This document shows, piece after piece, positions 1-64,000 of a stretch of 64,000 bases of DNA (positions are counted from its first letter, which is position 1; each line of letters starts with the position of its first letter). Below the pieces are notes generated by a model, which was given only the letters and a program-made list of their open reading frames with translations, was not told the DNA's origin and did not search any database. The stretch is from Symbiodinium natans (taxonomy: Eukaryota; Sar; Dinophyceae; Suessiales; Symbiodiniaceae), in assembly GCA_905221605.1 (NCBI GenBank), contig CAJNDS010002110.1:168501-232500 (forward strand), in the 5' to 3' direction. A program made the translations under genes and the position numbers.

Positions 1-37
1 ACCCTAAACCCTAAACCCTAAACCCTAAACCCTAAAT
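1..37 (-). repeat. CCCTAAA tract at window edge
   Basis: Five CCCTAAA units run from the first base. C-rich repeats on the plus strand at a left end are what a left chromosome end would show. However, the tract is short and identical tracts occur throughout the next 49 kb, so this may be just another interstitial tract cut by the window. Confidence 0.8.
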
Positions 38-150
38 GAAAAAAGGGTAGCAGTTATGGCCTCCTGATTTCCTGCAATTGCTTGCACGGCGAGTGTCAGG
101 ATGGCGGGTGTCCGTCGCCGGCCCAGAGCCATGGTAGTTTCAGGGCGGGG
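30..150. other. Possible exon, strand uncertain
   Basis: GC-rich spacer between a CCCTAAA tract and a TTTAGGG tract. The minus strand is open in one frame and includes ALGRRRTPAILTLAVQAIAG. There is no recognisable domain. It is a candidate exon only because it resembles the proven coding spacers elsewhere in the domain. Confidence 0.25.
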
Positions 151-237
151 TTTGGGGTTTACGGGTCAGGGGTTTAGGGTTTAGGGTTTAGGGCTAGGGT
201 TTAGGGTTTAGGGTTCAGGGCTAAGGGCTTGGGCTTA

Positions 238-345
238 GCCGCAGCTACCTAGGCCTCATCCGGGCATGGAGCTGGAAGTTGCAAGCTGCGCACAAGCAGC
301 TGCTTTGGCTTGGGCAGCTCTCGTATAATCTAGTGGATCTCTGCC
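238..345 (+). other. Possible exon
   Basis: Open plus-strand frame reading YLGLIRAWSWKLQAAHKQ and then LLWLGQLSYNLVDLCQQ. It is bounded on the left by a TTTAGGG tract and on the right by AT-rich sequence. No family is recognised; compositional contrast with the flanks is the main support. Confidence 0.3.
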
Positions 346-3003
346 AGCAGACAACTATACGGCATATACGGTATGCTTATCTACACATAAATATGAATCA
401 ATATCTGGTACGTACACATATATATATATATATGTGCGTGTCTACAAGAATAGACACGCAAACTCACGAGTTTCTTTGCTGCTTATTCCTCATTCGCTGC
501 ACGTTTGTGCAACCAGAACATCCGAGGCAAAAAGCTGCGCAAAGCGGATTTGTGGAGTCTGGTTCTTGCATGTTGGGTTTACCGAAACAAAGTAAGTGTA
601 GGGTGTAGGGCTTTAGGCTTAGGGTTTAGGGTCCAGAGTTTAGAGTCATTAGGGTTTAGGGTCTAAGAGTCTGGTTCCGGGTTCGTGCATGTTGGGTTTA
701 CCGAAGGAGAGGAGCCGGTAGTGTAAGTTTAGGGTTTAGGGCTTTAGGCATTAGGGTTTAGGGTCTAGAGTTTAGGGCTATTAGGGTTTAGGGTCTAGGG
801 CGTAATTGTGATTCAGCCCTTTAGAACAGGTTGACATACCTTTTCCTGAGACGATATCTGTCACCCCTGGGTTAGAAACACAATCGGTCCAGGTGGCAAC
901 TGCTGGGTTTAGGAACCCTAAACCCTAAACCCTAAACCCTAAACCCTAAAGTTTTTTTGGCCCTGGTGCTGCTTTAGGGTTTTGGGTTGCACTTGGGGGC
1001 GCACCCAGGGTGCCAGCAAAAAGCCGGCTGGACGACTGAGGTTTAGGGTTTAGGGTTTAGGGTTTAGGGTTTAGGGTTTAGGGTTTAGGGCTGGGTGTTG
1101 AGGGGCTTCGGGTTTCAGATTCTATACTCCCCTTAGAACCTCAATAAAAACAATCTTCACAATATCCTCTTGGGTTGTATATAAACAAAAGTACAAAATA
1201 ATCACAAGGGGGATATAGGATTCAGCATTGGGGTTTAGGGTTTAATCGCTCACACTCGGACCAGCCAGGCGAGGTACACACTGACTCATGATTCTTGTGA
1301 GTTTAGGGTTTAGGGTTTATGGTTTGATTAGTTTTTCTTGTGATTCAGCATTTGGGTTCCCGCGGTGGTTTCGGAATGGCCCGTATGTTACGTGGGTTCA
1401 AACCTCATGCAAAAGGACTGGTCTCTGGGCTACTTCACGCCAAGAGCCCCTGAACGCAAGAAGCCACTCCAAACCTGAAACCCTAAACCCTAAACCCTAA
1501 ACCCTAAACCCTAAACCCTAAACCCTAAACCCTAAACCCTAAACCCTAACCCCAGAAAGTCGGAATATGGTTTAAGGATGATTTTCAGCTGGGAGTCCCT
1601 CTAGCATGCCTTGTTTGGCTGTGGGGATAAGGATGTTCCTAAACCCTAAACCCTAAACCCTGGACCCTAAACCCTAAACTCTAAACCCTAAACCCATTTT
1701 TGGGAGTCCCACATCCCTGTACCACCCCGGGCGAGCTTCCGATGGTATCCTGCCGTAGGAGCATCTAAGCCACAGTTCCCCTGAACCTAGGGTTTAGGCT
1801 TTAGGGTTTAGGGTTTCGGGTTTAGGGTTTAGGATTTAGGGTTTGCTTAGCCCCTAAAACCCCGTGCAGTGTGAAGTTTTCAGGGGGCCAGGACTGAAAA
1901 ATAAGGTGAAAAGGGTGCTGCTCGGCTTCCTCGCTACCACCTGTGCTTCCCGGAAACCCAAAAACCCAACATCCACAAGCCTCGGAGGGTTTGGGCCTTC
2001 GGGCCGTCTTTAACGGCTTAGGTTAGCTTAAGGCGTAAGCCTAGGAGCCCTTCTCCAGCCTTGCGTCAACCCTCAACCCTAAACTCTAAAACCCTAAACC
2101 CTAGACCCTACAAGGTGCTTCTTCTTTCACGCGCCACCCACCAGGTCGTCGGCGCCCTGCCAGGCAAGCATGGGCTCCGTGTACCTGGGCTGACTCCCAG
2201 AAGGGTTTAGGATTCAGGGTTCAGGGTTTAGGGTTTAGGGTTTAGGGTTTAGGGTTCGGGGTTCAGGCTTAGGGGTTTAGAGGGTTAGGAGGGTTTATTT
2301 CGGGTTTAGGGTGTTTAGGGTCCAAAGTACAATGGTCAAAGGCTTTCCTAGACCTCTCGCAGGGCTTCCCTTGAGTTCCAAATACAAAACTAAGACATTT
2401 TGTCTGACAAGGAGACTCTATGGGGGTTTACGACATTGGGGTAACCCTTTTTGGGGTCGTGAATTTTTAAGGGGATCCTACCGTGTGGGGGGGGGGGGGC
2501 CTATTTTCGGGGTCCCCAAACCCTAAACCCTAAACCCACATCCTGCATTTTTTGCGGAACAAATGGCTGCAAACGCAAGAAGCAGCTCAACGAAACCTTG
2601 CAAAGACCATGCCCGGCTCTGTTTCCATCTCGGTCCAATTATCTGCCTTGACTTTTTTTCATGTTTTTTTTTGTTGTTTTTTTTTTTTTTTAGGGGGGGT
2701 TGGGGTTTAGGGTTGAGGGTTGAGGGCAATAAGTAGGGCAACTATGGATCTCACCTTACCTAGGGCACTTAGGGCACTTATTATCATGAAATTATCACCC
2801 TACTTCTAAGTACCCATGGCCTTCAAGTAAGGCCTAAACCCTGAACCCTAAACCCCAAACCCTAAACCCTGAACCCTGAACCCTAAACCCTAGACCCATG
2901 AACCCCCAAGTGTAAGCTTAGGGTTTGAGGGTTTGGGGTGTGCGCGCGCGCCGCCCTGGAAAAGTGGGAGGTGGTCCACTGATTTGGTTTCGCCTAAGAA
3001 GAG

Positions 3004-3079
3004 TTAGGGTTTAGGGTTTAGGGTTTAGGGTTTAGGGTTTAGGGTTTAGGGTTTAGGGTTTAGGGTTTAGGGTTTAGGG
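3004..3079 (+). repeat. TTTAGGG tract, about 10 units
   Basis: Uninterrupted TTTAGGG array on the plus strand, one of the cleaner interstitial telomere tracts. Confidence 0.95.
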
Positions 3080-3102
3080 AACCCAACCCTTCCCAAAAAG
3101 CA

Positions 3103-3206
3103 GGGTAAACTGGCAATCCGGCTCCATGGCTTCCGCCGGGGGTCCAGTAGGACCCAGGCACAGCGCCAGGCTTCCGATCCAGGAACGTGCGAGTGTGGTT
3201 CCTGGG
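3103..3206 (-). other. Possible exon between telomere tracts
   Basis: The minus strand is open and reads LPRNHTRTFLDRKPGAVPGS followed by YWTPGGSHGAGLPVY. It lies between a TTTAGGG tract and the TTTGGGG array. No domain is recognised, and the partner exons were not identified. Confidence 0.35.
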
Positions 3207-3320
3207 CAGGGTTTGGGGTTTGGGGTTTGGGGTTTGGGGTTTGGGGTTTGGGGTTTGGGGTTTGGGGTTTGGGGTTTGGGGTTTGGGGTTTGGGGTTTAG
3301 GGTTTAGGGTTTAGGGTTTA
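3207..3320 (+). repeat. Variant telomere array TTTGGGG passing into TTTAGGG
   Basis: About twelve TTTGGGG heptamers run directly into four TTTAGGG units. The array is homogeneous, so it arose by expansion of one variant unit rather than scattered mutation. The long GFGVWGL-type ORF over it is an artefact of the 7-bp period. Confidence 0.95.
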
Positions 3321-3614
3321 GGCTGGGCAGGGTTTCGGGCCTCTTCTTTACAAGGGCTTCCTTCAGCGCATGCCGCCTAAAAAGGATACCGCACAAATTA
3401 ACCCCCCCCTCCCCTCCCCTCCCCTCATGTACGGGGGATAGAAAGCTGAAGGGGTTTTTGTGTGTATACTTACTGGTTTTGCGGGAACGAACGTCGTGGG
3501 GTCAGATCTCGAAATAGTGGTCTTGGGGCTTAGGGCTTGTAAAACAGCTCCTTGTATTTAGGGTTGCCCCGAAATGGCCATAACATAGAGATGGCCTATC
3601 CCAAGCCTTAAGTT

Positions 3615-3704
3615 CTCCTGCGCAAGAACACAATTCCTGCAAGTTCGTCAGTCGGCCGGGGAAGCTGAAAACCTAAAGCGCTTCATGGGCCAAAACGCCT
3701 CTTC
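3615..3704 (+). other. Possible exon
   Basis: Plus-strand open frame including FLQVRQSAGEAENLKRFMGQ, ending at a CCCTAAA tract. Charged, helix-like composition; no family recognised. Confidence 0.35.
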
Positions 3705-4309
3705 TAGCCCTAAACCCTAAACCCTGAACCCTAAACCCCCTTTTAATTGTTGGGCGCGGCACGGCCAGTGCTTGGGGTCCATGGCCCCATCCTAGGAAGG
3801 GTTGATGCTCAGTTTGCAGGCGCAAGTCTATAGGGGAGCTCGGCAAGCGATGTGGCTGCCCTCATGAAGCCCTAAACCCTAAACCCTAAACCCTAAACCC
3901 TCAACCCTCAACCCTAAACCCTAAACCCTAAACCCTACATCTGGATGCATGAAAGGCAATTTGCCCCTAGGCTGTGGCCTGGACCCACATTAGAAATTTG
4001 CCAACCCCTGCACCTTTTAAGACGACACTTATGATTAAAGTAGGGGTTTCGGCTCATTGGGGTTTAGGGTTTGGGGTTTGGGGTTTAGGGTTTAGGGTTT
4101 GGGGTTTAGGGTTTGGGGTTTGGGGTTTCTGATTTGGGGTTTAGGGTTAACATGTCCGTCTCCCGATCCATTGGTATACCGGCCTTCATCATTAGACTCG
4201 GGCTTCGGGGGGTTTTTGATAGTACAACTATATAGGGTTTAGGAGGGTGCGGGGGGTTATGATAGTACATTTGTATAGGGACCATAAGGGAAGACTATTC
4301 GCAGTTCTT

Positions 4310-4437
4310 CCGTCCCCATTGTGTCCGTACCTATCTGCAAGCATTCGCGCTCGCAAGAAGAGTGGAGCACGACTGCAGGCGAAAGGAGCTTCACAGTGCA
4401 GAAGGTTCTTGGTAAAGCCCCATATGCCCCTCCTGTA
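4310..4437 (+). other. Possible exon
   Basis: GC-balanced spacer with an open plus-strand frame including SRSQEEWSTTAGERSFTVQK and VLGKAPYAPPVA. A second plus frame is also open, so the frame is uncertain. Confidence 0.3.
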
Positions 4438-4514
4438 GCCTTAAACCCTAATTAAACACTAAACCTTGAACCCGAAACCCTAAACCCTAAACCCCAAACC
4501 CGAAACCCTAAACC

Positions 4515-4590
4515 CATGCCCGGCTGCCGCGTGGGTGCGGAGTGGGGTGTTGACTTCGGCAAGGAGCGCAGCACCCTGGACAAGTGTGAG
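4515..4590 (+). other. Possible exon
   Basis: Short plus-strand frame reading CRVGAEWGVDFGKERSTLDK, sandwiched between a CCCTAAA and a TTTAGGG tract. No family recognised. Confidence 0.3.
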
Positions 4591-4984
4591 GGTTAGCGGG
4601 GTGCCTCACCGTGGGTTTAGGGTTTAGGGTTTAGGGTTTAGGGTTTAGGGTTTAGGGTTTAGGGTTTAGGGTTTAGGGCTAGCTACGTTTGGGGTGAATC
4701 ACCATGGCACCAAGACGCTATAGACATCTTTTAGGTACGGCTCCTTACGTCTTTTAATAGCCAAGAACTGAGAGAAAGTTAACTTTATCTCAGGGTAGTT
4801 GCATGGTCCCTTAGAATTGGGCCCTGAGAAGGGTGCCCCTAAAATACCCCATACAGATTAAGGGCCCATACTAAGGCCCAATGAAACCTCAGGCTTTAGT
4901 GAGCTCCTCTCACCATTGCCTATGAGAGCAACTCTTGGCTGAGTAAGAGAATTCACTTCCAGACGCCAGCATTGTGAACACCCT

Positions 4985-5055
4985 CTCTCCCTTCATCTAG
5001 ACCCGAGCGTAACCTCGGAACAAAAACAAGGGGTGCCCTTTTTGCTTATAAGGGA
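4985..5055. mobile_element. Partial family-A palindromic element
   Basis: Carries the left-end pattern CTAGACCCGAGCGTAACC and the internal GGTGCCCTTTTTG seen in fuller copies near 34.05, 40.65, 45.95 and 46.97 kb. The right half is replaced by a CCCTAAA tract. Confidence 0.5.
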
Positions 5056-5865
5056 ACCCTAAACCCTAAAACCCTAAAACCCTGAAACCCTAAACCCTGA
5101 ACCCTGAACCCTAATAAGCCGTAAAGTGGGGCCCGCCCTGGATCCTAGAATTCCTAACCCTAAACCCTATAAACCCTAAACCCTGAAGACCCGCGAAATC
5201 GCGCCGAGGCTCTTCGTGCATTGAGGCTTACGGCCCGGCATTCTAAGAGGCCCTCTACGTTCACATAGGCTTTTGGGTTTAGGGTTCAGGGTTAGGGTGT
5301 TTAGGGTTTCGGGTTTGGGCTTTAGGGTCCCTTGGAATACCTACTGAGTCATGCTTCCCGATTTTTGGCCCCCAACCCGTGACACTTTCACAGCTCAGCT
5401 TACCCAGGTTCCCCCGTAACCTGGGGAGAAAGAAAGGCTTGTTGGCTTTAAGTAGGTTGGTAAGGGGTCCTAAACAAGGGCACTACTGGGCCTCCTAGCA
5501 AAACATGCCTGGCACAGTGATACTCAGCAGAGACGCTGGAATACCTTGTAGGGGATATAGGGTTTCGGGTACGGAATTCCCAAGTTCCCGACTGAGAACT
5601 ACAAGTAGTAAGCTCATAAGGCGGAACCGTACTCCCCCGAAAAAAGCACAGGGAAACCGCTGGTTCCCAAAAATAACATAGGGAGGCTCCCAGTGTCCCA
5701 GGCGCCTAAACCCATTTCCCTAAACCCCAAACCCCAAATCCTAGCCCTAAACCCTAAACCCTAACCCTAAACTCTAAACCCTAAACCCTAAAACCTAAAA
5801 CCTAAACCCTAAACCCTAAACCCTAAACCCTAAACCCCAAACCCCAACCCCCCTAAGACGTGTCC

Positions 5866-5950
5866 GGCGTCCTGCAGGCTGATCACAGCCGCATGGAGGC
5901 AAGCCCCAGGCCATCCATACTTAAGGATGGGAAGCGAGGTCCTGAGGTTT
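5866..5950 (+). other. Possible exon
   Basis: Plus-strand open frame VSGVLQADHSRMEASPRPSI followed by LKDGKRGPE, between CCCTAAA and TTTAGGG tracts. No family recognised. Confidence 0.35.
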
Positions 5951-6030
5951 AGGGTTTAGGGTTTAGGGTTTAGGGTTTAGGGTTTAGGGTTTAGGGTTTA
6001 GGGTTTAGGGTTTAGGGTTTAGGGTTCGGG
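5945..6030 (+). repeat. TTTAGGG tract, about 11 units
   Basis: Clean TTTAGGG array with a few variant units at its right end. Confidence 0.95.
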
Positions 6031-6239
6031 GTTTAGGGTTTATGGCTTAGGGTTTGTTATTCAGGGTTCAGGGTTTAGGGTGCAGGGTTCCAAGCCCAAG
6101 GGATTCTCAGGGTGGCGACACTACAACTACATAGAATGCCGTGTCCAAGCTTTGGAAGAATTTGATAGTAGAAGGGGGGGGTTTCATGTTAGGGGAATCG
6201 GGCCTTTAGGGTTCAGGGTTTAGGGTTTCGGGTTTAGGG

Positions 6240-6306
6240 TTTCCCACAATTCCGGAAGGCCATCCTTGAAACCAAGAAACTCGAAGGCTTTATACAGGGA
6301 GAGTAG
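6240..6306 (+). other. Possible exon
   Basis: Plus frame PQFRKAILETKKLEGFIQGE, lysine/glutamate rich, immediately after a TTTAGGG tract. No family recognised. Confidence 0.3.
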
Positions 6307-7045
6307 GGAGGGTGGGTGTCCGAGCCAGAGCGCCCCCTAAATAAGCCCTTATAAGCCCTAAGCCCTAAGCCCTAAACCCTGAACCCTAAACCCGTTGTTT
6401 GAGTGAGGTGCCCTAAACCCTAAACCCTAAACCCTGAACCCCTACAGCCGTGTTTTGGAGTTTGAGGGTTTTGGATTGCAAGCCTGCATTCCCCAAAAAC
6501 GCTAACATGGAGACGAGGCTCTGATCCTTTGGCCCCACACCCACCTGTGAGGTGCACGTTGAGGCGTACTAAGATTTAAGGGCTTAGGGTTTAGGGTTAA
6601 TTAATCCTAAACCCTAACCCCTAACCCCTAAACCCTAAACCCTAAACCCTAAACCAGGGCCTACTGGCTGAGGGGAAGAGCCCTTTACGAACCTAGGTTT
6701 CTCTCCTTGCGGCTGGGGGCGATGCGAGGGCCGGCACAATAATGCCACGCCCAACCCTAAACCCAAAACCCAAAACCCTAAACCCTTTTGAACCCTAAAC
6801 CCTAAACCCTAAACCCTAAACCCTAAACCCTAAAGCCTAAACCCTAAACGCTTTGCTTACTTGGCTGACTTCTGAACCCCTCCTGAAAGTTTAACGTTTA
6901 GGCTCCTTATTGTAGTTGCTTCAAAAACTAAAAAGTTAAAGTCCTAGGAGCCAGCCAAAAGAAATCCAAGCTTAGTTGCTGAGTTCATAAGCCCCCTATA
7001 AAGTTTACACTTTCAACGTTTTCGGGGTTAAGCCCCCTTTTGTGA

Positions 7046-7184
7046 ACCTGCGCTTTGCAACTGCCTAAGACGGGGAATGCGACCGCGGTCTTCTGGGAAG
7101 CTAAAAACATCATACAGCTTACGCTGCGACTGGGTCAGGATGCTGACAGAAAGCGACGCAGTTTGCAGCTCAGGGTAGAAATTC
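7046..7184 (+). CDS. Exon of unknown protein, left part, split by a palindromic element
   Basis: Plus-strand frame open from an upstream stop. It includes LPKTGNATAVFWEAKNIIQL and RLGQDADRKRRSLQLRVEI. The frame runs into a direct repeat and is then cut by a 107-bp hairpin element. Removing the element and one repeat copy continues the same frame into 7292-7390. No domain is recognised. Probable neighbours on the same strand are the open segments at 7475-7620, 7999-8091 and 8487-8583. Confidence 0.5.
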
Positions 7185-7303
7185 CCAAAGAGCCCAATAT
7201 TGCTTAATTAAGGAATATTCCTTAAATCATATTAAGGGATCCTTAATATGGTCTAAGGTATATTCCATAAGTAAACAATATTGGGCTCTTTGGGTAGAAA
7301 TTC
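7173..7303. mobile_element. Family-C palindromic element with target duplication
   Basis: The terminal inverted repeats are CCAAAGAGCCCAATATTG and its complement, and the interior is itself near-palindromic around GGATCC. It is flanked by direct repeats GGGTAGAAATTC (7173-7184 and 7292-7303), giving a 119-bp period. It has no coding capacity, so it is a MITE-like element. The host reading frame is restored when the element and one repeat are removed. Other copies: 10329-10433, 28780-28938, a decayed copy at 38724-38850 and a half copy near 29090-29160. Confidence 0.85.
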
Positions 7304-7390
7304 TCCCAGCCCGAAGAGGCAGGCGGACAAACCAGAAAGTGTTGACCGACTGCTGGTCCTATAGCACCCAAACCGCTGCCTTTGAGGGTT
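7292..7390 (+). CDS. Exon of unknown protein, right part
   Basis: Continues the frame of 7046-7184 after excision of the family-C element, reading VEILPARRGRRTNQKVLTDC then WSYSTQTAAFEG. It ends at a GGGTTTAGGG junction. Function unknown. Confidence 0.5.
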
Positions 7391-7474
7391 TAGGGCTGTT
7401 GCCCACATCAAGAACGCGTCGGGCTCTGTCTTTGTTGAACTATTGAGGCTTTAGGCAGTTTGAGGGGTTTGTGG

Positions 7475-7620
7475 CTCAGGTCCAGGCAAGAAAGGCAGCC
7501 AAAACCCATGCTTGGAGCGCCCGGGGGAGCGCCAGGGGGGGCGCCAGGGGGCCAGAGGCAGCCACGTGCAAGGCTTTTAAAGGGTGGGTACGGCCTATGA
7601 AGGCCAGGTGCGAATTTAGG
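7475..7620 (+). other. Possible exon, basic Ala/Arg/Gly-rich
   Basis: Plus-strand frame reading AQVQARKAAKTHAWSARGSA then RGPEAATCKAFKGWVRPMKA, ending in a TTTAGGG tract. Low complexity, so only moderate support. May belong with the exons at 7.05-8.58 kb. Confidence 0.35.
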
Positions 7621-7998
7621 GTTTCGGGTTTAGGGTTTAGGGGCCTCTTGAAGGGTAAGGTTAAGGGTTTATGTTCCGGGTTTGCCGTTTACGTTGTTTC
7701 GGGTTGAGGGTCTAATTTAGAGTTGTTGTTTCTCTTGCAACAGGAGTACCCTAAACCCTAAACCCTAAACCCTAAACCCTAAACCCTACACCTTTATTTG
7801 GGGTTCAGGGTCTCAATTGTGGCTTGTGAAAGCTCAGTGCCGCCCCCCACACCCCCTGGGTGTGAGGGGCGCCATTTCCGCATTGTACTTACTGCCGCTG
7901 CGCGGCGAGACGCCCTAAACCCTAAACCCTAAATCCTAAACCCTAAACCCTAAAACCTAAACCCTAAACCCTAAGCCGCCTTCTTCCCGCTCTTGCAG

Positions 7999-8091
7999 TA
8001 GCCAAGCCTCAGTTCGAGGGCCCGAAGCGACGGGGCGAAGAGGCTCTTCTGGAGGGGAAAGTTCTACCAGATTCTTGGGTTTCGACGCAAG
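7999..8091 (+). CDS. Exon of unknown protein with good acceptor site
   Basis: Preceded by a pyrimidine-rich CTCTTGCAG acceptor. The frame reads VAKPQFEGPKRRGEEALLEG followed by KVLPDSWVSTQ and ends AAG|GGTTTAGGG, i.e. a telomere tract begins where the exon stops. No domain recognised. Confidence 0.45.
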
Positions 8092-8486
8092 GGTTTAGGG
8101 TTTAGGGTTTAGGGTTTAGGGCTTGGGGGTTGGGGTTTAGGGTTTGAGGTTTCGGGTTCGGGGTTTCTTGGAGTCAGGGTTTACAAGGCTTTCAAGGTGC
8201 AGCCTGAAGGCTTTCTCAAGGTGCAGCCCTGCACGGAGTGAGAAGTAAAAAGGGCTCATCTTGCAGGGCCCCCTTAGTAACCAAGTATAAGTGTTTAGGG
8301 TCTAGGGTTTAGGGTTTGGGGACTAGCAGTGTAGTTCTAACCCACTCATAAGCCCCTTAAGTACCTAAAAGAGCTATGGGTGATAATCGCAGCTACTATT
8401 GGGTTGCTAGGCACGCTGAACCTCCAAGCCTAAACCCTAAACCCTAAACCCTAAACCCTAAACCCTAAACCCTAGATGGGTGTATG

Positions 8487-8583
8487 AACCTCTTGCAAGC
8501 CAGCAGCTGCAGTGTGTCGAACGGAGGCAGGCTTGCTGAAACGGCCTGTTTGGGAGATGTTGGGCTGTTCTACAGGATTACAA
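8487..8583 (+). CDS. Possible exon of the same unknown protein
   Basis: Plus frame NLLQASSCSVSNGGRLAETA followed by CLGDVGLFYRITR, flanked by CCCTAAA on the left and TTTAGGG on the right. Likely part of the 7-8.6 kb plus-strand gene by position only. Confidence 0.4.
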
Positions 8584-8959
8584 GGTTTAGGGTTTAGGGT
8601 TTAGGGTTTAGGGTTTAGGGTGCTGATGGTGGCTTTTGGTGAGTTCTTTTTTTTGAAGGGTTCCTTTGACATCTTCGTGCGTGTACATCTGGGTGTCCTT
8701 TTTGGGGATGTTCATAATCAAAACATACTACGCATGTTCGCATAGTGAGTCCCTTCTCGCAATTCTGGGTTTTTGCAGGCTCCTGTGACCATATGGAGAC
8801 TTTTTGCTTAGAGATTTTAAAGAGCTGCTTGGGTATGTACACAATCAGATTATATATAAATACATATATATATATATATATGTCTGATTATTATTACTAT
8901 GATTGTGATTATGATTATTACTAGCATTGTTATTATTCTTAGAAATATTATTATGTAGA

Positions 8960-9480
8960 TTTACGGCATGATGTCTTCTGTGACATCAAGCGAGCATCAT
9001 GAACTTCAAAATGGGCCGCAAGGTGAGCATCATGAGCATCAGATGCTCTCAGCTGCTCAAACTTCGCCCGAGCACGGGCCCACCATGAAAGCACGCGAAC
9101 ATCATGAGCATCAGCTGCTCAGGCCTTGCCCGAGCACGGACGGGTTTAGGGTTTAGGGTTTAGGGCTGCTCAGGCATTGGCCGACCAACAAAGCAAGCAG
9201 CATCAGCTGCTCAGGCGCTGCCCGATAATCAGCGTCTGTCGATCAGGCGCTGCCCGAACACGGGCCATCACGCCGGCGAGCACCATGAGCATCATCAGCA
9301 CAAACTGCTCAGGCGCTGCCCCAGCCCGGGCCGCAAAGCAAGCATCATGAGCATCAGCTGCTCAGGCTTGGCGAGAGCCCACAAACGAGTAAGCATCATC
9401 TCCCCAGCACCACCAGGCGAGCATCATCTGCATCAGCTGCTCAGGCGCTGTTCAGGCTTGCCCGAGTACGGGCCATCAAG
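8960..9480. repeat. Decayed tandem repeat rich in CATCATGAGCATCAGCTGCT
   Basis: About eight imperfect units of roughly 50-70 bp share CATCATGAGCATCAG, CTGCTCAGGC and CCCGAGCACGGGCC. The ORF over it (8968-9156) is probably repeat-driven. One TTTAGGG tract interrupts it near 9143. Confidence 0.8.
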
Positions 9481-9983
9481 CCCACCCTACCATAACCAAC
9501 CCTAAACCCTAAAGCCCTAAAGCCCTAAAGCCATATAACCCTGGATCCCAAACCCTGCACCTCCAGGCGGCGGCTAAAGTTCCGCGCCAGGGACCTGGTT
9601 TCCAAGGGAACTAGATATCCGCTGTTGTTTTTGGGGTATTTAGGGGTCTAGGGCTTCGAGCTTAGGGCTAGGGGCTTGGGGTTGTTCCTGCTATTTTCTT
9701 AAGAACCCGTTTTTGCCAGTTTTTGCTTGTCTAGGGTTTAGGGTTAAGGGGTTTAGGGGTTTAGGGTTTAGGGCTAGGGTTTAGGGGGTAGGGTCATGGG
9801 GCTCAGGGTGTTTTAGGGTTTGATTTAGGAGTTGTGCCCGGACATCCCAGTAGACTCGATCGAGCAGAGGACGGCCTCTTGTCACAGCTGTGCACCTGGC
9901 CCTAAACCCTAAACCCTAAACCCCAACGCAACTTGTTGCAGTCCGATACCTGGCAACCTGAGATCCCAAATGCTCCCCGAACT

Positions 9984-10262
9984 TACCGTTTAAGGGTAGT
10001 TACATGTGCCCTTGATGTTACCTCCTTTAAAAGGGTGCTGAAGTATGGGCCCATGGGTTGTATAGGGTATATAAGGGGCATATAGGCGGTCCGCTTTCAA
10101 GGGCCCATACGAAGGGAGCATGTAGCCACCCAAAAATACCGGGGAACAACGCACTTCTGAACTACGGTTTCGGGCTTGGAGGTTAAACTTAATCCCTGTT
10201 CTCCAGGAAGAAAAAGGACAGCCCATAACCCAAAAATTAAAAAGGATCCCTAACACTGATTT
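9984..10262. mobile_element. Palindromic element, family N
   Basis: Contains GGGTAGTTACATGTGCCCTT on the left and, around the middle, inverted TATGGGCCC/GGGCCCATA arms. A relative lies at about 4740-4880, sharing GGGTAGTTGCATGGTCCCTT and GGGCCCATA. Non-coding. Confidence 0.5.
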
Positions 10263-10328
10263 AGGTTAGGTTCGCACCAAGCAGCACATCGTCCTCGAAG
10301 ATAGTCGCGCATGGCCACCTCGAAACTA

Positions 10329-10433
10329 CCCAAAGAGCCCAATATTGCTTAAGCAATATACCTTAAACCAAATTAAGGATCCCTATATGATTTAAGGAAG
10401 ATTCCTTAATTAAGCAATCTTGGGCTCTTTGGG
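10329..10433. mobile_element. Family-C palindromic element
   Basis: Near-perfect hairpin with ends CCCAAAGAGCCCAATATTGC and its complement (one mismatch). The interior is AT-rich and centred on GGATCC, as in the 7.18-kb copy. Flanked by possibly coding sequence on the left; no long target duplication is evident. Confidence 0.8.
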
Positions 10434-10864
10434 TAAATGGAGCAGAAATCTTACACCCTAAATCCTCCACCCTCTGGGTCAAGGCGAGCCTAAGCCCCTA
10501 AACCGAAAACCCTAAACCCTAAACCCCAAACCCTAAGCCCTAAATCACGGTTGGACCGAAAGCCCTAAATCAGGGTTGGGGGGGTGGGGTGGGCGATATG
10601 CAAGGCGACTGACATGTCTTCGCCGTGAGCATTGACAGTTTGGGCAGGAAGGAGACGTAGGGTTTAGGGTATAGGGCATATCAAGGGGCACCTATGTAAC
10701 CCTGCACTTAGGAGGGTAGCAAACAAAAAGCTTTTAGCTGCCTGCTTAAGAAACCCAATAAACCCAAAAGGCTACGGATCTAAAGTTTATTGTCTGATTC
10801 AGAAGCCCAATAAACCCAAAAGGCTACGGATCCAAAGTTACAGAAAAAAAACACCACAGAGAAA

Positions 10865-10940
10865 AGAAGGGGGGATGCTGTCTTCGGGGTGTCCCGGCTG
10901 GCCTCTTCGCTAGGATGGCCTCATAGATGCGCCTCGTGGG
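10865..10940 (-). other. Possible exon
   Basis: Minus frame TRRIYEAILAKRPAGTPRRQ, ending at a TTTAGGG tract. The plus strand is less open. No family recognised. Confidence 0.3.
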
Positions 10941-11244
10941 GTTTAAGGTTTAGGGTTTAGGGCTTAAGGTGTAGGGTCTAGGGTTCGGGGTTTAGGGGTT
11001 AGGTTTAGGGTTGCAGGCTTACGTTTCGGGGTTTTGATTACAAGGTTTCCAACGGAGAGGGGTTTAAACGACAAGGGTTTAGGGCATGTAACTCAAGGGT
11101 TCCCAAATGCTCCCCACTACTCGCGAAGGCTCCCTATAGGCTTCCCCAAGGTTCTGTAGATACCTAGCCCCCATGAACCCACCCGCCTCCCTGAAACAAA
11201 AAAACAAACCCTAAACCCTAAACCCTAAACCCTAAACCCTGAAC

Positions 11245-11336
11245 CCTGAACCCCATGAGCCAATCCGAGCAGCCGGTGGCTTAGTGCCAAGGCAGATTGG
11301 GGATCGCAAGGGCAGTGCTTCTTCCCCAGCTCCTGG
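11245..11336 (+). CDS. Possible exon of the 11-16 kb plus-strand gene
   Basis: Plus frame HEPIRAAGGLVPRQIGDRKG followed by SASSPAPG, between CCCTAAA and TTTAGGG tracts. The minus strand is also open, so strand is not certain. Confidence 0.35.
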
Positions 11337-11557
11337 GGTTTAGGGTTTAGGGCTTAGGGTTTAGGGTTTGGGGTTTAGGGTGCAGGGTCGAAGTAGTTTC
11401 AGAATTGGGGGGAGGAAGGGTTTTATGTGCCCTACAATGGTTTTGAAGCGTTCTGGGTGTGAGGATTTCAGTGCTTCTTCCCCAGCTTCTCTGAAACTGA
11501 TAGACCTCGAGCCAAACCCTAAACCCTAAACCCTAAACTCTGAACCCCTGTTCTTAA

Positions 11558-11610
11558 AAGCGATCCCGCGATCTGCCAGCCTTGGCTAAGGATGCATCGT
11601 CGTATGCCTC
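11558..11610 (+). CDS. Exon fragment left of a family-G element
   Basis: Plus frame KRSRDLPALAKDASSYAS. It stops where an inverted-repeat element starts with GGTAGCCCAGC; coding-like sequence resumes on the far side at 11738. Confidence 0.4.
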
Positions 11611-11737
11611 GGTAGCCCAGCAACCATCTCACAATAAGGGTACCCTTCTTGGGGTTTAGAGTTTAGGGTTTAGGGTTTAGGGTTTAGGAGGCCCAGAACC
11701 AAGGAGAATAGAGAGAAGAGGGTACCGCTGGGCTACC
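11611..11737. mobile_element. Family-G inverted-repeat element carrying a telomere tract
   Basis: Ends are GGTAGCCCAGC and GCTGGGCTACC, perfect complements. The interior holds an ACAATAAGGGTACCC motif and a TTTAGGG tract. Related sequence at about 18495-18660 (TTGCCCA ... TGGGCAA ends) and a piece near 12395-12460 share ATAAGG(G/C)(C/T)ACCCTT. Confidence 0.6.
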
Positions 11738-11822
11738 CAGATGCTGAAACAGCGGGCCAGAAGCGGTAGCGGCCGTGGAGCCCAACCTCTGACGGAACAG
11801 TTCAGGCAGTTTGGGGTTCGTA
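11738..11822 (+). CDS. Exon fragment right of a family-G element
   Basis: Plus frame QMLKQRARSGSGRGAQPLTE followed by QFRQFG, resuming coding-like sequence directly after the element. No family recognised. Confidence 0.4.
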
Positions 11823-12165
11823 GGTTTTAGGGTCCCTAAACCCTATAGGGTTTGGGGTTTGGGGTTTAGGGTCTGGGGTTTAGGGTTTGGGGTTTGGGGT
11901 TTAGGGTTTGGGGTTTAGGGGGTCGAGGTCGCAGGGACTAGGCGAGGATTCTCGATTGGGGCGCCTGGAGAGTGGGCTTACACCGGACACCAGGCTGCGT
12001 GCATTGCCACTACTGCCCATGCGCTCCACAATGTGCTCAACAGTTTAGGCTTTTGGGTCTGGAAGGTCTCTCTAAATCCTAAGCCCTGAACCCACCAAAA
12101 CTCTGGGAAACATTACAAACCCTAAACCCTAAACCCTAAACCCTAAACCCTCTCTGACCCCTAGA

Positions 12166-12303
12166 AACTCGGGGTGCGCGACCGAAATCCTTGCCCCCCC
12201 GAAAAGCATGGCATGGCCTTTGCAAGCTCCCGCACCGCGTGCACGCGGCGCGCCTCCCCCAAGGGGCCCTCGAGGTTGATCACAAACCTTTGCTGCAGGG
12301 TTT
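12166..12303. other. Exon-like block open on both strands
   Basis: Minus reads LQQRFVINLEGPLGEARRVH followed by AVRELAKAMPCFSGG. Plus reads NPCPPEKHGMAFASSRTACT. GC-rich with strong third-position C/G. A coding exon is likely, but strand cannot be settled without transcripts. TTTAGGG starts immediately to its right. Confidence 0.4.
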
Positions 12304-12746
12304 AGGGTTTAGGGTTTAGGGTTTAGGGTTTAGGGTTTAGGGTTTAGGGTCTAGGGTTTAGGGTTGCAGGGTCTTGGTAGCCCCCAGAAACCATATTCAA
12401 ATAAGCGCACCCTTGCTTGGGTTGGTTACTTCATAAGGGAACCTCGAACCACAAAGTTCAGTAGGGTTTTGTCAACTAACCACTAAACCCGAAACCCTAA
12501 ACCCGAAACCCTAAACCCTAAACCCTAAACCCTAAACCCTAAACTACAACAAGACCACAAGGCCATTCAGGAGTCTGGGAAGCTTTTGTTGTGGGTACTT
12601 TGACGCAGCTCGGAGGCGTCAACCCTAAACTGCTTCCGGTCTCACCCTAAACCCTAAACCCTAAACCCTAAACCCTAAACCGCACCTACAACCCCTACGC
12701 TTGAAGATCAACTTCGAGGTGCTCTCTGACTGAGATCTCATGGGTT

Positions 12747-12873
12747 CCCCTACCACCCCCCTCGATACCACCCCCCCCTAGGTTCCCGCCATACGTACGG
12801 CTATTTAAGGATTGTTAAGCCTAACTCAGGTTATGTAAGGAGGGAACCTAGGGGGGTAGTATAGAGGCGGGTA
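12747..12873. mobile_element. Family-F palindromic element
   Basis: The left arm has TTCCCCTACCACCC and CCTAGGTTCCC; the right arm has GGGAACCTAGG and GGCGGGTAGT. A second copy lies at 13056-13190. Non-coding. Confidence 0.6.
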
Positions 12874-13030
12874 GTCCCAAACCCCAAGCGCAGGTCTTTG
12901 ACTCAACCCTAAACCCTATAAACCCTAAGCCCTAAGCCCTAAGCCCCAAGCCCTAAACCTAAGCCGTGTCTTCTGTTCAAAGGCGTCGGAGTCGCCCAGC
13001 TTTGGGTCTTAAGTATGATGCAAAAGAAGA

Positions 13031-13216
13031 GGAACCAGCACAAACATGATATATAGGGTTCCCCTATTACCACCCTCTACTACCGCCTTCCCCAGGTTCC
13101 CCTCCCATAATTAAGTCGATTTAGGCAGTCAAGCCGAATTAAGATTAGGAAGGGGGGGGGGGGGGCGGGTAGTATGGTAGGGAAACCCATGAAGAGAAAC
13201 CAGCACAAACATGATA
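13031..13216. mobile_element. Family-F element flanked by a duplication of about 20 bp
   Basis: The palindrome (GGGTTCCCCTATTACCACC ... GGTAGTATGGTAGGGAAACCC) sits between near-identical copies of AACCAGCACAAACATGATA at about 13037-13055 and 13198-13216. The duplication is longer than those at other insertions here. Confidence 0.7.
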
Positions 13217-13284
13217 CAAAGCAATAATGCCAACCATGAGACTAACACTCGTCTAAAGAATCGCAGTCATCGGAAGTCAAGAAA

Positions 13285-13412
13285 AGTCGTATCCAGAATG
13301 GCCAAACAGCCACCCTAAACCTAAAAACCCCAAACACGCCATGCACCCTCATGACTCGACGCCCCCCCCCCCCCCCCTTTTCTTCTTAACAGGCTGTTTA
13401 GCCATTCCGGGT
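13285..13412. mobile_element. Family-K inverted-repeat element
   Basis: The left end ATCCAGAATGGCCAAACAGC and the right end GGCTGTTTAGCCATTCCGGG are imperfect complements. Between them are telomere-like units and a C-run. Single copy in the window. Confidence 0.5.
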
Positions 13413-13451
13413 TCCGTAGCCCTTACATCCAAAACCCCTATGTTAACTGTA

Positions 13452-13552
13452 CAATTTGGGATGTTCCCCCCCCCCTTATACTAACAGTCCTTTATAGGGA
13501 TTACAGTACCCCGTACTAGAATCTCTGTTCAGGACTGTTAGCGTTGGGGGGA
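13452..13552. mobile_element. Family-I inverted-repeat element
   Basis: Ends are GATGTTCCCCCC and GGGGGGAACATC, with inner arms CTAACAGTCC/GGACTGTTAG. A longer diverged relative occupies about 19750-19925, ending GGGGGAACATC. Confidence 0.6.
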
Positions 13553-13651
13553 ACATCAACACAAAAATGACTCACCTCCCCCCCTCTCAATTAACAAAAA
13601 AACAGGCCCGGAACCCCCTGAATTCAGAAGCCTCTCGCTCAGGATTTTGTA

Positions 13652-13882
13652 TTGGACAAGTGGAGCTCTAAGCCAGAGACTGCAGGGGCTGTAGCCTTAA
13701 GCCAGAGACTGCGAGCCAGGGGCCCTGACCAGAACCCAAAACCCTAAACCCTAAACCCTGAAGCCCCAAACCCTAAACCCTAAACCCAAAACCCTAAACC
13801 ATAAACCCTAAAGCGACTGTCAAGCCAGAGACTGCAGGGGCTGGGAGCCCGAAACTAGAGACTGCAGGGGCGAGTTTTTAAA
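13652..13882 (+). CDS. Two exon-like blocks with KPETAGA repeats
   Basis: The blocks 13652-13735 and 13815-13882 are open on plus and share the repeated peptide KPETAGA (DKWSSKPETAGAVALSQRLR; then VKPETAGAGSPKLETAGASF). A CCCTAAA-rich stretch separates them. This may be a repeat protein or a duplicated exon. Confidence 0.4.
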
Positions 13883-13906
13883 GGCCTGAGGCCTAAGGCC
13901 TAAGGC

Positions 13907-13982
13907 CTAAACCCTAAACCCTAAACCCTAAACCCTAAACCCTAAACCCTAAACCCTAAACCCTAAACCCTAAACCCTAACC
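13907..13982 (-). repeat. CCCTAAA tract, about 10 units
   Basis: Clean CCCTAAA array on the plus strand. Confidence 0.95.
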
Positions 13983-14047
13983 TCCTCAATGGAGGGCCCA
14001 GGAAAGGGATTGAATCAATGCAATGAGGGGGTGGGGGGGCGGGGCCC

Positions 14048-14160
14048 AAACCCCCAAACCCCAAACCCTAAACCCCTAAACCCCTAAACCCCTAAACCCC
14101 TAAACCCCTAAACCCCCAAACCCCTAAACCCCTAAACCCCCCAAATCCTAAACCCCAAAC
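14048..14160 (-). repeat. Octamer variant array CCCCTAAA
   Basis: About ten CCCCTAAA octamers with a few CCCCCAAA units. A similar, longer array lies at 47788-47965. One extra C per unit suggests local expansion of a slipped unit. Confidence 0.9.
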
Positions 14161-14209
14161 CCTGGACCCCCCGCTCAAACCGACGACGGTGCGCACGTGA
14201 TCCAGCGGT

Positions 14210-14325
14210 CCTGAGTTGCTGAGTTCAGAAGCCCCCCAAAAAAGTCTAGACTTTCAGTTCTATAGGGGGTTATAGCATCCCAAAAAATGCAAAGTGCACT
14301 CATTCAGTTTCTACAAAACCCTAAG
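14210..14325. mobile_element. Family-D inverted-repeat element
   Basis: Shares GTTGCTGAGTTCA.AAGCCCCCC and TTTCAGTTCTRTAGGGG with the copy at 17156-17275 and a partial copy at about 6970-7030. The right end is CACTCATTCAGTTTCTAC. It lies between coding-like sequence on both sides. Confidence 0.6.
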
Positions 14326-14339
14326 CCCTGAACCCTAAG

Positions 14340-14440
14340 TCCTAAGAGCCAGCCAGAAGAAAGCCAAGGGTCTGCAGCGAAAGTCCTCGGTGGCTGCCGT
14401 GGCTTCGGACCTGGGGCCTCCCAGGCTTGGGATTTGGGGC
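14340..14440 (+). other. Exon-like block that is also a dispersed repeat
   Basis: Plus frame SQKKAKGLQRKSSVAAVASD then LGPPRLG looks coding. However, its first 30 bases (AGTCCTAAGAGCCAGCCAGA ...) recur near 6945, 38090 and 41335, so part of this block is a repeat. Confidence 0.35.
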
Positions 14441-14525
14441 TTAGGACCTGGAGGGTTGGAGTGGTTGGACTGTTGGGGCTTGTGTGTTTGGGTTTACGTA
14501 AGTTTGGGGGTTTCGACTCTCTCGG

Positions 14526-14605
14526 GCTTAGGGTTTAGGGTTTAGGGTTTAGGGTTTAGGGTTTAGGGTTTAGGGTTTAGGGTTTAGGGTTTAGGGTTTA
14601 GGGTT
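14526..14605 (+). repeat. TTTAGGG tract, about 11 units
   Basis: Clean TTTAGGG array. Confidence 0.95.
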
Positions 14606-14747
14606 GATGTGTGGGCATTTGGTTTGGTTTTTGGGGATTGGGGATTGGGGTCGAGCGCTTTTGTTGTTTTAGGGCTTTCGGAGTTTAGGGATAAGTTTTA
14701 GGGTTTACCTGGCTTACCCCAATTAGGGCTTAGGGTTTAGGCCCTTA

Positions 14748-14808
14748 CTCAGGTGCTCCCTGGGGAGTTTTTGTTCGAAGCGCATCGAAACTTGAGTCAA
14801 GTCTTGCG
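14748..14808 (+). CDS. Possible exon of the 11-16 kb plus-strand gene
   Basis: Plus frame TQVLPGEFLFEAHRNLSQVL. No family recognised. Confidence 0.35.
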
Positions 14809-15227
14809 GTAGGGGGTGCCTGGCCTAAGTTATACTTGGGCTTTCAGGCAGTTCCAGTATAATGCTGACTTTCTAAAGCCCAAGGTTCACGATATTGAGG
14901 TACCCAAACCCCGAAACCTGACGCCCTGAACCATTAGAGTATCTCAACGCGTCCTTGGGAGGGCTTTGGGTTTAGGGTTTAGGGTTTAGGGTTTAGGGTT
15001 TAGGGTTTAGGGGACCCCGAAGGCTTCACAGGCTGTGGGTTGCAGGGTTTAAGGTTTTTGGACTTCTGGGCCTTGTGGGTTTAGGGTTTAGGGTTTAGGG
15101 TTTAGGGTTTAGGGTTTAGGGTTTAGGGTGTGGTTGACTTGGGGCCAGGAGCACTCATGTGATCTCCGCGCAGTTTATCCTTCTCAGTCACCCCCGAAAC
15201 GACCGAAAACCCAAGCTCAACACACGT

Positions 15228-15390
15228 GACCACTATTTGCTTAAGAACCCCCCCACTCCCCACCCAAAACAAAAGAAAAAACAAAATATAATAAATAAAT
15301 AAACAGCAAAAAACACAAATTAATAATCCCTATCTTGCCCTTAGAAGGAAGAATGTGTCTTATTCTTTGGGGGTTCTTAAGCAAAAAAGT
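15228..15390. mobile_element. Family-B inverted-repeat element
   Basis: Ends are ACTATTTGCTTAAGAACCCC and GGGGTTCTTAAGCAAAAAAG. The interior has GGAAGAATGTG. Related copies: about 17395-17552, 18035-18120, 21540-21652, 28345-28453, 32526-32628, and a decayed one near 43060-43180. Confidence 0.75.
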
Positions 15391-15589
15391 AGATGAACAT
15401 CCAACCCTCCTGCACCCAAACGCTACACCCAAGACCACCTAAGCCTGACCCCCTCAGCCTTTCCGAGTCCGAACACGGCTAAACCTAAACCCTCGTTGGC
15501 CCCCTTAAGCTCTAAACCCTAAACTCCGAACCCTTAACGTTCTGGAACTGTAAGCCCCAAACCGTAAGCCCTAAACCCCAAACCCCAGG

Positions 15590-15705
15590 CCTTCCCACGG
15601 TTCCGCCGAGGGCCCAGGTGGCGCTGGGGGCGCACTCGGCAGCAGCACCGGCGGGGCCGGCGAGAGGGGATGCAGAAAGTAGCCTCAGGCACCGGCGTGC
15701 TCGGT
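15590..15705. other. GC-rich exon-like block
   Basis: Open on plus (VALGAHSAAAPAGPARGDAE) and on minus. The high GC of this block against its telomeric flanks is the main evidence for coding. Strand uncertain. Confidence 0.25.
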
Positions 15706-15744
15706 TTAGGGTTTAGGGTTTAGGGTTTAGGGTTTGAGTTCAGG

Positions 15745-15857
15745 GTAATAAGGACCGTGCTACTTTGGGTGGGCCTACGTTGGGAAGGAAGGACGTGCCT
15801 CGAAGCCCTACAGAAACGCTGGAAGCCCTCGGCCCTCCGCTTGAAGCACACCGCGCT
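15745..15857 (+). CDS. Probable penultimate exon of the 11-16 kb plus-strand gene
   Basis: Plus frame TVLLWVGLRWEGRTCLEALQ then KRWKPSALRLKHTAL, ending at a TTTAGGG tract. The exon at 15933 follows that tract. Confidence 0.45.
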
Positions 15858-15932
15858 TTAGGGTTTAGGGTTTAGGGTTTAGGGTTTAGGGTTTAGGGTT
15901 TAGGGTTTAAGGTCCAGGGTCACCCCTAAACC

Positions 15933-16085
15933 CAATTGCACCCTGACATGCGCAGGCAAGCCCGGAACCTTCCTCAGGAAACCCGGCTCCTGCCAGGCAT
16001 CTATGTTCAAAGGCCCCAGGAGCCTAATGCTAGCCTCCCTGTCCCTATGGCTAAGAGTTTAAGGGTGCAGAAACAAGATCCATAA
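15933..16085 (+). CDS. Probable C-terminal exon of the plus-strand gene
   Basis: Fifty codons read QLHPDMRRQARNLPQETRLL, PGIYVQRPQEPNASLPVPMA and KSLRVQKQDP, ending with TAA at 16083-16085. It starts straight after telomere-like sequence. Convergent with the sulfotransferase gene on the other strand. Family unknown. Confidence 0.5.
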   Translation, partial: QLHPDMRRQARNLPQETRLLPGIYVQRPQEPNASLPVPMAKSLRVQKQDP

Positions 16086-16161
16086 GCCAGTGGTTTAGGG
16101 TTTAGGGTTTAGGGTTTAGGGTTTAGGGTTTAGGGTCTCGTCTTTTTCCCACCTAGCTGAC

Positions 16162-17139
16162 TTAGCTGGTGACAGGGTCCGGCCAGTTCTCAATCGAGTA
16201 CCCCAGCTGCTCTTGCATGTCCTTCAACTGGCGCAACAATCGCGGGTCCAGCTGCAGCAAAGATTCCTGCGCTGCCTGCATGCACTCCTTGTCATTCGAG
16301 TGGCCGGGATCAGAGATGGCATTGTCATAGGTGGGGTTGACGTTCAAGTCCTCCACCTTCACTGTCTCCCACAGCCGGAACAGGTCCGATTCTGGGACGG
16401 TGTCTGCGAAGAGGAAGTGAAACAGCCTCTGGACCACGTCGTCAAAGCCTTCCGACGACTTGGTGATCTCCTCAAAGCGCACAGGGAAGATCTCATCCGC
16501 ACTCGTGTTCCTGTAGAGATCCACCATGAAGTGAATGGTCTCAGACATGAGAGGCCAGAGGGCCATGAAACCCTCCAGAGGGCCCATAGACATTATCTCG
16601 GGCCACGGGGCCACACCCAAGATGCCGTACTCCTCTCCCCGGTGATGATAGCAGTAGGCCGAGATGAGCATGTCCTTAGGCTTGCGAATGGCATGGGCTC
16701 CCCGGATGGGCAGCGCGCGGACGGTCGCCGCGCCCTTGGCCGCCAAGAAGTCCTCGGTGCGGCCCAGGTTGTCCCATTGTATGGGCATGTCCAGGCGGTC
16801 GGAGCACGCGGCAGTGTTATCCGCTGTGGTAAGGTGGCTGTTCGTGTTCATGTTCCAGCGGCAGGAGAACGGGGCATCTAGGGTGTCCAAGGCACGCCTC
16901 ATCACATTGCGAAGCAGGTTGCTGCCAGCTTTGTGGTGCGTCGCCACGAAGAAGTAGTGCTTCTCCCATGGCTTCGGGCCCGCTTCTTGCGAAGCGGCCG
17001 CTTTACCTCGGCTAGAAGCCCGCGACTGCAGCAGCGACATAGGGGCATCACGACAGCTGTCGTCCAGTACGGCTGCACCTGACTGTGAGCTAACGCCAGA
17101 GACGCCCAGAACGAGCAACGCTGAGAACAGATGAAGCAT
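16162..17139 (-). CDS. Secreted or lumenal sulfotransferase-like protein, intronless
   Basis: 325 residues. Residues 1-20 form a signal peptide (MLHLFSALLVLGVSG). Then comes MSLLQ, a motif I remember just after signal peptides of many dinoflagellate proteins. THHKAGSNLL (residues 66-75) matches the 5'-phosphosulfate loop of PAPS-dependent sulfotransferases, where THHKAGS replaces the usual YPKSGT. RKPKDMLISAY (about 152-162) matches the 3'-phosphate-binding RxPxDxxxSxY. It would transfer sulfate from PAPS to a carbohydrate or peptide in the secretory path; the substrate is unknown. The length suits a Golgi-type sulfotransferase. It is the only long uninterrupted ORF in the telomere-rich domain, suggesting recent retroposition. 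The plus-strand ORFs across it are shadows. Confidence 0.85.
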   Translation of the reverse strand: MLHLFSALLVLGVSGVSSQSGAAVLDDSCRDAPMSLLQSRASSRGKAAASQEAGPKPWEKHYFFVATHHKAGSNLLRNVMRRALDTLDAPFSCRWNMNTNSHLTTADNTAACSDRLDMPIQWDNLGRTEDFLAAKGAATVRALPIRGAHAIRKPKDMLISAYCYHHRGEEYGILGVAPWPEIMSMGPLEGFMALWPLMSETIHFMVDLYRNTSADEIFPVRFEEITKSSEGFDDVVQRLFHFLFADTVPESDLFRLWETVKVEDLNVNPTYDNAISDPGHSNDKECMQAAQESLLQLDPRLLRQLKDMQEQLGYSIENWPDPVTS

Positions 17140-17155
17140 GACCCTTGAAGTCGTC

Positions 17156-17275
17156 CTTAGTTGCTGAGTTCACAAGCCCCCCAAAAAGCGAACACTTTCA
17201 GTTCTGTAGGGGTTGAGGGTTTAGGGTGATTGTAGCATTCCAAAAAGTGTATAGTGTACTCACTCAGCTACCAAG
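17156..17275. mobile_element. Family-D element in the sulfotransferase 5' region
   Basis: Ends CTTAGTTGCTGAGT and ACTCAGCTACCAAG are imperfect complements. It is flanked by CGTC on both sides (17152-17155 and 17276-17279). It sits 16 bp upstream of the sulfotransferase ATG and contains a short TTTAGGG stretch, so it may form a 5' UTR intron. Confidence 0.7.
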
Positions 17276-17332
17276 CGTCTAAAGGACCTGGGACAGCGCG
17301 ACAGGTGGCGGCAGTGGGATTTCGGCCGCCAT

Positions 17333-17342
17333 CTTGAGCCAA
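17333..17342 (-). other. Possible spliced-leader relic
   Basis: On the minus strand it reads TTGGCTCAAG, identical to the last ten bases of the dinoflagellate spliced leader as I remember it, about 190 bp upstream of the sulfotransferase ATG. Such relics mark genes re-inserted from mRNA. Ten bases could occur by chance in a window this size. Confidence 0.35.
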
Positions 17343-17691
17343 CTATCGAGGATTGCGTTCAGGGTTTAGGGTTTAGGGTTTGGGGTTTAGGGTCGTCAAA
17401 TCCCCAATGCCACAACGGAAAAAAGACACTCGCAACTCCTGAACCACCGCCCAAAGCGCAAACAAAACAACAAAAAACAAAAACACATGCCCAACATAAT
17501 GATACTCCCTTACTACCGCTGCTGTTTTGTAGGGTTCTTAAGCAAATAGTTGCTTGAGTGCCTGAATCCTAAACCAAGCCTCAGCCCTCAGCCCTCAACC
17601 CCTGAACCCCTCAGCCCCTGAACCCCTCAACCCCTCAAGCCCTCAGCCCCTGAACCCCTCCCCCCCCGAAACCTAAACCCTAAAACCTAAG

Positions 17692-17770
17692 TGTTTCAGA
17701 CGAGGGATCCGCCAAGGAAGCCGCACGCGGCGAAGGAAAGATAGCCAAGGGCATGGTATTTGGACATGAA
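17692..17770 (+). other. Possible exon
   Basis: Plus frame VSDEGSAKEAARGEGKIAKG, then MVFGHE, between C-rich telomere-like repeats and a TTTAGGG tract. No family recognised. Confidence 0.35.
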
Positions 17771-17912
17771 AAAAGGGGTTTAGGGCTTAGGGTTTAGGGT
17801 TTAGGGTTTAGTGTTTAGAGGGTTAAGGGGGTTTGAGGGTTAGGATTAGGCGGTTTAGGGTTTAGGGTTGTTTCGGAAAGCTAAACCTTAAACCCTAAAC
17901 CCTAAGCTCTAG

Positions 17913-18034
17913 TTAGGATTTATAGGGTGTGAAGGGATCACAGGGTTTGTGGGCTTTACGGGGTTGATGGGGTGGAACAGTGCCGGGGTCCTTGTTCTTG
18001 GGAATTGAGGCAAGGATTTTCACGACCCTTAGGG
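17913..18034 (-). CDS. Possible C-terminal exon
   Basis: Minus frame RVVKILASIPKNKDPGTVPP then HQPRKAHKPCDPFTPYKS and a stop. A degenerate family-B element adjoins upstream. Lysine/proline-rich; no family recognised. Confidence 0.4.
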
Positions 18035-18132
18035 TTACTACTATTTGCTTAGGAAGCCCCAAAATACTAATCCCTAGATTACCCTTACCAGGAAGAATAT
18101 TCCATTTTGGATTTGTTGTCAGCAATTCGTGG

Positions 18133-18228
18133 TTAGGGTTTAGGGTTTAGGGTTTAGGGTTTAGGGTTTAGGGTTTAGGGTTTAGGGTTTAGGGTTTAGG
18201 GTTTAGGGTTTAGGGTTTAGGGTTTAGG
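18133..18228 (+). repeat. TTTAGGG tract, about 13 units
   Basis: Clean TTTAGGG array. Confidence 0.95.
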
Positions 18229-18299
18229 GCTCAGAAACCAACCCTGGTCGTTGAAAGAGCTGCGGCAGAGCCAGCTGACATGCTCCCTTGCTTCTAGGC

Positions 18300-18357
18300 C
18301 CCATCCCCAACAAGGCCGACAAAAAACCAAAGCCAGAAAGGCTCAAAGACCACAGGG
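18300..18357 (+). other. Possible exon after a good acceptor
   Basis: CCTTGCTTCTAG is a textbook acceptor. It is followed by the plus frame GPIPNKADKKPKPERLKDHR, which runs into a TTTAGGG tract. No family recognised. Confidence 0.35.
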
Positions 18358-19265
18358 TTTAGGGTTTAGGGTTTAGGGGTTTTGGGGTTTAGGGTAACCC
18401 CCCGACAAAGTTCCATGCACAAAAGCCTAACACACCCCACTAAACGGCCCCCAAAACCCCAAACGCCAGGCGTAGACTGTAGATCTGAATGACCGGAGTA
18501 CTTGCCCATTGGTTCTTTGCCACCCCAGTTCTTACGGTACATCCTAGCCCAGTAACCATATATCATCATAAGGGCACCCTTTTGGTTGGCCACTGTATAA
18601 GGGAACCCAAAACCAAAAAAATAAATGGTACCACTGGGCAACCAAGGGTACATACAGACATTGAACGCCTCGCAGTTTGGAGGATGGTGTTTCGGGGATT
18701 CTGAGTTTAGAGAACCCAAGGGCGTATTCTTGAGGGGTTTAGGGGGCTCGGGTTTCAGTGCATCAGGGCTTTAGGAGGTTTCTTCGTTGACCAAGCCCCC
18801 AGCTGCCTTTGAAGCCCTTGAAGCCTCAACCCCTAAACCCTTTAGGGTTCAGGGTTTAGGGCCCCAAGGCATGGCCCCACGGGTCCATGTACCCATTTAG
18901 TATATACTTGGGTTTAGGGTTTAGGGTTTAGAGTTTAGGGTTAAGGGTTTAGGGTTTCATAGGAACCCCTTGCAGGCCCAGGTGTGTGCTATATAGGTCG
19001 GGTGGTTGAACCCTGAACCCTAAACGGCAGTGAGCACTCAAGGGTCGTGATGGCCCTAAACCCTAACCCTAAACCCCCAAGCCCTCTCCCCTCCCTTCTT
19101 TCGCAAAAAAAAGGAAAAAAAAAACAGGAATTAGGGTTTATAGGGTTCTTGCACCAAAGCCCACTAACCCTCACTAGATAATTTCGAGTTGCCCGAAATC
19201 CCGAGAAAACTGGCCCAGGGGTTCCCCAGCAATTTCTGTGGGGTCCTCAAGGGAGGGAGGTTCAT

Positions 19266-19411
19266 GGGGGGGGGGGGGGGGGGTTGGGGGGGGGGGGGGG
19301 GGGGTGGGGGGGGTTAGGGTTTAGGGTTTAGGGTTTAGGGTTTAGGGTTTAGGGTTTAGGGTTTAGGGTTAGGGTTTAGGGTTTAGGGTTTAGGGTTTAG
19401 GGTTTAGGGTT
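19266..19411 (+). repeat. Poly-G run joined to a TTTAGGG tract
   Basis: About 50 bases of G broken by three T's are followed by about 13 TTTAGGG units. Strong G-quadruplex potential on the plus strand. Homopolymer length may be inexact in the assembly. Confidence 0.9.
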
Positions 19412-19419
19412 AGCCTTGG

Positions 19420-19940
19420 GAACTCCGGGAAGCTCAGGTAGCCATAGGGAGCAGTGGGGAGGATGAGGGTTAGAATGTATGTATATCTTTATGTGCACAT
19501 ATCCATTGGGGGTGGTGGGGGGGGAGAGCTGTAGCATACCGATATCTGTAAATGTACATACCCCAAGGGATTCTGTAGGGTACCTGATTGTCGCTAAAGG
19601 GCACTATCAATAGGGGATCAAGAGTTTGTCATATCTTCCTGCGAGAGGCGCCTCCCAAAAAAAACAGGGTTCTAGGGTTGTAGGGTTCATGAGGTTATAG
19701 TGTTATAGGGTTTGGGGTTTGGTGTTAAACCTCTAAACCCCTAAAAAAGGGGTCGGAATAGTGTTCCCTTAGGGTTCCTGTATGAATATACTATGATAAC
19801 CCAGAAAAACCTTATTCTAATCGTTCAGGCCCTTTACCCGGCTACCAAGTTATTGAGCTTTCAGGGTTAAGCGAAGGAATACTTATCCCTATTAAGGACT
19901 CTTAGCATAAGGGGGAACATCCCAAGATATATTCCTTGCT
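19420..19940. other. Non-coding stretch with a family-I relative
   Basis: No convincing exon. It holds AT-rich sequence to 19620, a few telomere-like units, and a 170-bp inverted-repeat element related to family I (about 19750-19925). Confidence 0.5.
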
Positions 19941-19944
19941 TTGC

Positions 19945-20050
19945 AAGATCTGGGAGGGAATCATGCATTCAAGCTTAACCATGGGCAAAGTGGGAGGAGA
20001 GCACCTCCGCAGAAAGGAGGTGCGGCCGGCAGCCTCTCAGAGAGGGCTTC
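19945..20050 (+). other. Possible exon
   Basis: Plus frame KIWEGIMHSSLTMGKVGGEH then LRRKEVRPAASQRG. Followed by G-rich sequence. No family recognised. Confidence 0.35.
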
Positions 20051-20836
20051 TACGGGTTTCGGGTTTAGTAGGGCTGAGGATTGTGCAGGGCGGGGGCGGG
20101 GGGGGGTTCGGGGGCAGCGCGGGCGCTTCGGGACATGGTGTTTGTGTTACTATGGGGCTTGGAGGGTGCTAAAGGTCTTCGGCTTGGGTCCAGTTACGCT
20201 TGCGTCCTGCACGCAAGTCCGTTTTCTCCCTACCTTTGCAAACCCCGAGACCCCAAGCTCTAGACCCGTCCGCACGCACGGAAAGAGGGGTGTGAGGCCT
20301 ATGGGCTTTGAAGTGTCAAAATCAAGGCCCGTTTGAGGGGCTACCAGTACACTTACCCTAAACCCCTTCAGGGAACCCAACCACTCATATGAACTTCAAT
20401 GAACGCAGTCGAACTCGTATGCCCTAAACCCTAAACCCTCAACCCTACTCAACCCTCAACCCTAAACCCTAAATGAATCTCCCAAGGATTCATCCCCAAG
20501 TCCCTGACTTTGCACGTGGGCACAGCGCCGTTGCACCGGTAGGGGAGTAGCCGGGCCGTAAGAGTTTATGGTTCATATGATTTAGGGTTTAGGGGTTAGG
20601 GTAAGGGAGCATATTGAGGGACCTTGCAACGGCCCTTAGAGGACCCCTGAGGATATATGTTTCCCTGAATATTCTCCGAATATGGCCCTTATATTCAAAC
20701 CCCATGGTAAAATCCTCGGCATGAGCCCCTAGAAGGCCTCTAGAACCCGATAAAGCAAGAACTCGACATCTAGAACCCGATAAAACAAGAACTAGACCAT
20801 ACTCTACCCCAAACCCTACAGGGGTATACCAGAAAC

Positions 20837-20958
20837 TCACCCACCGGTAGCTGCGTAAAAGAGTCTTTGGGCAAGTCGCTCCGCAACGCCCGCAGGGGCA
20901 GCGCAAAGAACTGCCGGCACAACTTTTTGGAGGATTTCAGTTGCAGCAGGCCGTACAC
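20837..20958. other. Exon-like block open on both strands
   Basis: Minus reads VYGLLQLKSSKKLCRQFFAL and then PLRALRSDLPKDSFTQLP up to a GTGGGTGAG donor-like site. Plus reads KESLGKSLRNARRGSAKNCR. Coding is likely on one strand; transcripts are needed. Confidence 0.4.
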
Positions 20959-21059
20959 ACCCCAAACCCTAAAGCAGGATCATCACTGCCGAAGCAAATG
21001 TATACACCCTAAGCCCTAAACCCTAAACCCTAAATCCTAAACCCCTAGCCCTAAACCCT

Positions 21060-21183
21060 GTTGGCAGCGTGCACAGAGTGCGTAACTCCCTGGTGGCCAT
21101 CTGCGTCAGCAACCCTGAACCTCCAAAAATACCGGTTTTCGGCTCCTCAGCTGGTGGCCGCAGATTCCGAGCACAGCTAGTAG
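21060..21183. other. Exon-like block open on both strands
   Basis: Plus reads SVHRVRNSLVAICVSNPEPP then KIPVFGSSAGGRRFRAQLVA. Minus reads PAEEPKTGIFGGSGLLTQMA. A CCCTAAA tract of about 17 units begins at its right edge. Confidence 0.4.
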
Positions 21184-21303
21184 CCCTAAACCCTAAACCC
21201 TAAACCCTAACCCCCAAACCCTAAACCCTAAACCCTAAACCCTAAACCCTAAACCCTAAACCCTAAACCCTAAACCCTAAACCCTAAACCCTAAACCCTA
21301 AAG
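21181..21303 (-). repeat. CCCTAAA tract, about 17 units
   Basis: Long CCCTAAA array. Together with the TTTAGGG array at 21418-21536 it forms an inverted pair around about 115 bp. Confidence 0.95.
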
Positions 21304-21417
21304 CCTAAACCCTAAGCTGGCTACTCTCACAGTCGCCCCAGGTGGGAGAGGCCAGGGACCGGAAGTGGTCCCCCTGAGTTGCAAAAAAGAAGTACACTAC
21401 AGAACAGTCAGGGCATA

Positions 21418-21536
21418 GGGTTTAGGGTTTAGGGTTTAGGGTTTAGGGTTTAGGGTTTAGGGTTTAGGGTTTAGGGTTTAGGGTTTAGGGTTTAGGGTTT
21501 AGGGTTTAGGGTTTAGGGTTTAGGGTTTAGGGTTTG
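21418..21536 (+). repeat. TTTAGGG tract, about 17 units
   Basis: Clean TTTAGGG array. A family-B element follows within a few bases (21540-21652). Confidence 0.95.
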
Positions 21537-21539
21537 TGA

Positions 21540-21652
21540 CGACTATTTGCTTAAGAACCCCCGAAAACTCGAAAACTGTGGAGCATGTTCTTCCTTTTTC
21601 AGAGCAACATAGGGATCATCATCATGATTTATTGGGGTTCATAAGCAAACAA
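21540..21652. mobile_element. Family-B inverted-repeat element
   Basis: Ends ACTATTTGCTTAAGAACCCC and GGGGTTCATAAGCAAACAAT form imperfect inverted repeats; the interior has TTCTTCCTTTTTC. Non-coding. Confidence 0.75.
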
Positions 21653-21746
21653 TAGTAATTCACAACCACGCCTCAGCCTTAACCCTAAACAACCCCTAAA
21701 CCCTAAACCCCAAACCCCAAACCCTAAACCCTAAACCCCTTTCTGG

Positions 21747-21836
21747 CACGAGGTGCTTATGGGTCCTGGACAACATCGACCGCGAGGGGCGTCCTAAGTC
21801 GAAGCAGGGGCTAGTTCAAAATTGAGGGCCCTGTTT
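21747..21836 (+). other. Possible terminal exon
   Basis: Plus frame CLWVLDNIDREGRPKSKQGL then VQN and a TGA. Follows a CCCTAAA tract. No family recognised. Confidence 0.35.
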
Positions 21837-22002
21837 GCTGGCTTTAGGCTTTAGGGTTTAGGGTTTGGGGTTTGGGGTTTAGGGTTTAGGGTTTAGGGTT
21901 TGGGGTTAGGGTTTGGGGTTTAGGGTGTAGGCTTTAGGCTTTAGGCTGTAGGGTTTAGGGTTTAGGGTTTAGAGTTTAGTGTTTGGGGTTTAGGATGAAA
22001 CC

Positions 22003-22098
22003 GCAACCGAGATCCAGCTTGGGCCCATAAACTTACGTCCACAAGATAGCGAAGAAAGCACCAGGGCTCAGCCGGGGACTTGGAACTGCAGAGCCCCC
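22003..22098 (+). other. Possible exon
   Basis: Plus frame ATEIQLGPINLRPQDSEEST then RAQPGTWNCR, between TTTAGGG tracts. No family recognised. Confidence 0.35.
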
Positions 22099-22239
22099 AA
22101 ACCTACTCTAGCAGGTTTAGGGTTTAGGGTTTAGGGTTTAGGGTTTAGGGTTAGAGTTCTCTAGCCCTTTTGCACGCTTCTCACACAACACGTGCAAGGA
22201 TGTGCAGACCTTCAAAAAAGAATGCAGCCCGCAGCCCTA

Positions 22240-22390
22240 AACCCTAAACCCATTTTGAAGCATGGACTGAGGTCGGCAAACCCGAAACCGCTGCCGGCGG
22301 GCCGCGGCAGCCCATCACTGCGATCCAAACTCCCTTTGCCACTCCAGATATCCTCGGGGCAAATGAAGGTGCTGGGGTTTTCTATACTGC
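22240..22390 (+). other. Possible exon
   Basis: Plus frame KHGLRSANPKPLPAGRGSPS then LRSKLPLPLQISSGQMKVLG. The minus strand is also open (22212-22556), so strand is uncertain. Confidence 0.3.
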
Positions 22391-22594
22391 ACGTGGAGGC
22401 CCTAGCAAAATTAAAGTTTAGCGGTTTCTTAGGAACTACAGTACCCCAAAAAAAATATTCCCAAGAATCCCTAAGTTGTGAGGTACAGCTCAGAAAATTC
22501 CGGCAGGGGCCGGCATGCGCACCACCCACTCCGAAGCAGAAAGCAAGCCTGTCCATACTTTGGAGTAGACCCTGGAAAGAAGTATATACTTTTT

Positions 22595-22705
22595 AGGTAC
22601 AAGTGGCTATCATAGGAGCCCAGAACCAAACAAAAGTATTAAAGTACTTACAAGTGGGTTAGAACTACACTTCTAATCGGTTACTAAGTACCCTGAACCT
22701 CCAAG
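22595..22705. mobile_element. Family-H relative
   Basis: The right end GTACCCTGAACCTCCAAGTA matches the 35.6-kb family-H terminus. The left end is degenerate. Other relatives: about 2727-2830, 8275-8430 and 25600-25725. Confidence 0.5.
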
Positions 22706-22837
22706 TATTGTTTTCTTGGGCCCCTGCTAAAAGAGTCCGACCCCCTTGAAACTTGGGCGTAGCTGAGAAAAGGGGGTACATCAATCAGACCCTGTAAGCC
22801 CCCCGCGGTTTTTCTAATAAGAAGAAGAATAGAAAAA

Positions 22838-23142
22838 TATGATGATGATGATGATGATGTTGGTGGTAATAACAAAACAATAACAATAGCGATGCCAATA
22901 ACAATAATAACAATAGAAAAATAACAATAATGAACTAATGATAATAATAGTAATAATAGTAATAATAGTAAAAATAGTAAAAATAGTAATAATAGTAATA
23001 ATAGTAATAATAGTAATAATAGTAATAATAGTAATAATAGTAATAATAGTAATAATAGTAATAATAGTAATAATAGTAATAATAGTAATAATAGTAATAA
23101 TAGTAATAATAGTAATAATAGTAATAATAGTAATAATATTAA
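22838..23142. repeat. (ATG)n and (TAATAATAG)n microsatellites
   Basis: A short GAT run, then about 20 units of the nonamer AATAATAGT, with AT-rich flanks. The leucine-rich and isoleucine-rich ORFs over it are artefacts. Confidence 0.95.
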
Positions 23143-23204
23143 TAATAATGATAATAAAAGTAGTAAATTAAAATCCAATTTCAACAAATGATCACAATAA
23201 AAAT

Positions 23205-23498
<294 letters not shown>

Positions 23499-24869
23499 CA
23501 TAATAAAAATAATCATAATCATATTAAGCATAAACAATCATTCGTAAGGGGTCTCTAGGAAAAAACACACTTGCCAGCGAGCGACGGCGAGTGTCGCTCT
23601 GGGAGACCTTGGCTGCAGGCGGAAGACCCTTAAAAGCCCTTAGCCTAGGGTTTAGGGTTTAGGGTTTAGGGTTTAGGGTTTAGGGTTTAGGGTTTAGGGT
23701 TTCGGGTTTAGGGTTGAGGGTTTAGGGTGCCCATTAAATACCCTTCCTGAACCCGAAGCCCTACCCGTGACTCCCAAACCCTGCAAAGATGTAGAGCAGA
23801 GCCCTGCCAAACTAGTAGGTAAATCCCAAACCCTACAAAATAGCAGCTTATAGCCTCTTAGAGGAGGCCCGGGTGCACCCCAAACCCCTCTGTCTCTCTC
23901 CCTAAACCCTAAACCCTAAACCCCAAACTCTAAACCCTAAACCCTAAGCCCCTAAACCTCTCTCTCCCTCTCTCTCGCAGATTCGGCTCTAAGACCTCCC
24001 TGAGCCCTTCCGACACCTAACGCCCCACCCCCAAAAAACCAGAGCAGTCGCAGCCCCTGAGCCCCTTGAGCCCTGAACCCAATCAGTTCCCCAATGCCCT
24101 AAACCCTAAGCCCTAAGTAAACCCTAAAGCTTTTGTTCATCCTGAACCCCAAGAGGTCCCCCCCAAAACCCTACCATCTAAACCCTAAACCCTAAACCCT
24201 AGCCCTAAACCCTAAACCCTAAACACTTTACAACTTCGAGCCATGGAGCCGAGGGCTGCACGCCTGAGGCAGCTTCGGGGGTTTAGGGTTTAGGGTTTAG
24301 GGTTTAGGGTTTAGGGTTTGGGGTGTAGGGTTTGGGGTGTAGGGTTTAGGGTTTAGGGTGACTTGGGGTTCAGGAGTTTAGGGTGAGTCGGGGTTCAGGG
24401 GATTCTGGTCTAGGGTTTAGGGTTCAGGGTGACTTGGGGCTAGGGCGATTTTTAGGGTGTAGGATCTACAGGGCTTAGGGCGGTGTCTTAGGGCTTGGAG
24501 ACGTGAGGGTTCGATTTGTTTTTTCCCTGCACGCAGCTGCATCGCAGGGCGGATGACGAGGTTCAGGGTTTAGGGTCAGAGTTTCGATTCTCACAGTGGC
24601 ATAGGCGGCGAGTTAGGGTTGTGGGTTTCGGGTTTACGTGGGTTTAGGGTTTGCGGGTGGACTAACAGGGTTTCTTAAAGGTGGAGGGAGAGTAACAAAA
24701 AGCTCCACCTTATCATTCATAAAATTGCAAGTGAGGGAGCCTAGAAACTTCATCCTCCAGAATAGCCTGGGAATTAAATGGGCTCCCCTTTTTAAGATTC
24801 TCGGGGCTTCTCGTATTGGCACCTAGCCCTAAACCCTAAACCCTAAACCCAAAACCCTAAACCCAAAAC

Positions 24870-24962
24870 CAACTCGCAGCCCAGGAGCTTGCAATGGCAG
24901 CTTCAAAGTCCGCCATTGCCTGGGCTTGGGATTCCTCAACAGCCCGTATGTTGAGGGCTGAG
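24870..24962 (+). other. Possible exon
   Basis: Plus frame QLAAQELAMAASKSAIAWAW then DSSTARMLRAE, alanine-rich and helix-like, between CCCTAAA and a long TTTAGGG tract. Confidence 0.4.
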
Positions 24963-24963
24963 G

Positions 24964-25069
24964 GTAGGGTTTAGGGTTTAGGATTTAGGGTTTAGGGTTT
25001 AGGGTTTAGGGTTTAGGGTTTAGGGTTTAGGGTTTAGGGTTTAGGGTTTAGGGTTTAGGGTTTAGGGTT
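24964..25069 (+). repeat. TTTAGGG tract, about 14 units
   Basis: Clean TTTAGGG array with one variant unit. Confidence 0.95.
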
Positions 25070-26276
25070 GAGGGCCCAGGGCTTAGGGGATTTAAGGTAG
25101 GGTATAGGGCTCAGGTGCTGCCAAGCCCAAGATAAGGAGGCGGCTACCCTTATCGAAGAATGCACGTATCCAATCCAGTGCTGCACCCTTTATGTGAGGT
25201 TTACAAGGGCTTCTAACCCTACAAAGGAACGAGGGAATAAGGGTCTTTAGGATATATGGGGTTAAGGAGTTACGGATCTAGAAGGATGCTGGGAGATGTG
25301 GGAGGAGAGTGCGGGGGAGCCGCTGAGGGCCGGAGCCTAAACCCTAAACCCTAACCCTGAACCCTGAACCCAAAACCCTATAAAACCAAAACCCTGAACC
25401 CTAAGCCCCCAAGATGCAAAGGCCAATTGCATCCAAGAAGCCACTGAGAGGCTGCTGGTGTCCAGCTTGCCTGAAAAAAGGGCGATTACATGGAGAGGGG
25501 GTTAGGGTTTAGGGTTTAGGGTTCAGGGTTTAGGGCTTAGGGTTTAGGGCAACATCAACCCCCCCCATCCTTGTATGCCCCCCGCTCACTTGCAGGAACA
25601 TGAGTACAAATAAGTAGGGTTACCAGTGCCCGAAGGGGGGGTGATAACGATAGTTCCCCTACTTCTACTCCTACTGATAAGTACCCTAAACCCTGACCCT
25701 GAACCCTAAACCCTAACCCTCCAAGCATGGACCTCCTGGCGCACACAAACATTTGTAATCTTATGAGTGCGGCTGCCAATTCGCATTTTCCGGTAGCTTT
25801 GGCCCTGCGCACGACTCCGAAACCCTAAATCCTAAACCCTAAACCCTAAACCCAAACCCTAGAGCAGCTCGAAACCGTGAACCCTAAGCTCTTAGCCCAT
25901 TTTAGAATCTAGGGCTGATAGGGTTTAGGGTTTAGGGCTATTAACCCTAAACCCTAAAACCTTAAACTCTAAACACCAGACCCAAACGTCTAACCCGACC
26001 TTGAACTCCCTAAACCCTAAACCCCAAACCCTAAACCCTAAACCGTAAACCCAAAACCCTAAACCCTAAACCCTGAACGGCACCGGTGTGATACGGGGTG
26101 GAGTGCTTGGGGGGTGACGTGCTCCCGAAGCACAAAGCACCAACAAGTCGAGGTCAGAAACCTCAGAGAGAAGAGAAGTACATCCTACACCCGTGGAAAC
26201 CCCCAAGCCTCCCACAACCTACCCTAAACCCTAAACCCTAAACCCTAAACCCTAAACCCTGAATGAACCATCCCCT

Positions 26277-26330
26277 CAAGGCTCGCCTTCGCTGCGTAGC
26301 TGGACCAGCTCTGCTGGGGTGAGCCCGTCG
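26277..26330 (-). other. Possible terminal exon
   Basis: Minus frame VDGLTPAELVQLRSEGEP followed by TGA. It precedes a CCCTAAA tract in genome order. Short, but the codon pattern is protein-like. Confidence 0.35.
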
Positions 26331-26400
26331 ACTAAACCTCAGGAAAATGGGGTTTGGGGGGTTGGGGATGGTTGTAGGGCTTGGGTTTGGGATGGCTTGG

Positions 26401-26470
26401 GGTTTAGGGTTTAGGGTTTTTAGGGTTTTTAGGGTTTTTAGGGTTTTTAGGGTTTTTAGGGTTTTCAGGG
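26401..26470 (+). repeat. Nonamer variant TTTTTAGGG array
   Basis: About six TTTTTAGGG units follow two ordinary TTTAGGG units; another homogeneous expansion of a variant telomere unit. Confidence 0.9.
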
Positions 26471-26529
26471 TTTATTAGGGTGTAGGGTTTTAAGGTTTGG
26501 GGTTTGGGGTTTGCGGTTTGGGGCTCTAC

Positions 26530-26676
26530 AGATCTGCTTCTGGGCAATATCTCGGGCTGAGTCCCGGGTTTGGGGGCAAGTCTTGGTAGATCTGCAGAGC
26601 CGGGATGTGTTGCCTTCTTCCCTCTCTTCGAACCCAGACTCAGAGCATCAGCTGCGACTGCCTTATTCCCTTTCAA
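26530..26676 (-). other. Possible exon
   Basis: Minus frame including GNKAVAADALSLGSKRGKKA and DLPRLAPKPGTQPEILPRSR. The ORF's tail runs into the nonamer telomere array. Together with 26277-26330 it may be part of a minus-strand gene. Confidence 0.4.
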
Positions 26677-27213
26677 CCCGAAACCCGAAATCCAACCTCT
26701 TTTGACCCCTAACCCCCCAAGCCCATATTTCTCTTACCCCTAAACCCTAAACCCCAGACCCATATTTCTACACCCTATACCCATCTCTCCCCCACCCCGC
26801 CTTCTTAGGCCGTACCCACCCTTTTCGAGGGTGCCTGGGAGAGTGGTGGAGTACGGCCCCCAGCCGTTCCTTTTGGGGACATGCCTGCCTCCTGCCTCCC
26901 TAGAAATTGCTTGGCCCCCCTCCCTCTTCCTGACTAACCTAGCCCCGTGAAGTCTTTGATGGTGGGAATTGAGGGCGGCAGCCCTAAACCCTAATTAAAA
27001 GGCAATGGTTTGGGTGGCCTGTTAAAGCTCACAACGGGAACGAGAAAGAAACCGAGTACCAATGAAAATTGTTGGACGCATTGAGAATGTGTGCCTTCGC
27101 ATGACATGCCGCCCCCCCCCCCCCTCCCCCACACCCCTGGTACCCTAAACCCTAAACCCTAAACCCTAAACCCTAAACCCTAAACCCTAAACCCTAAACC
27201 CTAAACCCTCCAC

Positions 27214-27302
27214 CTCAAACAGCTCCCGGCTTCAATTCTTGCAGCCGAGGGGGGCGTCGCATGGGACTCATGGAGGCTTCGCGGCAAACAAGTTGGACCT
27301 GG
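27214..27302 (+). other. Possible exon
   Basis: Plus frame LKQLPASILAAEGGVAWDSW then RLRGKQVGPG, bounded by a CCCTAAA tract on the left and a TTTAGGG tract on the right. Confidence 0.4.
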
Positions 27303-27411
27303 GTTAGGGTTTAGGGTTTAGGGTTTAGGGTTTAGGGTTTAGGGTTTAGGGTTTAGGGTTTAGGGTTTAGGGTTTAGGGTTTAGGGTTTAGGGTTTAGGG
27401 TTTAGGGTTTA
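27302..27411 (+). repeat. TTTAGGG tract, about 15 units
   Basis: Clean TTTAGGG array. With the CCCTAAA array at 27143-27208 it brackets the exon-like block 27214-27302. Confidence 0.95.
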
Positions 27412-28698
27412 GTACCCTAAAGAAGCCCTTAGGGGATTAAATTTCGGGGGGGGGGGGGGGGGGTGGGGTATCAGGTGGCCAGGTACTCTATAGAACAGTG
27501 TCTTAAAGGCTTATATGGGAATCCCAAACCCGAAGCCCTAAACCCTCATTCCCAAGGATATCTTTATTCTATTTGTTGTTTATTTTTATTCATTTATTTT
27601 TTTGGGGGGGTAAAAGGAGGGACGCTTGTAAGGGTTTCGGGTTCGTGGCTTGGCGCTGGGGCTCTGAGGGGGCTCCTTTACGGGCCATTATCGGGTTTAT
27701 GGGGTTGAGGGTTTAGGGACCATCTAAAGGCATGGATGCAACTGGCACCCTTTCTAGGGCAGTATGGTCCTCCAAGAAACGTTTAAGCCTTCTCCCACGC
27801 GCACTTGTAAGGGTTAAGGGTGTCAGGTCTTAAGGGTGTCGGGTCGTACCCATAATCTAACGGCCGCAGCCCGCTGACATCTTGAAAAAGAGATGGTCGC
27901 ATGAGGATTCAGATGATACCTGATCTTGTAAAGAATAGGCTTCGTGTTCTCGAGGTCGATTTAGAGATTTTTAGAATTTTGAAATTGGAGTCATATACCC
28001 TATACTACTCTAATCCCTAGTTTAAGGTTGATGAACCATAAACCCTTTTAGGGTTCACTGGGTCCCCGTAGCTAGGCTTCGGGTTCTTGAGGTCGCTTTA
28101 GAGGATTTAGAATTTAGGGTACATTCGGCTCCGTCTCATCACCTGGGGCCCTCCATGGCCTCACTCTGGTACGTCTGGTCTAGGGTTTAGGGTTAGGGTT
28201 TAGGGTTTAGGGTTTAGGGTTTAGGGTTTAGGGTTTAGGGTTTAGGGTTAGGGTTTAGGGTGCAACTTTCGGATTCAGACACAAGCTGCGAACTTCAATC
28301 TCAAGCCCTCAACGCTGTTCACAAACCCTAAGCCCCATGCCCTATTTCCGACTATCTGCTGAAGAACCCCACAAAAATATGAAAGATCAGAATCCCTATA
28401 TTCTCCTTATACGGAGAGGAATATGCAGTTTTGGGGGTTCTCAAGCAAATAGTTTCGGGTCGGAAGTTACGACTGCCGAACCTTAGGCAGCTGCAGGCCC
28501 CCCCCCAAAGTCCCACTTAACGAGATCCAACAGCCCAACCCTGAACCGCGGCGTGGCTACAGATGCCCCCAGACCGGTTCTTGTTCAGGAACTCAAGCCA
28601 ACAAGCCGCTAAGTTAAGGCTAGGGTTTGGGGTTTCGGGTTTAGGGGTTATACAATTATTGTTAAAATATACTATGCTGTTTTACTTACTATGCGAGT

Positions 28699-28779
28699 CA
28701 AACTAAGGAACCTGAGTTGAAGCTCCTCATCAAGAGCACGGTACAGAATGCAGCGCAAGCCCTGTCTGCATGCCACCCG
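28699..28779 (+). CDS. Exon of unknown protein, left of a family-C element
   Basis: Plus frame QTKEPELKLLIKSTVQNAAQ then ALSACHP, ending in the target duplication TGCCACCCG. The same frame resumes at 28948 once the element and one duplicate are removed. Confidence 0.5.
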
Positions 28780-28947
28780 AAAGAGCCCAATTCCCCTTAA
28801 TTAAGCAACATACAAATATACCTTAACTTATAAATCTGGATCCTTACAATACATATATATATATATATATATTCTTAATTAAGGAATAATACTTTAGTTA
28901 TGGTATAGAGTCCATAATTACAAGGGTATTGGGCTCTTTGCCACCCG
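28771..28947. mobile_element. Family-C palindromic element with 9-bp duplication
   Basis: Ends AAAGAGCCCAAT and ATTGGGCTCTTT, AT-rich interior with a TA run. Flanked by TGCCACCCG at 28771-28779 and 28939-28947, a 168-bp period. The coding frame is open across the site after excision. Confidence 0.85.
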
Positions 28948-29001
28948 GGGGAGCTTTTCTCCAAGGCATTGTCGTTCAAGAGCCCATTCAGATTTACTTG
29001 A
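28948..29001 (+). CDS. Exon of unknown protein, right of a family-C element
   Basis: Continues the 28699-28779 frame: GELFSKALSFKSPFRFT and TGA. If the stop is genuine this is a C-terminus; otherwise a splice site lies before it. Confidence 0.45.
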   Translation, partial: GELFSKALSFKSPFRFT

Positions 29002-29282
29002 AGAGCCGTTCGGGCTCAAGGTGCCCCAAAGAGTTTAGGGTTTAGGGTTTAGGGTTTAGGGTTTAGGGTTTAGGGTATGAAGGAATAGACCTCAAGTCAT
29101 ACTAAGGCTCCCTCTACAACTTAAGGGATCTTCCTTAAGGAGCCTTGGGCTCTGGGTAGTACACATCCCATGAGTGCCCACCGCTACGAGTCACCTTTCT
29201 TCGTCTGCGGTGTTTAGTGCGCGAAGAGATGGGGGTTCGAGGTCCCTGCTCAATTCCCCGCACCCTACACCCTGAACCCTAA

Positions 29283-29357
29283 GCGAGCGACGTCGGCGCC
29301 GCTGTAGCGCTCGAGTTGCGCGGCAACGAGCGGCAAATCCACATCCTCTCATGGAGC
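29283..29357 (-). CDS. AAA ATPase 2, helical-lid exon
   Basis: Minus frame EDVDLPLVAAQLERYSGADV then ARL. This is the C-terminal lid motif of meiotic-clade AAA ATPases (VDL..LA..TEGYSGADI..LCREA); the exon stops just before the expected CREA. It follows 30.73-30.81 kb in transcript order. A telomere-like stretch begins at its downstream edge. Confidence 0.75.
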
Positions 29358-30724
29358 GGTGGGGGTGGGGGTCCTACGAACACAACAATCCTGGGCTAAC
29401 ATTGGGGTCTGTACTACTACAACTCCCGTCATGGTACACGAGCCATCGACCTTTCAGGATTCATTTGTGACCCAAACCCTCCCAAATCCCGCTCCCCCCC
29501 CCCCGCCTCCCCAACCCCAAAACGGGATGAAGGGCCCGTTCTAACCCTAAACCCTAAACCCTAAACCCTAAATCCTAAACCCTGGTTCCGGGGGGGGACG
29601 ATGGGTGGCATGCTTCACCTCTCGCCCCGCTCTCCGGATGTTCAACCATCCTGAAAGTCATAGTTGGTGAGCTCTCAACATGATGGTCCCTTTTTTGGGT
29701 ACCCTAAATATCAGGGGGTCCGCCTTGTTTTTAAGAAAAAACACCAAAAGGGGCCCGAATTTAGAGGAGTGACGTATGTAAGGATTGAGCTCGGTCTGCG
29801 TGGTAGGGTTCAGGCTGACTACTCAACCCTAGACTCAGTACTGTTGGGATACCACTGCTGCCCTTCCTACACGAACCCCGGAATACCAAGCCCTGAGGCA
29901 ATAAATTTGTGTATATGGGATGTTGTTGGTTTAGGCTTCGGTTTGTAGGAGGGTTCATAACAGGCAGATGGGAGGTTAAAAGGGCTTTGCGGTTTACTTA
30001 GAGCGACACGTGCGGATTACTGTGCCATGCAGCCATTCAAATATCACCAGCACAGCACTTCCCCACCCAAGAATTCGCAGATTCAAAGCCCTTTGTGACA
30101 GTCAGCCCAAAGAGGTTCAGGATTTGAGGCTCAGGGTGGGAATTGGCTGAGCTGTCTGAACGAAAACCCCCAAAGCCGAACCCCTACATCGCGGCGGTTT
30201 TTTGAGTGTATAGGGTTTAGGGTCGACAAGTGCTGAAAGTCTTGCTTTTGGCCCGGTCCTCGGCTAGCACGATGTCCTGCCAGGGACAACAAGGGATGCT
30301 GTCAGACCCTACTAGGGTCGCGGTTTACGGTTTAGGGTTTAGTGTTTAGGGTGGAGGTGACTTTCTTTCTAGTTATGATTGATGTCCAGCCCTTAGTAAG
30401 CAAAACCTACGGAAGGCAATTTCTTTACTTAGGGGGATTTGACACGGGAGTGTTTCGCCTCAACCAGAGCCAGCTCGTCCCATGAACCTTCAGCTCGTTT
30501 AAAACACTAACCTCCCACACACACACACTGCAGGCCCCCCTAAACACTTTACGGCAAACCCTATACCCTAAACCCCTAAAGGCCCCAAAACCCTAAACCC
30601 AAAACCCAAAACCCAAAACCCCAAAACCCTAAACCCCAAACCCCAAACCCCAAACCCTAAACCCTAAACCCCAAACCCCTCGAGGCCCCTAAGCCCTGAG
30701 GCATGATGCCCCCCCACCCCCCCC

Positions 30725-30814
30725 CGCCCCTCCCCAGCCCCACATTGGGCCGCCTTGAGGAAGTGCTCAAGCATACGCTGTCGCGCTGCCTCCTCCGGCA
30801 ACGGGATGTAGATC
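30725..30814 (-). CDS. AAA ATPase 2, exon with IYIPLPEEAARQ
   Basis: After an acceptor CGCCAG the minus strand reads IYIPLPEEAARQRMLEHFLK then AAQCGA. This matches the segment following the arginine-finger strand in katanin/VPS4-type AAA ATPases (KRIYIPLPEEAAR). Joining it to 31232-31305 gives LEKR|IYIPLP without a frame break. The plus-strand proline ORF here is a shadow. Confidence 0.85.
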
Positions 30815-31231
30815 CTGGCGTCCCCCACGCACAGCGAGCCCGAAAAAAAAAAGAAATGAAGAACCCGAAAGTGCAGGGTTTAGGGTCTCGGGTTTTAGGG
30901 TTCAGGGTTTTAGGGTTTAGGGTTTAGGGCACCATGTAAGCGGGAAACCGAAACTCTGAACCCTCAACGTTCTGAACCCCTAAGCCCCTAGGCCCAAGAG
31001 GAACCTAGGAATAACAAGAGCTCCCTTTTTGGCTCAAAGGCCTGAGGACCTATTCGCGGTTCCAGCTTAGAGTCCTGAACTGCGGTCTTTCTCCTCGCCT
31101 GAAGAACACCCCCGAACATGTGCCGGGTTACTCAAGACTTTTAAACTGGAAGCTCAACCTTGTAAACTCCAGTGCAACTCTTTAATCCCTAACCCAAAAA
31201 CCCTAGCTTTCCACCCTCTCGCGACACAGGC

Positions 31232-31305
31232 CTCTTCTCCAGCCGGCGACGGAGTGCCTCAACGCTTGGCAAATTCATGGGCACGAGGTTGAGGACAGAT
31301 GTGCT
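31232..31305 (-). CDS. AAA ATPase 2, arginine-finger exon
   Basis: Minus frame VLNLVPMNLPSVEALRRRLE then KR, matching the AAA segment that normally reads ATN.P..ID.ALRRRLEKR. The donor is GAAGAG|GC, a GC donor. Its Walker A and B exons were not found upstream, so this copy may be partial or its 5' exons diverged. Confidence 0.75.
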
Positions 31306-32049
31306 AAGAAGCCTAGAAACGTCAGCAATTATCCTAAACACAAGGTCGCTTCAGGAAGTTGGTTCTTTCATCCACTTACTTCTCCGAAGAACCAAGGAAT
31401 AAAGAGGGTTAACCTTCTATTTCTACTAAATATGGAACCCGAGAAGTTTAAAGTTCAGATATTGGCTGAGTAATCCCATGAGGGATTGCATCTTTCATCC
31501 GAGCCCGTATGGAAATCACAGTAGGCACTACAGAGGCTAAACTCGATGCTAAACTTGGAGCGCCCAGTCAAAGCTGGGTTTTTTAACTCACTAAACCCCA
31601 AGGGCTTAGGGTTGGGGGGGGGGGGGGGTGGTGTTGGAGGGAAACAAAGGCATTAAGACCTGTCTGCCCGAGATCCTAAGTGAGGCGTTCCTTAGTTGTC
31701 CAGTACCTAGGGCCCTAGGGGTTTTAAAGGTTAACCTTTGGGATTCTAAGGGGAATCTACTAACCCAAAAAGGTTAAAGGTTACCTACCCTCCTCAATCC
31801 ACAGAGGCCCTAAAACCTTAACAATCCTCCTAGGTAGGATAAGGGGCACCCTTAAAAGGGAACCCCTTCTTAACCCTCTTCTGGCTCTCTTAAACAGGGG
31901 CCTTATTCAGAGGGTCTATTTCCCCAAGGGGCCCCCTACTCTACTACTAAGGTCCTGAGAGTTGAGAGTTGAGAGTTCAGCACATCTCGGGCTCAGGGTT
32001 GTTGGACTTAAACCCTAAACCCTAAACCCTAAACCCTAAACCTTTCAGC

Positions 32050-32143
32050 CCTTAACATGCGTCACACTCGACGACCTCATTGCGTTACGCGATGACCCCT
32101 TCCGCAAGGCCCCCTGTTCACCTCCTAGCCATCCCGCAGCTAG
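32050..32143. other. Exon-like block
   Basis: Plus reads CVTLDDLIALRDDPFRKAPC then SPPSHPAA; a minus frame is also open. Flanked by CCCTAAA and TTTAGGG tracts. Confidence 0.35.
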
Positions 32144-32525
32144 GGTTTAGGGTTTAGGGTTTAGGGTTTAGGGTTTAGGGTTTAGGGTTTAGGGTTTAGG
32201 GTTTGGGGTTTGGGGTTTAGGGTTTAGGGTTTAGGATTGTTTTTGCCACCCGCCTAGGTTTTAGGGTTTAGGGTTTAGGGTTTCAGCCCCATGAGCATGA
32301 AGGAGCGACCAGCCCCCCAAAGAATTGATCACTGGCTCTTGCGGCCCCTGATATAGGGGTCGGCATAGCTACTAATGCGTATTTTTTAATGGTCCCTTTA
32401 TAATCATCCTAAACTCTAAGCCCTAAACCCGAAACCCCTGAACCCCAAACCCTATACTGTATAAATTGTACTATAATACCCTTTACCTTGTTTTTTTTAG
32501 GCGGCCCGATGGCTTCGGTTACCCA

Positions 32526-32628
32526 AAAACTACTATTTGCTTAAGAGCCCTAAAAGAATATTCAAAAAAAAAATCCTTAATAAGGAAGATTTTAATATTT
32601 TTCGGGTTTCTTAAGCAACTAGTAGAAA
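32526..32628. mobile_element. Family-B element with 5-bp duplication
   Basis: Ends CTACTATTTGCTTAAG and CTTAAGCAACTAGTAG, flanked by AAAAA on both sides. The AT-rich interior includes AAGGAAGATT. Confidence 0.7.
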
Positions 32629-32714
32629 AAGGAACCCCTGAACCCTAAACCCTAGACCCTAAACCCTAAACCCTAAACCCTAAACCCACCCTCAATCCTG
32701 AGGAAGCCCCGCCA

Positions 32715-32822
32715 CCCGGCACAAGGCCGACGCTGCTTTTCGTCGCGAGCCGGAGGCCGCATGGGTCCAAGCCCACCGCAGCGTGAAACTGGGTTTGCCC
32801 AAGCCCCGACCCCCAAACCGGG
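32715..32822. other. Exon-like block
   Basis: Plus reads RHKADAAFRREPEAAWVQAH then RSVKLGLPKPRPPNRG. Minus is also open (LGKPSFTLRWAWTHAASGSR). Strongly GC3-biased, so probably coding on one strand. Confidence 0.4.
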
Positions 32823-32913
32823 GCATTGGGGTTTCGGGTTTAGGGTTTAGGGTTTAGGGTTTAGGATAAAGGGTTTAGGGATCTTTGCAGCCGGTTATTT
32901 CCGAAAGCTTACC

Positions 32914-32995
32914 GGAATCCCTGGTTCGCCAACTTGAAGGGCTCGTGCAGCACGTCCTCGAAGAGTCCGAACCACTCGGCCTCCTGGCTTCGTAG
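32914..32995 (-). CDS. Exon with canonical GT donor, unknown protein
   Basis: Minus frame SQEAEWFGLFEDVLHEPFKL then ANQGFR, followed by the donor CCG|GTAAGC. Preceded by telomere-like sequence. No family recognised. Confidence 0.5.
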
Positions 32996-33869
32996 GGTTT
33001 TAGGGTTGAGGGTTTAGGGTTTAGGGTTTAGGGGGTTGTGGCTTCTACCTAGGGGCTTCTAACCTGCGGTTATGTGGGGCTTAGGGTTTAGGGGTTTGTT
33101 GTTCTTTTGCCAGACCCAAGAGCATCCAGGAATCAAGAAGGTGCCCTTTTTTGGGTTAAAGAGGCGGCCCGTTTTGGTTTAAAGGGGGGCTTAAACCCTC
33201 AGGGCCCAGCCCTTGCCCTAAACCCTCAATCCTAAAGCCCAAAACCTACCACCCCCAAAAAGGGAATTTGAGCTAAACCCTAAACCCTAAACCCTAAACC
33301 CTAAAACCCTAAACCCTAAAACCCTAAACCCTAAACCCTAAAACCCTAATCCCCCCCAAAAAATGAATTTGGCCCCCAGGGATCCTATGAAGGGAAGCAG
33401 ACTCCACTTTGAAGGGCTCGACCTCGAAAGCCTACCTACTATTTTCTGAATTATTAATTAGGGTTTAGGGTTTAGGGTTTAGGGTTTAGGGTTTAGGGTT
33501 TAGGGTTTAGGGTTTAGGGTTTAGGGCCCCCCAAAACATGTGAAATATCTTCCGCATGAGAGTCATATTGGGTATTTTCCACAATACGGGTGCCCTTTCA
33601 TACCCCGATTTTGGGAAACCCTCATTTAGGGATTATTATCTTTCAGTTTTTGGTGGGGTGCTTAAACAAAACTAGCTACAGAGACTGATCCATTTAACCG
33701 AAGCCTCCTAGCAACTGGTGTTTAGGGTTTAGGTTTTAGGGTTTAGGCTTCCTGCTGCTTGATCTTGCTCAGAAAGAAGGCCATACCTGCTCCCGTCCCG
33801 GGTCTTCGGCTTTGACATGCGCAATCAAGGGTGGTTGAGGGTCTGGGGCTTTTGCTGAAAGGCAGGTCT

Positions 33870-33962
33870 GTGAGCGTGCTAGCTGCTAGCTGCTAGCTGC
33901 TAACTGCTAGCTGCTTAGCTGCTAATTGGTAGCTGCTGCCTGCTGGCTGCTTGCTGCGAGCT
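33870..33962. repeat. AGCTGCT/GCTAGCT tandem repeat
   Basis: About thirteen imperfect 7-8 bp units of GCTAGCT and GCTGCTA. Self-complementary units could fold. Confidence 0.85.
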
Positions 33963-34045
33963 TTAATCACCAGGTATGAAAAGCATGTTGGGCTGAACAG
34001 CAGGCTCGGGCAAGCTTAGAGAACCGCACGAGCCTCAAGGCCCTT

Positions 34046-34143
34046 TTCAAGACGAGACTCAGGAGCAACTTCGGAATAAAAAAGGGTACCCTTTTTGGCT
34101 TCAAGGGGATTGAAGCAAATAAGGGCCTACGCCGGGTCCTAGA
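34046..34143. mobile_element. Family-A palindromic element
   Basis: GACTCAGGAGCAACTTCGGA at the left and CCTACGCCGGGTCCTAG at the right, with GGGTACCCTTTTTGGC inside. Lies within a minus-strand ORF (33967-34164) that may be host coding. Confidence 0.6.
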
Positions 34144-34481
34144 AGATAGCCTCGACAAAATCAAGCCACTGAACCCGACTCAACCCTAAACCCTAAACCC
34201 TAAACCCTAAACCCTAAACCCTAAACCCTAAACCCTAAACCCTAAACAACCCCCAAACCCTAACCCACTTCGGGGCTCGAACCCCTTAGCCCGGACAGCT
34301 GCGATGTTGACAGTGTCACATCCGCGTGCTCACTTGCACGAACAAACCCCCCTGAACCCTAAACCGTAAACAGCCAAGCAACCCTAAACCCTAAAACCCT
34401 AAAACCCTAAAACCCTCAAACCCTGAAACCCTGAAACCCTGAACCCTAAACCCTAAACCCTCAACCCTAAACCCAACAAGG

Positions 34482-34590
34482 AAAAGCAGCTGCCAAGCAC
34501 ATCCTGGGAGCGTCGCTCGTTGAGCTGCAACACCAAAGGCTCCCGGCGTGAGAGGCGGGGAATGCGGAGCAGCAGATAGTCGTCCTTTGG
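34482..34590 (-). CDS. Exon of unknown protein
   Basis: Minus frame KDDYLLLRIPRLSRREPLVL then QLNERRSQDVLGSCFSLL, with third-position C/G bias. Flanked by CCCTAAA and TTTAGGG tracts. May belong with 32914-32995. No family recognised. Confidence 0.5.
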
Positions 34591-35125
34591 GTTTAGGGTT
34601 TAGGGTTTAGGGCTTCGGGTTTAGGGTTTGTTGGGGGTTTCCGACTTTGGGGGGATAGCTTAATGGGGTCATACGGGTCCTACTATTTTGGGGGGTCTAT
34701 CTTCGGGGTCCCCCATGTTCGTCGCTTCTTTCTCTAAGGGTATTTTCATAGGCCCTAGGGATGGTCCCTAACCTTGAGGGTTTAGGGTTTAGGGTTTAGG
34801 ATGTAGGGTTTAGGGTTTAGGGTGGTTCGGATGTAATTATGGGCCCCTGATTTGTAGAGGGTTGATGAGGGCTATTCAAGGGGGGGTCCTTTAGGTGTTT
34901 GTTTGCTGCTCGCCTCGCTGAACCGGAGGTCCGTCCACATCGCAGGGACAAGGGTTTAGGGTTTGGGGTTAGAAGACAGTCGTCCTTTCTTGCAGTTGCA
35001 TCTGTGTGCTATGAATTGGAGGCTTAGGGGTTGTGTGACTCTGGAACAGTACTTTGACTCGCAATCTTACTCTTGGTATTTGCTGTCATTGCGTCGTTAT
35101 CACCATCCGTGGATACTGGTTGTGG

Positions 35126-35210
35126 TTGTGGTTGGCCGTTGGCCGTTGGCCGTTGGCCGTTGGCCGTTGGCCGTTGGCCGTTGGCCGTTTGCCGCTGCCG
35201 CTGCCGCTGC

Positions 35211-35261
<51 letters not shown>

Positions 35262-35262
35262 C
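35126..35262. repeat. (GGCCGTT)n then (GCTGCC)n/(GCT)n array
   Basis: Nine GGCCGTT heptamers change into GCTGCC hexamers and then about 17 GCT triplets. All ORFs across it are repeat products. Confidence 0.95.
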
Positions 35263-35328
35263 ATTGTTTGACGTTGTTGGTGTCGTTGTTGCTGTTCGCC
35301 AAGGCTTCACTTTACTTAGGGTTTGTAG

Positions 35329-35354
35329 TAGGGGGGGGGGGGGGGGGGGGGGGG
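35329..35354 (+). repeat. Poly-G run
   Basis: About 26 G's; exact length is doubtful in any assembly. Confidence 0.9.
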
Positions 35355-35539
35355 CCGGAAGAACTCAGCCATAGCATCTGAGAAGCAACGCTCCACACCA
35401 AGAAGAGCTGCCTTAAACCTAAACCCTAAACCCTAAACCCTAAACCCTAAACCCTAAACCCTAATCCCCAAACCCTAAACCCTAACCCCCGGCATGGTGG
35501 CCAGTGATCGGCAGATGGTCCCTAAACCCTAAACCCGCT

Positions 35540-35815
35540 CTAACTGGGACCTCAACAGTTCAAGCCAAGGTTCCGTACTCTACCCCTCATGACCCTACTT
35601 GGAGGTTCATGGGTAATTATGGGTAGGGTTATAAGTACCCGAAGTAAGGTTATAACAAAAGGTTGCCCTAATTACTGACAACCCAAATTTATAAGCACCC
35701 ATGAACCTCCAAGTAGTGACCTCGTACACCGCCGAATTATAGAACCCTTGTGGAAGCCGCAAAACCCTACACCCGCTGTGCGGGGGACCCCGAACTTTAT
35801 AGCCGAGGCTCCCTG
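35540..35815. other. Exon-like block interrupted by a family-H element
   Basis: With the element and one TGACC removed, plus is open through the junction (VQAKVPYSTPHDLVHRRIIE) and minus is open too (QGFYNSAVYEVMRGRVRNLG). The host is therefore probably coding, strand unknown. Confidence 0.4.
35590..35721. mobile_element. Family-H element, perfect 20-bp inverted repeats, 5-bp duplication
   Basis: 122 bp with ends CTACTTGGAGGTTCATGGGT and its exact complement. Flanked by TGACC at 35590-35594 and 35717-35721. No coding capacity. The best-preserved family-H copy; relatives at 2.73, 8.3, 22.6 and 25.6 kb are degraded. Confidence 0.9.
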
Positions 35816-35895
35816 ATCAGGGTCCAGTTGCCCCGCTTCCACTGGGAGGACACGAGGCTCCCATCTCTGAGAAAGCCTCTGATCTGTCGGACGTA
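35797..35895. other. Exon-like block open on both strands
   Basis: Plus reads GSLIRVQLPRFHWEDTRLPS; minus reads VRQIRGFLRDGSLVSSQWKR. Overlaps the end of the preceding block in another frame. Confidence 0.35.
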
Positions 35896-36337
35896 GGGTG
35901 TACTGTAGGGGCCTTAGTAATTAGAACAGGGGTTTGGGGGTCATTATAGTACATTTAAAAAGGAACCATAAGGGAATACTAGTAGTGGGCTTTCAGGGTT
36001 TTAGGGTTAAAAGGAGATTTAGGTCTAGGGCTTTCAGGGTTCTCGGGATCTCTTGGGGGCGGGGTGGGGCGGGGGGGGGGGGCTAATATCATGACACACC
36101 CAGCAGTAGGTAAGTCTTGGAGTTTGACGCACGATGGAGCCAGAGTTCTGGGGGGAGGGTTGAAAAAAGAAACTAGGGCCCCTGTATGCTTGAGGTACAA
36201 AGAAGGCCCCGCACTCCGACTGTCATATGAAGTCTCTCTGTATATATTTCTTGTACCCCCAAAAGGACACCCAGTATATACACTCACCAATTTTAAAAAG
36301 GAACCTTATATACACTCACCAAAAACAGTAATATGAC

Positions 36338-36402
36338 CCGTAATGATCTTCGTGTGCAAGGCGCAAATCTTCGTGTGCAAGGCGCAGATCTTCGTGGGCA
36401 AG
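36338..36402. repeat. Three tandem units of CTTCGTGTGCAAGGCGCA
   Basis: About 20-bp units, the last changed to CTTCGTGGGCAAGGCCCA. A TTTAGGG tract follows. Confidence 0.85.
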
Positions 36403-36796
36403 GCCCATTTTGGGGGTTTTGGGGGTTTAGGGTTTAGGGTTTAGGGTTTAGGGTTTAGGGTTTAGGGCCTTGCCCGCGAATTATTGTGCCTGAAGGCATG
36501 CGGCGAAGGGCCTATAGGGAATGGAGCTTAAGGTTTATGGATTGAGTGAACTTGATATTCTCTCAATGTTGCGGGAGTCTTTGGGCGAGTGGGTATCCTC
36601 CTGTCGCTTGAAAAGCTGCTTGACTAGTGAAAGCTAGAACCTGAGATGCTGAACCCTTTTTGCTAAACCCTCTAACCCTAAACCAGCCAAAGTCGACATA
36701 AAAAGCTTTGCTGCTAGCACTTTGAGAAGCGCATGTAGCCCACATGGCGCAGGTTGTTGAGCGGCAGCCTCTGAACACCCTTCTAGGGGAGGTTGG

Positions 36797-36923
36797 GTTA
36801 GGGTTTAGGGTTTAGGGTTTAGGGTTTAGGGTTTAGGGTTTAGGGTTTAGGGTTTAGGGTTTAGGGTTTAGGGTTTAGGGTTTAGGGTTTAGGGTTTAGG
36901 GTTTAGGGTTTAGGGTTTAGGGT
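36797..36923 (+). repeat. TTTAGGG tract, about 18 units
   Basis: Among the longest uninterrupted interstitial tracts in the window. Confidence 0.95.
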
Positions 36924-37334
36924 TTTGTGAGATTTGTACAGGGTTTGGGGTTTCCCGATTGAAGTGCTCATTTTCAAGGAGCATGTAACTACTTTAAGCA
37001 CCTTGGTTTCAAGGGGCTTCTGATGGAACCTAGGCCCTATAGAAGGGACCTGCCCTGGGTCGTAGTAGGCAAGGCTTCTGCAGGTCTCCATCTCGACTAC
37101 AGATAATCTTAGACCTGCGTTCCGGGTTTAGAGGGCTTAGGCTTGGGCGTGTCCTGTAGATGTAGAAGCGAAAATAGAGGACCCCCTTGTCCTGAACCTT
37201 AAACCCTAAACCCTAAACACCCAGTGGAGGCTAAACCCTAAACCCGAAACTTGGGGCGGGGCTCTACTATCATTTGCAGGCCTCTACTATGACAGACATG
37301 CTCGCGGCCGCGTGCCGGTGCTGATAACAGAAAC

Positions 37335-37737
37335 TTTAACGGGATTTGTTACGGAACTGTAGCGGAGCCGTAACGGAAGGCTGCAACGAACTACCTGCTG
37401 TAGCGGTATGTAGCAGTGCTGTAACGGAAGCTGTAACGGAGCCGTAGCAGAAGAAGCAACGTGAGTGTAGCGGAGCTGTAACGGACCTGCAACGGAGCTG
37501 CATATCTGAGCTGTCCCGGAAGCTGTAAACGGAGCTGTAACGGAAGTGCAACGGAGCTGTAACGGAGCTGCTATGGAAGCTGTAACGAAGCTGTAGTGAA
37601 GGTGCAACAGAGGTGCAATGCGGCGGTAACGGAGCTGTAACGGAGCTGCAGCGCAAGCTGTGACGGAGCTGAACACTGTAACGGAGGCGCAACGGAGGTG
37701 CAATGGAGCTGTAACGGAAGTTGTGACGGAGGTGGGC
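37335..37737. repeat. Degenerate 11-12 bp tandem repeat, GTAACGGAGCT
   Basis: About 35 imperfect units of CTGTAACGGAG with CTGCAACGGAG and GTAGCGGAG variants. ORFs on the minus strand (SVTAPLQLRY-type) follow the repeat and are not credible genes. Confidence 0.85.
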
Positions 37738-38723
37738 AGCGCAAATCCCACATAGTACATCATGGTAGAGCCCAACCCTGAACCCTGAACCCTGAACCTT
37801 GAACCCTAAACCCTAAACCCGAAACCCGAAACCCTAAACCCTAAACCCTAAAACCTAAACCCTAAACCCTGCACCTGTAGATGTAGAAGCGGAGGTTGAG
37901 GAAGCTGTGCCGGAGAGCTCGTTGGAGGTTCCTGGGCTGAATCCTGAACCTCTCCTAAACCCTAAACCCTAAACCCTAAACCCTAAACCCTAAACCCTAA
38001 ACCCTAAACCCTAAACCCGAAACCCTAAACCCTAAACCCTAAACCCTGAACCCTACACCCTAAACCCTAAACCCAAAAAGCCAAAGTCCCAAGAGCCAGC
38101 CAGAAGAAAGCCGAGGTTCCCTCTGTCTGCTTGGCAGATGCGGCCCTCGGATCGGTTGAACCTGGAAGACCAGTTCCTGGGTTGGAATAGGGTTTAGGGT
38201 TTCGGGTTTAGGGTTCAGGGTTTAGGGTTTGGGGATTGGGGATTGGGGATTGGGGATTGGGGTTTGGGGCTTCGGATTTGCCCCTCTAGGGCTTCAGGTG
38301 TTCGGGCTTCCGGGCTTGAAGGGCATTATTTTAAGGCGTTAGGCAGGCTTTAGCGTTTCTTTGGTTGGTTCGGCTAGGGGTGACCCTCTGAGAAATATTC
38401 TTGCAACATCCTCCTCAAGCCAGCAAGGGAATTTGCCAAAACAGGCATCACCACCCCGAATTAGAGCCATGCAAACCCTACACCCCAAACCCTAAACCCT
38501 AAATAACCCTAAACCCTAAACCCTAAACCCCAAACCCCAAAAAGTTTTCTCTAGGGACCCCGGCACCTTCCATCCCAGCCGGTGCCCAGACCCTTGCAGT
38601 TTACCAGCAGACCAGCATCCTGAGGAGCTGTTGCGCAGGGGTCTGAGGGTTGAGTTTTCAGGGTTTGGGGAAAGTTGAGGGTTGAGATTCCTATGAAGAC
38701 CCCAAACAAAGTCACAAAAGGTT

Positions 38724-38850
38724 TCCCAAAGAGCCCAAAACCCCTTCATGAAGGAACATACCTTAAGTCATATTAAGGATCCCTCTATATAATTTCAGGT
38801 ATCTTCCTTAGTGAAGGGGTAGACATGGCTCTAGGGCCCCCAAAAACCCA
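38724..38850. mobile_element. Decayed family-C element
   Basis: TCCCAAAGAGCCCAAAACC on the left and a weakened GGCTCTAGGG on the right. Interior CCTTAAGTCATATTAAGGAT matches the other family-C copies. Confidence 0.6.
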
Positions 38851-38990
38851 CAGAAGCAACAAGTAGGATAGGGATATCTCATATAACCCCCCTTATACTG
38901 AAGCCCAATAAGGTAGGGGATGTCCCTATAAAATGCTTATGCTTATGTCCTTTTTGGGTTTAGGTTTAGGGTTTAGGTTTAGGGTTTAGG

Positions 38991-39112
38991 CTTCAAGCAT
39001 CTTCAAGCTCGCTCACAGCGCGGTGCACGGAGTCGAAGACGTAGTCGTCGAAGACCAGGAACTGCAGCCCAGGGAAGTAGAGCAGCGCGTTGCGCGCATC
39101 CGCCAGCACGGC
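38991..39112 (-). CDS. Methyltransferase-like module, exon 5
   Basis: Minus frame continuing NHDYEA|VLADARNALLYFPGLQFL then VFDDYVFDSVHRAVSELE. The pattern (acidic strand end, FDDY) fits the late strands of a class I SAM methyltransferase. Upstream it is joined to exon 4 across a 93-bp telomere-repeat intron. Further 3' exons were not found with confidence; a TTTAGGG tract and a CTTCAAG direct repeat lie at its lower edge. Confidence 0.7.
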
Positions 39113-39212
39113 CTCGTAGCCCTAAACCCTAAACTTTATAAACCCTAAACCCTGAACCCTAAACCCTGACCCTATAAACCCTAAACCCTAAACCTTGAAA
39201 GCGGCCTCGTAG
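39109..39212 (-). repeat. Telomere-repeat intron with 11-bp target duplication
   Basis: Telomere-like units lie between two copies of CGGCCTCGTAG (39109-39119 and 39202-39212). On the coding strand each copy reads CTACGAG|GCCG. A 93-bp unit starting GC and ending AG can therefore be removed, giving DYEA|VLAD. Unremoved, the frame hits a TAG in the first telomere unit. Confidence 0.85.
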
Positions 39213-39334
39213 TCATGGTTCGCGTCGATGATCGCCACGCTGACGTTGTTGCTGGCAATGGACTGCCAGTCGGCTGCTTGAAGATCCAAAGCGAGCAGAA
39301 ACACGTTGGGCAGGTCTTTGGTGTGGTTTGCGGC
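39206..39334 (-). CDS. Methyltransferase-like module, exon 4
   Basis: Minus frame ANHTKDLPNVFLLALDLQAA, DWQSIASNNVSVAIIDANHD and YE. VSVAIIDANHDY fits the strand-4 (motif IV) region of class I methyltransferases. Bounded on both sides by GC-AG junctions with direct repeats. The plus-strand ORF here is a shadow. Confidence 0.75.
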
Positions 39335-39485
39335 CTCTTACTTCCAATAACCAAGGGGAAAACAAGGTTAGACTTTATATTTATATTATTATTACTATTA
39401 TTATTATGATTATAATTGTTATTTTTCCTACTAAATAAGGAAACCCAAAAAGTTTAAAAGCTCAGCTCTTGGAGAAGTAAGGCCT
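39332..39485. mobile_element. Introner-like TIR element inside the methyltransferase gene
   Basis: A 149-bp AT-rich insertion between GGCCT at 39332-39336 and 39481-39485. Its ends begin TTACTTC in inverted orientation. On the coding strand the junctions are CCAG|GCC ... AAGAG|GCC, a GC-AG intron. Removal gives RDSLDQ|AANHTKD with no frame break. Non-telomeric and different in sequence from families A-H. Confidence 0.8.
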
Positions 39486-39577
39486 GGTCCAAAGAGTCTC
39501 GCAGGATGTCCACGGAGATGACCTTGCGAAAGATCGCCGCCAGGACGGCGGTGGTGTGGCCCACATGCACTCCCAAC
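39484..39577 (-). CDS. Methyltransferase-like module, exon 3 (SAM-binding motif I)
   Basis: Minus frame LGVHVGHTTAVLAAIFRKVI then SVDILRDSLDQ. (E)LGVHVGHTTAVLAAIF.KVISVD is a clear glycine-rich SAM-binding loop followed by the acidic end of strand 2. With exon 2 the first residue completes to E. The most diagnostic exon of this gene. Confidence 0.8.
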
Positions 39578-39863
39578 CTTTTATGTGCCACAGGAACCCT
39601 AAACCCTAAACCCTAAACCCTAAACCCTAAACCCTAAACCCTAAAACCCTAAAACCCTAAACCCTAAACCCTAAAAGGGTTTATGGTTCATATACCTACT
39701 CTTCAGCCTTTATATGGAGATCATAGTAGCGATTCTGGGGTGTATGACCCCCAGTCTTAGGGCTCTTCATATACCTACTCTTCAGCCTTCATGGGGATCA
39801 TAGTAGTACTTATAAGCCATGTGACCCCCTTTTTTGGGGGGGTTCATTTGGTCCCCAAGGAAC
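39578..39863 (-). other. Intron of the methyltransferase gene, with telomere tract and inner direct repeat
   Basis: Coding-strand junctions GA|GTTCC and AAAAG|GTTGGG give a GT-AG intron; GTT is repeated at both sites. It contains a CCCTAAA tract (39597-39675) and two copies of an approximately 40-bp segment with ATACCTACTCTTCAGCC about 70 bp apart. Confidence 0.65.
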
Positions 39864-39988
39864 TCAAGAGCCGTCATGTGAGACCCCTGCTCACAGAAAT
39901 GCTCGGCCAGGTGCTTCTTGAAGACGTGGCTTGTGGTGTATTCCATCTCCGCCCGGTCCGGCGCCCGACGGATCTGCACCTCCGCCGC
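39864..39988 (-). CDS. Methyltransferase-like module, exon 2
   Basis: Minus frame AAEVQIRRAPDRAEMEYTTS, HVFKKHLAEHFCEQGSHMTA and LE. It leads directly into motif I in exon 3, as expected for the N-terminal helix before strand 1 (...MTALELGVHVGHTT). Its 5' end is joined to exon 1 across a 101-bp telomere intron. Confidence 0.75.
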
Positions 39989-40094
39989 CTCCAAAGGGTT
40001 TAGGGTTTAGGGTTTAGGGTTTAGGGTTCAGGGTTAAGTTTAGGGTTTAGGGTTTCGGCTTTAGGGTTTAAGTTTAGGGCTTAGGCCGCCTCCA
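39984..40094 (-). repeat. Telomere-repeat intron with 10-bp target duplication
   Basis: TTTAGGG units on the plus strand lie between two copies of GCCGCCTCCA (39984-39993 and 40085-40094). On the coding strand the junctions are TGGAG|GCGGC at both ends, so a 101-bp GC-AG intron (39989-40089) can be removed to join FGRCME|AAEVQIRR. 101 is not a multiple of three, so removal is required for the frame. Confidence 0.85.
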
Positions 40095-40358
40095 TGCACC
40101 TGCCGAAGCTGTCGCTGAAACTCGCCGCGGGCACAATGACTGAGAGCCAGAGCAGCATTCTCTGGGCTGTGGCGGGCGTCCTGAAAATGTTCGCGAAGCG
40201 CGGCATGTACGGCCGGGCGCCCGTATGCCCAAAGACGGCGGGCAAACAGCCGCGTCCATGAGCGCCATGTGCGCTGGAAAGCCTACTCCTGGAACCGGGA
40301 ACTGGCAAGCGGCTGACGACTCGGAGCTGCAAAAGATGCTCAAGGAGGTTTTTGCCCG
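40090..40358 (-). CDS. Linker exon between the AAA and methyltransferase modules
   Basis: Minus frame AGKNLLEHLLQLRVVSRLPV, then FGHTGARPYMPRFANIFRTP, then LLWLSVIVPAASFSDSFGRC and ME. The first ten residues fit the AAA helix after the KRI strand (ARRALLEHHLQ); the last 60 lead into the methyltransferase. The middle is not recognisable and could hide an intron or frame change. Confidence 0.55.
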
Positions 40359-40391
40359 CTCAAAACGGTTTAGGGCTTAGGGTTCAGGGCT
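40359..40391 (-). repeat. 31-bp telomere-like insertion in coding sequence
   Basis: About four imperfect units between two GCTC copies (40358-40361 and 40389-40392). Removing 31 bp joins SKQDAHR|AGKNLLEH, restoring the AAA frame. It is very short for an intron. Confidence 0.6.
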
Positions 40392-40441
40392 CGATGGGCA
40401 TCTTGCTTTGAAGGAGGAGCCACTCAACGACAGATCCGCTT
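40392..40441 (-). CDS. AAA ATPase 1, exon with KRI and VAPPSKQDAHR
   Basis: Minus frame KRI, then nine bases including an in-frame TGA (40424-40432), then VAPPSKQDAHR. AAA ATPases normally read KRIYVPLPSKEAR here, so the match is good apart from the nine-base interruption. Either this is a decayed copy, a sequencing error, or an unusual splice. Confidence 0.6.
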
Positions 40442-40504
40442 TCTAAACCCTAAAATCCTCAACCCTGAACCCTAAACCCTAAACCCTAAAACCCCAAAAA
40501 CCCC

Positions 40505-40577
40505 AAGAACCCTAAGACGCCATGCTGCCTCATCCAGGTCCCAGGGCGCGTTGCTCGTTGCCAGGACGAAGAGGTGT
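40505..40577 (-). CDS. AAA ATPase 1, sensor-1 exon
   Basis: Minus frame HLFVLATSNAPWDLDEAAWR, the sensor-1 strand and following helix of meiotic-clade AAA ATPases (VLVLATSN.PWDLDEA). The acceptor CTGAG|ACACC joins to the donor CA|GTCCCC of 43756-43814 to give PGAQ|HLFVLATSN. Confidence 0.85.
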
Positions 40578-40639
40578 CTCAGTGGAGGGTTTTGAGGGCT
40601 CCTAAGCCTCAACGAAAGGAGCCCATACCATCGCGTAGA

Positions 40640-40747
40640 ATCGGGAGTAACCTAGGAATAAAAAAGGTGCCCTTTTTGATTTTAAGGGGATTATGAGGGA
40701 ACCCCAATCCTAAAAAAAGAAAAAACGGGCCTACTCCCGGTCCTAGT
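40640..40747. mobile_element. Family-A palindromic element
   Basis: The left part has CGGGAGTAACCTAGGAA, the right GGGCCTACTCCCGGTCCTAG; the interior is GGTGCCCTTTTTG. Confidence 0.65.
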
Positions 40748-41164
40748 CACCAACGCAATTCTCTTTCAGTCCGTAATCATACACTAACCTGAAAATACCA
40801 TTCTAACCTGAGAAAGGCCCCTGAAATCATCTGTTGGGGGTCACCGGGTGGAGCAGTGGCGTCCGGTTGCATAACATAGCCTGACGGGGGCGGACAAATG
40901 CCCTAAAATGCCCTAAACCCCATAAACCCTAAACCCCATAAACCCCAAAACCCTAGAACCAAAAGGCAGTTCCATAAAGTTCGGTTCCCCTGACGACAAG
41001 TTTAAAGGCAAAGCCTACTTTGAGCTGGGAATCCTAGACCCCAAAGACCCTACCCTCGTTGCTGAGTACCCTGGCCCAAAAAGAAGGTTAGCCTTTCAAT
41101 TATGGTAGTATTGTATATACCCCAACAGGTTCAAAAGGCTATCGACTCAGCTACTAAGCTAAAC

Positions 41165-41335
41165 CTGGCTGACTTCTGAACCCCTCCTGAAAGTTTAACT
41201 TTTAGGCTCCTTATTGTAGTGTCTACAAAAACCGAAAGGTTAAAGTCCTAAACCCTAAACCCTAAACCCTAAACCCTAAACCCCAAACCCTAAACCCTAA
41301 ACCCTAAACCCTAAACCCTAAACCCTAAACCCTCC
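41165..41335. repeat. Dispersed repeat piece plus CCCTAAA tract
   Basis: CTGGCTGACTTCTGAACCCC through GGTTAAAGTCCT is a near copy of 6850-6945. It is followed by a CCCTAAA array of about 11 units. In the 6.9-kb copy the repeat continues without the telomere array, so the array was inserted into, or replaced, part of it. Confidence 0.75.
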
Positions 41336-41617
41336 CTAAGCCCGCCAGAAGAAAGCCAAGCAAAGTCCTCAACCCTGGGTGCGGATGGGGCGGCCCATGT
41401 TGGTCACCTTGTGTCTCACTCAACCTTCGGTTCCAAGCGGTTTAGGGTTTAGGGTTTAGGGTTTAGGGTTTAGGGTTCAGGGTTTAGGGTGCATACCCCT
41501 TGGACATACCCTTCAAGAAACTTAATGTTGGACCCGCTTTAATAAGTTACCCCCCCCCCCCCCCCGACAGTCGCGACCCTGAATAAAAAAAGACCCCAAA
41601 CAGTCGGGGGGGGGGGG

Positions 41618-42345
41618 GGTCCGGAGCCCGGAGGCCTCCCTAAGCTACCCCCCGACCCTGGAAAGGTCGAGGCTTCAGGCTTCAAGTATCCCTTCTTCTC
41701 GAGAAAGCTTATGCCTTCCTGAAAACCGAAGGACTGAGCCCCGGGCCCCGGGAGACTTGCATTATAGCGGGCCCCCAAACAAAGGTATTAAAGTGTGTCC
41801 GGAGGCCTCCGTAAGGTACCCCCTTTCCGGATATGATTCGCCTATGGAATCATCTAGTCTTAAGTAAGGAATTTATAAAGAAAAGGCGCCCTGAAAAAAG
41901 AAGATTGTCGGAGATCCTGGACAGGTCGAGGCTTCAGGCTTCAAGTATCCCTCCTTCTCGAGAAAGCTTATGCCTTCCTGAAAACCGAAGGACTGAGCCC
42001 CTGGCCCCGGGAGACTTGCATTATAGCGGGCCCCCAAACAAAGGTATTAAAGTGTGTCCGGAGGCCTCCGTAAGGTACCCCCTTTCCGGATATGATTCGC
42101 CTATGGAATCATATAGTTTTAAGTAAGGAATTTATAAAGAAAAGGCGCCCTGAAAAAAGAAGATTTTCGGAGATCCTGGAAAGGCCGAGGCTTCAGGCTT
42201 CAAGTATCTCTCCTTCTCGAGAAAGCTTATGCCTTCCTGAAACCCTTAAAAAAACAGTCACGGCCCGAAGACTTTTCATTATAGTGTACCCCCAAAACAA
42301 AGGGCCAAGATCCTGAATAGCCGAAAAACTTTTCGTAATAGCGTC
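41618..42345. repeat. 259-bp tandem repeat, about three copies
   Basis: Landmark GGCTTCAGGCTTCAAG starts at 41671, 41930 and 42189, an exact 259-bp spacing. Copies differ by a few substitutions; the outer ones are partial. The two ORFs starting MIRLWNH (41833 and 42092) are 259 bp apart and are the repeat read in one frame. Contains GGAGGCCTCC and CCGGGCCCCGGG palindromes. Confidence 0.9.
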
Positions 42346-42386
42346 CCCCTAGAATATTGCGGGTGCAACATTAAGGGGTATGTTTG

Positions 42387-42509
42387 GAGGGTCGGGTGAC
42401 TTCGTCGGTAGATAGGAAGTAGACTTATACGTACCCTGAAAGGGACCCTAATTGGAGTTATCCTACTTATATCTCTCTACTAGATAGCTACTAAGTCATC
42501 CGACCCTCT
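42387..42509. mobile_element. Family-M inverted-repeat element
   Basis: Ends GAGGGTCGGGTGACTT and AAGTCATCCGACCCTC are near-perfect complements. AT-rich interior, non-coding. Adjacent to the 259-bp repeat. Confidence 0.7.
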
Positions 42510-42519
42510 AAGATGGTAA

Positions 42520-42900
42520 AATCCTTCCTTCTATTCTCCTTGTATCGGTTAAGGGGGATGGGTTTGGTTTATGTGGAGTTCTTCTTAGAACCTTTCCTAA
42601 ACCCTAAACCCTAAACCCTGTGCGACAGAAGGGAAGGGAGAAACGTACTAAAACAGTTGGCTTGGGAGGTGGCCTTTAGGAGGGATTAGACAGGTTCCTC
42701 AAAGATTCTCAAGGTTTTTTGTCAAGGATTACCCTAAGGCTCTAATTAAGGACTCTTACTTTAGGGTTTTCGGGCCCAAACGGCTTCTTATATAAGGTTT
42801 CGGGTTATTTTGAGCCCAAGGGTTAAGGAGAGTCTTATGCTCCAGGCTTCAGGACCCTAAACCCTAAATCCCAAACCCTAAACCCTAAACCCCAAACCCT
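42520..42900. other. No gene seen
   Basis: AT-balanced sequence with one CCCTAAA tract near 42597 and no convincing exon on either strand. Confidence 0.5.
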
Positions 42901-42916
42901 GAACCCTAAACCCTAA

Positions 42917-43005
42917 ACCCTCCATGATGAAGTCCTGCGAGCAACCGACACGAACGTCAAATGGAAGCCCAGGCTCGACGCGAGTGACCGGGTTGAGGGC
43001 ATAGA
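42917..43005 (-). other. Possible exon inside the AAA gene span
   Basis: Minus frame IYALNPVTRVEPGLPFDVRV then GCSQDFIMEG. It is protein-like but not an AAA segment and lies between two AAA exons that join without it. It could belong to a nested gene. Confidence 0.35.
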
Positions 43006-43394
43006 TGTTTAGGGTTTAGGGTTTAGGGTTTTTCAGGGTTTAGGGTAGTTTAGAACCACTCAAAAAAGGAAGAGTAATACTGCCTCTATTGCCCTAATAA
43101 GGAAGAATGGTTGCATGTCACTGTTCTTTGTGTTTTTTCGGGGGGGAAGGGGGGGGGGGTTCTTAGGCAGCAGGTGGAGTTTGGATTTTGGAATGTGTAG
43201 GCTTTAAGGTTAAAGTCCACGGTCGTTTATAGGGTCCAGGCTGCAACCCTAAACCCTAAACCCTAAACCCTAAAACCTAGGTACATGTATAAGCTTAAGC
43301 TCAAGAAGTCGCAGCCGGTTCTGGCCAGGCTGAAGTACACAATTACACAATTACATTGTTTAGGGCTTAGGGTTTAGGGTTTAGGGTTCAGGGT

Positions 43395-43520
43395 TCCGCG
43401 GCATCCCAATGTCAGGAGTTTTTCTGAACGGGTTCCTGGAGCCTCTGATTTCGCTCCAAGGGCCCTTCAACTCGGAATGCCGATGCCTCCATCGCTGGAA
43501 CCCTGTCTTGGTGTTGAGAG
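43395..43520. other. Exon-like block open on both strands
   Basis: Plus reads RGIPMSGVFLNGFLEPLISL; minus reads RHRHSELKGPWSEIRGSRNP. Flanked by TTTAGGG on the left and a long CCCTAAA tract on the right. Confidence 0.3.
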
Positions 43521-43620
43521 AAACCCTAAACCCTAAACCCTAAACCCTAAACCCTAAACCCTAAACCCTAAACCCTAAACCCTAAACCCTAAACCCTAAA
43601 CCCTAAACCCTAAACCCTAA
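43521..43620 (-). repeat. CCCTAAA tract, about 14 units
   Basis: Clean CCCTAAA array. Confidence 0.95.
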
Positions 43621-43755
43621 CCCCCTTCCCTTGGAGCCCGCACCCCCCCAGCCTAGCAAACAAGCGCCTTACAACTAGCTCAGGGTGCAAGCCTGAGCCC
43701 ACCAAGCTCTAAAGGGTTTAGGGCTTAGGGTTTAGGGTTTAGGGTTTAGGGGGAC

Positions 43756-43814
43756 TGAGCCCCTGGCAAGCCATCCATGTGGATGAGGAACTCCGACTTA
43801 AACCTCCGGGAGGC
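43756..43814 (-). CDS. AAA ATPase 1, exon SRRFKSEFLIHMDGL
   Basis: Minus frame ASRRFKSEFLIHMDGLPGAQ, the helix and strand after Walker B (EHEASRR.K.E.L.QMDG) of katanin/spastin-type ATPases. The acceptor GGTGGAG|GCC pairs with the donor CACGAG|GC of 44252-44288, joining AAEHE|ASRRFK in frame. Confidence 0.9.
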
Positions 43815-44251
43815 CTCCACCAGCTTCGGCGGGTTTGTACCAGACGGGGTGAGGCGGGTTTAGGGTTTAGGGCTCTAATGTAGTTCCTTTGTGGGTTAAA
43901 GGGAAGTCTAGTATACTCCCCAAAAAGGTACTACACAGGAGCCGGGCATGCGTGCTACTGCTTTCAGCCCTTTTGGTCTTTTCATGAATGGTTCCGTTGA
44001 AGCAACTAACCTCGGAGCATACTTCACATTTGAAGCAGCTGACCTCGGAGCATACTTACAAACCAATCGCACGCTTGAGGGGGCCAAGCGGAAGAAGGGT
44101 GACAGTCCTGTCGTTGACAAGCCAAAGACCCCTGAGATATCTCCTAACGGGTTTAGCGTTTAGGCTTTAGAGTTTCGGGTTTAGGGTTTAGAGTTTAGGG
44201 TAAACCCTAAACCCTAGACCCTAAATCCTACGCACTTCCTGCTTCTCTCGC

Positions 44252-44288
44252 CTCGTGCTCCGCTGCTCCCCCACGTTGTGAAAGCAGC
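44252..44288 (-). CDS. AAA ATPase 1, 37-bp micro-exon
   Basis: Minus frame LLSQRGGAAEHE, linking FFDEIDS to ASRRFK as expected (DSL.SQR....EHEASRR). Acceptor GCGAAG|GC and donor CGAG|GC both carry the AG-GC pattern. Too short to be called without the neighbouring homology. Confidence 0.8.
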
Positions 44289-45039
44289 CTTCGCAATCTG
44301 ACCCAGAAGGGTTTCGGGCCAGGTGTAGGGTTCGCCTGGGACTCTATGTCTACATGAGTCGGTATCTACCCGGAACCCTTTTTTGCAACAAAACCCTAAA
44401 TCCTAAACAATACATCCTAAACCCAAATTAATTTGCGCTAAACCCCTCAAAGCTGTAAGGTAAACAGAGAGTCCCACGTAGGGCACCCGCTGTTTAGGCT
44501 CAGGGTTCCAGGCGAAAAGGGGTGGAGTGTCCAAGTTCGAGATTTATATGGTTTAGGGATCAGGGTTTAGGGTTTAGGGTTCAGGTTATCCGAGGCCAGG
44601 TAACTGTGGTAACTGTGGAAGGCGTCAGGGATCCACTTCAAGCAGAGTAGAACGTGAAAACTAGCGCATGGGCTTGGGGAAACCCTAAACCCTGCACCCT
44701 AGACTCCCTAACCCCAAAAGAGCCATGTTTGGGAAGCTCAGGGTGCAGTTGTTTAGGGCTTAGGGTGTGACTTCATTGTTGCCGGTCCTTCATGCACTGT
44801 ACACCTACCCGAAGCCCTAAACATCCTTTTCAGCCCTAAACCGCTACAAACCCCAAACGTCCCTCAGCCCTCAGCCCTCTAAACATCCCTCAGCCCCAAC
44901 CCCTAAGCATCCCTCAACCCTAAGCGCCCCCGGCCCTAAACCCTACTACCCCTAAACCCCTAAACCCCAAACCCCAAACCCCAAACCCTAAACCCTAAAC
45001 CCCAAACCCCAAACCCTACAACCCAGTGAAAGCCCAGCC

Positions 45040-45093
45040 GGGGGGCGAGTCGATCTCATCGAAGAACAGGATCGACGGAACCCGGGCCCGGGC
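45040..45093 (-). CDS. AAA ATPase 1, Walker B exon
   Basis: Minus frame ARARVPSILFFDEIDS. SILFFDEID is an unmistakable AAA Walker B box. The acceptor is CAAG|GCCCGG. The donor GACTC|GCCCCC is a GC donor, joining DS|LLSQRGG. The longer ORF through the AT-rich sequence upstream is not coding. Confidence 0.9.
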
Positions 45094-45154
45094 CTTGCGC
45101 GGCGTGCTTTTGGAATTGACAAGGCTTGTCACTGGGCTCATATGAGGTTCAGGT

Positions 45155-45315
45155 ATATAATAAGACATATATATATATACACATATGTATACAAAAAGTA
45201 TATAGATATGTATATGTCTGAATATAAACATGTATACATATATGTATATGCATATATGAATGCGTACATGTATGTGTGTGCATATACATACATATATATA
45301 TATAGTTGGATTTAT
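45155..45315. repeat. AT-rich TATATG/CATATA stretch
   Basis: Low-complexity alternation of TATATG and ACATAT. It gives tyrosine/methionine-rich and histidine-rich ORFs that are not genes. Confidence 0.85.
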
Positions 45316-45640
45316 ATGTGTACATGTACACACAATGTAAAAACGGGCTAAACCCTAAACTAGATGTAGAGGGAATATGAAGGGTTTATGGGGCGTGGAT
45401 ATAGCGCTCATCCGAGTTTTGGGGCTTACCGGGAATGTGTGGGCATAATTGTAGCATTGATGGGGCTTTGTGGGGTTTACAGGGTTCAGGCCTGTGGAAG
45501 ATTTAGGGTTTTGGGGTTAGACTGCGCAGCTGCTTCGAGGAATGAGGACTTTTATCATTCTGTCTGGGGTGCGCTGGGCTCTGCAGACAACGGGGTGTAA
45601 GGTTGAAGAGTGGGGGGGTCAACCCGAATTAAATCCTAAA
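45315..45640. other. No convincing gene
   Basis: The plus ORF at 45388-45600 covers much of it, but its composition (GYSAHPSFGAYREC ...) and the lack of a family give little support. A CCCTAAA tract closes the stretch. Confidence 0.4.
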
Positions 45641-45844
45641 CCCTAAACCCTAAACCCACGGCGCATCGAAGTAACTCTTTGGGTTCTTCAGCCTCATGGC
45701 ATCCACTCACTGGTTCAGTCATAATCCCCCTCACTGGCCTTGTGTATCACTGTCACAAGAGACTGCTACTTTTGGAATAAGCCCCATGAACCCTTAGGGT
45801 TTAGGGTTTCGGGCTTAGGGCGATGTGGGGTTTAGATCCTCGGA

Positions 45845-45949
45845 CCTTCTCCCTCTCTCGCCATCCTAGGCACGCCCCGCTTGCAAGCTCGGCACCCTTG
45901 GCTGCCAAACTTTCCGAGCCAAAACAGGCCCACAGAGACATAAGACCCC
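45845..45949. other. Exon-like block left of a family-A element
   Basis: Plus reads HAPLASSAPLAAKLSEPKQA then HRDIRP. The frame continues (LYDIRIEPLQP, stop) after 46076 if the element and one AAGACCCC are removed. Minus is also open across the joint. Confidence 0.4.
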
Positions 45950-46075
45950 CTAGACCAAGGAGGAACCTAGGAAAAAGAAGGGGACCCTTTTTGGGGTTTT
46001 AAGCGGGTTGTAAGGGTACCCTAAACCCTACAAAAGTGGAATAAGGGCCTACTCCGGGTCCTAGCACAAGACCCC
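45942..46075. mobile_element. Family-A element with 8-bp duplication
   Basis: Flanked by AAGACCCC at 45942-45949 and 46068-46075. Ends CTAGACCAAGGAGGAACC and GGCCTACTCCGGGTCCTAG. Telomere-like units are embedded inside (GGGTACCCTAAACCC). Confidence 0.75.
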
Positions 46076-46967
46076 TCTATGATATAAGAATAGAACCGCT
46101 CCAGCCATAAACCCCTACGAGCACTGGTGCAGTAAGGGGTGCCACCTTCTAACCCGAAACCCCAAAAACTACCCTACGCACCCCAAAACCTAGAGAAGCC
46201 CTAAAAACCCCTAAACCGAAAACCCTAAACCAAATGAAACCTCAAAGTGCGCGCCGAGGGGCTGTCTGAAACCTGGTTGGGGCGCAAGCTGAAGGGGCTT
46301 GGGGCGGATAAGTTAAGGGGTATCAGGAGGGAGCCCTGGAGAGGACCCTTAATCTTATTCCCGTATATAACCCCTCCATAACCCTTATATGGTCCCTATA
46401 CACCTAAGTAGCCCCTAAATAAACCCCCAAAGAGCTCCGATTGTCCCTCACATAAGGGTCCCTCTTGTCGTCCCTGGAATAAGCGCCCACCTCGCCTCCA
46501 TTTACCTACGATCTTGTTTTGTTGTTTGTTATTTTCTTTTTTTTTTTTGGGGGGGGGGGGGGGATAAAAACTAAACCCTAAACCCTAGAGTCAAAGGAAG
46601 CTCGGGTTCATCAGGTTTAGGGGTGATTGGGGCTCCGGCTCGCTCAGGGTTTTGGGGGATTCGTTACAGAGGCTTGTGAAGCGTTTAGGGTTTAGGGTTT
46701 AGGGTTTAGGATGTCACAAGTATATCCTTCATAGAGGGTTCCGGCAATGTTCCTCAACCACTGGCCGCAAGACTACTCCTTTTTGACTTGGTGTGTTGCT
46801 TCTTCCGTTGGACTTAAGGCTCAACCCTAAAACCTAAACCCTAAACCCCAAACCTAAACCCGACACCCTAGAACAGCGACACCCGAAACCCTAAACCCTA
46901 AACCCTAGAACAGCCAAAACCCGTAACTCTCCAAAACCCTCAACCCCGAACCCTCAACTAGACCCAG

Positions 46968-47075
46968 GAGTGACCGAGGAACAGATTTGGTACCCTTTTT
47001 GTGGGTTTGAAGAAGATGACCCAACCCTAAACAAAGGAAATAAGGGCCTACTCCGGGTGCTAGGATATAGGCCTT
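46968..47075. mobile_element. Family-A palindromic element
   Basis: Ends CTAGACCCAGGAGTGACC and GGGCCTACTCCGGGTGCTAG; interior GGTACCCTTTTTGTGGG. The best match between its two ends among family-A copies. Confidence 0.75.
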
Positions 47076-47251
47076 TTGTTGCATCTGGACTCATTGCTGC
47101 CAGGCTGTAGGCAATGACCAGCTGCTACACAGAAGGCCACCACACAATTAGTATATAACCCTAAACCCTAAACCCTAAACCCTAAACCCTAAACCCTAAC
47201 CGTAACCCTCACCCCTAAACCCTAAACTCGAAACCCTAAACCCTCAACCAG

Positions 47252-47337
47252 GGGACAGCGCCCGGAGCAACTTCTCTGACTCCCCTCGCCACTTGGAGGT
47301 CAGGGTCGCTGAGCTGCAGTTGAAGAAAGTGATGTTC
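47252..47337 (-). CDS. AAA ATPase 1, pore-loop exon
   Basis: Minus frame NITFFNCSSATLTSKWRGES then EKLLRAL. TFFN.SS.TLTSKWRGESEKL is the strand and pore-loop region that follows Walker A in katanin-type AAA ATPases. A TTTAGGG tract lies at its upstream side. The exact edges are uncertain. Confidence 0.9.
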
Positions 47338-47787
47338 CTCAGGGTTTCGGGTTTACAGGGTTTAGGGTTTAGGGTTTAGGGTTCAGTTGAACATCGGTTT
47401 TTGTCCACCACTAGCTCACTTCCCCCGCCCCCCTCCCCCCCCTAACCCTCCTGATGGTAGTTCTTGATCCTAGGACAAGGCCAGCATTCTACATCTAGGA
47501 GGCTTAGCCACTAAGCCCCTAGTTAGAAATAGCTTAGGGTTTAGGGTTTAGGGTTTAGGGTTTAGGGTAAACCCTACACCCAAACCTGACAAATCCCACA
47601 GCGCAGTCTGTGTGCACTTTGGGCAAGAAAGAGATTTAGGGTTTCGGGTTTAGGGGAGTTCAGGGAGGGGGGGTTCAAGAGAGGTGTAACCCAAGGTTCC
47701 ACTCCTCACTACCCCCTAAGGCTCCCTAAACTTTTCAAGGTTCTCCCGTAAGGCCCTGCAAGAACGGAGCAAGAAAGTTCACCAACC

Positions 47788-47965
47788 CTGAACCCTAAAC
47801 CCCTAAACCCCTAAACCCCTAAACCCCTAAACCCCCTAAACCCCTAAACCCCTAAACCCCTAGACCCCTAAACCCCTAAACCCCTAAACCCCTAAGCCCC
47901 TAAACCCCTAAACCCCTAAACCCCTACCCTTAAAACCCCTAAACCCCTAAACTCCTAAACCCCTA
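47788..47965 (-). repeat. CCCCTAAA octamer array, about 20 units
   Basis: Long array of the octamer variant ending two bases short of the Walker A exon, so it forms the start of the intron after that exon. Confidence 0.95.
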
Positions 47966-47968
47966 AGC

Positions 47969-48050
47969 CTTGCTGACTCCAGGCGTCTCCGTGCAGCTCG
48001 CCACGGCTTTGGCCAGCATCGTCTTGCCGGTGCCAGGCGGGCCGAAGAGC
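47969..48050 (-). CDS. AAA ATPase 1, Walker A exon
   Basis: Minus frame LFGPPGTGKTMLAKAVASCT then ETPGVSK. LFGPPGTGKTMLAKAVA is a perfect AAA Walker A region. Acceptor CGAAG|GC and donor CAAG|GC again show AG-GC. Upstream lies a poly-G run (48055-48074); N-terminal exons were not identified. Overall this gene most resembles katanin p60/KATNAL2-type microtubule-severing ATPases. Confidence 0.92.
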
Positions 48051-48112
48051 CTTCGGGGGGGGGGGGGGGGGGGGAAGGTTTGAGGCCTCAGGGATGGGGA
48101 TGGCGCAAGGAC

Positions 48113-48181
48113 TAAACCCTAAACCCTAAACCCTAAACCCTAAACCCTAAACCCTAAACCCTAAACCCTAAACCCTAAACC
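48113..48181 (-). repeat. CCCTAAA tract, about 10 units
   Basis: Clean CCCTAAA array upstream of the Walker A exon. Confidence 0.95.
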
Positions 48182-48864
48182 GTAGTTTTAACCCAGGACT
48201 CCCAAGACTACCTTAAACCCTAAACCCTAAACCCCTAGACCCTAAACCGGGATGGCAGAGGGACGGGCACCTCTCCGATCTGTTGGTGTGAGGTTAAGGG
48301 TAGAAATCTACATGAACCCTAAACCCTAAACCCTAAACCCTACACCCTAATTTCGAATGTGCCACGAACCCTTCTGCCTTGTTTCCTACTAACCTACAGC
48401 TAAACAGCTGGCACGAACAGCCCAAACCATATTAGGAGCACATGAACGGGAACCTTTAGGGGTACAACCTTAGGGGTACGAGTCTTCATCCCTTGATTGA
48501 CAAGGCCAAAAAGCAAGCCCCAGATTGTCTCTAAAACAGGGTCCAAGTGGTCCCCCAAGCACCCTTGAAAAATATCTTTTCTTCCGGAGGTAGTTTGTTC
48601 TAAACCCAAACCCTAAACCACATAAAACCGATAACCTCTATAAACCCTCTAAACCCTCTAATCTGGGGTGGCTCCAGGCGGCTGGCGAAAAATATTAGCG
48701 AAAAGTCATGTTTCAAAAGAACATGTTCAACTACAGAAAAAGCAAGACATTCGACTTGCCAGTCGAAAGGAAATAACAGCACGACAACGAATACGCGAAC
48801 GACTCGCAACGCCGTCCATCGCCACCACTTCTGACCTGACAACGACATGCTTTGCACAACTGTA

Positions 48865-48867
<3 letters not shown>

Positions 48868-48914
<47 letters not shown>
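48868..48914. repeat. (CT)n dinucleotide run
   Basis: About 23 CT units with one TTT interruption. The SLSLSL and REREREK ORFs across it are artefacts. Confidence 0.95.
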
Positions 48915-48917
<3 letters not shown>

Positions 48918-49169
48918 CACAACTGCTGAGGCGTGTGCGGCCAGTACCTTGGGACGGATCCACTTCCTCGTTCTCAGTCTCTCCTGGCATAGAAGGAGCA
49001 CTCAAGTTCTGGCATCCGGAGTTGAGGGTTTAGGGTTTAGGATTTTAAAACCTGGAATGCGCACCCAGGAGGCGATGAGCGAGACATTCGGAAGGGTGCA
49101 GGCTCGCAGGCCGTGCGCTTGCCGCAGGTGCCAGCAAGTCTCGCTGTCTGCCGGGACCCGGATCTAGTA

Positions 49170-49710
49170 CTGGCAAACTCAACATTTGAAGGCTTCAGGG
49201 TTTGGGGCTGAGGGTCTCGGCTTCGGGTTTAGGGTTTGCGGTGTAGGGTTCGGGGGTTACCCAGGATAGGGTTGCGGAACATCCCGCTCGACTTTGGTGC
49301 CCCCCCCTGCCCGCCCCGCTATGGGTGGGCGGGGTCGTAATGTGAGAATCTGGGCTTGCTTAGATGAGGGCAATTATTGTGTCACCCAGGCTATGAGCTT
49401 TTTGAGGTCCGGGTTTGGGGGATATGAAAAAAGCACAAGGTTTTTGCTCTAAGCTCTATTCGGGCTTTGGAATGACCTCCCGGGTCCCTAGTCCTAAACT
49501 CGGAGCCCTCAACTCTGACCCTAAAACCCAAACCCCTGAACTCTGTCCGCGGTCCTGGGAGAAACCGAGCAGCTGCAGGGCGTTTGCCACGCCACAAGGC
49601 CCTCGGCCCATGTTTCAGGGTACTTCAGGCCTTTGGGGCCGGGGGGGTGGGTGGGGGGGCTTAATATTGCATCCATTCATATGGCGACCGTACTGGGTAT
49701 GTATAGCGTT
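49170..49710. other. Transition zone with last telomere units
   Basis: Contains the last TTTAGGG-like units (49195-49260) and then GC-rich sequence without repeats. The plus ORF 49415-49879 and minus ORFs overlap here; no family recognised before 49718. Confidence 0.5.
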
Positions 49711-49717
49711 TTGCAAC

Positions 49718-49872
49718 GTCGCCATGACCTCACGTGAGACTCGGACAACTGCAAAACATCGCCTGTTCGGACTCAGGCAAGAATCGCTCCACATCCACTT
49801 CCAGCTCGCCAAGTGCATCGGCGAGTTGTGGATGATTCCGCCAAAGCCAGTCGACTACCTCAACTGGCTGAC
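49718..49872 (-). CDS. Exon of right-hand multi-exon gene
   Basis: Minus frame QPVEVVDWLWRNHPQLADAL then GELEVDVERFLPESEQAMFC and SCPSLT. Acidic, helix-like. The leftmost exon I can support for the minus-strand gene or genes filling the rest of the window. Confidence 0.45.
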
Positions 49873-50234
49873 GACATGATGTGAATGCCTGTCATCCAAG
49901 CTTTTGCATCTCATGTCCCGCATGCATAGCTCACACGCCCTAGCCACGTGGAGCAACCGTTCTTTTTTATATTTCCGCACCGAATGCTGCAACAAGTAGC
50001 ATCCGGAATCATCCCAAATATATCTCCCGCATTACAGTTCCGCCTGGACTAGCTTCGCCTGTCTTATGATATGCTGTAGAAATTGGATGGGCCTGAGCTG
50101 CCAATCTGCCGAACAGTTAAAACACGCAACATCTAAACGCGCTTGAACCATTTTTAACACGCACAGCGGCTTCCAGTCGCTGGACAAATGACTTGCCGGT
50201 TCCAGATTCACATTTGTCGTGAGAACCAGTATCC

Positions 50235-50720
50235 CTAAGTAGCATTGCGATCCATCCCTACTCCAGTTCCATCCAGTGCTCGGATCGACTGGAAAAGCAT
50301 CCACAGCCAACTGGCTGAGTCTAAGTGGAGCTGCACAAATTTCGGACTCGGCGGCCTTCCCCGCGCTTTTGCCTTGGGCTTGCTTTTTGCAACCGCCTTG
50401 GCCTCGGCCCGACGAACCTGTTCATAGTCCGTCATGGACCCATGTGTTTGCCAAAGCCCCTTTGAAAGGCTGCAGAGGCCTTGCAAGAAATTCTGCTGAC
50501 TTCTCGACAAGGAAGACTGGCCGTGCAGGAGGACCACTCGCTGCGATAGCACATTCTTTTGCATGACCAATCCAGGCATTTCTCTGCCTGAGCTGTCAGG
50601 CAACATGTGTTTGATGTAATCAGCAAATTTGCGCACGGGACAAACTGGAGTATACAAGCAAGTTGCTGGTGTCCGCGCAGAAGCTGTTCCAGTCAGACTT
50701 CGAAACAACGGGAGTGCCAA
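50235..50720 (-). CDS. Exon with basic KSKPKAKARGR segment
   Basis: Minus frame includes MTDYEQVRRAEAKAVAKSKP and KAKARGRPPSPKFVQLHLDS, an AT-hook-like basic region (KARGRPP), then SASWLWMLFQSIRALDGTG. Upstream portions of the ORF may be intron. Unknown family. Confidence 0.4.
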   Translation of the reverse strand: MALPLFRSLTGTASARTPATCLYTPVCPVRKFADYIKHMLPDSSGREMPGLVMQKNVLSQRVVLLHGQSSLSRSQQNFLQGLCSLSKGLWQTHGSMTDYEQVRRAEAKAVAKSKPKAKARGRPPSPKFVQLHLDSASWLWMLFQSIRALDGTGVGMDRNAT

Positions 50721-50795
50721 AACCAGCCAGTACCACTGCCATTTTGCAAAATGCAGTGTTCCTTGATTGACAGCATCAACTTCACACGCACTGGC

Positions 50796-50996
50796 TCAAG
50801 GAATGTTCCTGGTGATGTTATTACCAATCAAAAGTGAAATCGACAAATTTGCCTCGCAACCGCGGGGCTTCGAGACGACAGGCTTCTCGAGAAGAAGGTC
50901 TGTGACCGAGTCGACAACCGCAATGTGAGCGGACGGAATGAATTCCAGGAGCTTCTGAATGTTGCCATCGACATCGACGTCGGCGATGCTCTGCAA
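50796..50996 (-). CDS. Exon of right-hand gene
   Basis: Minus frame ADVDVDGNIQKLLEFIPSAH then IAVVDSVTDLLLEKPVVSKP. Good codon composition; no family recognised. Confidence 0.45.
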   Translation of the reverse strand: MQSIADVDVDGNIQKLLEFIPSAHIAVVDSVTDLLLEKPVVSKPRGCEANLSISLLIGNNITRNIP

Positions 50997-51121
50997 TCGA
51001 ACTTCCTTCGAGGGAGGAACAACCTTGGCTCTGTCGGACGGACTTTCAATTCTTGGTTGGGGTTTGTGCCCTGCAGTCGCCTGTTACAAGGATAAAATAA
51101 CTTCACTTTAATACAATTCGA

Positions 51122-51985
51122 CTAATGTGAGTACCAGAGTATTACACTTGAATACTGAGTTCGTCCAACAACCAGATCCTCATCAGTGAAGGACGCATCA
51201 AGAATCTTCCAGCGTCGCAGCGACTTGAACTTCTGCACCCATGGTGTCTGAAGAGTCGACTGCGGCGTGAACAGCTTCGCTGTGATCCTCTGAGGCTTCC
51301 CAAAAGGATGCCCAATTGTCTGGCGGCTAATTTTGGCCGCGGCAGCCTTCTCCTTGATCAGCTCGGTCCTCCGTTTGAACCTGGAAGTGGCTTGGCTTGG
51401 CCTCATAGACTGACTGCGCAAGTGGTTGGCTGCGTCCGCGGTGCTCACTCCTGGAATAACCGTGCTGGACGAAACCGCGGAGTCCGGGGCGGACAGCTTG
51501 TGCAAAGCCATTGTCTGACGTAGCCGCAAACCAGCTTGAGTGAATTTCATCATCTTCGACTTCTCGTCCTCTTTCTTGCCTACCCTCTTCTCCTTGTAGA
51601 TCCGGAATCTGCTGCCATACTGCTTGCGCCATTCCTTCAAAAATGATCTCGAGAACTCGGTTAAAGCCAGGTCGGCGCCTTGCCTAGACGCCACCTCCTC
51701 AAGTGAAGTTGGGCCATCGAGCTTGCATTCGAGGAGATCCGAAAAGAGGCTTGTTGACAAAGGGCCCTTGTGGGAGTCCGAAATCTTCGTGCCATGCGCA
51801 TGGTATCTTTCAACTACGCACGTCCCGTCCTCCATCGCCAGATAAAGAGAGACCAGCAAATGAAGCTTTCGACTACACTTGGAACGCGTCTGCGCCCATT
51901 GAAGCCTGTTGTCGGGCTCCTCGACTTTGCCGGCGGCTCTGCCAGCATCTGCAGAAGCGCAGAGCTCCACGAGTTGACCTTGCAT
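51122..51985 (-). CDS. Largest exon of right-hand gene
   Basis: 287-residue open frame. It includes YLAMEDGTCVVERYHAHGTK, LTEFSRSFLKEWRKQYGSRF and KTLFTPQSTLQ-like basic C-terminal sequence, ending TQYSSVILWYSH. From memory, the central part resembles a multicopy dinoflagellate protein family of transposon-like distribution, which I cannot verify. The N-terminal edge is probably a splice site rather than the first Met. Confidence 0.55.
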   Translation of the reverse strand: MQGQLVELCASADAGRAAGKVEEPDNRLQWAQTRSKCSRKLHLLVSLYLAMEDGTCVVERYHAHGTKISDSHKGPLSTSLFSDLLECKLDGPTSLEEVASRQGADLALTEFSRSFLKEWRKQYGSRFRIYKEKRVGKKEDEKSKMMKFTQAGLRLRQTMALHKLSAPDSAVSSSTVIPGVSTADAANHLRSQSMRPSQATSRFKRRTELIKEKAAAAKISRQTIGHPFGKPQRITAKLFTPQSTLQTPWVQKFKSLRRWKILDASFTDEDLVVGRTQYSSVILWYSH

Positions 51986-52227
51986 GCGTCTTCAGAACTG
52001 GGCTTCCGAAGTAAAAGATTTCAAGTCTCCAAACACAGTTTCATACAGTCCACGTTGCATTTAGGGCTGCAACAGGTTCAGAGATCAGAGGATCAGAGGC
52101 TTGAGAAAACACAACTTTCAGGCTCCTGGTCGTTAGCACATGGCTTCACGGGCAGGTCAGGAAACATTCCGAAAGTTGGGGATTCACGACATGCAAAGTT
52201 AAATGAGCGCGCCGAACCAGGTAGGCC

Positions 52228-52449
52228 TTAGCTTTCAGACACAACAATCTGCTGGGCAAAGCTTGTGTATTTGGAGTTCCCCGCCAGGCCACTCGTGAAC
52301 TCCCGACATATAGCTTGCAAATCAGGATCATGCTTCGTGAAGCCCAGGCCTTCACAAAGCAACCTTCGAACTTTGATGTGGACCCAGGTCTCGTATCGAA
52401 GCCATTTTGCTGGATTCCTGGCTTCCATGGCTGCTACCTTTCTCTGCAA
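52228..52449 (-). CDS. Exon of right-hand gene
   Basis: Minus frame MEARNPAKWLRYETWVHIKV, RRLLCEGLGFTKHDPDLQAI and CREFTSGLAGNSKYTSFAQQ. Family unknown. Confidence 0.45.
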   Translation of the reverse strand: MQRKVAAMEARNPAKWLRYETWVHIKVRRLLCEGLGFTKHDPDLQAICREFTSGLAGNSKYTSFAQQIVVSES

Positions 52450-52474
52450 GCAGTTGTAGCCGACGACAAGCAGC

Positions 52475-52672
52475 TTAACTTAGAAGCAAAAGTCGTCCAT
52501 ACAACCAAGTACATTCCCAATGCAAGCAGGAGGCAATGTCGAAAACCGCGAAGCATGCCTCCAGGCTCTGGTCATCAATTTCGGCATTGATGCGATCTAT
52601 GAGAAGTCTCACCACATTGCCAATCGACTCCAGGCTGCTGAAGTAGGCGTCTCTTGAGCGGTCCCACAACAC
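52475..52672 (-). CDS. Exon of right-hand gene
   Basis: Minus frame LWDRSRDAYFSSLESIGNVV, RLLIDRINAEIDDQSLEACF and AVFDIA. Family unknown. Confidence 0.45.
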   Translation of the reverse strand: MLWDRSRDAYFSSLESIGNVVRLLIDRINAEIDDQSLEACFAVFDIASCLHWECTWLYGRLLLLS

Positions 52673-52722
52673 AAGCGCCTTGTCCTTATGTTTAGACTTG
52701 CTACATCAATGGATCACATAAT

Positions 52723-52983
52723 TTAATGCCTGGACCGGAAAACTTCAGAAGACAATTCGGCCTGGAACCTCAGACTTCCATTCAGGGAAGGCATCCTTGA
52801 AATGCTTGAACAGAAACAAGCATCGCCAAAGCGGATGGTGCCCGCTTCCATAGCTCGTTGGATTGCCAGTTCTGTGCATGTCTTCTCGTCACCAGTGGAC
52901 GCTTGTAAAACTTGCCCATCCAGAAACAGCCGCACCAACCTGACAGGCCCAAGACTGGGCGAGATGAGAACTACATCAATCAT
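52723..52983 (-). CDS. Exon of right-hand gene
   Basis: Minus frame VVLISPSLGPVRLVRLFLDG, QVLQASTGDEKTCTELAIQR and AMEAGTIRFGDACF. Family unknown. Confidence 0.45.
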   Translation of the reverse strand: MIDVVLISPSLGPVRLVRLFLDGQVLQASTGDEKTCTELAIQRAMEAGTIRFGDACFCSSISRMPSLNGSLRFQAELSSEVFRSRH

Positions 52984-53041
52984 TCAACTTTGGAGCCTGT
53001 GCTGGGAGAGCTGAATATGTGGATGCTGGGTCCGGGTCTCA

Positions 53042-53224
53042 TCATAATCCCAAGCGCCTTTGGATGAACTGCTTCTTCTCGCGAATGGACAGAGCAGGGT
53101 CATGCCAAGACACGTCGAATTTGCGTAGAAAGACTGCAACCGCTGCCTGGAGGTCTGCGTAGAGACCGAGGGTCACGATGAATTTGCCTAGGCTGGACAC
53201 TGCTTTTGCTTTTGCTACGAGCAC
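53042..53224 (-). CDS. Exon of right-hand gene
   Basis: Minus frame AKAVSSLGKFIVTLGLYADL, QAAVAVFLRKFDVSWHDPAL and SIREKKQFIQRRLG. Family unknown. Confidence 0.45.
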   Translation of the reverse strand: MLVAKAKAVSSLGKFIVTLGLYADLQAAVAVFLRKFDVSWHDPALSIREKKQFIQRRLGL

Positions 53225-53295
53225 GAAACGAACTCATCACATGACACCAGTGACTCGTCATTTTGTTAGCGGAGAACGATCAGTCAACCGGCTCT

Positions 53296-53538
53296 TTATG
53301 GCCAGGCACAATCCATCTTGCGCAAAATGTCTTCACAGCGCGTTCGTGTCTCCTTGGTCTGTCGACTGTCAATCGCCTGCGACGCGAGCAGGAGCACGAT
53401 CGGCACCAAGAGATCGACGAACTGGCGGGACGGGTGGCCCTCCGAATCGAAGCGGATGCGGGAGAATGAAACGGACTTGAAAGCCGTGGCGTTCTGGGTC
53501 CTGAATTCGTCGTCCATTGCCAACGCACGCAGCTTCAA
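53296..53538 (-). CDS. Exon of right-hand gene
   Basis: Minus frame LRALAMDDEFRTQNATAFKS, VSFSRIRFDSEGHPSRQFVD and LLVPIVLLLASQAIDS. In line with the next upstream exon this may be the C-terminal half of a hAT-like transposase region; weak. Confidence 0.45.
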   Translation of the reverse strand: MKLRALAMDDEFRTQNATAFKSVSFSRIRFDSEGHPSRQFVDLLVPIVLLLASQAIDSRQTKETRTRCEDILRKMDCAWP

Positions 53539-53859
53539 TCTCCATTCCTTAAACGTGTTCTGGCCACAAACCCTCAGTGCTCAGATTGAGTGCAACGAAA
53601 CATGTCAGCTGACAATCCGCAATTGATAGTCAAGCCGCATTGGAGTGCTTGAGGTTCGGAATGACCCCGCTCTTGCCAGGCCGAGTGCCAACGCCACTCT
53701 TCTTCCCGAAGAGTGCGTCTCGAACCTCTGAGATGCATGCATCACCTTCCGCTGGTTTGGCAAGCGCGATCCTGGCGGTCACATTCCACAGCTCCAGCGG
53801 CCTCGACCTAACACAAACGTGTGGCCTTGCGCGTCGGCATATTACACGGTGTTAACGGA

Positions 53860-54130
53860 TCACATCTGCACGCGAGAGGTCCTCACAGCGTGCGCTCGGT
53901 CTCGCCAGTGTATCTTCAAGCCCGTCATAGCCTGCGTCAGGAAGCCTGCCACTTTCACCATGGGGGACGCGCCATCCACGGAGATGGCACGCACTTTCTT
54001 CAGAAAGTCACTGAGCTCTGACTGACAGAGAACATTTTGCAGGTCTGTGAAGAGCGCCTTCAAGCTGTCCAAGACTTCTACCTGTTTTTCAAGCTGACGC
54101 AGGCATGAGCGAGGACACAGCCGCACTTCC
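53860..54130 (-). CDS. Exon with VDGASPMVK, possible transposase-derived domain
   Basis: Minus frame LKALFTDLQNVLCQSELSDF, LKKVRAISVDGASPMVKVAG and LTQAMTGLKIHWRDRAHAVR. The DGA...K segment followed about 30 residues later by an RAHAVR motif recalls hAT-like transposases of the ZNF862/KIAA1586 kind (DGA.....CxAHR). Key catalytic residues cannot be confirmed. Confidence 0.4.
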
Positions 54131-54418
54131 CACTTGCATGTGATACATGCATGACAACTAGAATGCTGGCTTCGAGTACATGGTCTGCGCAGTGGCTTCT
54201 CAATATGTCTTCCTGCCCCTGGAGCCACCCTCTGTGGAGAAGAAATCTGGTGCTAGTTAAGTTGCACTTTTTCTCTCCGACCAATCACCTTCGAGCTCTT
54301 CCTTCGTGGGGCAATCCACAGCCCAGGCTTTGACCATGCCACATTGCCATGGACTCAGGACATCGCCTCAGGCCACGCCGGCGCGTGTCAGGACGGCACC
54401 ATAAGAAATCTTTTATTA

Positions 54419-54650
54419 TTAAAGCATCAGAAAATACGTATAATATGATGGCCGTTCAGCTTGGCTGCACCGGTACCTGAGCACCAAGTTCGGTGATTTT
54501 TCATCGAAGATGAGGGTGACTGCGCTCGCCTGTCTCAAAGTCGACAGCTTCCTTTGTCGAGTCACCTCCCGCATGACCCGTACCATGCATGTAGCCGCTC
54601 TTCGACTGATGTCTTGTCCTGGGCCACGGTTGTACTGTGAAGCAGGCAAC
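54419..54650 (-). CDS. Exon upstream of the transposase-like exon
   Basis: Minus frame ISRRAATCMVRVMREVTRQR, KLSTLRQASAVTLIFDEKSP and NLVLRYRCSQAERPSYYTYF. AVTLIFDEKSP would fit the first acidic strand of an RNase H-like fold; speculative. Confidence 0.4.
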
Positions 54651-54693
54651 TTCAATAATAGAAACCGCACTAGCTTGCAAATCACACGCACTG

Positions 54694-55029
54694 CTATTTG
54701 GCAAAACCCACCCTCAGAGTCACCGCCAAATCTCGCTGGCTATGCAGATACCCTTCACAGAGTGTGAGGTTGCTGATGCAATTGAAGGAGACCGGATTCT
54801 GCACGTAGCTGTGCAGTCGACAAAGGTCGGATAGCTGAGGAACCCCACCTTGAGGAAGCATACAAGACATGTTCGCCCACAGCATCTTCCAACGACCCAA
54901 TCCATTCAAGTGAATTTGTTGTGAAGCCTCAGAATTGCCTTGCGAAATTAACGGCCTGCCATCAGCTTGGAGTCCTGCAAGTCCGTCACCAGGATCTCCT
55001 CTGGCTTTACGCCAGGCAGGTAGTAGCAT
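54694..55029 (-). other. Possible exon of right-hand gene
   Basis: Minus ORF with GLAGLQADGRPLISQGNSEA and LGRWKMLWANMSCMLPQGGV. Other frames are also open, so support is weak. Confidence 0.3.
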
Positions 55030-55329
55030 CCTGAAAATGACAAAACGTCCGGAGTCGGTGCTGGTATTTGGTCACAGACGCTATATATCATCTGAATCCC
55101 AAATCAAACAAGACTCGGACTGCCAGTCGGTGAATCTGGCTTTGAGCATGATTCGCAATTGCAGAGGATTGAAAGCTCTTGATGCCCGACACAGCCAACA
55201 GAGCCTCGCCAATGTCAGTAACAATGCACACAGACCAGAGAATCTGCCTTCCGTGCCAACTGCATTTCGAAACAGGCTGACTGTCTTTGCCGGGCGGCCC
55301 ACTTTGTGCGTCCGCGGCACCGACGCGTG

Positions 55330-55469
55330 GTAGCGCGGTCGCTTTGCTGTGCGTACCAGGCACAGAAAAAGCATCCCAGCCCAAATTTATCGCTTCGACT
55401 TGGAACCAAGAAGGTCACTTTCTTCCCACTCCGAGGGTCTACACTGGAGCCAACGCCGGCCTTCCACAC
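55330..55469 (-). CDS. Exon with CFFC zinc-finger-like start
   Basis: Minus frame KAGVGSSVDPRSGKKVTFLV then PSRSDKFGLGCFFCAWYAQQ. The GLGCxxC pattern preceding the transposase-like exons resembles an N-terminal zinc finger. From memory similar GLGC.(V/L)CA segments occur in multicopy dinoflagellate families; unverified. Confidence 0.4.
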
Positions 55470-56141
55470 AGCACCAAACTTTGCATAGCGGCACTCGGCG
55501 CATTTGTCCTGTCGAAGCGGGCAAGGTATGTATGACTATCGTCATGACCACTTCCTAGTTGCTGACGCTGACCGCCTCAGCTTAAGCATACTTTCGGCTA
55601 AGTAGCTGGCTGAAGGATTGCGTGACTCCGACAGCGCAGGCCGGTTCCGGAGCTGGAGAAGCTACCAAGTGCAGGGTTCATGCCACGTGCCCGGGATCTC
55701 TGCGACTGACTCGGCTTTGTTCTGCCCGACTTCTGATGCTGCTTTTTGATAGACTGCGACTTGAGCTTCTTCCCGGCAATCGACTTTCTTGGCCTTCCTT
55801 TCTTGAAAACGGCGGCGCTGGACTGTCCACCTCGGTGTTGCGATTCTACGCAGAACTGTTCCCTGCACTGCCCACATGAAGTAGCTCTCGTTAGCTACCC
55901 TCTCTAGTCTCCTGCCAGTCATGCTCTTCGGCGGACGCTGATTTCTCCCAAACTTCCGGTGGGCAACAGCAACCAAAGCAACAGTTCGACAATGACATGA
56001 GGGCCATGCGTTCTATCGGAGATGGAATACCGCACAGGACACTCCAACAAGGTACAGGGAGGGCTCGGGGTGGTCCGAACTTGAACAAAAGTATATTAAG
56101 ACATGATGGTCCAAGCAAGAATGCCAGCATGCGCAACCGCA

Positions 56142-56290
56142 CTACTCGAGCAGGGAACATTTCAGCGACAGCGAACCTCTTTGGCGGGTCCCACCAGCTC
56201 GACTGCTGTTCTCTGGCTGCTTTCGCTTCTTCTGAATCTGCTGCGGCTGTCTGTGCTTCTGCGGCGCAGCCTTCAATGTGCTCCTGGTCA
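56142..56290 (-). other. Possible exon, basic
   Basis: Minus frame TLKAAPQKHRQPQQIQKKRK then QPENSSRAGGTRQRG. Low-complexity basic sequence that could be a nuclear-localisation region. Weak. Confidence 0.3.
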
Positions 56291-57194
56291 GGGGCTGGGT
56301 TTCATATATTATGTACGTCGCTATCCACTGGTACCATGTTTTCTGGCAAGATGCTTCGGTCTGGGCGTCTTGCACCGCTGGCTTCCATAGAGCGGGATAC
56401 CAGATCGGAAGGCATGCATGGATGGGGAGAGCTCATCTCAGCCTACATTCAAGCCCACTGGTCTCTAAGTAGTGGAGGAGAAGGATGTGACTGCGACTGC
56501 TCAAGACTACTCCTTTTCATGCCAGTGCACGCTGGCCATAGACATTATGTGCTCAATTATTCTCATGCGGGCGTGATTGATTAAGATTTCAAGCCACGAA
56601 CCCCATGTTCGTTTCAGACTGCGACCTGATGACTATGATTCTCGAAGCGCTGTCGCCTGTCTCTGGGACCAACAGGAGCACAAGGACAGCGGCGCAACGC
56701 ACGTCATTCAGGCAACGTGCTTGCAGAGTTGGAAGCTCCAGAAGGACGACAGGAAAGAGCCAGGGCCCCTGCATCCGTTGCCGGACAGGAAGTGGGAGAG
56801 GCTGGCCTCGAAGAATGCATGAACCACGAAAGCTCCCAATCCACGTCGTGCACCGCGTGCACCATCGCTTGGGCAACGCAAACCTTTTTTTCGCCCTGCG
56901 CGCGGATCACGCGCTTGTCATGTGACCCCGCAAAGTTCCCCTGCAGAAGCTCGCCGCTTCTGAGCCTGCTCCCTGTCCGACTCCGTCGTCACCCGATTCC
57001 ACAGCAGAGTTTGACCGGATGTAGTACTTTCGAATAACGACGTTGCCATGATGTCAAATGGGAACAGTTCTGCTGATGCGCTGTTTGCGCAATCCTTTGG
57101 TGCACGGGTTGACGAAGCTTAGACATGTCAGTTTTGCCCTTGATGTGTTTGACGAAGCATTGTCTCCTCACTTTGGAAGGCAAGCCATTTTATT

Positions 57195-57275
57195 ACCAGT
57201 GACCATTCTATCACTCAGCTGCTCATCAAACGCATCGTCACTAACCTCCACGGTCTCAGTCCATTGGCTCGTTCA
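57195..57275 (-). other. Possible exon
   Basis: Minus frame TVEVSDDAFDEQLSDRMVTG. Short, acidic; no family. Confidence 0.3.
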
Positions 57276-57439
57276 CATCCACTACCTCGGGGGCCTGGGA
57301 TCATCAGGGGTACGCAAGGCCAGCAGTACAGCACAGGACCGCGCAACAACACGTAACACCCTAATCAGGCCGTTTGAACCGCGGTCAAGCATCTGGCGTC
57401 TTACGAAAAAGTTCTGGAAAGAGCTTTGGAATGGCGACT

Positions 57440-57655
57440 TCACGTTGGTAGAACAAATGTGTCTTCTCCGCCATGCACCTGGGCTAGTTCATCGCAACTG
57501 CAGCCGGGAAGAACCTTATGAAATGTACATGGCCATGGCCGGCCATGATCCAAAATGGTTCCAAGGAGCTCAACGCACGCCTGCGTCATCAAGTTCTCAG
57601 CCCATGTCTGGTGCTGGGTTTTTCGCACAATCCCGGTGTACGAGCGAGCGCTCAT
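57440..57655 (-). CDS. Exon of minus-strand gene
   Basis: Minus frame TWAENLMTQACVELLGTILD, HGRPWPCTFHKVLPGCSCDE and LAQVHGGEDTFVLPT. Family unknown. Confidence 0.35.
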   Translation of the reverse strand: MSARSYTGIVRKTQHQTWAENLMTQACVELLGTILDHGRPWPCTFHKVLPGCSCDELAQVHGGEDTFVLPT

Positions 57656-57977
57656 GACGCAAGCGCGCGGGAGAATGGAGGCAGGGCCTCGCTTGCAGAC
57701 TTTGGCTACGTTTCACGGCATACTAAGTCGGGAATCAAACGCAAGCAAAGGCTGCTGGACGACTTTGCAGGCGACGCAAGACAGCCGAGTCACTCAAGTC
57801 GACAACGACTGTGGCACGCAGCAGGTCAAGGATCGCTATCCAGGCGGCAGCAGGGATCGACTCCTGGAAGGACAGCGGAAGGTTCGTTTCCTTCCTCAGA
57901 TGAGTGCCCAGGCCATTACAACAGGCCATCATGGTGTGGTCTTTGTGCACATACCCCGGTCCAAAAAAAAGCATGAA

Positions 57978-58169
57978 TTATTCAAAGGCGGTACCAGTAT
58001 GTCTTTTGAGACTCCAAGCCCCGGGGATTTTCTTTGCCTGGTCGGCGCCCCTGATAGCCGCTTTCGTTTCGGGTGTCATCCAGGGTAGCTGGTTCGGACA
58101 CACTGGCTTCACATTCACCAACGTTGAGGAAAAGGACCCGTGTGGCTGCAACACGAACTCGTCCTGCAC
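57978..58169 (-). CDS. Exon of minus-strand gene
   Basis: Minus frame QPHGSFSSTLVNVKPVCPNQ, LPWMTPETKAAIRGADQAKK and IPGAWSLKRHTG. An overlapping frame (57982-58257) is also open. Family unknown. Confidence 0.35.
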   Translation of the reverse strand: MQDEFVLQPHGSFSSTLVNVKPVCPNQLPWMTPETKAAIRGADQAKKIPGAWSLKRHTGTAFE

Positions 58170-58741
58170 CAGTGCGGCCTACTTCACTGCTCAATCCCAA
58201 AATGATGACAGCGAAGCTACAGCCGAAGCAGAATTGGACTTCCTGCCTTCCGAGCAACAGCTGCGATCCGTACTCTTGGTGAAGTTGAATACAATTTGAG
58301 CGTACTTACCTGTTCCATGGAAGCGAAGATGTGTCGAGACTGGTGCGGAGTCCGAGACCACACAATGGTCAGCCCGCCGACATGGCCGCAGTTGCTGCCA
58401 CTCAGCTCGGGAATTCCATCCATTGCCTTCCTGAGCTTCGCGTCTCGACTCTGGCCACAGAGAAAGAAGTCTCCCCGGCCGCTGCCTGTCGTACGATCAG
58501 CACTCTGGGCTTCACGCCTACATAGCTTCTGTTGAAGGGTCTCCCCAGGAGGCCCAGTCAGTAATAAGAAAATCTAAATCTAGTAAGAAGTAGTGCAAAA
58601 CCAGCCGCAACGTGCCAAAGCAAACTGCACCAAACTCTTCACGTCTTCCACCATGGCAGCAGTGCAGGGGCCCTCTGCAAGCAGGTCTGGCTGGAGAATC
58701 CAAACCCTGTGCTCCTTGTTGAGCTGGCCAGGTTCAAGGCC

Positions 58742-59083
58742 TCAAGAACACCAGCTGAGGTTCATAAGTGATTTCGGCAGATTCAAATGAATGAATGAAA
58801 TCTCCAAAAAGTTGTCCTGTTGCTGTTGCGCCGAAAAACATTGCGGAAGGGAATCGTCAAAAGCCTTTTGCAATGAGATCGCATCGACTTTGACACTTTT
58901 GACAAACGCCACATGCTTCTTTCGCATCTCCTCCGCTTTAGCCAGCCAGCGTACCCGCTCATCTTGCACATGCTGCTCGGACATGTCTCGCGCTTTCCTT
59001 GCAAGACTGCAGCATAGACACATGCCAATTTTCACGCACTCTGGGAAACCTGCATGATCTACGGACATGCATACGGTGATCAA
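58742..59083 (-). CDS. Exon of minus-strand gene
   Basis: Minus frame KARDMSEQHVQDERVRWLAK, AEEMRKKHVAFVKSVKVDAI and SLQKAFDDSLPQCFSAQQQQ. Helical, charged. Family unknown. Confidence 0.45.
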   Translation of the reverse strand: MITVCMSVDHAGFPECVKIGMCLCCSLARKARDMSEQHVQDERVRWLAKAEEMRKKHVAFVKSVKVDAISLQKAFDDSLPQCFSAQQQQDNFLEISFIHLNLPKSLMNLSWCS

Positions 59084-59188
59084 TTCCAGCGTATGCTAGA
59101 CATTGGCCTGCTTTCTCTGACTCTTAGTCTTAAGCAGGAATGGAGCACAAGCAGGTGTCAATCTTGACTTGTGTAACCATCGCGTCGA

Positions 59189-59670
59189 CTAAGCTGAATC
59201 GTCGTGGTCCCCAGACACGCGTGCGTGTACCAGAATTTGGCCAAGATTCGCATCAGCTTCCTCGCCAGGAGCTTGTGCACGCAGGGCGCTGCAGAGCTTG
59301 CTTAAGATCGACTCACGCAACTTCCCCATGTCGCCTGAGAGAATGTCCTTGTCACGGGCACCTTCAAGCACCTCTGTCCATGGGGCCATGAACTCTTGGG
59401 AGACATCTTCCGGAACGCTACTTCTATTCAGCTGCTTCACCACCTCGACTCTTTGCTGCTGTGGCAGGTCTGTGGCCATGATGCTGGTAGCCATGAATTC
59501 ACGGCATCGTGCTTTCTCCAGGGTCAATCTAAGCCAGCTGCAGTTTGACTTCCCTTTGCATGCCTCGCAGGCAAGGCCTGCACTCTCGCAGTTTTTGCAG
59601 CTCTTCACATCAAGCTCGTTTCTGCTGAAGTCTGCGGCGCCAGGGCGCTTTTTGGCCAGGTAGTGGCCCA
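59189..59670 (-). CDS. Exon with double CxxC motif
   Basis: Minus frame SCKNCESAGLACEACKGKSN with four cysteines in two CxxC pairs, probably metal-binding. It continues LTLEKARCREFMATSIMATD, VEVVKQLNRSSVPEDVSQEF and LRESILSKLCSALRAQAPGE. The ORF extends to 60019, but the upstream part is a different exon or intron. Family unknown. Confidence 0.5.
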
Positions 59671-60027
59671 TTCTAGGTTCCCAACACGCATTGGCATGCA
59701 TTACAGAAATCAGAGGTCCACTTAGTTTGAATTTGCGAATGGCTAAACTACTCACTCTGTCTCGTGCCTGGGTGGAATCTGTGCAATAGCAGCCAAGATA
59801 CTGACGTAACACGAAATGCAGGATGTCGGAAGCAGAGAAGGAGTCCGACGACCAGCGTTTGCATGCCGTTGCGAGGCTGTGCAGCTTTGTGTAGTGCGCT
59901 GCAAGGACCCTCGGCTGGGAAGGTTTAAGGCTGCAACTGCACTTGACTCCAAGTGCATATACATTCTCGTACTTTGATCCTGTCCTAAGTCTGCCCGGCT
60001 CAGTCCGTGAGTTTGACATCTATGCTT

Positions 60028-60291
60028 TCAGCCGAGGAACTCAGACCCATGAATGTTCGCTTGTTCACGGAGCAGAGTTTCACAGCGCGCGTCGAAGACT
60101 TCTTGGAGGGTCCCCATGGTGTGCATCATTGCTTTGTTCACGCTCTTGCCGTGGTACGTCAAACCAAGGTCCTCCACCCGACCTGCGTCTTTTCGTAAGC
60201 TCCTTCTCTTCGACTCCGGCCCAGTGGCCAAGAATCTTTCGACCAGTCGACTGAAATCGAGCCAGTCCTTCAGCTTGGCTTCTGCAACCAT
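60028..60291 (-). CDS. Exon of minus-strand gene
   Basis: Minus frame VAEAKLKDWLDFSRLVERFL, ATGPESKRRSLRKDAGRVED, LGLTYHGKSVNKAMMHTMGT and LQEVFDARCETLL. Strong coding appearance; family unknown. Confidence 0.5.
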   Translation of the reverse strand: MVAEAKLKDWLDFSRLVERFLATGPESKRRSLRKDAGRVEDLGLTYHGKSVNKAMMHTMGTLQEVFDARCETLLREQANIHGSEFLG

Positions 60292-60335
60292 GAACTGCGG
60301 ATTCTGCGGATTTTAAGTTATTTGTCAAAAAGTAT

Positions 60336-60563
60336 CTACAGCCCAAAATCACAGCAACTCCTGCGCCAAGAATCATATGTGCCATGCCAGTCCTTGTCGC
60401 TCGACTTCTGGCAGAACATTGTCAGCAATTTGCAGGGGTCCTCCTGGACCGCATACACCAGCATCGGTGTGCTGCGAGCAGTGCGGAGCAATGCCTTCAT
60501 TTTGTCTAAGTCGTCCAAGTGCATGGACTGGAACATTGCTGCCTGAACAGCGATGTGCTGCAC
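60336..60563 (-). CDS. Exon of minus-strand gene
   Basis: Minus frame QAAMFQSMHLDDLDKMKALL, RTARSTPMLVYAVQEDPCKL and LTMFCQKSSDKDWHGTYDSW. Strong coding appearance; family unknown. Confidence 0.5.
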   Translation of the reverse strand: MQHIAVQAAMFQSMHLDDLDKMKALLRTARSTPMLVYAVQEDPCKLLTMFCQKSSDKDWHGTYDSWRRSCCDFGL

Positions 60564-60765
60564 AACCAGACCGTAGGTCCTAAGGTTTCATACCGAGGCC
60601 ACAACCTTCAGGCAGGCTTGATTGAAGGTTACATTATGTTGCGAGGTGCGTGACTAGATTCCTGGTTTGGAAAGTATGGAGTGATTCACTGAACAGCAAT
60701 ATGCCCAGTAACTCTATGACCCTTCTGACTCGTCTCGATTCCGTGCCATCAACCTGAGCCTGTCT

Positions 60766-61090
60766 TCAGACTCGGACCACGCAAGCTATCGTGTAGCCCA
60801 GGCGCCCACCACGCGAGCAGTCCCAGGTGTCCATTGACTGGGAATAGAGTTTCTGGATATTGCTCTTGCGGCAACGCCCATGTGTATGTGCAGACCAGGA
60901 ATGGGAAAGGTCCGCCGGCCAGCCTACCGAAATGCGCAGCATTGGCCAGGAAGGTTTGTTGGCAATCAGTGCACTTAGGGGGCAGTTGCCTACTCGGGCG
61001 GCCCAGCTAAGAGCAGCCGAAGGCACGCTAGGAGTTTCTTTACCACAGGTGCCAGATCGTTCCATGTACAACGTGGATGAGGTAGGTCCT
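60766..61090 (-). CDS. Possible exon of minus-strand gene
   Basis: Minus frame TLYMERSGTCGKETPSVPSA, ALSWAARVGNCPLSALIANK and LSHSWSAHTHGRCRKSNIQK. Moderately protein-like. Family unknown. Confidence 0.35.
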
Positions 61091-61239
61091 TGCAAGTACA
61101 TGACGCACTCATGGACTTCGGACAAACCGACATGGCGTGCATGACACTCGGGGCTGCCAGGCCGCATCTTGGGGCCGTCCCGACATCGAAACCCAGCACA
61201 AGACACCGCCTGCGCAATAAGAATTCCCAGTCGACAATG

Positions 61240-61440
61240 CCTCGCACGCATGCCTCACCGACCATGGTTCCACGATGCCCGCAAGTTCGCTTGTCACAGG
61301 CAAAGGCTTCATCTCGCAGAGCCGGGCGCAGTGCTGTGGACCATCTATCTGCTCGAAGACTGCTGGGAGCCTTTCTGAGACCTGAGTTGCCCCGCAAAAA
61401 TCTGCCCAGTAAACACTGTCAAACCGGTGCGATGTTGACA
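61240..61440 (-). CDS. Possible exon of minus-strand gene
   Basis: Minus frame RFDSVYWADFCGATQVSERL, PAVFEQIDGPQHCARLCEMK and PLPVTSELAGIVEPWSVRHA. Family unknown. Confidence 0.4.
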
Positions 61441-61719
61441 GGACGATGCTTCGAATGAGAATCCTAGGGTGCGGCACAGGACTGACACACGACTGGGGCC
61501 TTATCCTCAACGTTGGATTGGTGAGGTCACCCGGCTTCAGCATTTACATCCATTTGTCATTGGCTAGCCCTAAGGATTCGATCCAACATCAAGTCAATGT
61601 TCTTGCTGCTCCGGTGCAAGAACTGTAGAACTTCGATCAGGGCATCAAAAGGGAGAGACTAGCATTCCTGCGAATCATGAAGCATGCCAAGGCATAGAAT
61701 TCTTGTTGGCAGGCTAGTT

Positions 61720-61901
61720 GCCCAATGTGACACAGCGGCTGCCCATGGCCAGATGTCAGTCGACTCTTCTGGAGGATACACCGGTTTGCGCGCACGGCTC
61801 GACTGGGCCTCTTCTGGCCATCGAAGCTTCGAGGCCGGCAATACATCGTCACTCTTATCTGGCTGCTTGCGCTTTCCAGACACTCGACGCATCCCCGACA
61901 A
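61720..61901 (-). CDS. Possible exon of minus-strand gene
   Basis: Minus frame SGKRKQPDKSDDVLPASKLR then WPEEAQSSRARKPVYPPEES. Charged linker-like sequence; family unknown. Confidence 0.35.
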
Positions 61902-62109
61902 GCTTTGAAAAAAAACACTACCCCCAATCCACCCTGGACTGAGCCTGAAGGCAATGACTCAGATGCGGATGGCAACTTGCATTCGAAGCCAGCTGACGGA
62001 ATGGTCAAGATACAGAATGATTTATCACTGCCATGCGGCAAGCAATGACACTGCTGCTTCAGGCGGGAACCCTGAAGCAGCAGCGCTCAGAGTGGCACCA
62101 TCGTCCAAG

Positions 62110-62325
62110 CCTGGCAACGGCGCCACTTAGCAGATGCAGAGGCACACGAACTGGAAGAAGGTGATTCTTCAGTTCCAGCATTCGGCATGCGCGAAGCCCA
62201 GAGACAGAGACTGAAGATGTTCCACGTGAGCTCTACTATACAGAATCTAAGCTCTGACAGCTTAGCTGCAATGGCTGGCCTAGTTGTTCAAGGCGCGGTC
62301 GATGCCTCCAAGCAGTGCGCCAGGT
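62110..62325 (+). CDS. Possible plus-strand exon with GT donor
   Basis: Plus frame WQRRHLADAEAHELEEGDSS, AFGMREAQRQRLKMFHVSST and LSSDSLAAMAGLVVQGAVDA, ending TGCGCCAG|GTGATT, a good GT donor. It lies opposite to the surrounding minus exons, so either another gene starts here or the strand call is wrong. Confidence 0.4.
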
Positions 62326-62329
62326 GATT

Positions 62330-63500
62330 CTCTGCATAAGCCTACTTTAAACGGCGGTTAAAGAGCATGGTGAAACCCAGACATGGTCCGGGGCACGAAA
62401 GCAGAAAAGCCTCAGCATGAAATCATGCATGTATGCCTTCCCATATGCCTTCCAAATGGCAACGCGTAGAATTCTCACACGCGCAATGGACACGCAACCG
62501 AAAGGGTTTCATGAAGGGATTTAGGTAAACCCACAGCCCTTGCCGAAGCTCTTGCAGGCGCCCCGGCGAGAACTTCCTGCAGCATGTTCTGCCCGCCCAC
62601 CTGCTCGTGCAAAGTCTGTAAGACTCTCATGCCTTGCTTGTGCAAAGTCAGCTAGACAAGCTCATTTCCGCCAAGAATGCCCCCAGAAAACGCAAAGGCC
62701 AGCAGCGTGTCAACTGCCTAGGTAACCCGTATGTGCATGAACATGACAGCACAAGCGTTTTCTTTGTCACCGCTCCAGACGGTGTAGAGTCTGTAGAGGT
62801 TGACACTGCAATACGCAGCACCTCCAGAAGCCAACTTTTTGCCCTGTGGTTCCGATTGGGCTGCACTGAGTCTGAGTCTATCGCTGGAAGGCCCATAGCC
62901 AATGGTCTCGACGTCATTAAATTAAATTACGGCTATTTTTCAAGATGACATATCTTGCCCAGAAGGGAACACTGGCACAGCAGCAGGTCTGCTTGTAGAG
63001 GCGCAAAAGTCAGTTCTGTCTGGCCCTTCATGAATGCAACATCTCTTGCTCACGACATCACGTTTCAGATTCACTGCTAGAACTACATTATTTTACATGC
63101 CATTTCTTGCCACAGGCATACAAATCCGGACAACGAGGGCCTGTCCACGCCTGACTAAGCAAAACGCGTGTGCGAGCCTGACAGGCGAGAACGCTGACAC
63201 ACCAGCAGGTCTGCTTCAATGACAATAGGCACAAAATCAGTTGACTCTGGCCCTTGAGTGCAACGTCGCTTGCTCTCGACATGTGTGACTGCTACAACTA
63301 CTTTTGGAGATGCCTTTCTTGCACAAAGGGCTCAGATATCCGCACATCTCCGAGGCGGCCCAAAACCGAGTGAGTCACAGGCGGGATCTCGGACACCCGG
63401 GCAGGTGTAGCTGTCAAGGCACAAAATCAACAAAGTGCTTTCGGGTGGTGCTATTTGTCTCTTTGTTAGGCAATATCTCCACATCTCGGGCCTCGACTCT
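62330..63500. other. No gene assigned
   Basis: Several short ORFs on both strands. The plus frame at 62634-62948 (STSVFFVTAPDGVESVEVDT) is the most protein-like, but none is backed by a motif. Two imperfect copies of a segment with GACAGGCGAGAACGCTGACAC/CACCAGCAGGTCTGCTT are visible near 62960 and 63180. Confidence 0.35.
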
Positions 63501-63522
63501 ACGACATGCCTGCCTTGCGAAA

Positions 63523-63700
63523 TCACTCGTCGGCTTCCTCGGCGTTTTTGTCATTGGGGTTTGCTGCAAAGATCTCTGGAAAAAGCTCTCCTATGTCTGC
63601 ACAGAGATCGCCATCGTGCCACTTGCTGTTCTTCTCATCGGCGATCAACCTTACTGTGTAGTAACCCTCAGGAAACATGCCACGCTGCAGCCTCTGTCTC
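63523..63700 (-). CDS. Exon of minus-strand gene, GYYTVRLIADEK part
   Basis: Minus frame EGYYTVRLIADEKNSKWHDG, DLCADIGELFPEIFAANPND and KNAEEADE. The neighbouring upstream frame (63700-63994) is also clearly coding but one base out, so a short intron, frameshift or sequence error lies near 63690. Confidence 0.5.
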
Positions 63701-63994
63701 TGGCACACTGCCGAAAAGCGGCGGCAACGCGGCGGCATCCATGACGCCATTCATCCAGTCCGCCATGTGATCGCAGGTCACAATGGCAGTGTACAAGATG
63801 TCGTTGCGCATGCAGTGCTTGGCTAGCTCGGGGCCAGGCGTTGCATCGACCACGACAGCAGCATGGAAGGCCCGAAGCATGCTGCCCCAGACGCTGCCGC
63901 TGATGATATCTCCGCAATGCCAGGGCACGCGGCCGTCTGGCCTCTCCGCAGTCCTGGGATGCGTTCGAGGTGACACTCCACATCTGAAGGGCAT
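63690..63994 (-). CDS. Exon of minus-strand gene, reaching the window edge
   Basis: Minus frame VPWHCGDIISGSVWGSMLRA, FHAAVVVDATPGPELAKHCM, RNDILYTAIVTCDHMADWMN and GVMDAAALP. The VVDATPGPE segment followed by a second strand recalls a nucleotide- or SAM-binding fold. From memory, similar 'D(A/L)TPG' segments occur in a multicopy dinoflagellate family; not verifiable here. It continues beyond the window. Confidence 0.5.
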
Positions 63995-64000
63995 CCGTTT

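Follow-up and report, generated by a model that had tools for sequence, protein, structure and literature searches.

Where do new introns come from? The question is old, and the massive sources known are transposons (introners). It is raised again by a 64,000-bp stretch of DNA from the dinoflagellate Symbiodinium natans (positions 168,501 to 232,500 of contig CAJNDS010002110.1, assembly GCA_905221605.1; hereafter the window), in which a telomere-repeat tract lies between two copies of an 11-bp sequence (39109–39212) within the coding part of a methyltransferase gene. Here the insert is chromosome-end repeat, and any splice sites would come from the target alone. An initial annotation of the window proposed that telomere repeats are themselves inserted and spliced as introns, and knew of no described telomeric introner; nor did we find one in the literature on telomere repeats, introns and introners (mostly papers available without subscription). 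Can such a tract have become an intron?

A Telomere Tract between Perfect Repeats in a Methyltransf_24 Gene

The interrupted gene lies on the minus strand and has about 14 exons, which when joined match Pfam Methyltransf_24 (E 2e-7). Among homologues, P0001 of S. necroappetens matches best, at 70% identity, and on the minus strand its matches continue beyond the tract as far as about 32,900. The gene was modelled by a purpose-written spliced alignment that accepts GT, GC or GA donors and an AG acceptor, with either P0001 or P0014, the protein of an S. natans paralogue, as guide. Introns 2, 3, 5, 8 and 9 are identical under the two guides. Intron 4 differs by 3 bp between the guides, and for introns 6 and 7 the acceptors differ by 12–15 bp. 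Exons above 37874 are firm except for small shifts; below 35819 lie small exons on which the models diverge further and which are uncertain. The features of the gene outside introns 1 and 4 are as follows.

32907–40158, minus strand: Methyltransf_24 gene, with the model's first ATG at 40158 and its stop near 32909
39578–39863, minus strand: intron 2, 286 bp, GT-AG, with 81 bp of tract (both guides)
39335–39483, minus strand: intron 3, 149 bp, GC-AG, tract-free, classed as a high-copy introner, with inverted ends CTTACTTC/GAAGTAAG
38620–39001, minus strand: intron 5, 382 bp, GA-AG, with the 6-bp border repeat GATGCT and 35 bp of tract counted
37932–38119, minus strand: intron 7, 188 bp, GA-AG, with border repeat GGAACCTC and 64% telomere tract (P0014 guide; the acceptor under the P0001 guide is 37944)
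34417–33436 and 33422–32988, minus strand: last two introns of the model, from the spliced alignment

Exons of a katanin/VPS4-like AAA ATPase gene flank the methyltransferase gene on both sides, also on the minus strand (window 30750–48050). Because they lie on both sides and on the same strand, the methyltransferase gene would be contained wholly in a 9,271-bp AAA intron (31258–40528), which is bounded by TGAGGCA at both borders. An AAA guide sequence was used only for placing exons of the AAA gene.

The tract that prompted the annotation, and the exons on either side of it, occupy these positions.

39109–39119, plus strand: copy 1 of the target duplication, CGGCCTCGTAG, exact repeat
39120–39194, minus strand: imperfect TTTAGGG tract of intron 4, delimited by exact-heptamer merging
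39202–39212, plus strand: copy 2 of the target duplication, CGGCCTCGTAG, exact repeat
39113–39205, minus strand: putative intron 4, 93 bp, GC-AG, telomere tract plus one copy's worth of target duplication
39206–39334, minus strand: exon preceding intron 4 (...IIDANHDYE), from homologue matches and spliced alignment
39002–39112, minus strand: exon following intron 4 (AVLADARNALLYFPGLQFLVFDDY...), from homologue matches and spliced alignment

As the annotation had stated, the 11-bp repeat is present exactly twice around an imperfect telomere tract, a configuration far above chance in shuffled flanks. It has these two plus-strand copies in the window and is absent from the opposite strand. The tract lies between them; perfect heptamers make up 84% of its bases, and its G-rich strand is the coding strand of the methyltransferase gene. 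Both copies do read CTACGAG|GCCG on the minus strand, and the putative intron 4 has the borders GAG|GCCG...CTACGAG|GCC. The proposed GC-AG placement was likewise borne out: AG|GC lies in the duplication, and the P0014-guided alignment picks the junction of 39206 to 39112. With P0001 as guide, the donor is 39202, 3 bp lower, which gives a 90-bp intron and one extra Ala.

Excision of the 93 bp (39113–39205) joins IASNNVSVAIIDANHDYE to AVLADARNALLYFPGLQFLVFDDY in a stop-free frame; when the 93 bp are kept, stops appear. This part of the annotation holds. The restored frame is, however, no independent evidence of splicing, because dropping an insert together with one duplication copy always restores the old frame; since the target duplication alone has this effect, we discarded the argument as proof. 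Independent support is provided by the position of AG|GC, by a second tract in the gene, by the otherwise open coding sequence and by homologous sites that are empty.

A Second Tract in the Same Gene

A further tract in the gene is flanked by GCCGCCTCCA, a perfect 10-bp repeat.

39984–39993, plus strand: copy 1 of the intron 1 target duplication, GCCGCCTCCA, exact repeat
39995–40079, plus strand: TTTAGGG tract of intron 1, opposite to the gene in orientation
40085–40094, plus strand: copy 2 of the intron 1 target duplication, GCCGCCTCCA, exact repeat
39989–40089, minus strand: putative intron 1, 101 bp, GC-AG, telomere tract between perfect 10-bp repeats

On the coding strand this duplication reads TGGAG|GCGGC, that is, AG|GC again, and the borders of the putative intron are GGAG|GCGGC...TTTGGAG|GCG. 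They were set by hand inside the repeat (AG|G rule) and also by a splice-compatible scan, the aligner placing the intron at 40086–39989; the length of the repeat is independent of the hand-set border. Introns 1 and 4 thus both show spliceosomal borders, GC-AG with G after the AG, and both carry the target duplication expected of introners, perfect over 10 bp and 11 bp, respectively. In the coding sequences of the window gene and its paralogue, AGG[CTA] is present in 8.9% of 10-mers and 10.1% of 11-mers; its occurrence in both duplications would therefore have a chance probability of about 1%, if targets were random.

This figure bears on one alternative, in which the tracts are ordinary insertion damage: they would remain unspliced in interrupted exons, and the gene would be dead or a non-functional allele. 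Against this, the modelled exons contain neither a stop nor a frameshift under either guide. To this is added that two insertions both have AG|GC rightly placed on the coding strand, the coincidence of about 1% given above. Damage would agree with the stops that telomere repeats bring and with the protein searches (about 100–320 aa and 260–820 aa), which among deposited S. natans proteins found the paralogue but none belonging to this gene. Differences between the window gene and the paralogue number 74/64/101 at codon positions 1/2/3 over 320 codons, a third-position excess that counts in favour of the intron reading but, being mild, would also agree with damage. On balance we regard insertion damage as unlikely.

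Homologous Sites Are Empty

The paralogue, C1736:710619–716844, corresponds to the deposited S. natans protein P0014 (340 residues, 11 introns). It served as a check on the spliced alignment: the P0001 guide recovers exactly 9 of the 11 P0014 introns, and P0014 as its own guide reproduces 340 of 340 residues. A telomere tract is present in 10 of these 11 introns. According to PMC8045281, models of the deposited S. natans set were kept with transcript support or with at least two ab initio predictors; since the latter sufficed for retention, deposition of a model does not prove transcription. The same paper reports that full-length transcripts of S. natans were produced.

At the sites of introns 1 and 4, the paralogue DNA is continuous, and the DNA of three single-exon homologues in the same genome (L029, L030 and L031) is likewise empty at both. 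Homologous proteins are ungapped at introns 1–4 in 14 of 14 cases (P0001 and P0022 begin two residues before intron 1), a comparison that shows the product and not the state of the DNA. Together with the 11-bp duplication, these data uphold the claim that the tract is an insertion. As in interstitial telomeric sequences, the tract is internal and the homologous sites without it are continuous.

The paralogue has introns of its own elsewhere, and several later introns are common to both genes. Border repeats average 5.5 bp in introns present in one gene (n = 13; at least 9 bp in 3), compared with 2.7 bp in introns at shared positions (n = 7) and 2.4 bp in mismatched pairs (n = 506; none of at least 9 bp). 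The count leaves out 34417–33436 and 33422–32988 and keeps three introns of doubtful position apart. For intron 7 it uses the P0001-guided border, which gives a repeat of 3 bp where the other border gives 8. Window intron 6 is taken as a one-gene intron, and so is the intron of the paralogue at aa 206, despite their closeness to each other in a non-aligning stretch of the proteins. Window 239 is taken as shared from the P0001-guided model alone.

Flanking Duplications around Telomere Tracts in Sampled Loci

The S. natans assembly comprises 759,417,921 bases in 2,543 contigs. The 64-kb window holds 175 tracts of at least 20 bp, covering 8,876 bp; they split 84 to 91 between the two orientations and have a median spacing of 137.5 bp. 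Among sampled regions, 16 of 20 have 8–40 tracts per 10 kb. Tract density is uneven, with 0 or 1 tract in L009, L015, L021 and L028.

We surveyed 268,965 bases, made up of the window and 27 loci (a locus overlapping the window was excluded), for repeats flanking 586 tracts. Exact flanking repeats of at least 8 bp were found at 27 tracts (4.75 expected from shuffled flanks), of at least 10 bp at 10 (0.4 expected) and of at least 11 bp at 7 (a mean of 0.05 in shuffles), about three of these seven being partly telomere-like. When one mismatch at most was allowed in 10-bp repeats, 27 of the 586 tracts had one, compared with 6.35 expected and a maximum of 12 in 20 shuffles. Hence about 4% of tracts keep a duplication beyond the chance level.

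Nine of 27 tract-flanking repeats hold AGG[CTA] on some strand, compared with 10.5% of null matches, and insertion may therefore prefer AGG[CTA] targets. If AG|G were a preferred target, the two AG|GC duplications in the methyltransferase gene would carry less weight; because several of the repeats are partly telomere-like, we use this count as a caution only. Two clean AGG[CTA] repeats (L018:190 and L024:2504) lie outside known genes.

Among the 273 tracts of at least 60 bp, those with perfect repeats were not found to be purer (0.84 and 0.84, compared with a median of 0.82). Capture of an already imperfect repeat is therefore at least as likely as a fresh telomerase product, and inserts freshly made by telomerase are not favoured.

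Gap closing can create short end duplications. The pattern at introns 1 and 4 could in principle have this origin, contigs having been joined over short overlapping ends with telomere-repeat padding in between. The window, against this, is without any N, and its tracts are imperfect and individual. In the P0014 gene, moreover, the deposited protein is reproduced by splicing out introns that nearly all carry tracts, and the excess of flanking duplications extends over the whole sample. An assembly artefact is thus highly improbable.

Further tract-only introns were sought by a joined-frame scan of the 586 tracts and a splice-compatible scan of the 510 tracts of at least 30 bp. In the second scan, nine hits had coding-like sequence on either side, and of these only the two of the methyltransferase gene, one in L043 and perhaps L027:7053–7091 are credible. 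The L043 candidate has GT-AG borders and a 5-bp repeat and measures 98 bp in the scan and 92 bp in the spliced alignment. It lies in a distant homologue (P0001 match, E 0.007), whose remainder gives inconsistent models across three guides, and a search with its 78-aa piece returned no Pfam match at E 1. We take it as a third, weaker candidate, so that the 510 tracts scanned for splice-compatible flanks yield two clear tract-only introns and one weaker. At L027:7053–7091, a telomere tract lies between the imperfect repeats GGAAGCCGGC/GGAAGCTGGC in coding-like surroundings that have no Pfam match.

High-Copy Introners as a Yardstick

Two tract-free introns of the gene pair allow comparison with introners of the same genome. 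Intron 3 (39335–39483) contains no telomere repeat and has 39 further copies among 40 scored of 945 candidates; these are 91–95% identical over roughly the first 65 bases, and 22 of them also match in the last part, at 85–91%. The first intron of the paralogue, C1736:716561–716661, also tract-free, gave 1,566 candidates, of which 40 were scored; 39 copies beyond itself are 86–91% identical, nearly end to end. The two are ordinary high-copy introners, of two families.

The stretch around intron 4 behaves differently. An own-genome search with 38990–39360 gave 102 matches including the window itself (40 scored of 1,239 candidates), and the matches other than the window fall within positions 115–221 of the query, that is, the tract and a few repeat bases, at 93% for the best. 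No end-to-end copy family for intron 4 was found among these 40 scored candidates. Nor were inverted ends beyond chance found in the inserts: the longest inverted match within the end 25 bp is 4 bases for intron 4 and 3 for intron 1, as in shuffles, compared with 8 bases for intron 3, a value reached by 1 of 200 shuffles. Border repeats measure 5 bp in both tract-free introners, in contrast to the perfect 10–11 bp at introns 1 and 4. The membership among introners that the initial annotation had suggested therefore does not apply in the strict sense, the inserts having no inverted ends beyond chance and intron 4 no copies with common unique ends. Tract introns stand beside high-copy introners, and both kinds of gain would thus coexist in one gene pair.

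Could an older introner have occupied both positions, its body later replaced by telomere repeats that grew or were captured inside it? Hybrids that fit this history exist. In intron 7 the tract is accompanied by other sequence at the ends. In the paralogue, inverted ends, GTACCTAGG/CCTAGGTAC, surround a telomere tract in the intron at aa 206 of P0014 (C1736:714366–714489). The last four bases of these ends lie in the exon, and the intron looks like an introner/tract hybrid. Introns 1 and 4 have inserts of another kind, nearly all tract from edge to edge, and both the shuffle-like match of their ends and their longer, perfect repeats speak against an introner precursor, which we consider very unlikely.

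A Possible Route from Telomere Repeat to Intron

We think it likely that telomere-repeat DNA was inserted at staggered breaks, and that duplications bearing AG|GC let the inserts act as introns. In this scheme, a staggered break would open in an exon, telomere-type DNA would be added or captured at the break, and fill-in of the overhangs would produce the target duplication, here of 10 and 11 bp. Where the sense strand of the duplicated sequence holds AG|GY, a donor could come from the upstream copy and an acceptor from the downstream one; the dinoflagellate spliceosome would then cut out the insert completely and leave the original message. As each duplication holds AG|GC, the donor here would be GC and the acceptor AG|G, each from a different copy. 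AG|GY would suffice as splice sites because the lineage splices GC and GA donors; GC/GA-AG introns make up 25–74% of Symbiodiniaceae introns according to a review (PMC11453091). Tracts without AG|GY would break the exon and be lost, and surviving exon tracts would therefore look like introns. We infer splicing of the two tract introns from their borders and the otherwise open gene, and the break-repair route, with telomerase or a captured telomeric strand as the source of the insert, is suggested by the duplications.

Two elements of this proposal are already known: introners that use the target for both splice sites (PMC9860276) and telomere insertions at breaks (PMC7215372). In S. microadriaticum, introners have 4-bp duplications, inverted ends and their own 3' splice site, and families drawing both splice sites from the target occur in Florenciella (Gozashti 2022, PMC9860276). 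Like the introners described there, the S. natans tracts are inserted into exons, and a target duplication would supply the splice sites; unlike those of S. microadriaticum, they have duplications of 10–11 bp, no inverted ends and no unique sequence. They also differ from introners in that no master copy was found for the telomere tracts. With the high-copy introners of S. natans they share occurrence as one-gene introns with GC-AG and GT-AG borders at AG|G, whereas those introners have many copies at 85–95% identity and 5-bp border repeats.

PMC7215372 describes short interstitial telomeric sequences of human and horse as inserted during double-strand break repair, with a simple flanking duplication in 3 of 66 horse insertions. 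It reports no such insertion in a human coding exon, which the authors explain by the stop codons that an insertion would bring. The S. natans tracts resemble these insertions in that telomere repeats would have been added in one step at a break, as judged by comparison with empty loci; they differ from the human ones in lying in exons, from which they are apparently spliced out.

In Daphnia, intron gain has reportedly been proposed to occur through repair of staggered breaks with short direct repeats, the inserts being without a common source. The S. natans case is alike in that a non-transposon insert between short direct repeats would become an intron, and unlike in that the inserts have one common source, the telomere repeat.

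A broader reading is that in S. natans telomere-repeat DNA is a genome-scale, non-transposon source of introns, seeded by break repair, that exon tracts duplicating AG|GY were fixed, and that a good part of the introns are former telomere repeat or contain such. We offer it tentatively, as somewhat short of an even chance. Introns made from telomere repeat would in any case connect gene structure with break repair and the maintenance of telomeres, and explain why exon telomere insertions can survive in a lineage with relaxed donors.

Other Features of the Window

Three further features were observed in the window. About 16 units with the consensus TTTGGGG, a variant telomere unit, form an almost clean array at 3209–3319. 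At 19266–19313, a run of about 48 G adjoins a telomere tract. A single-exon open reading frame of about 323 codons occupies 16171–17142 on the minus strand; it is 74% identical to an S. natans protein named GIP.
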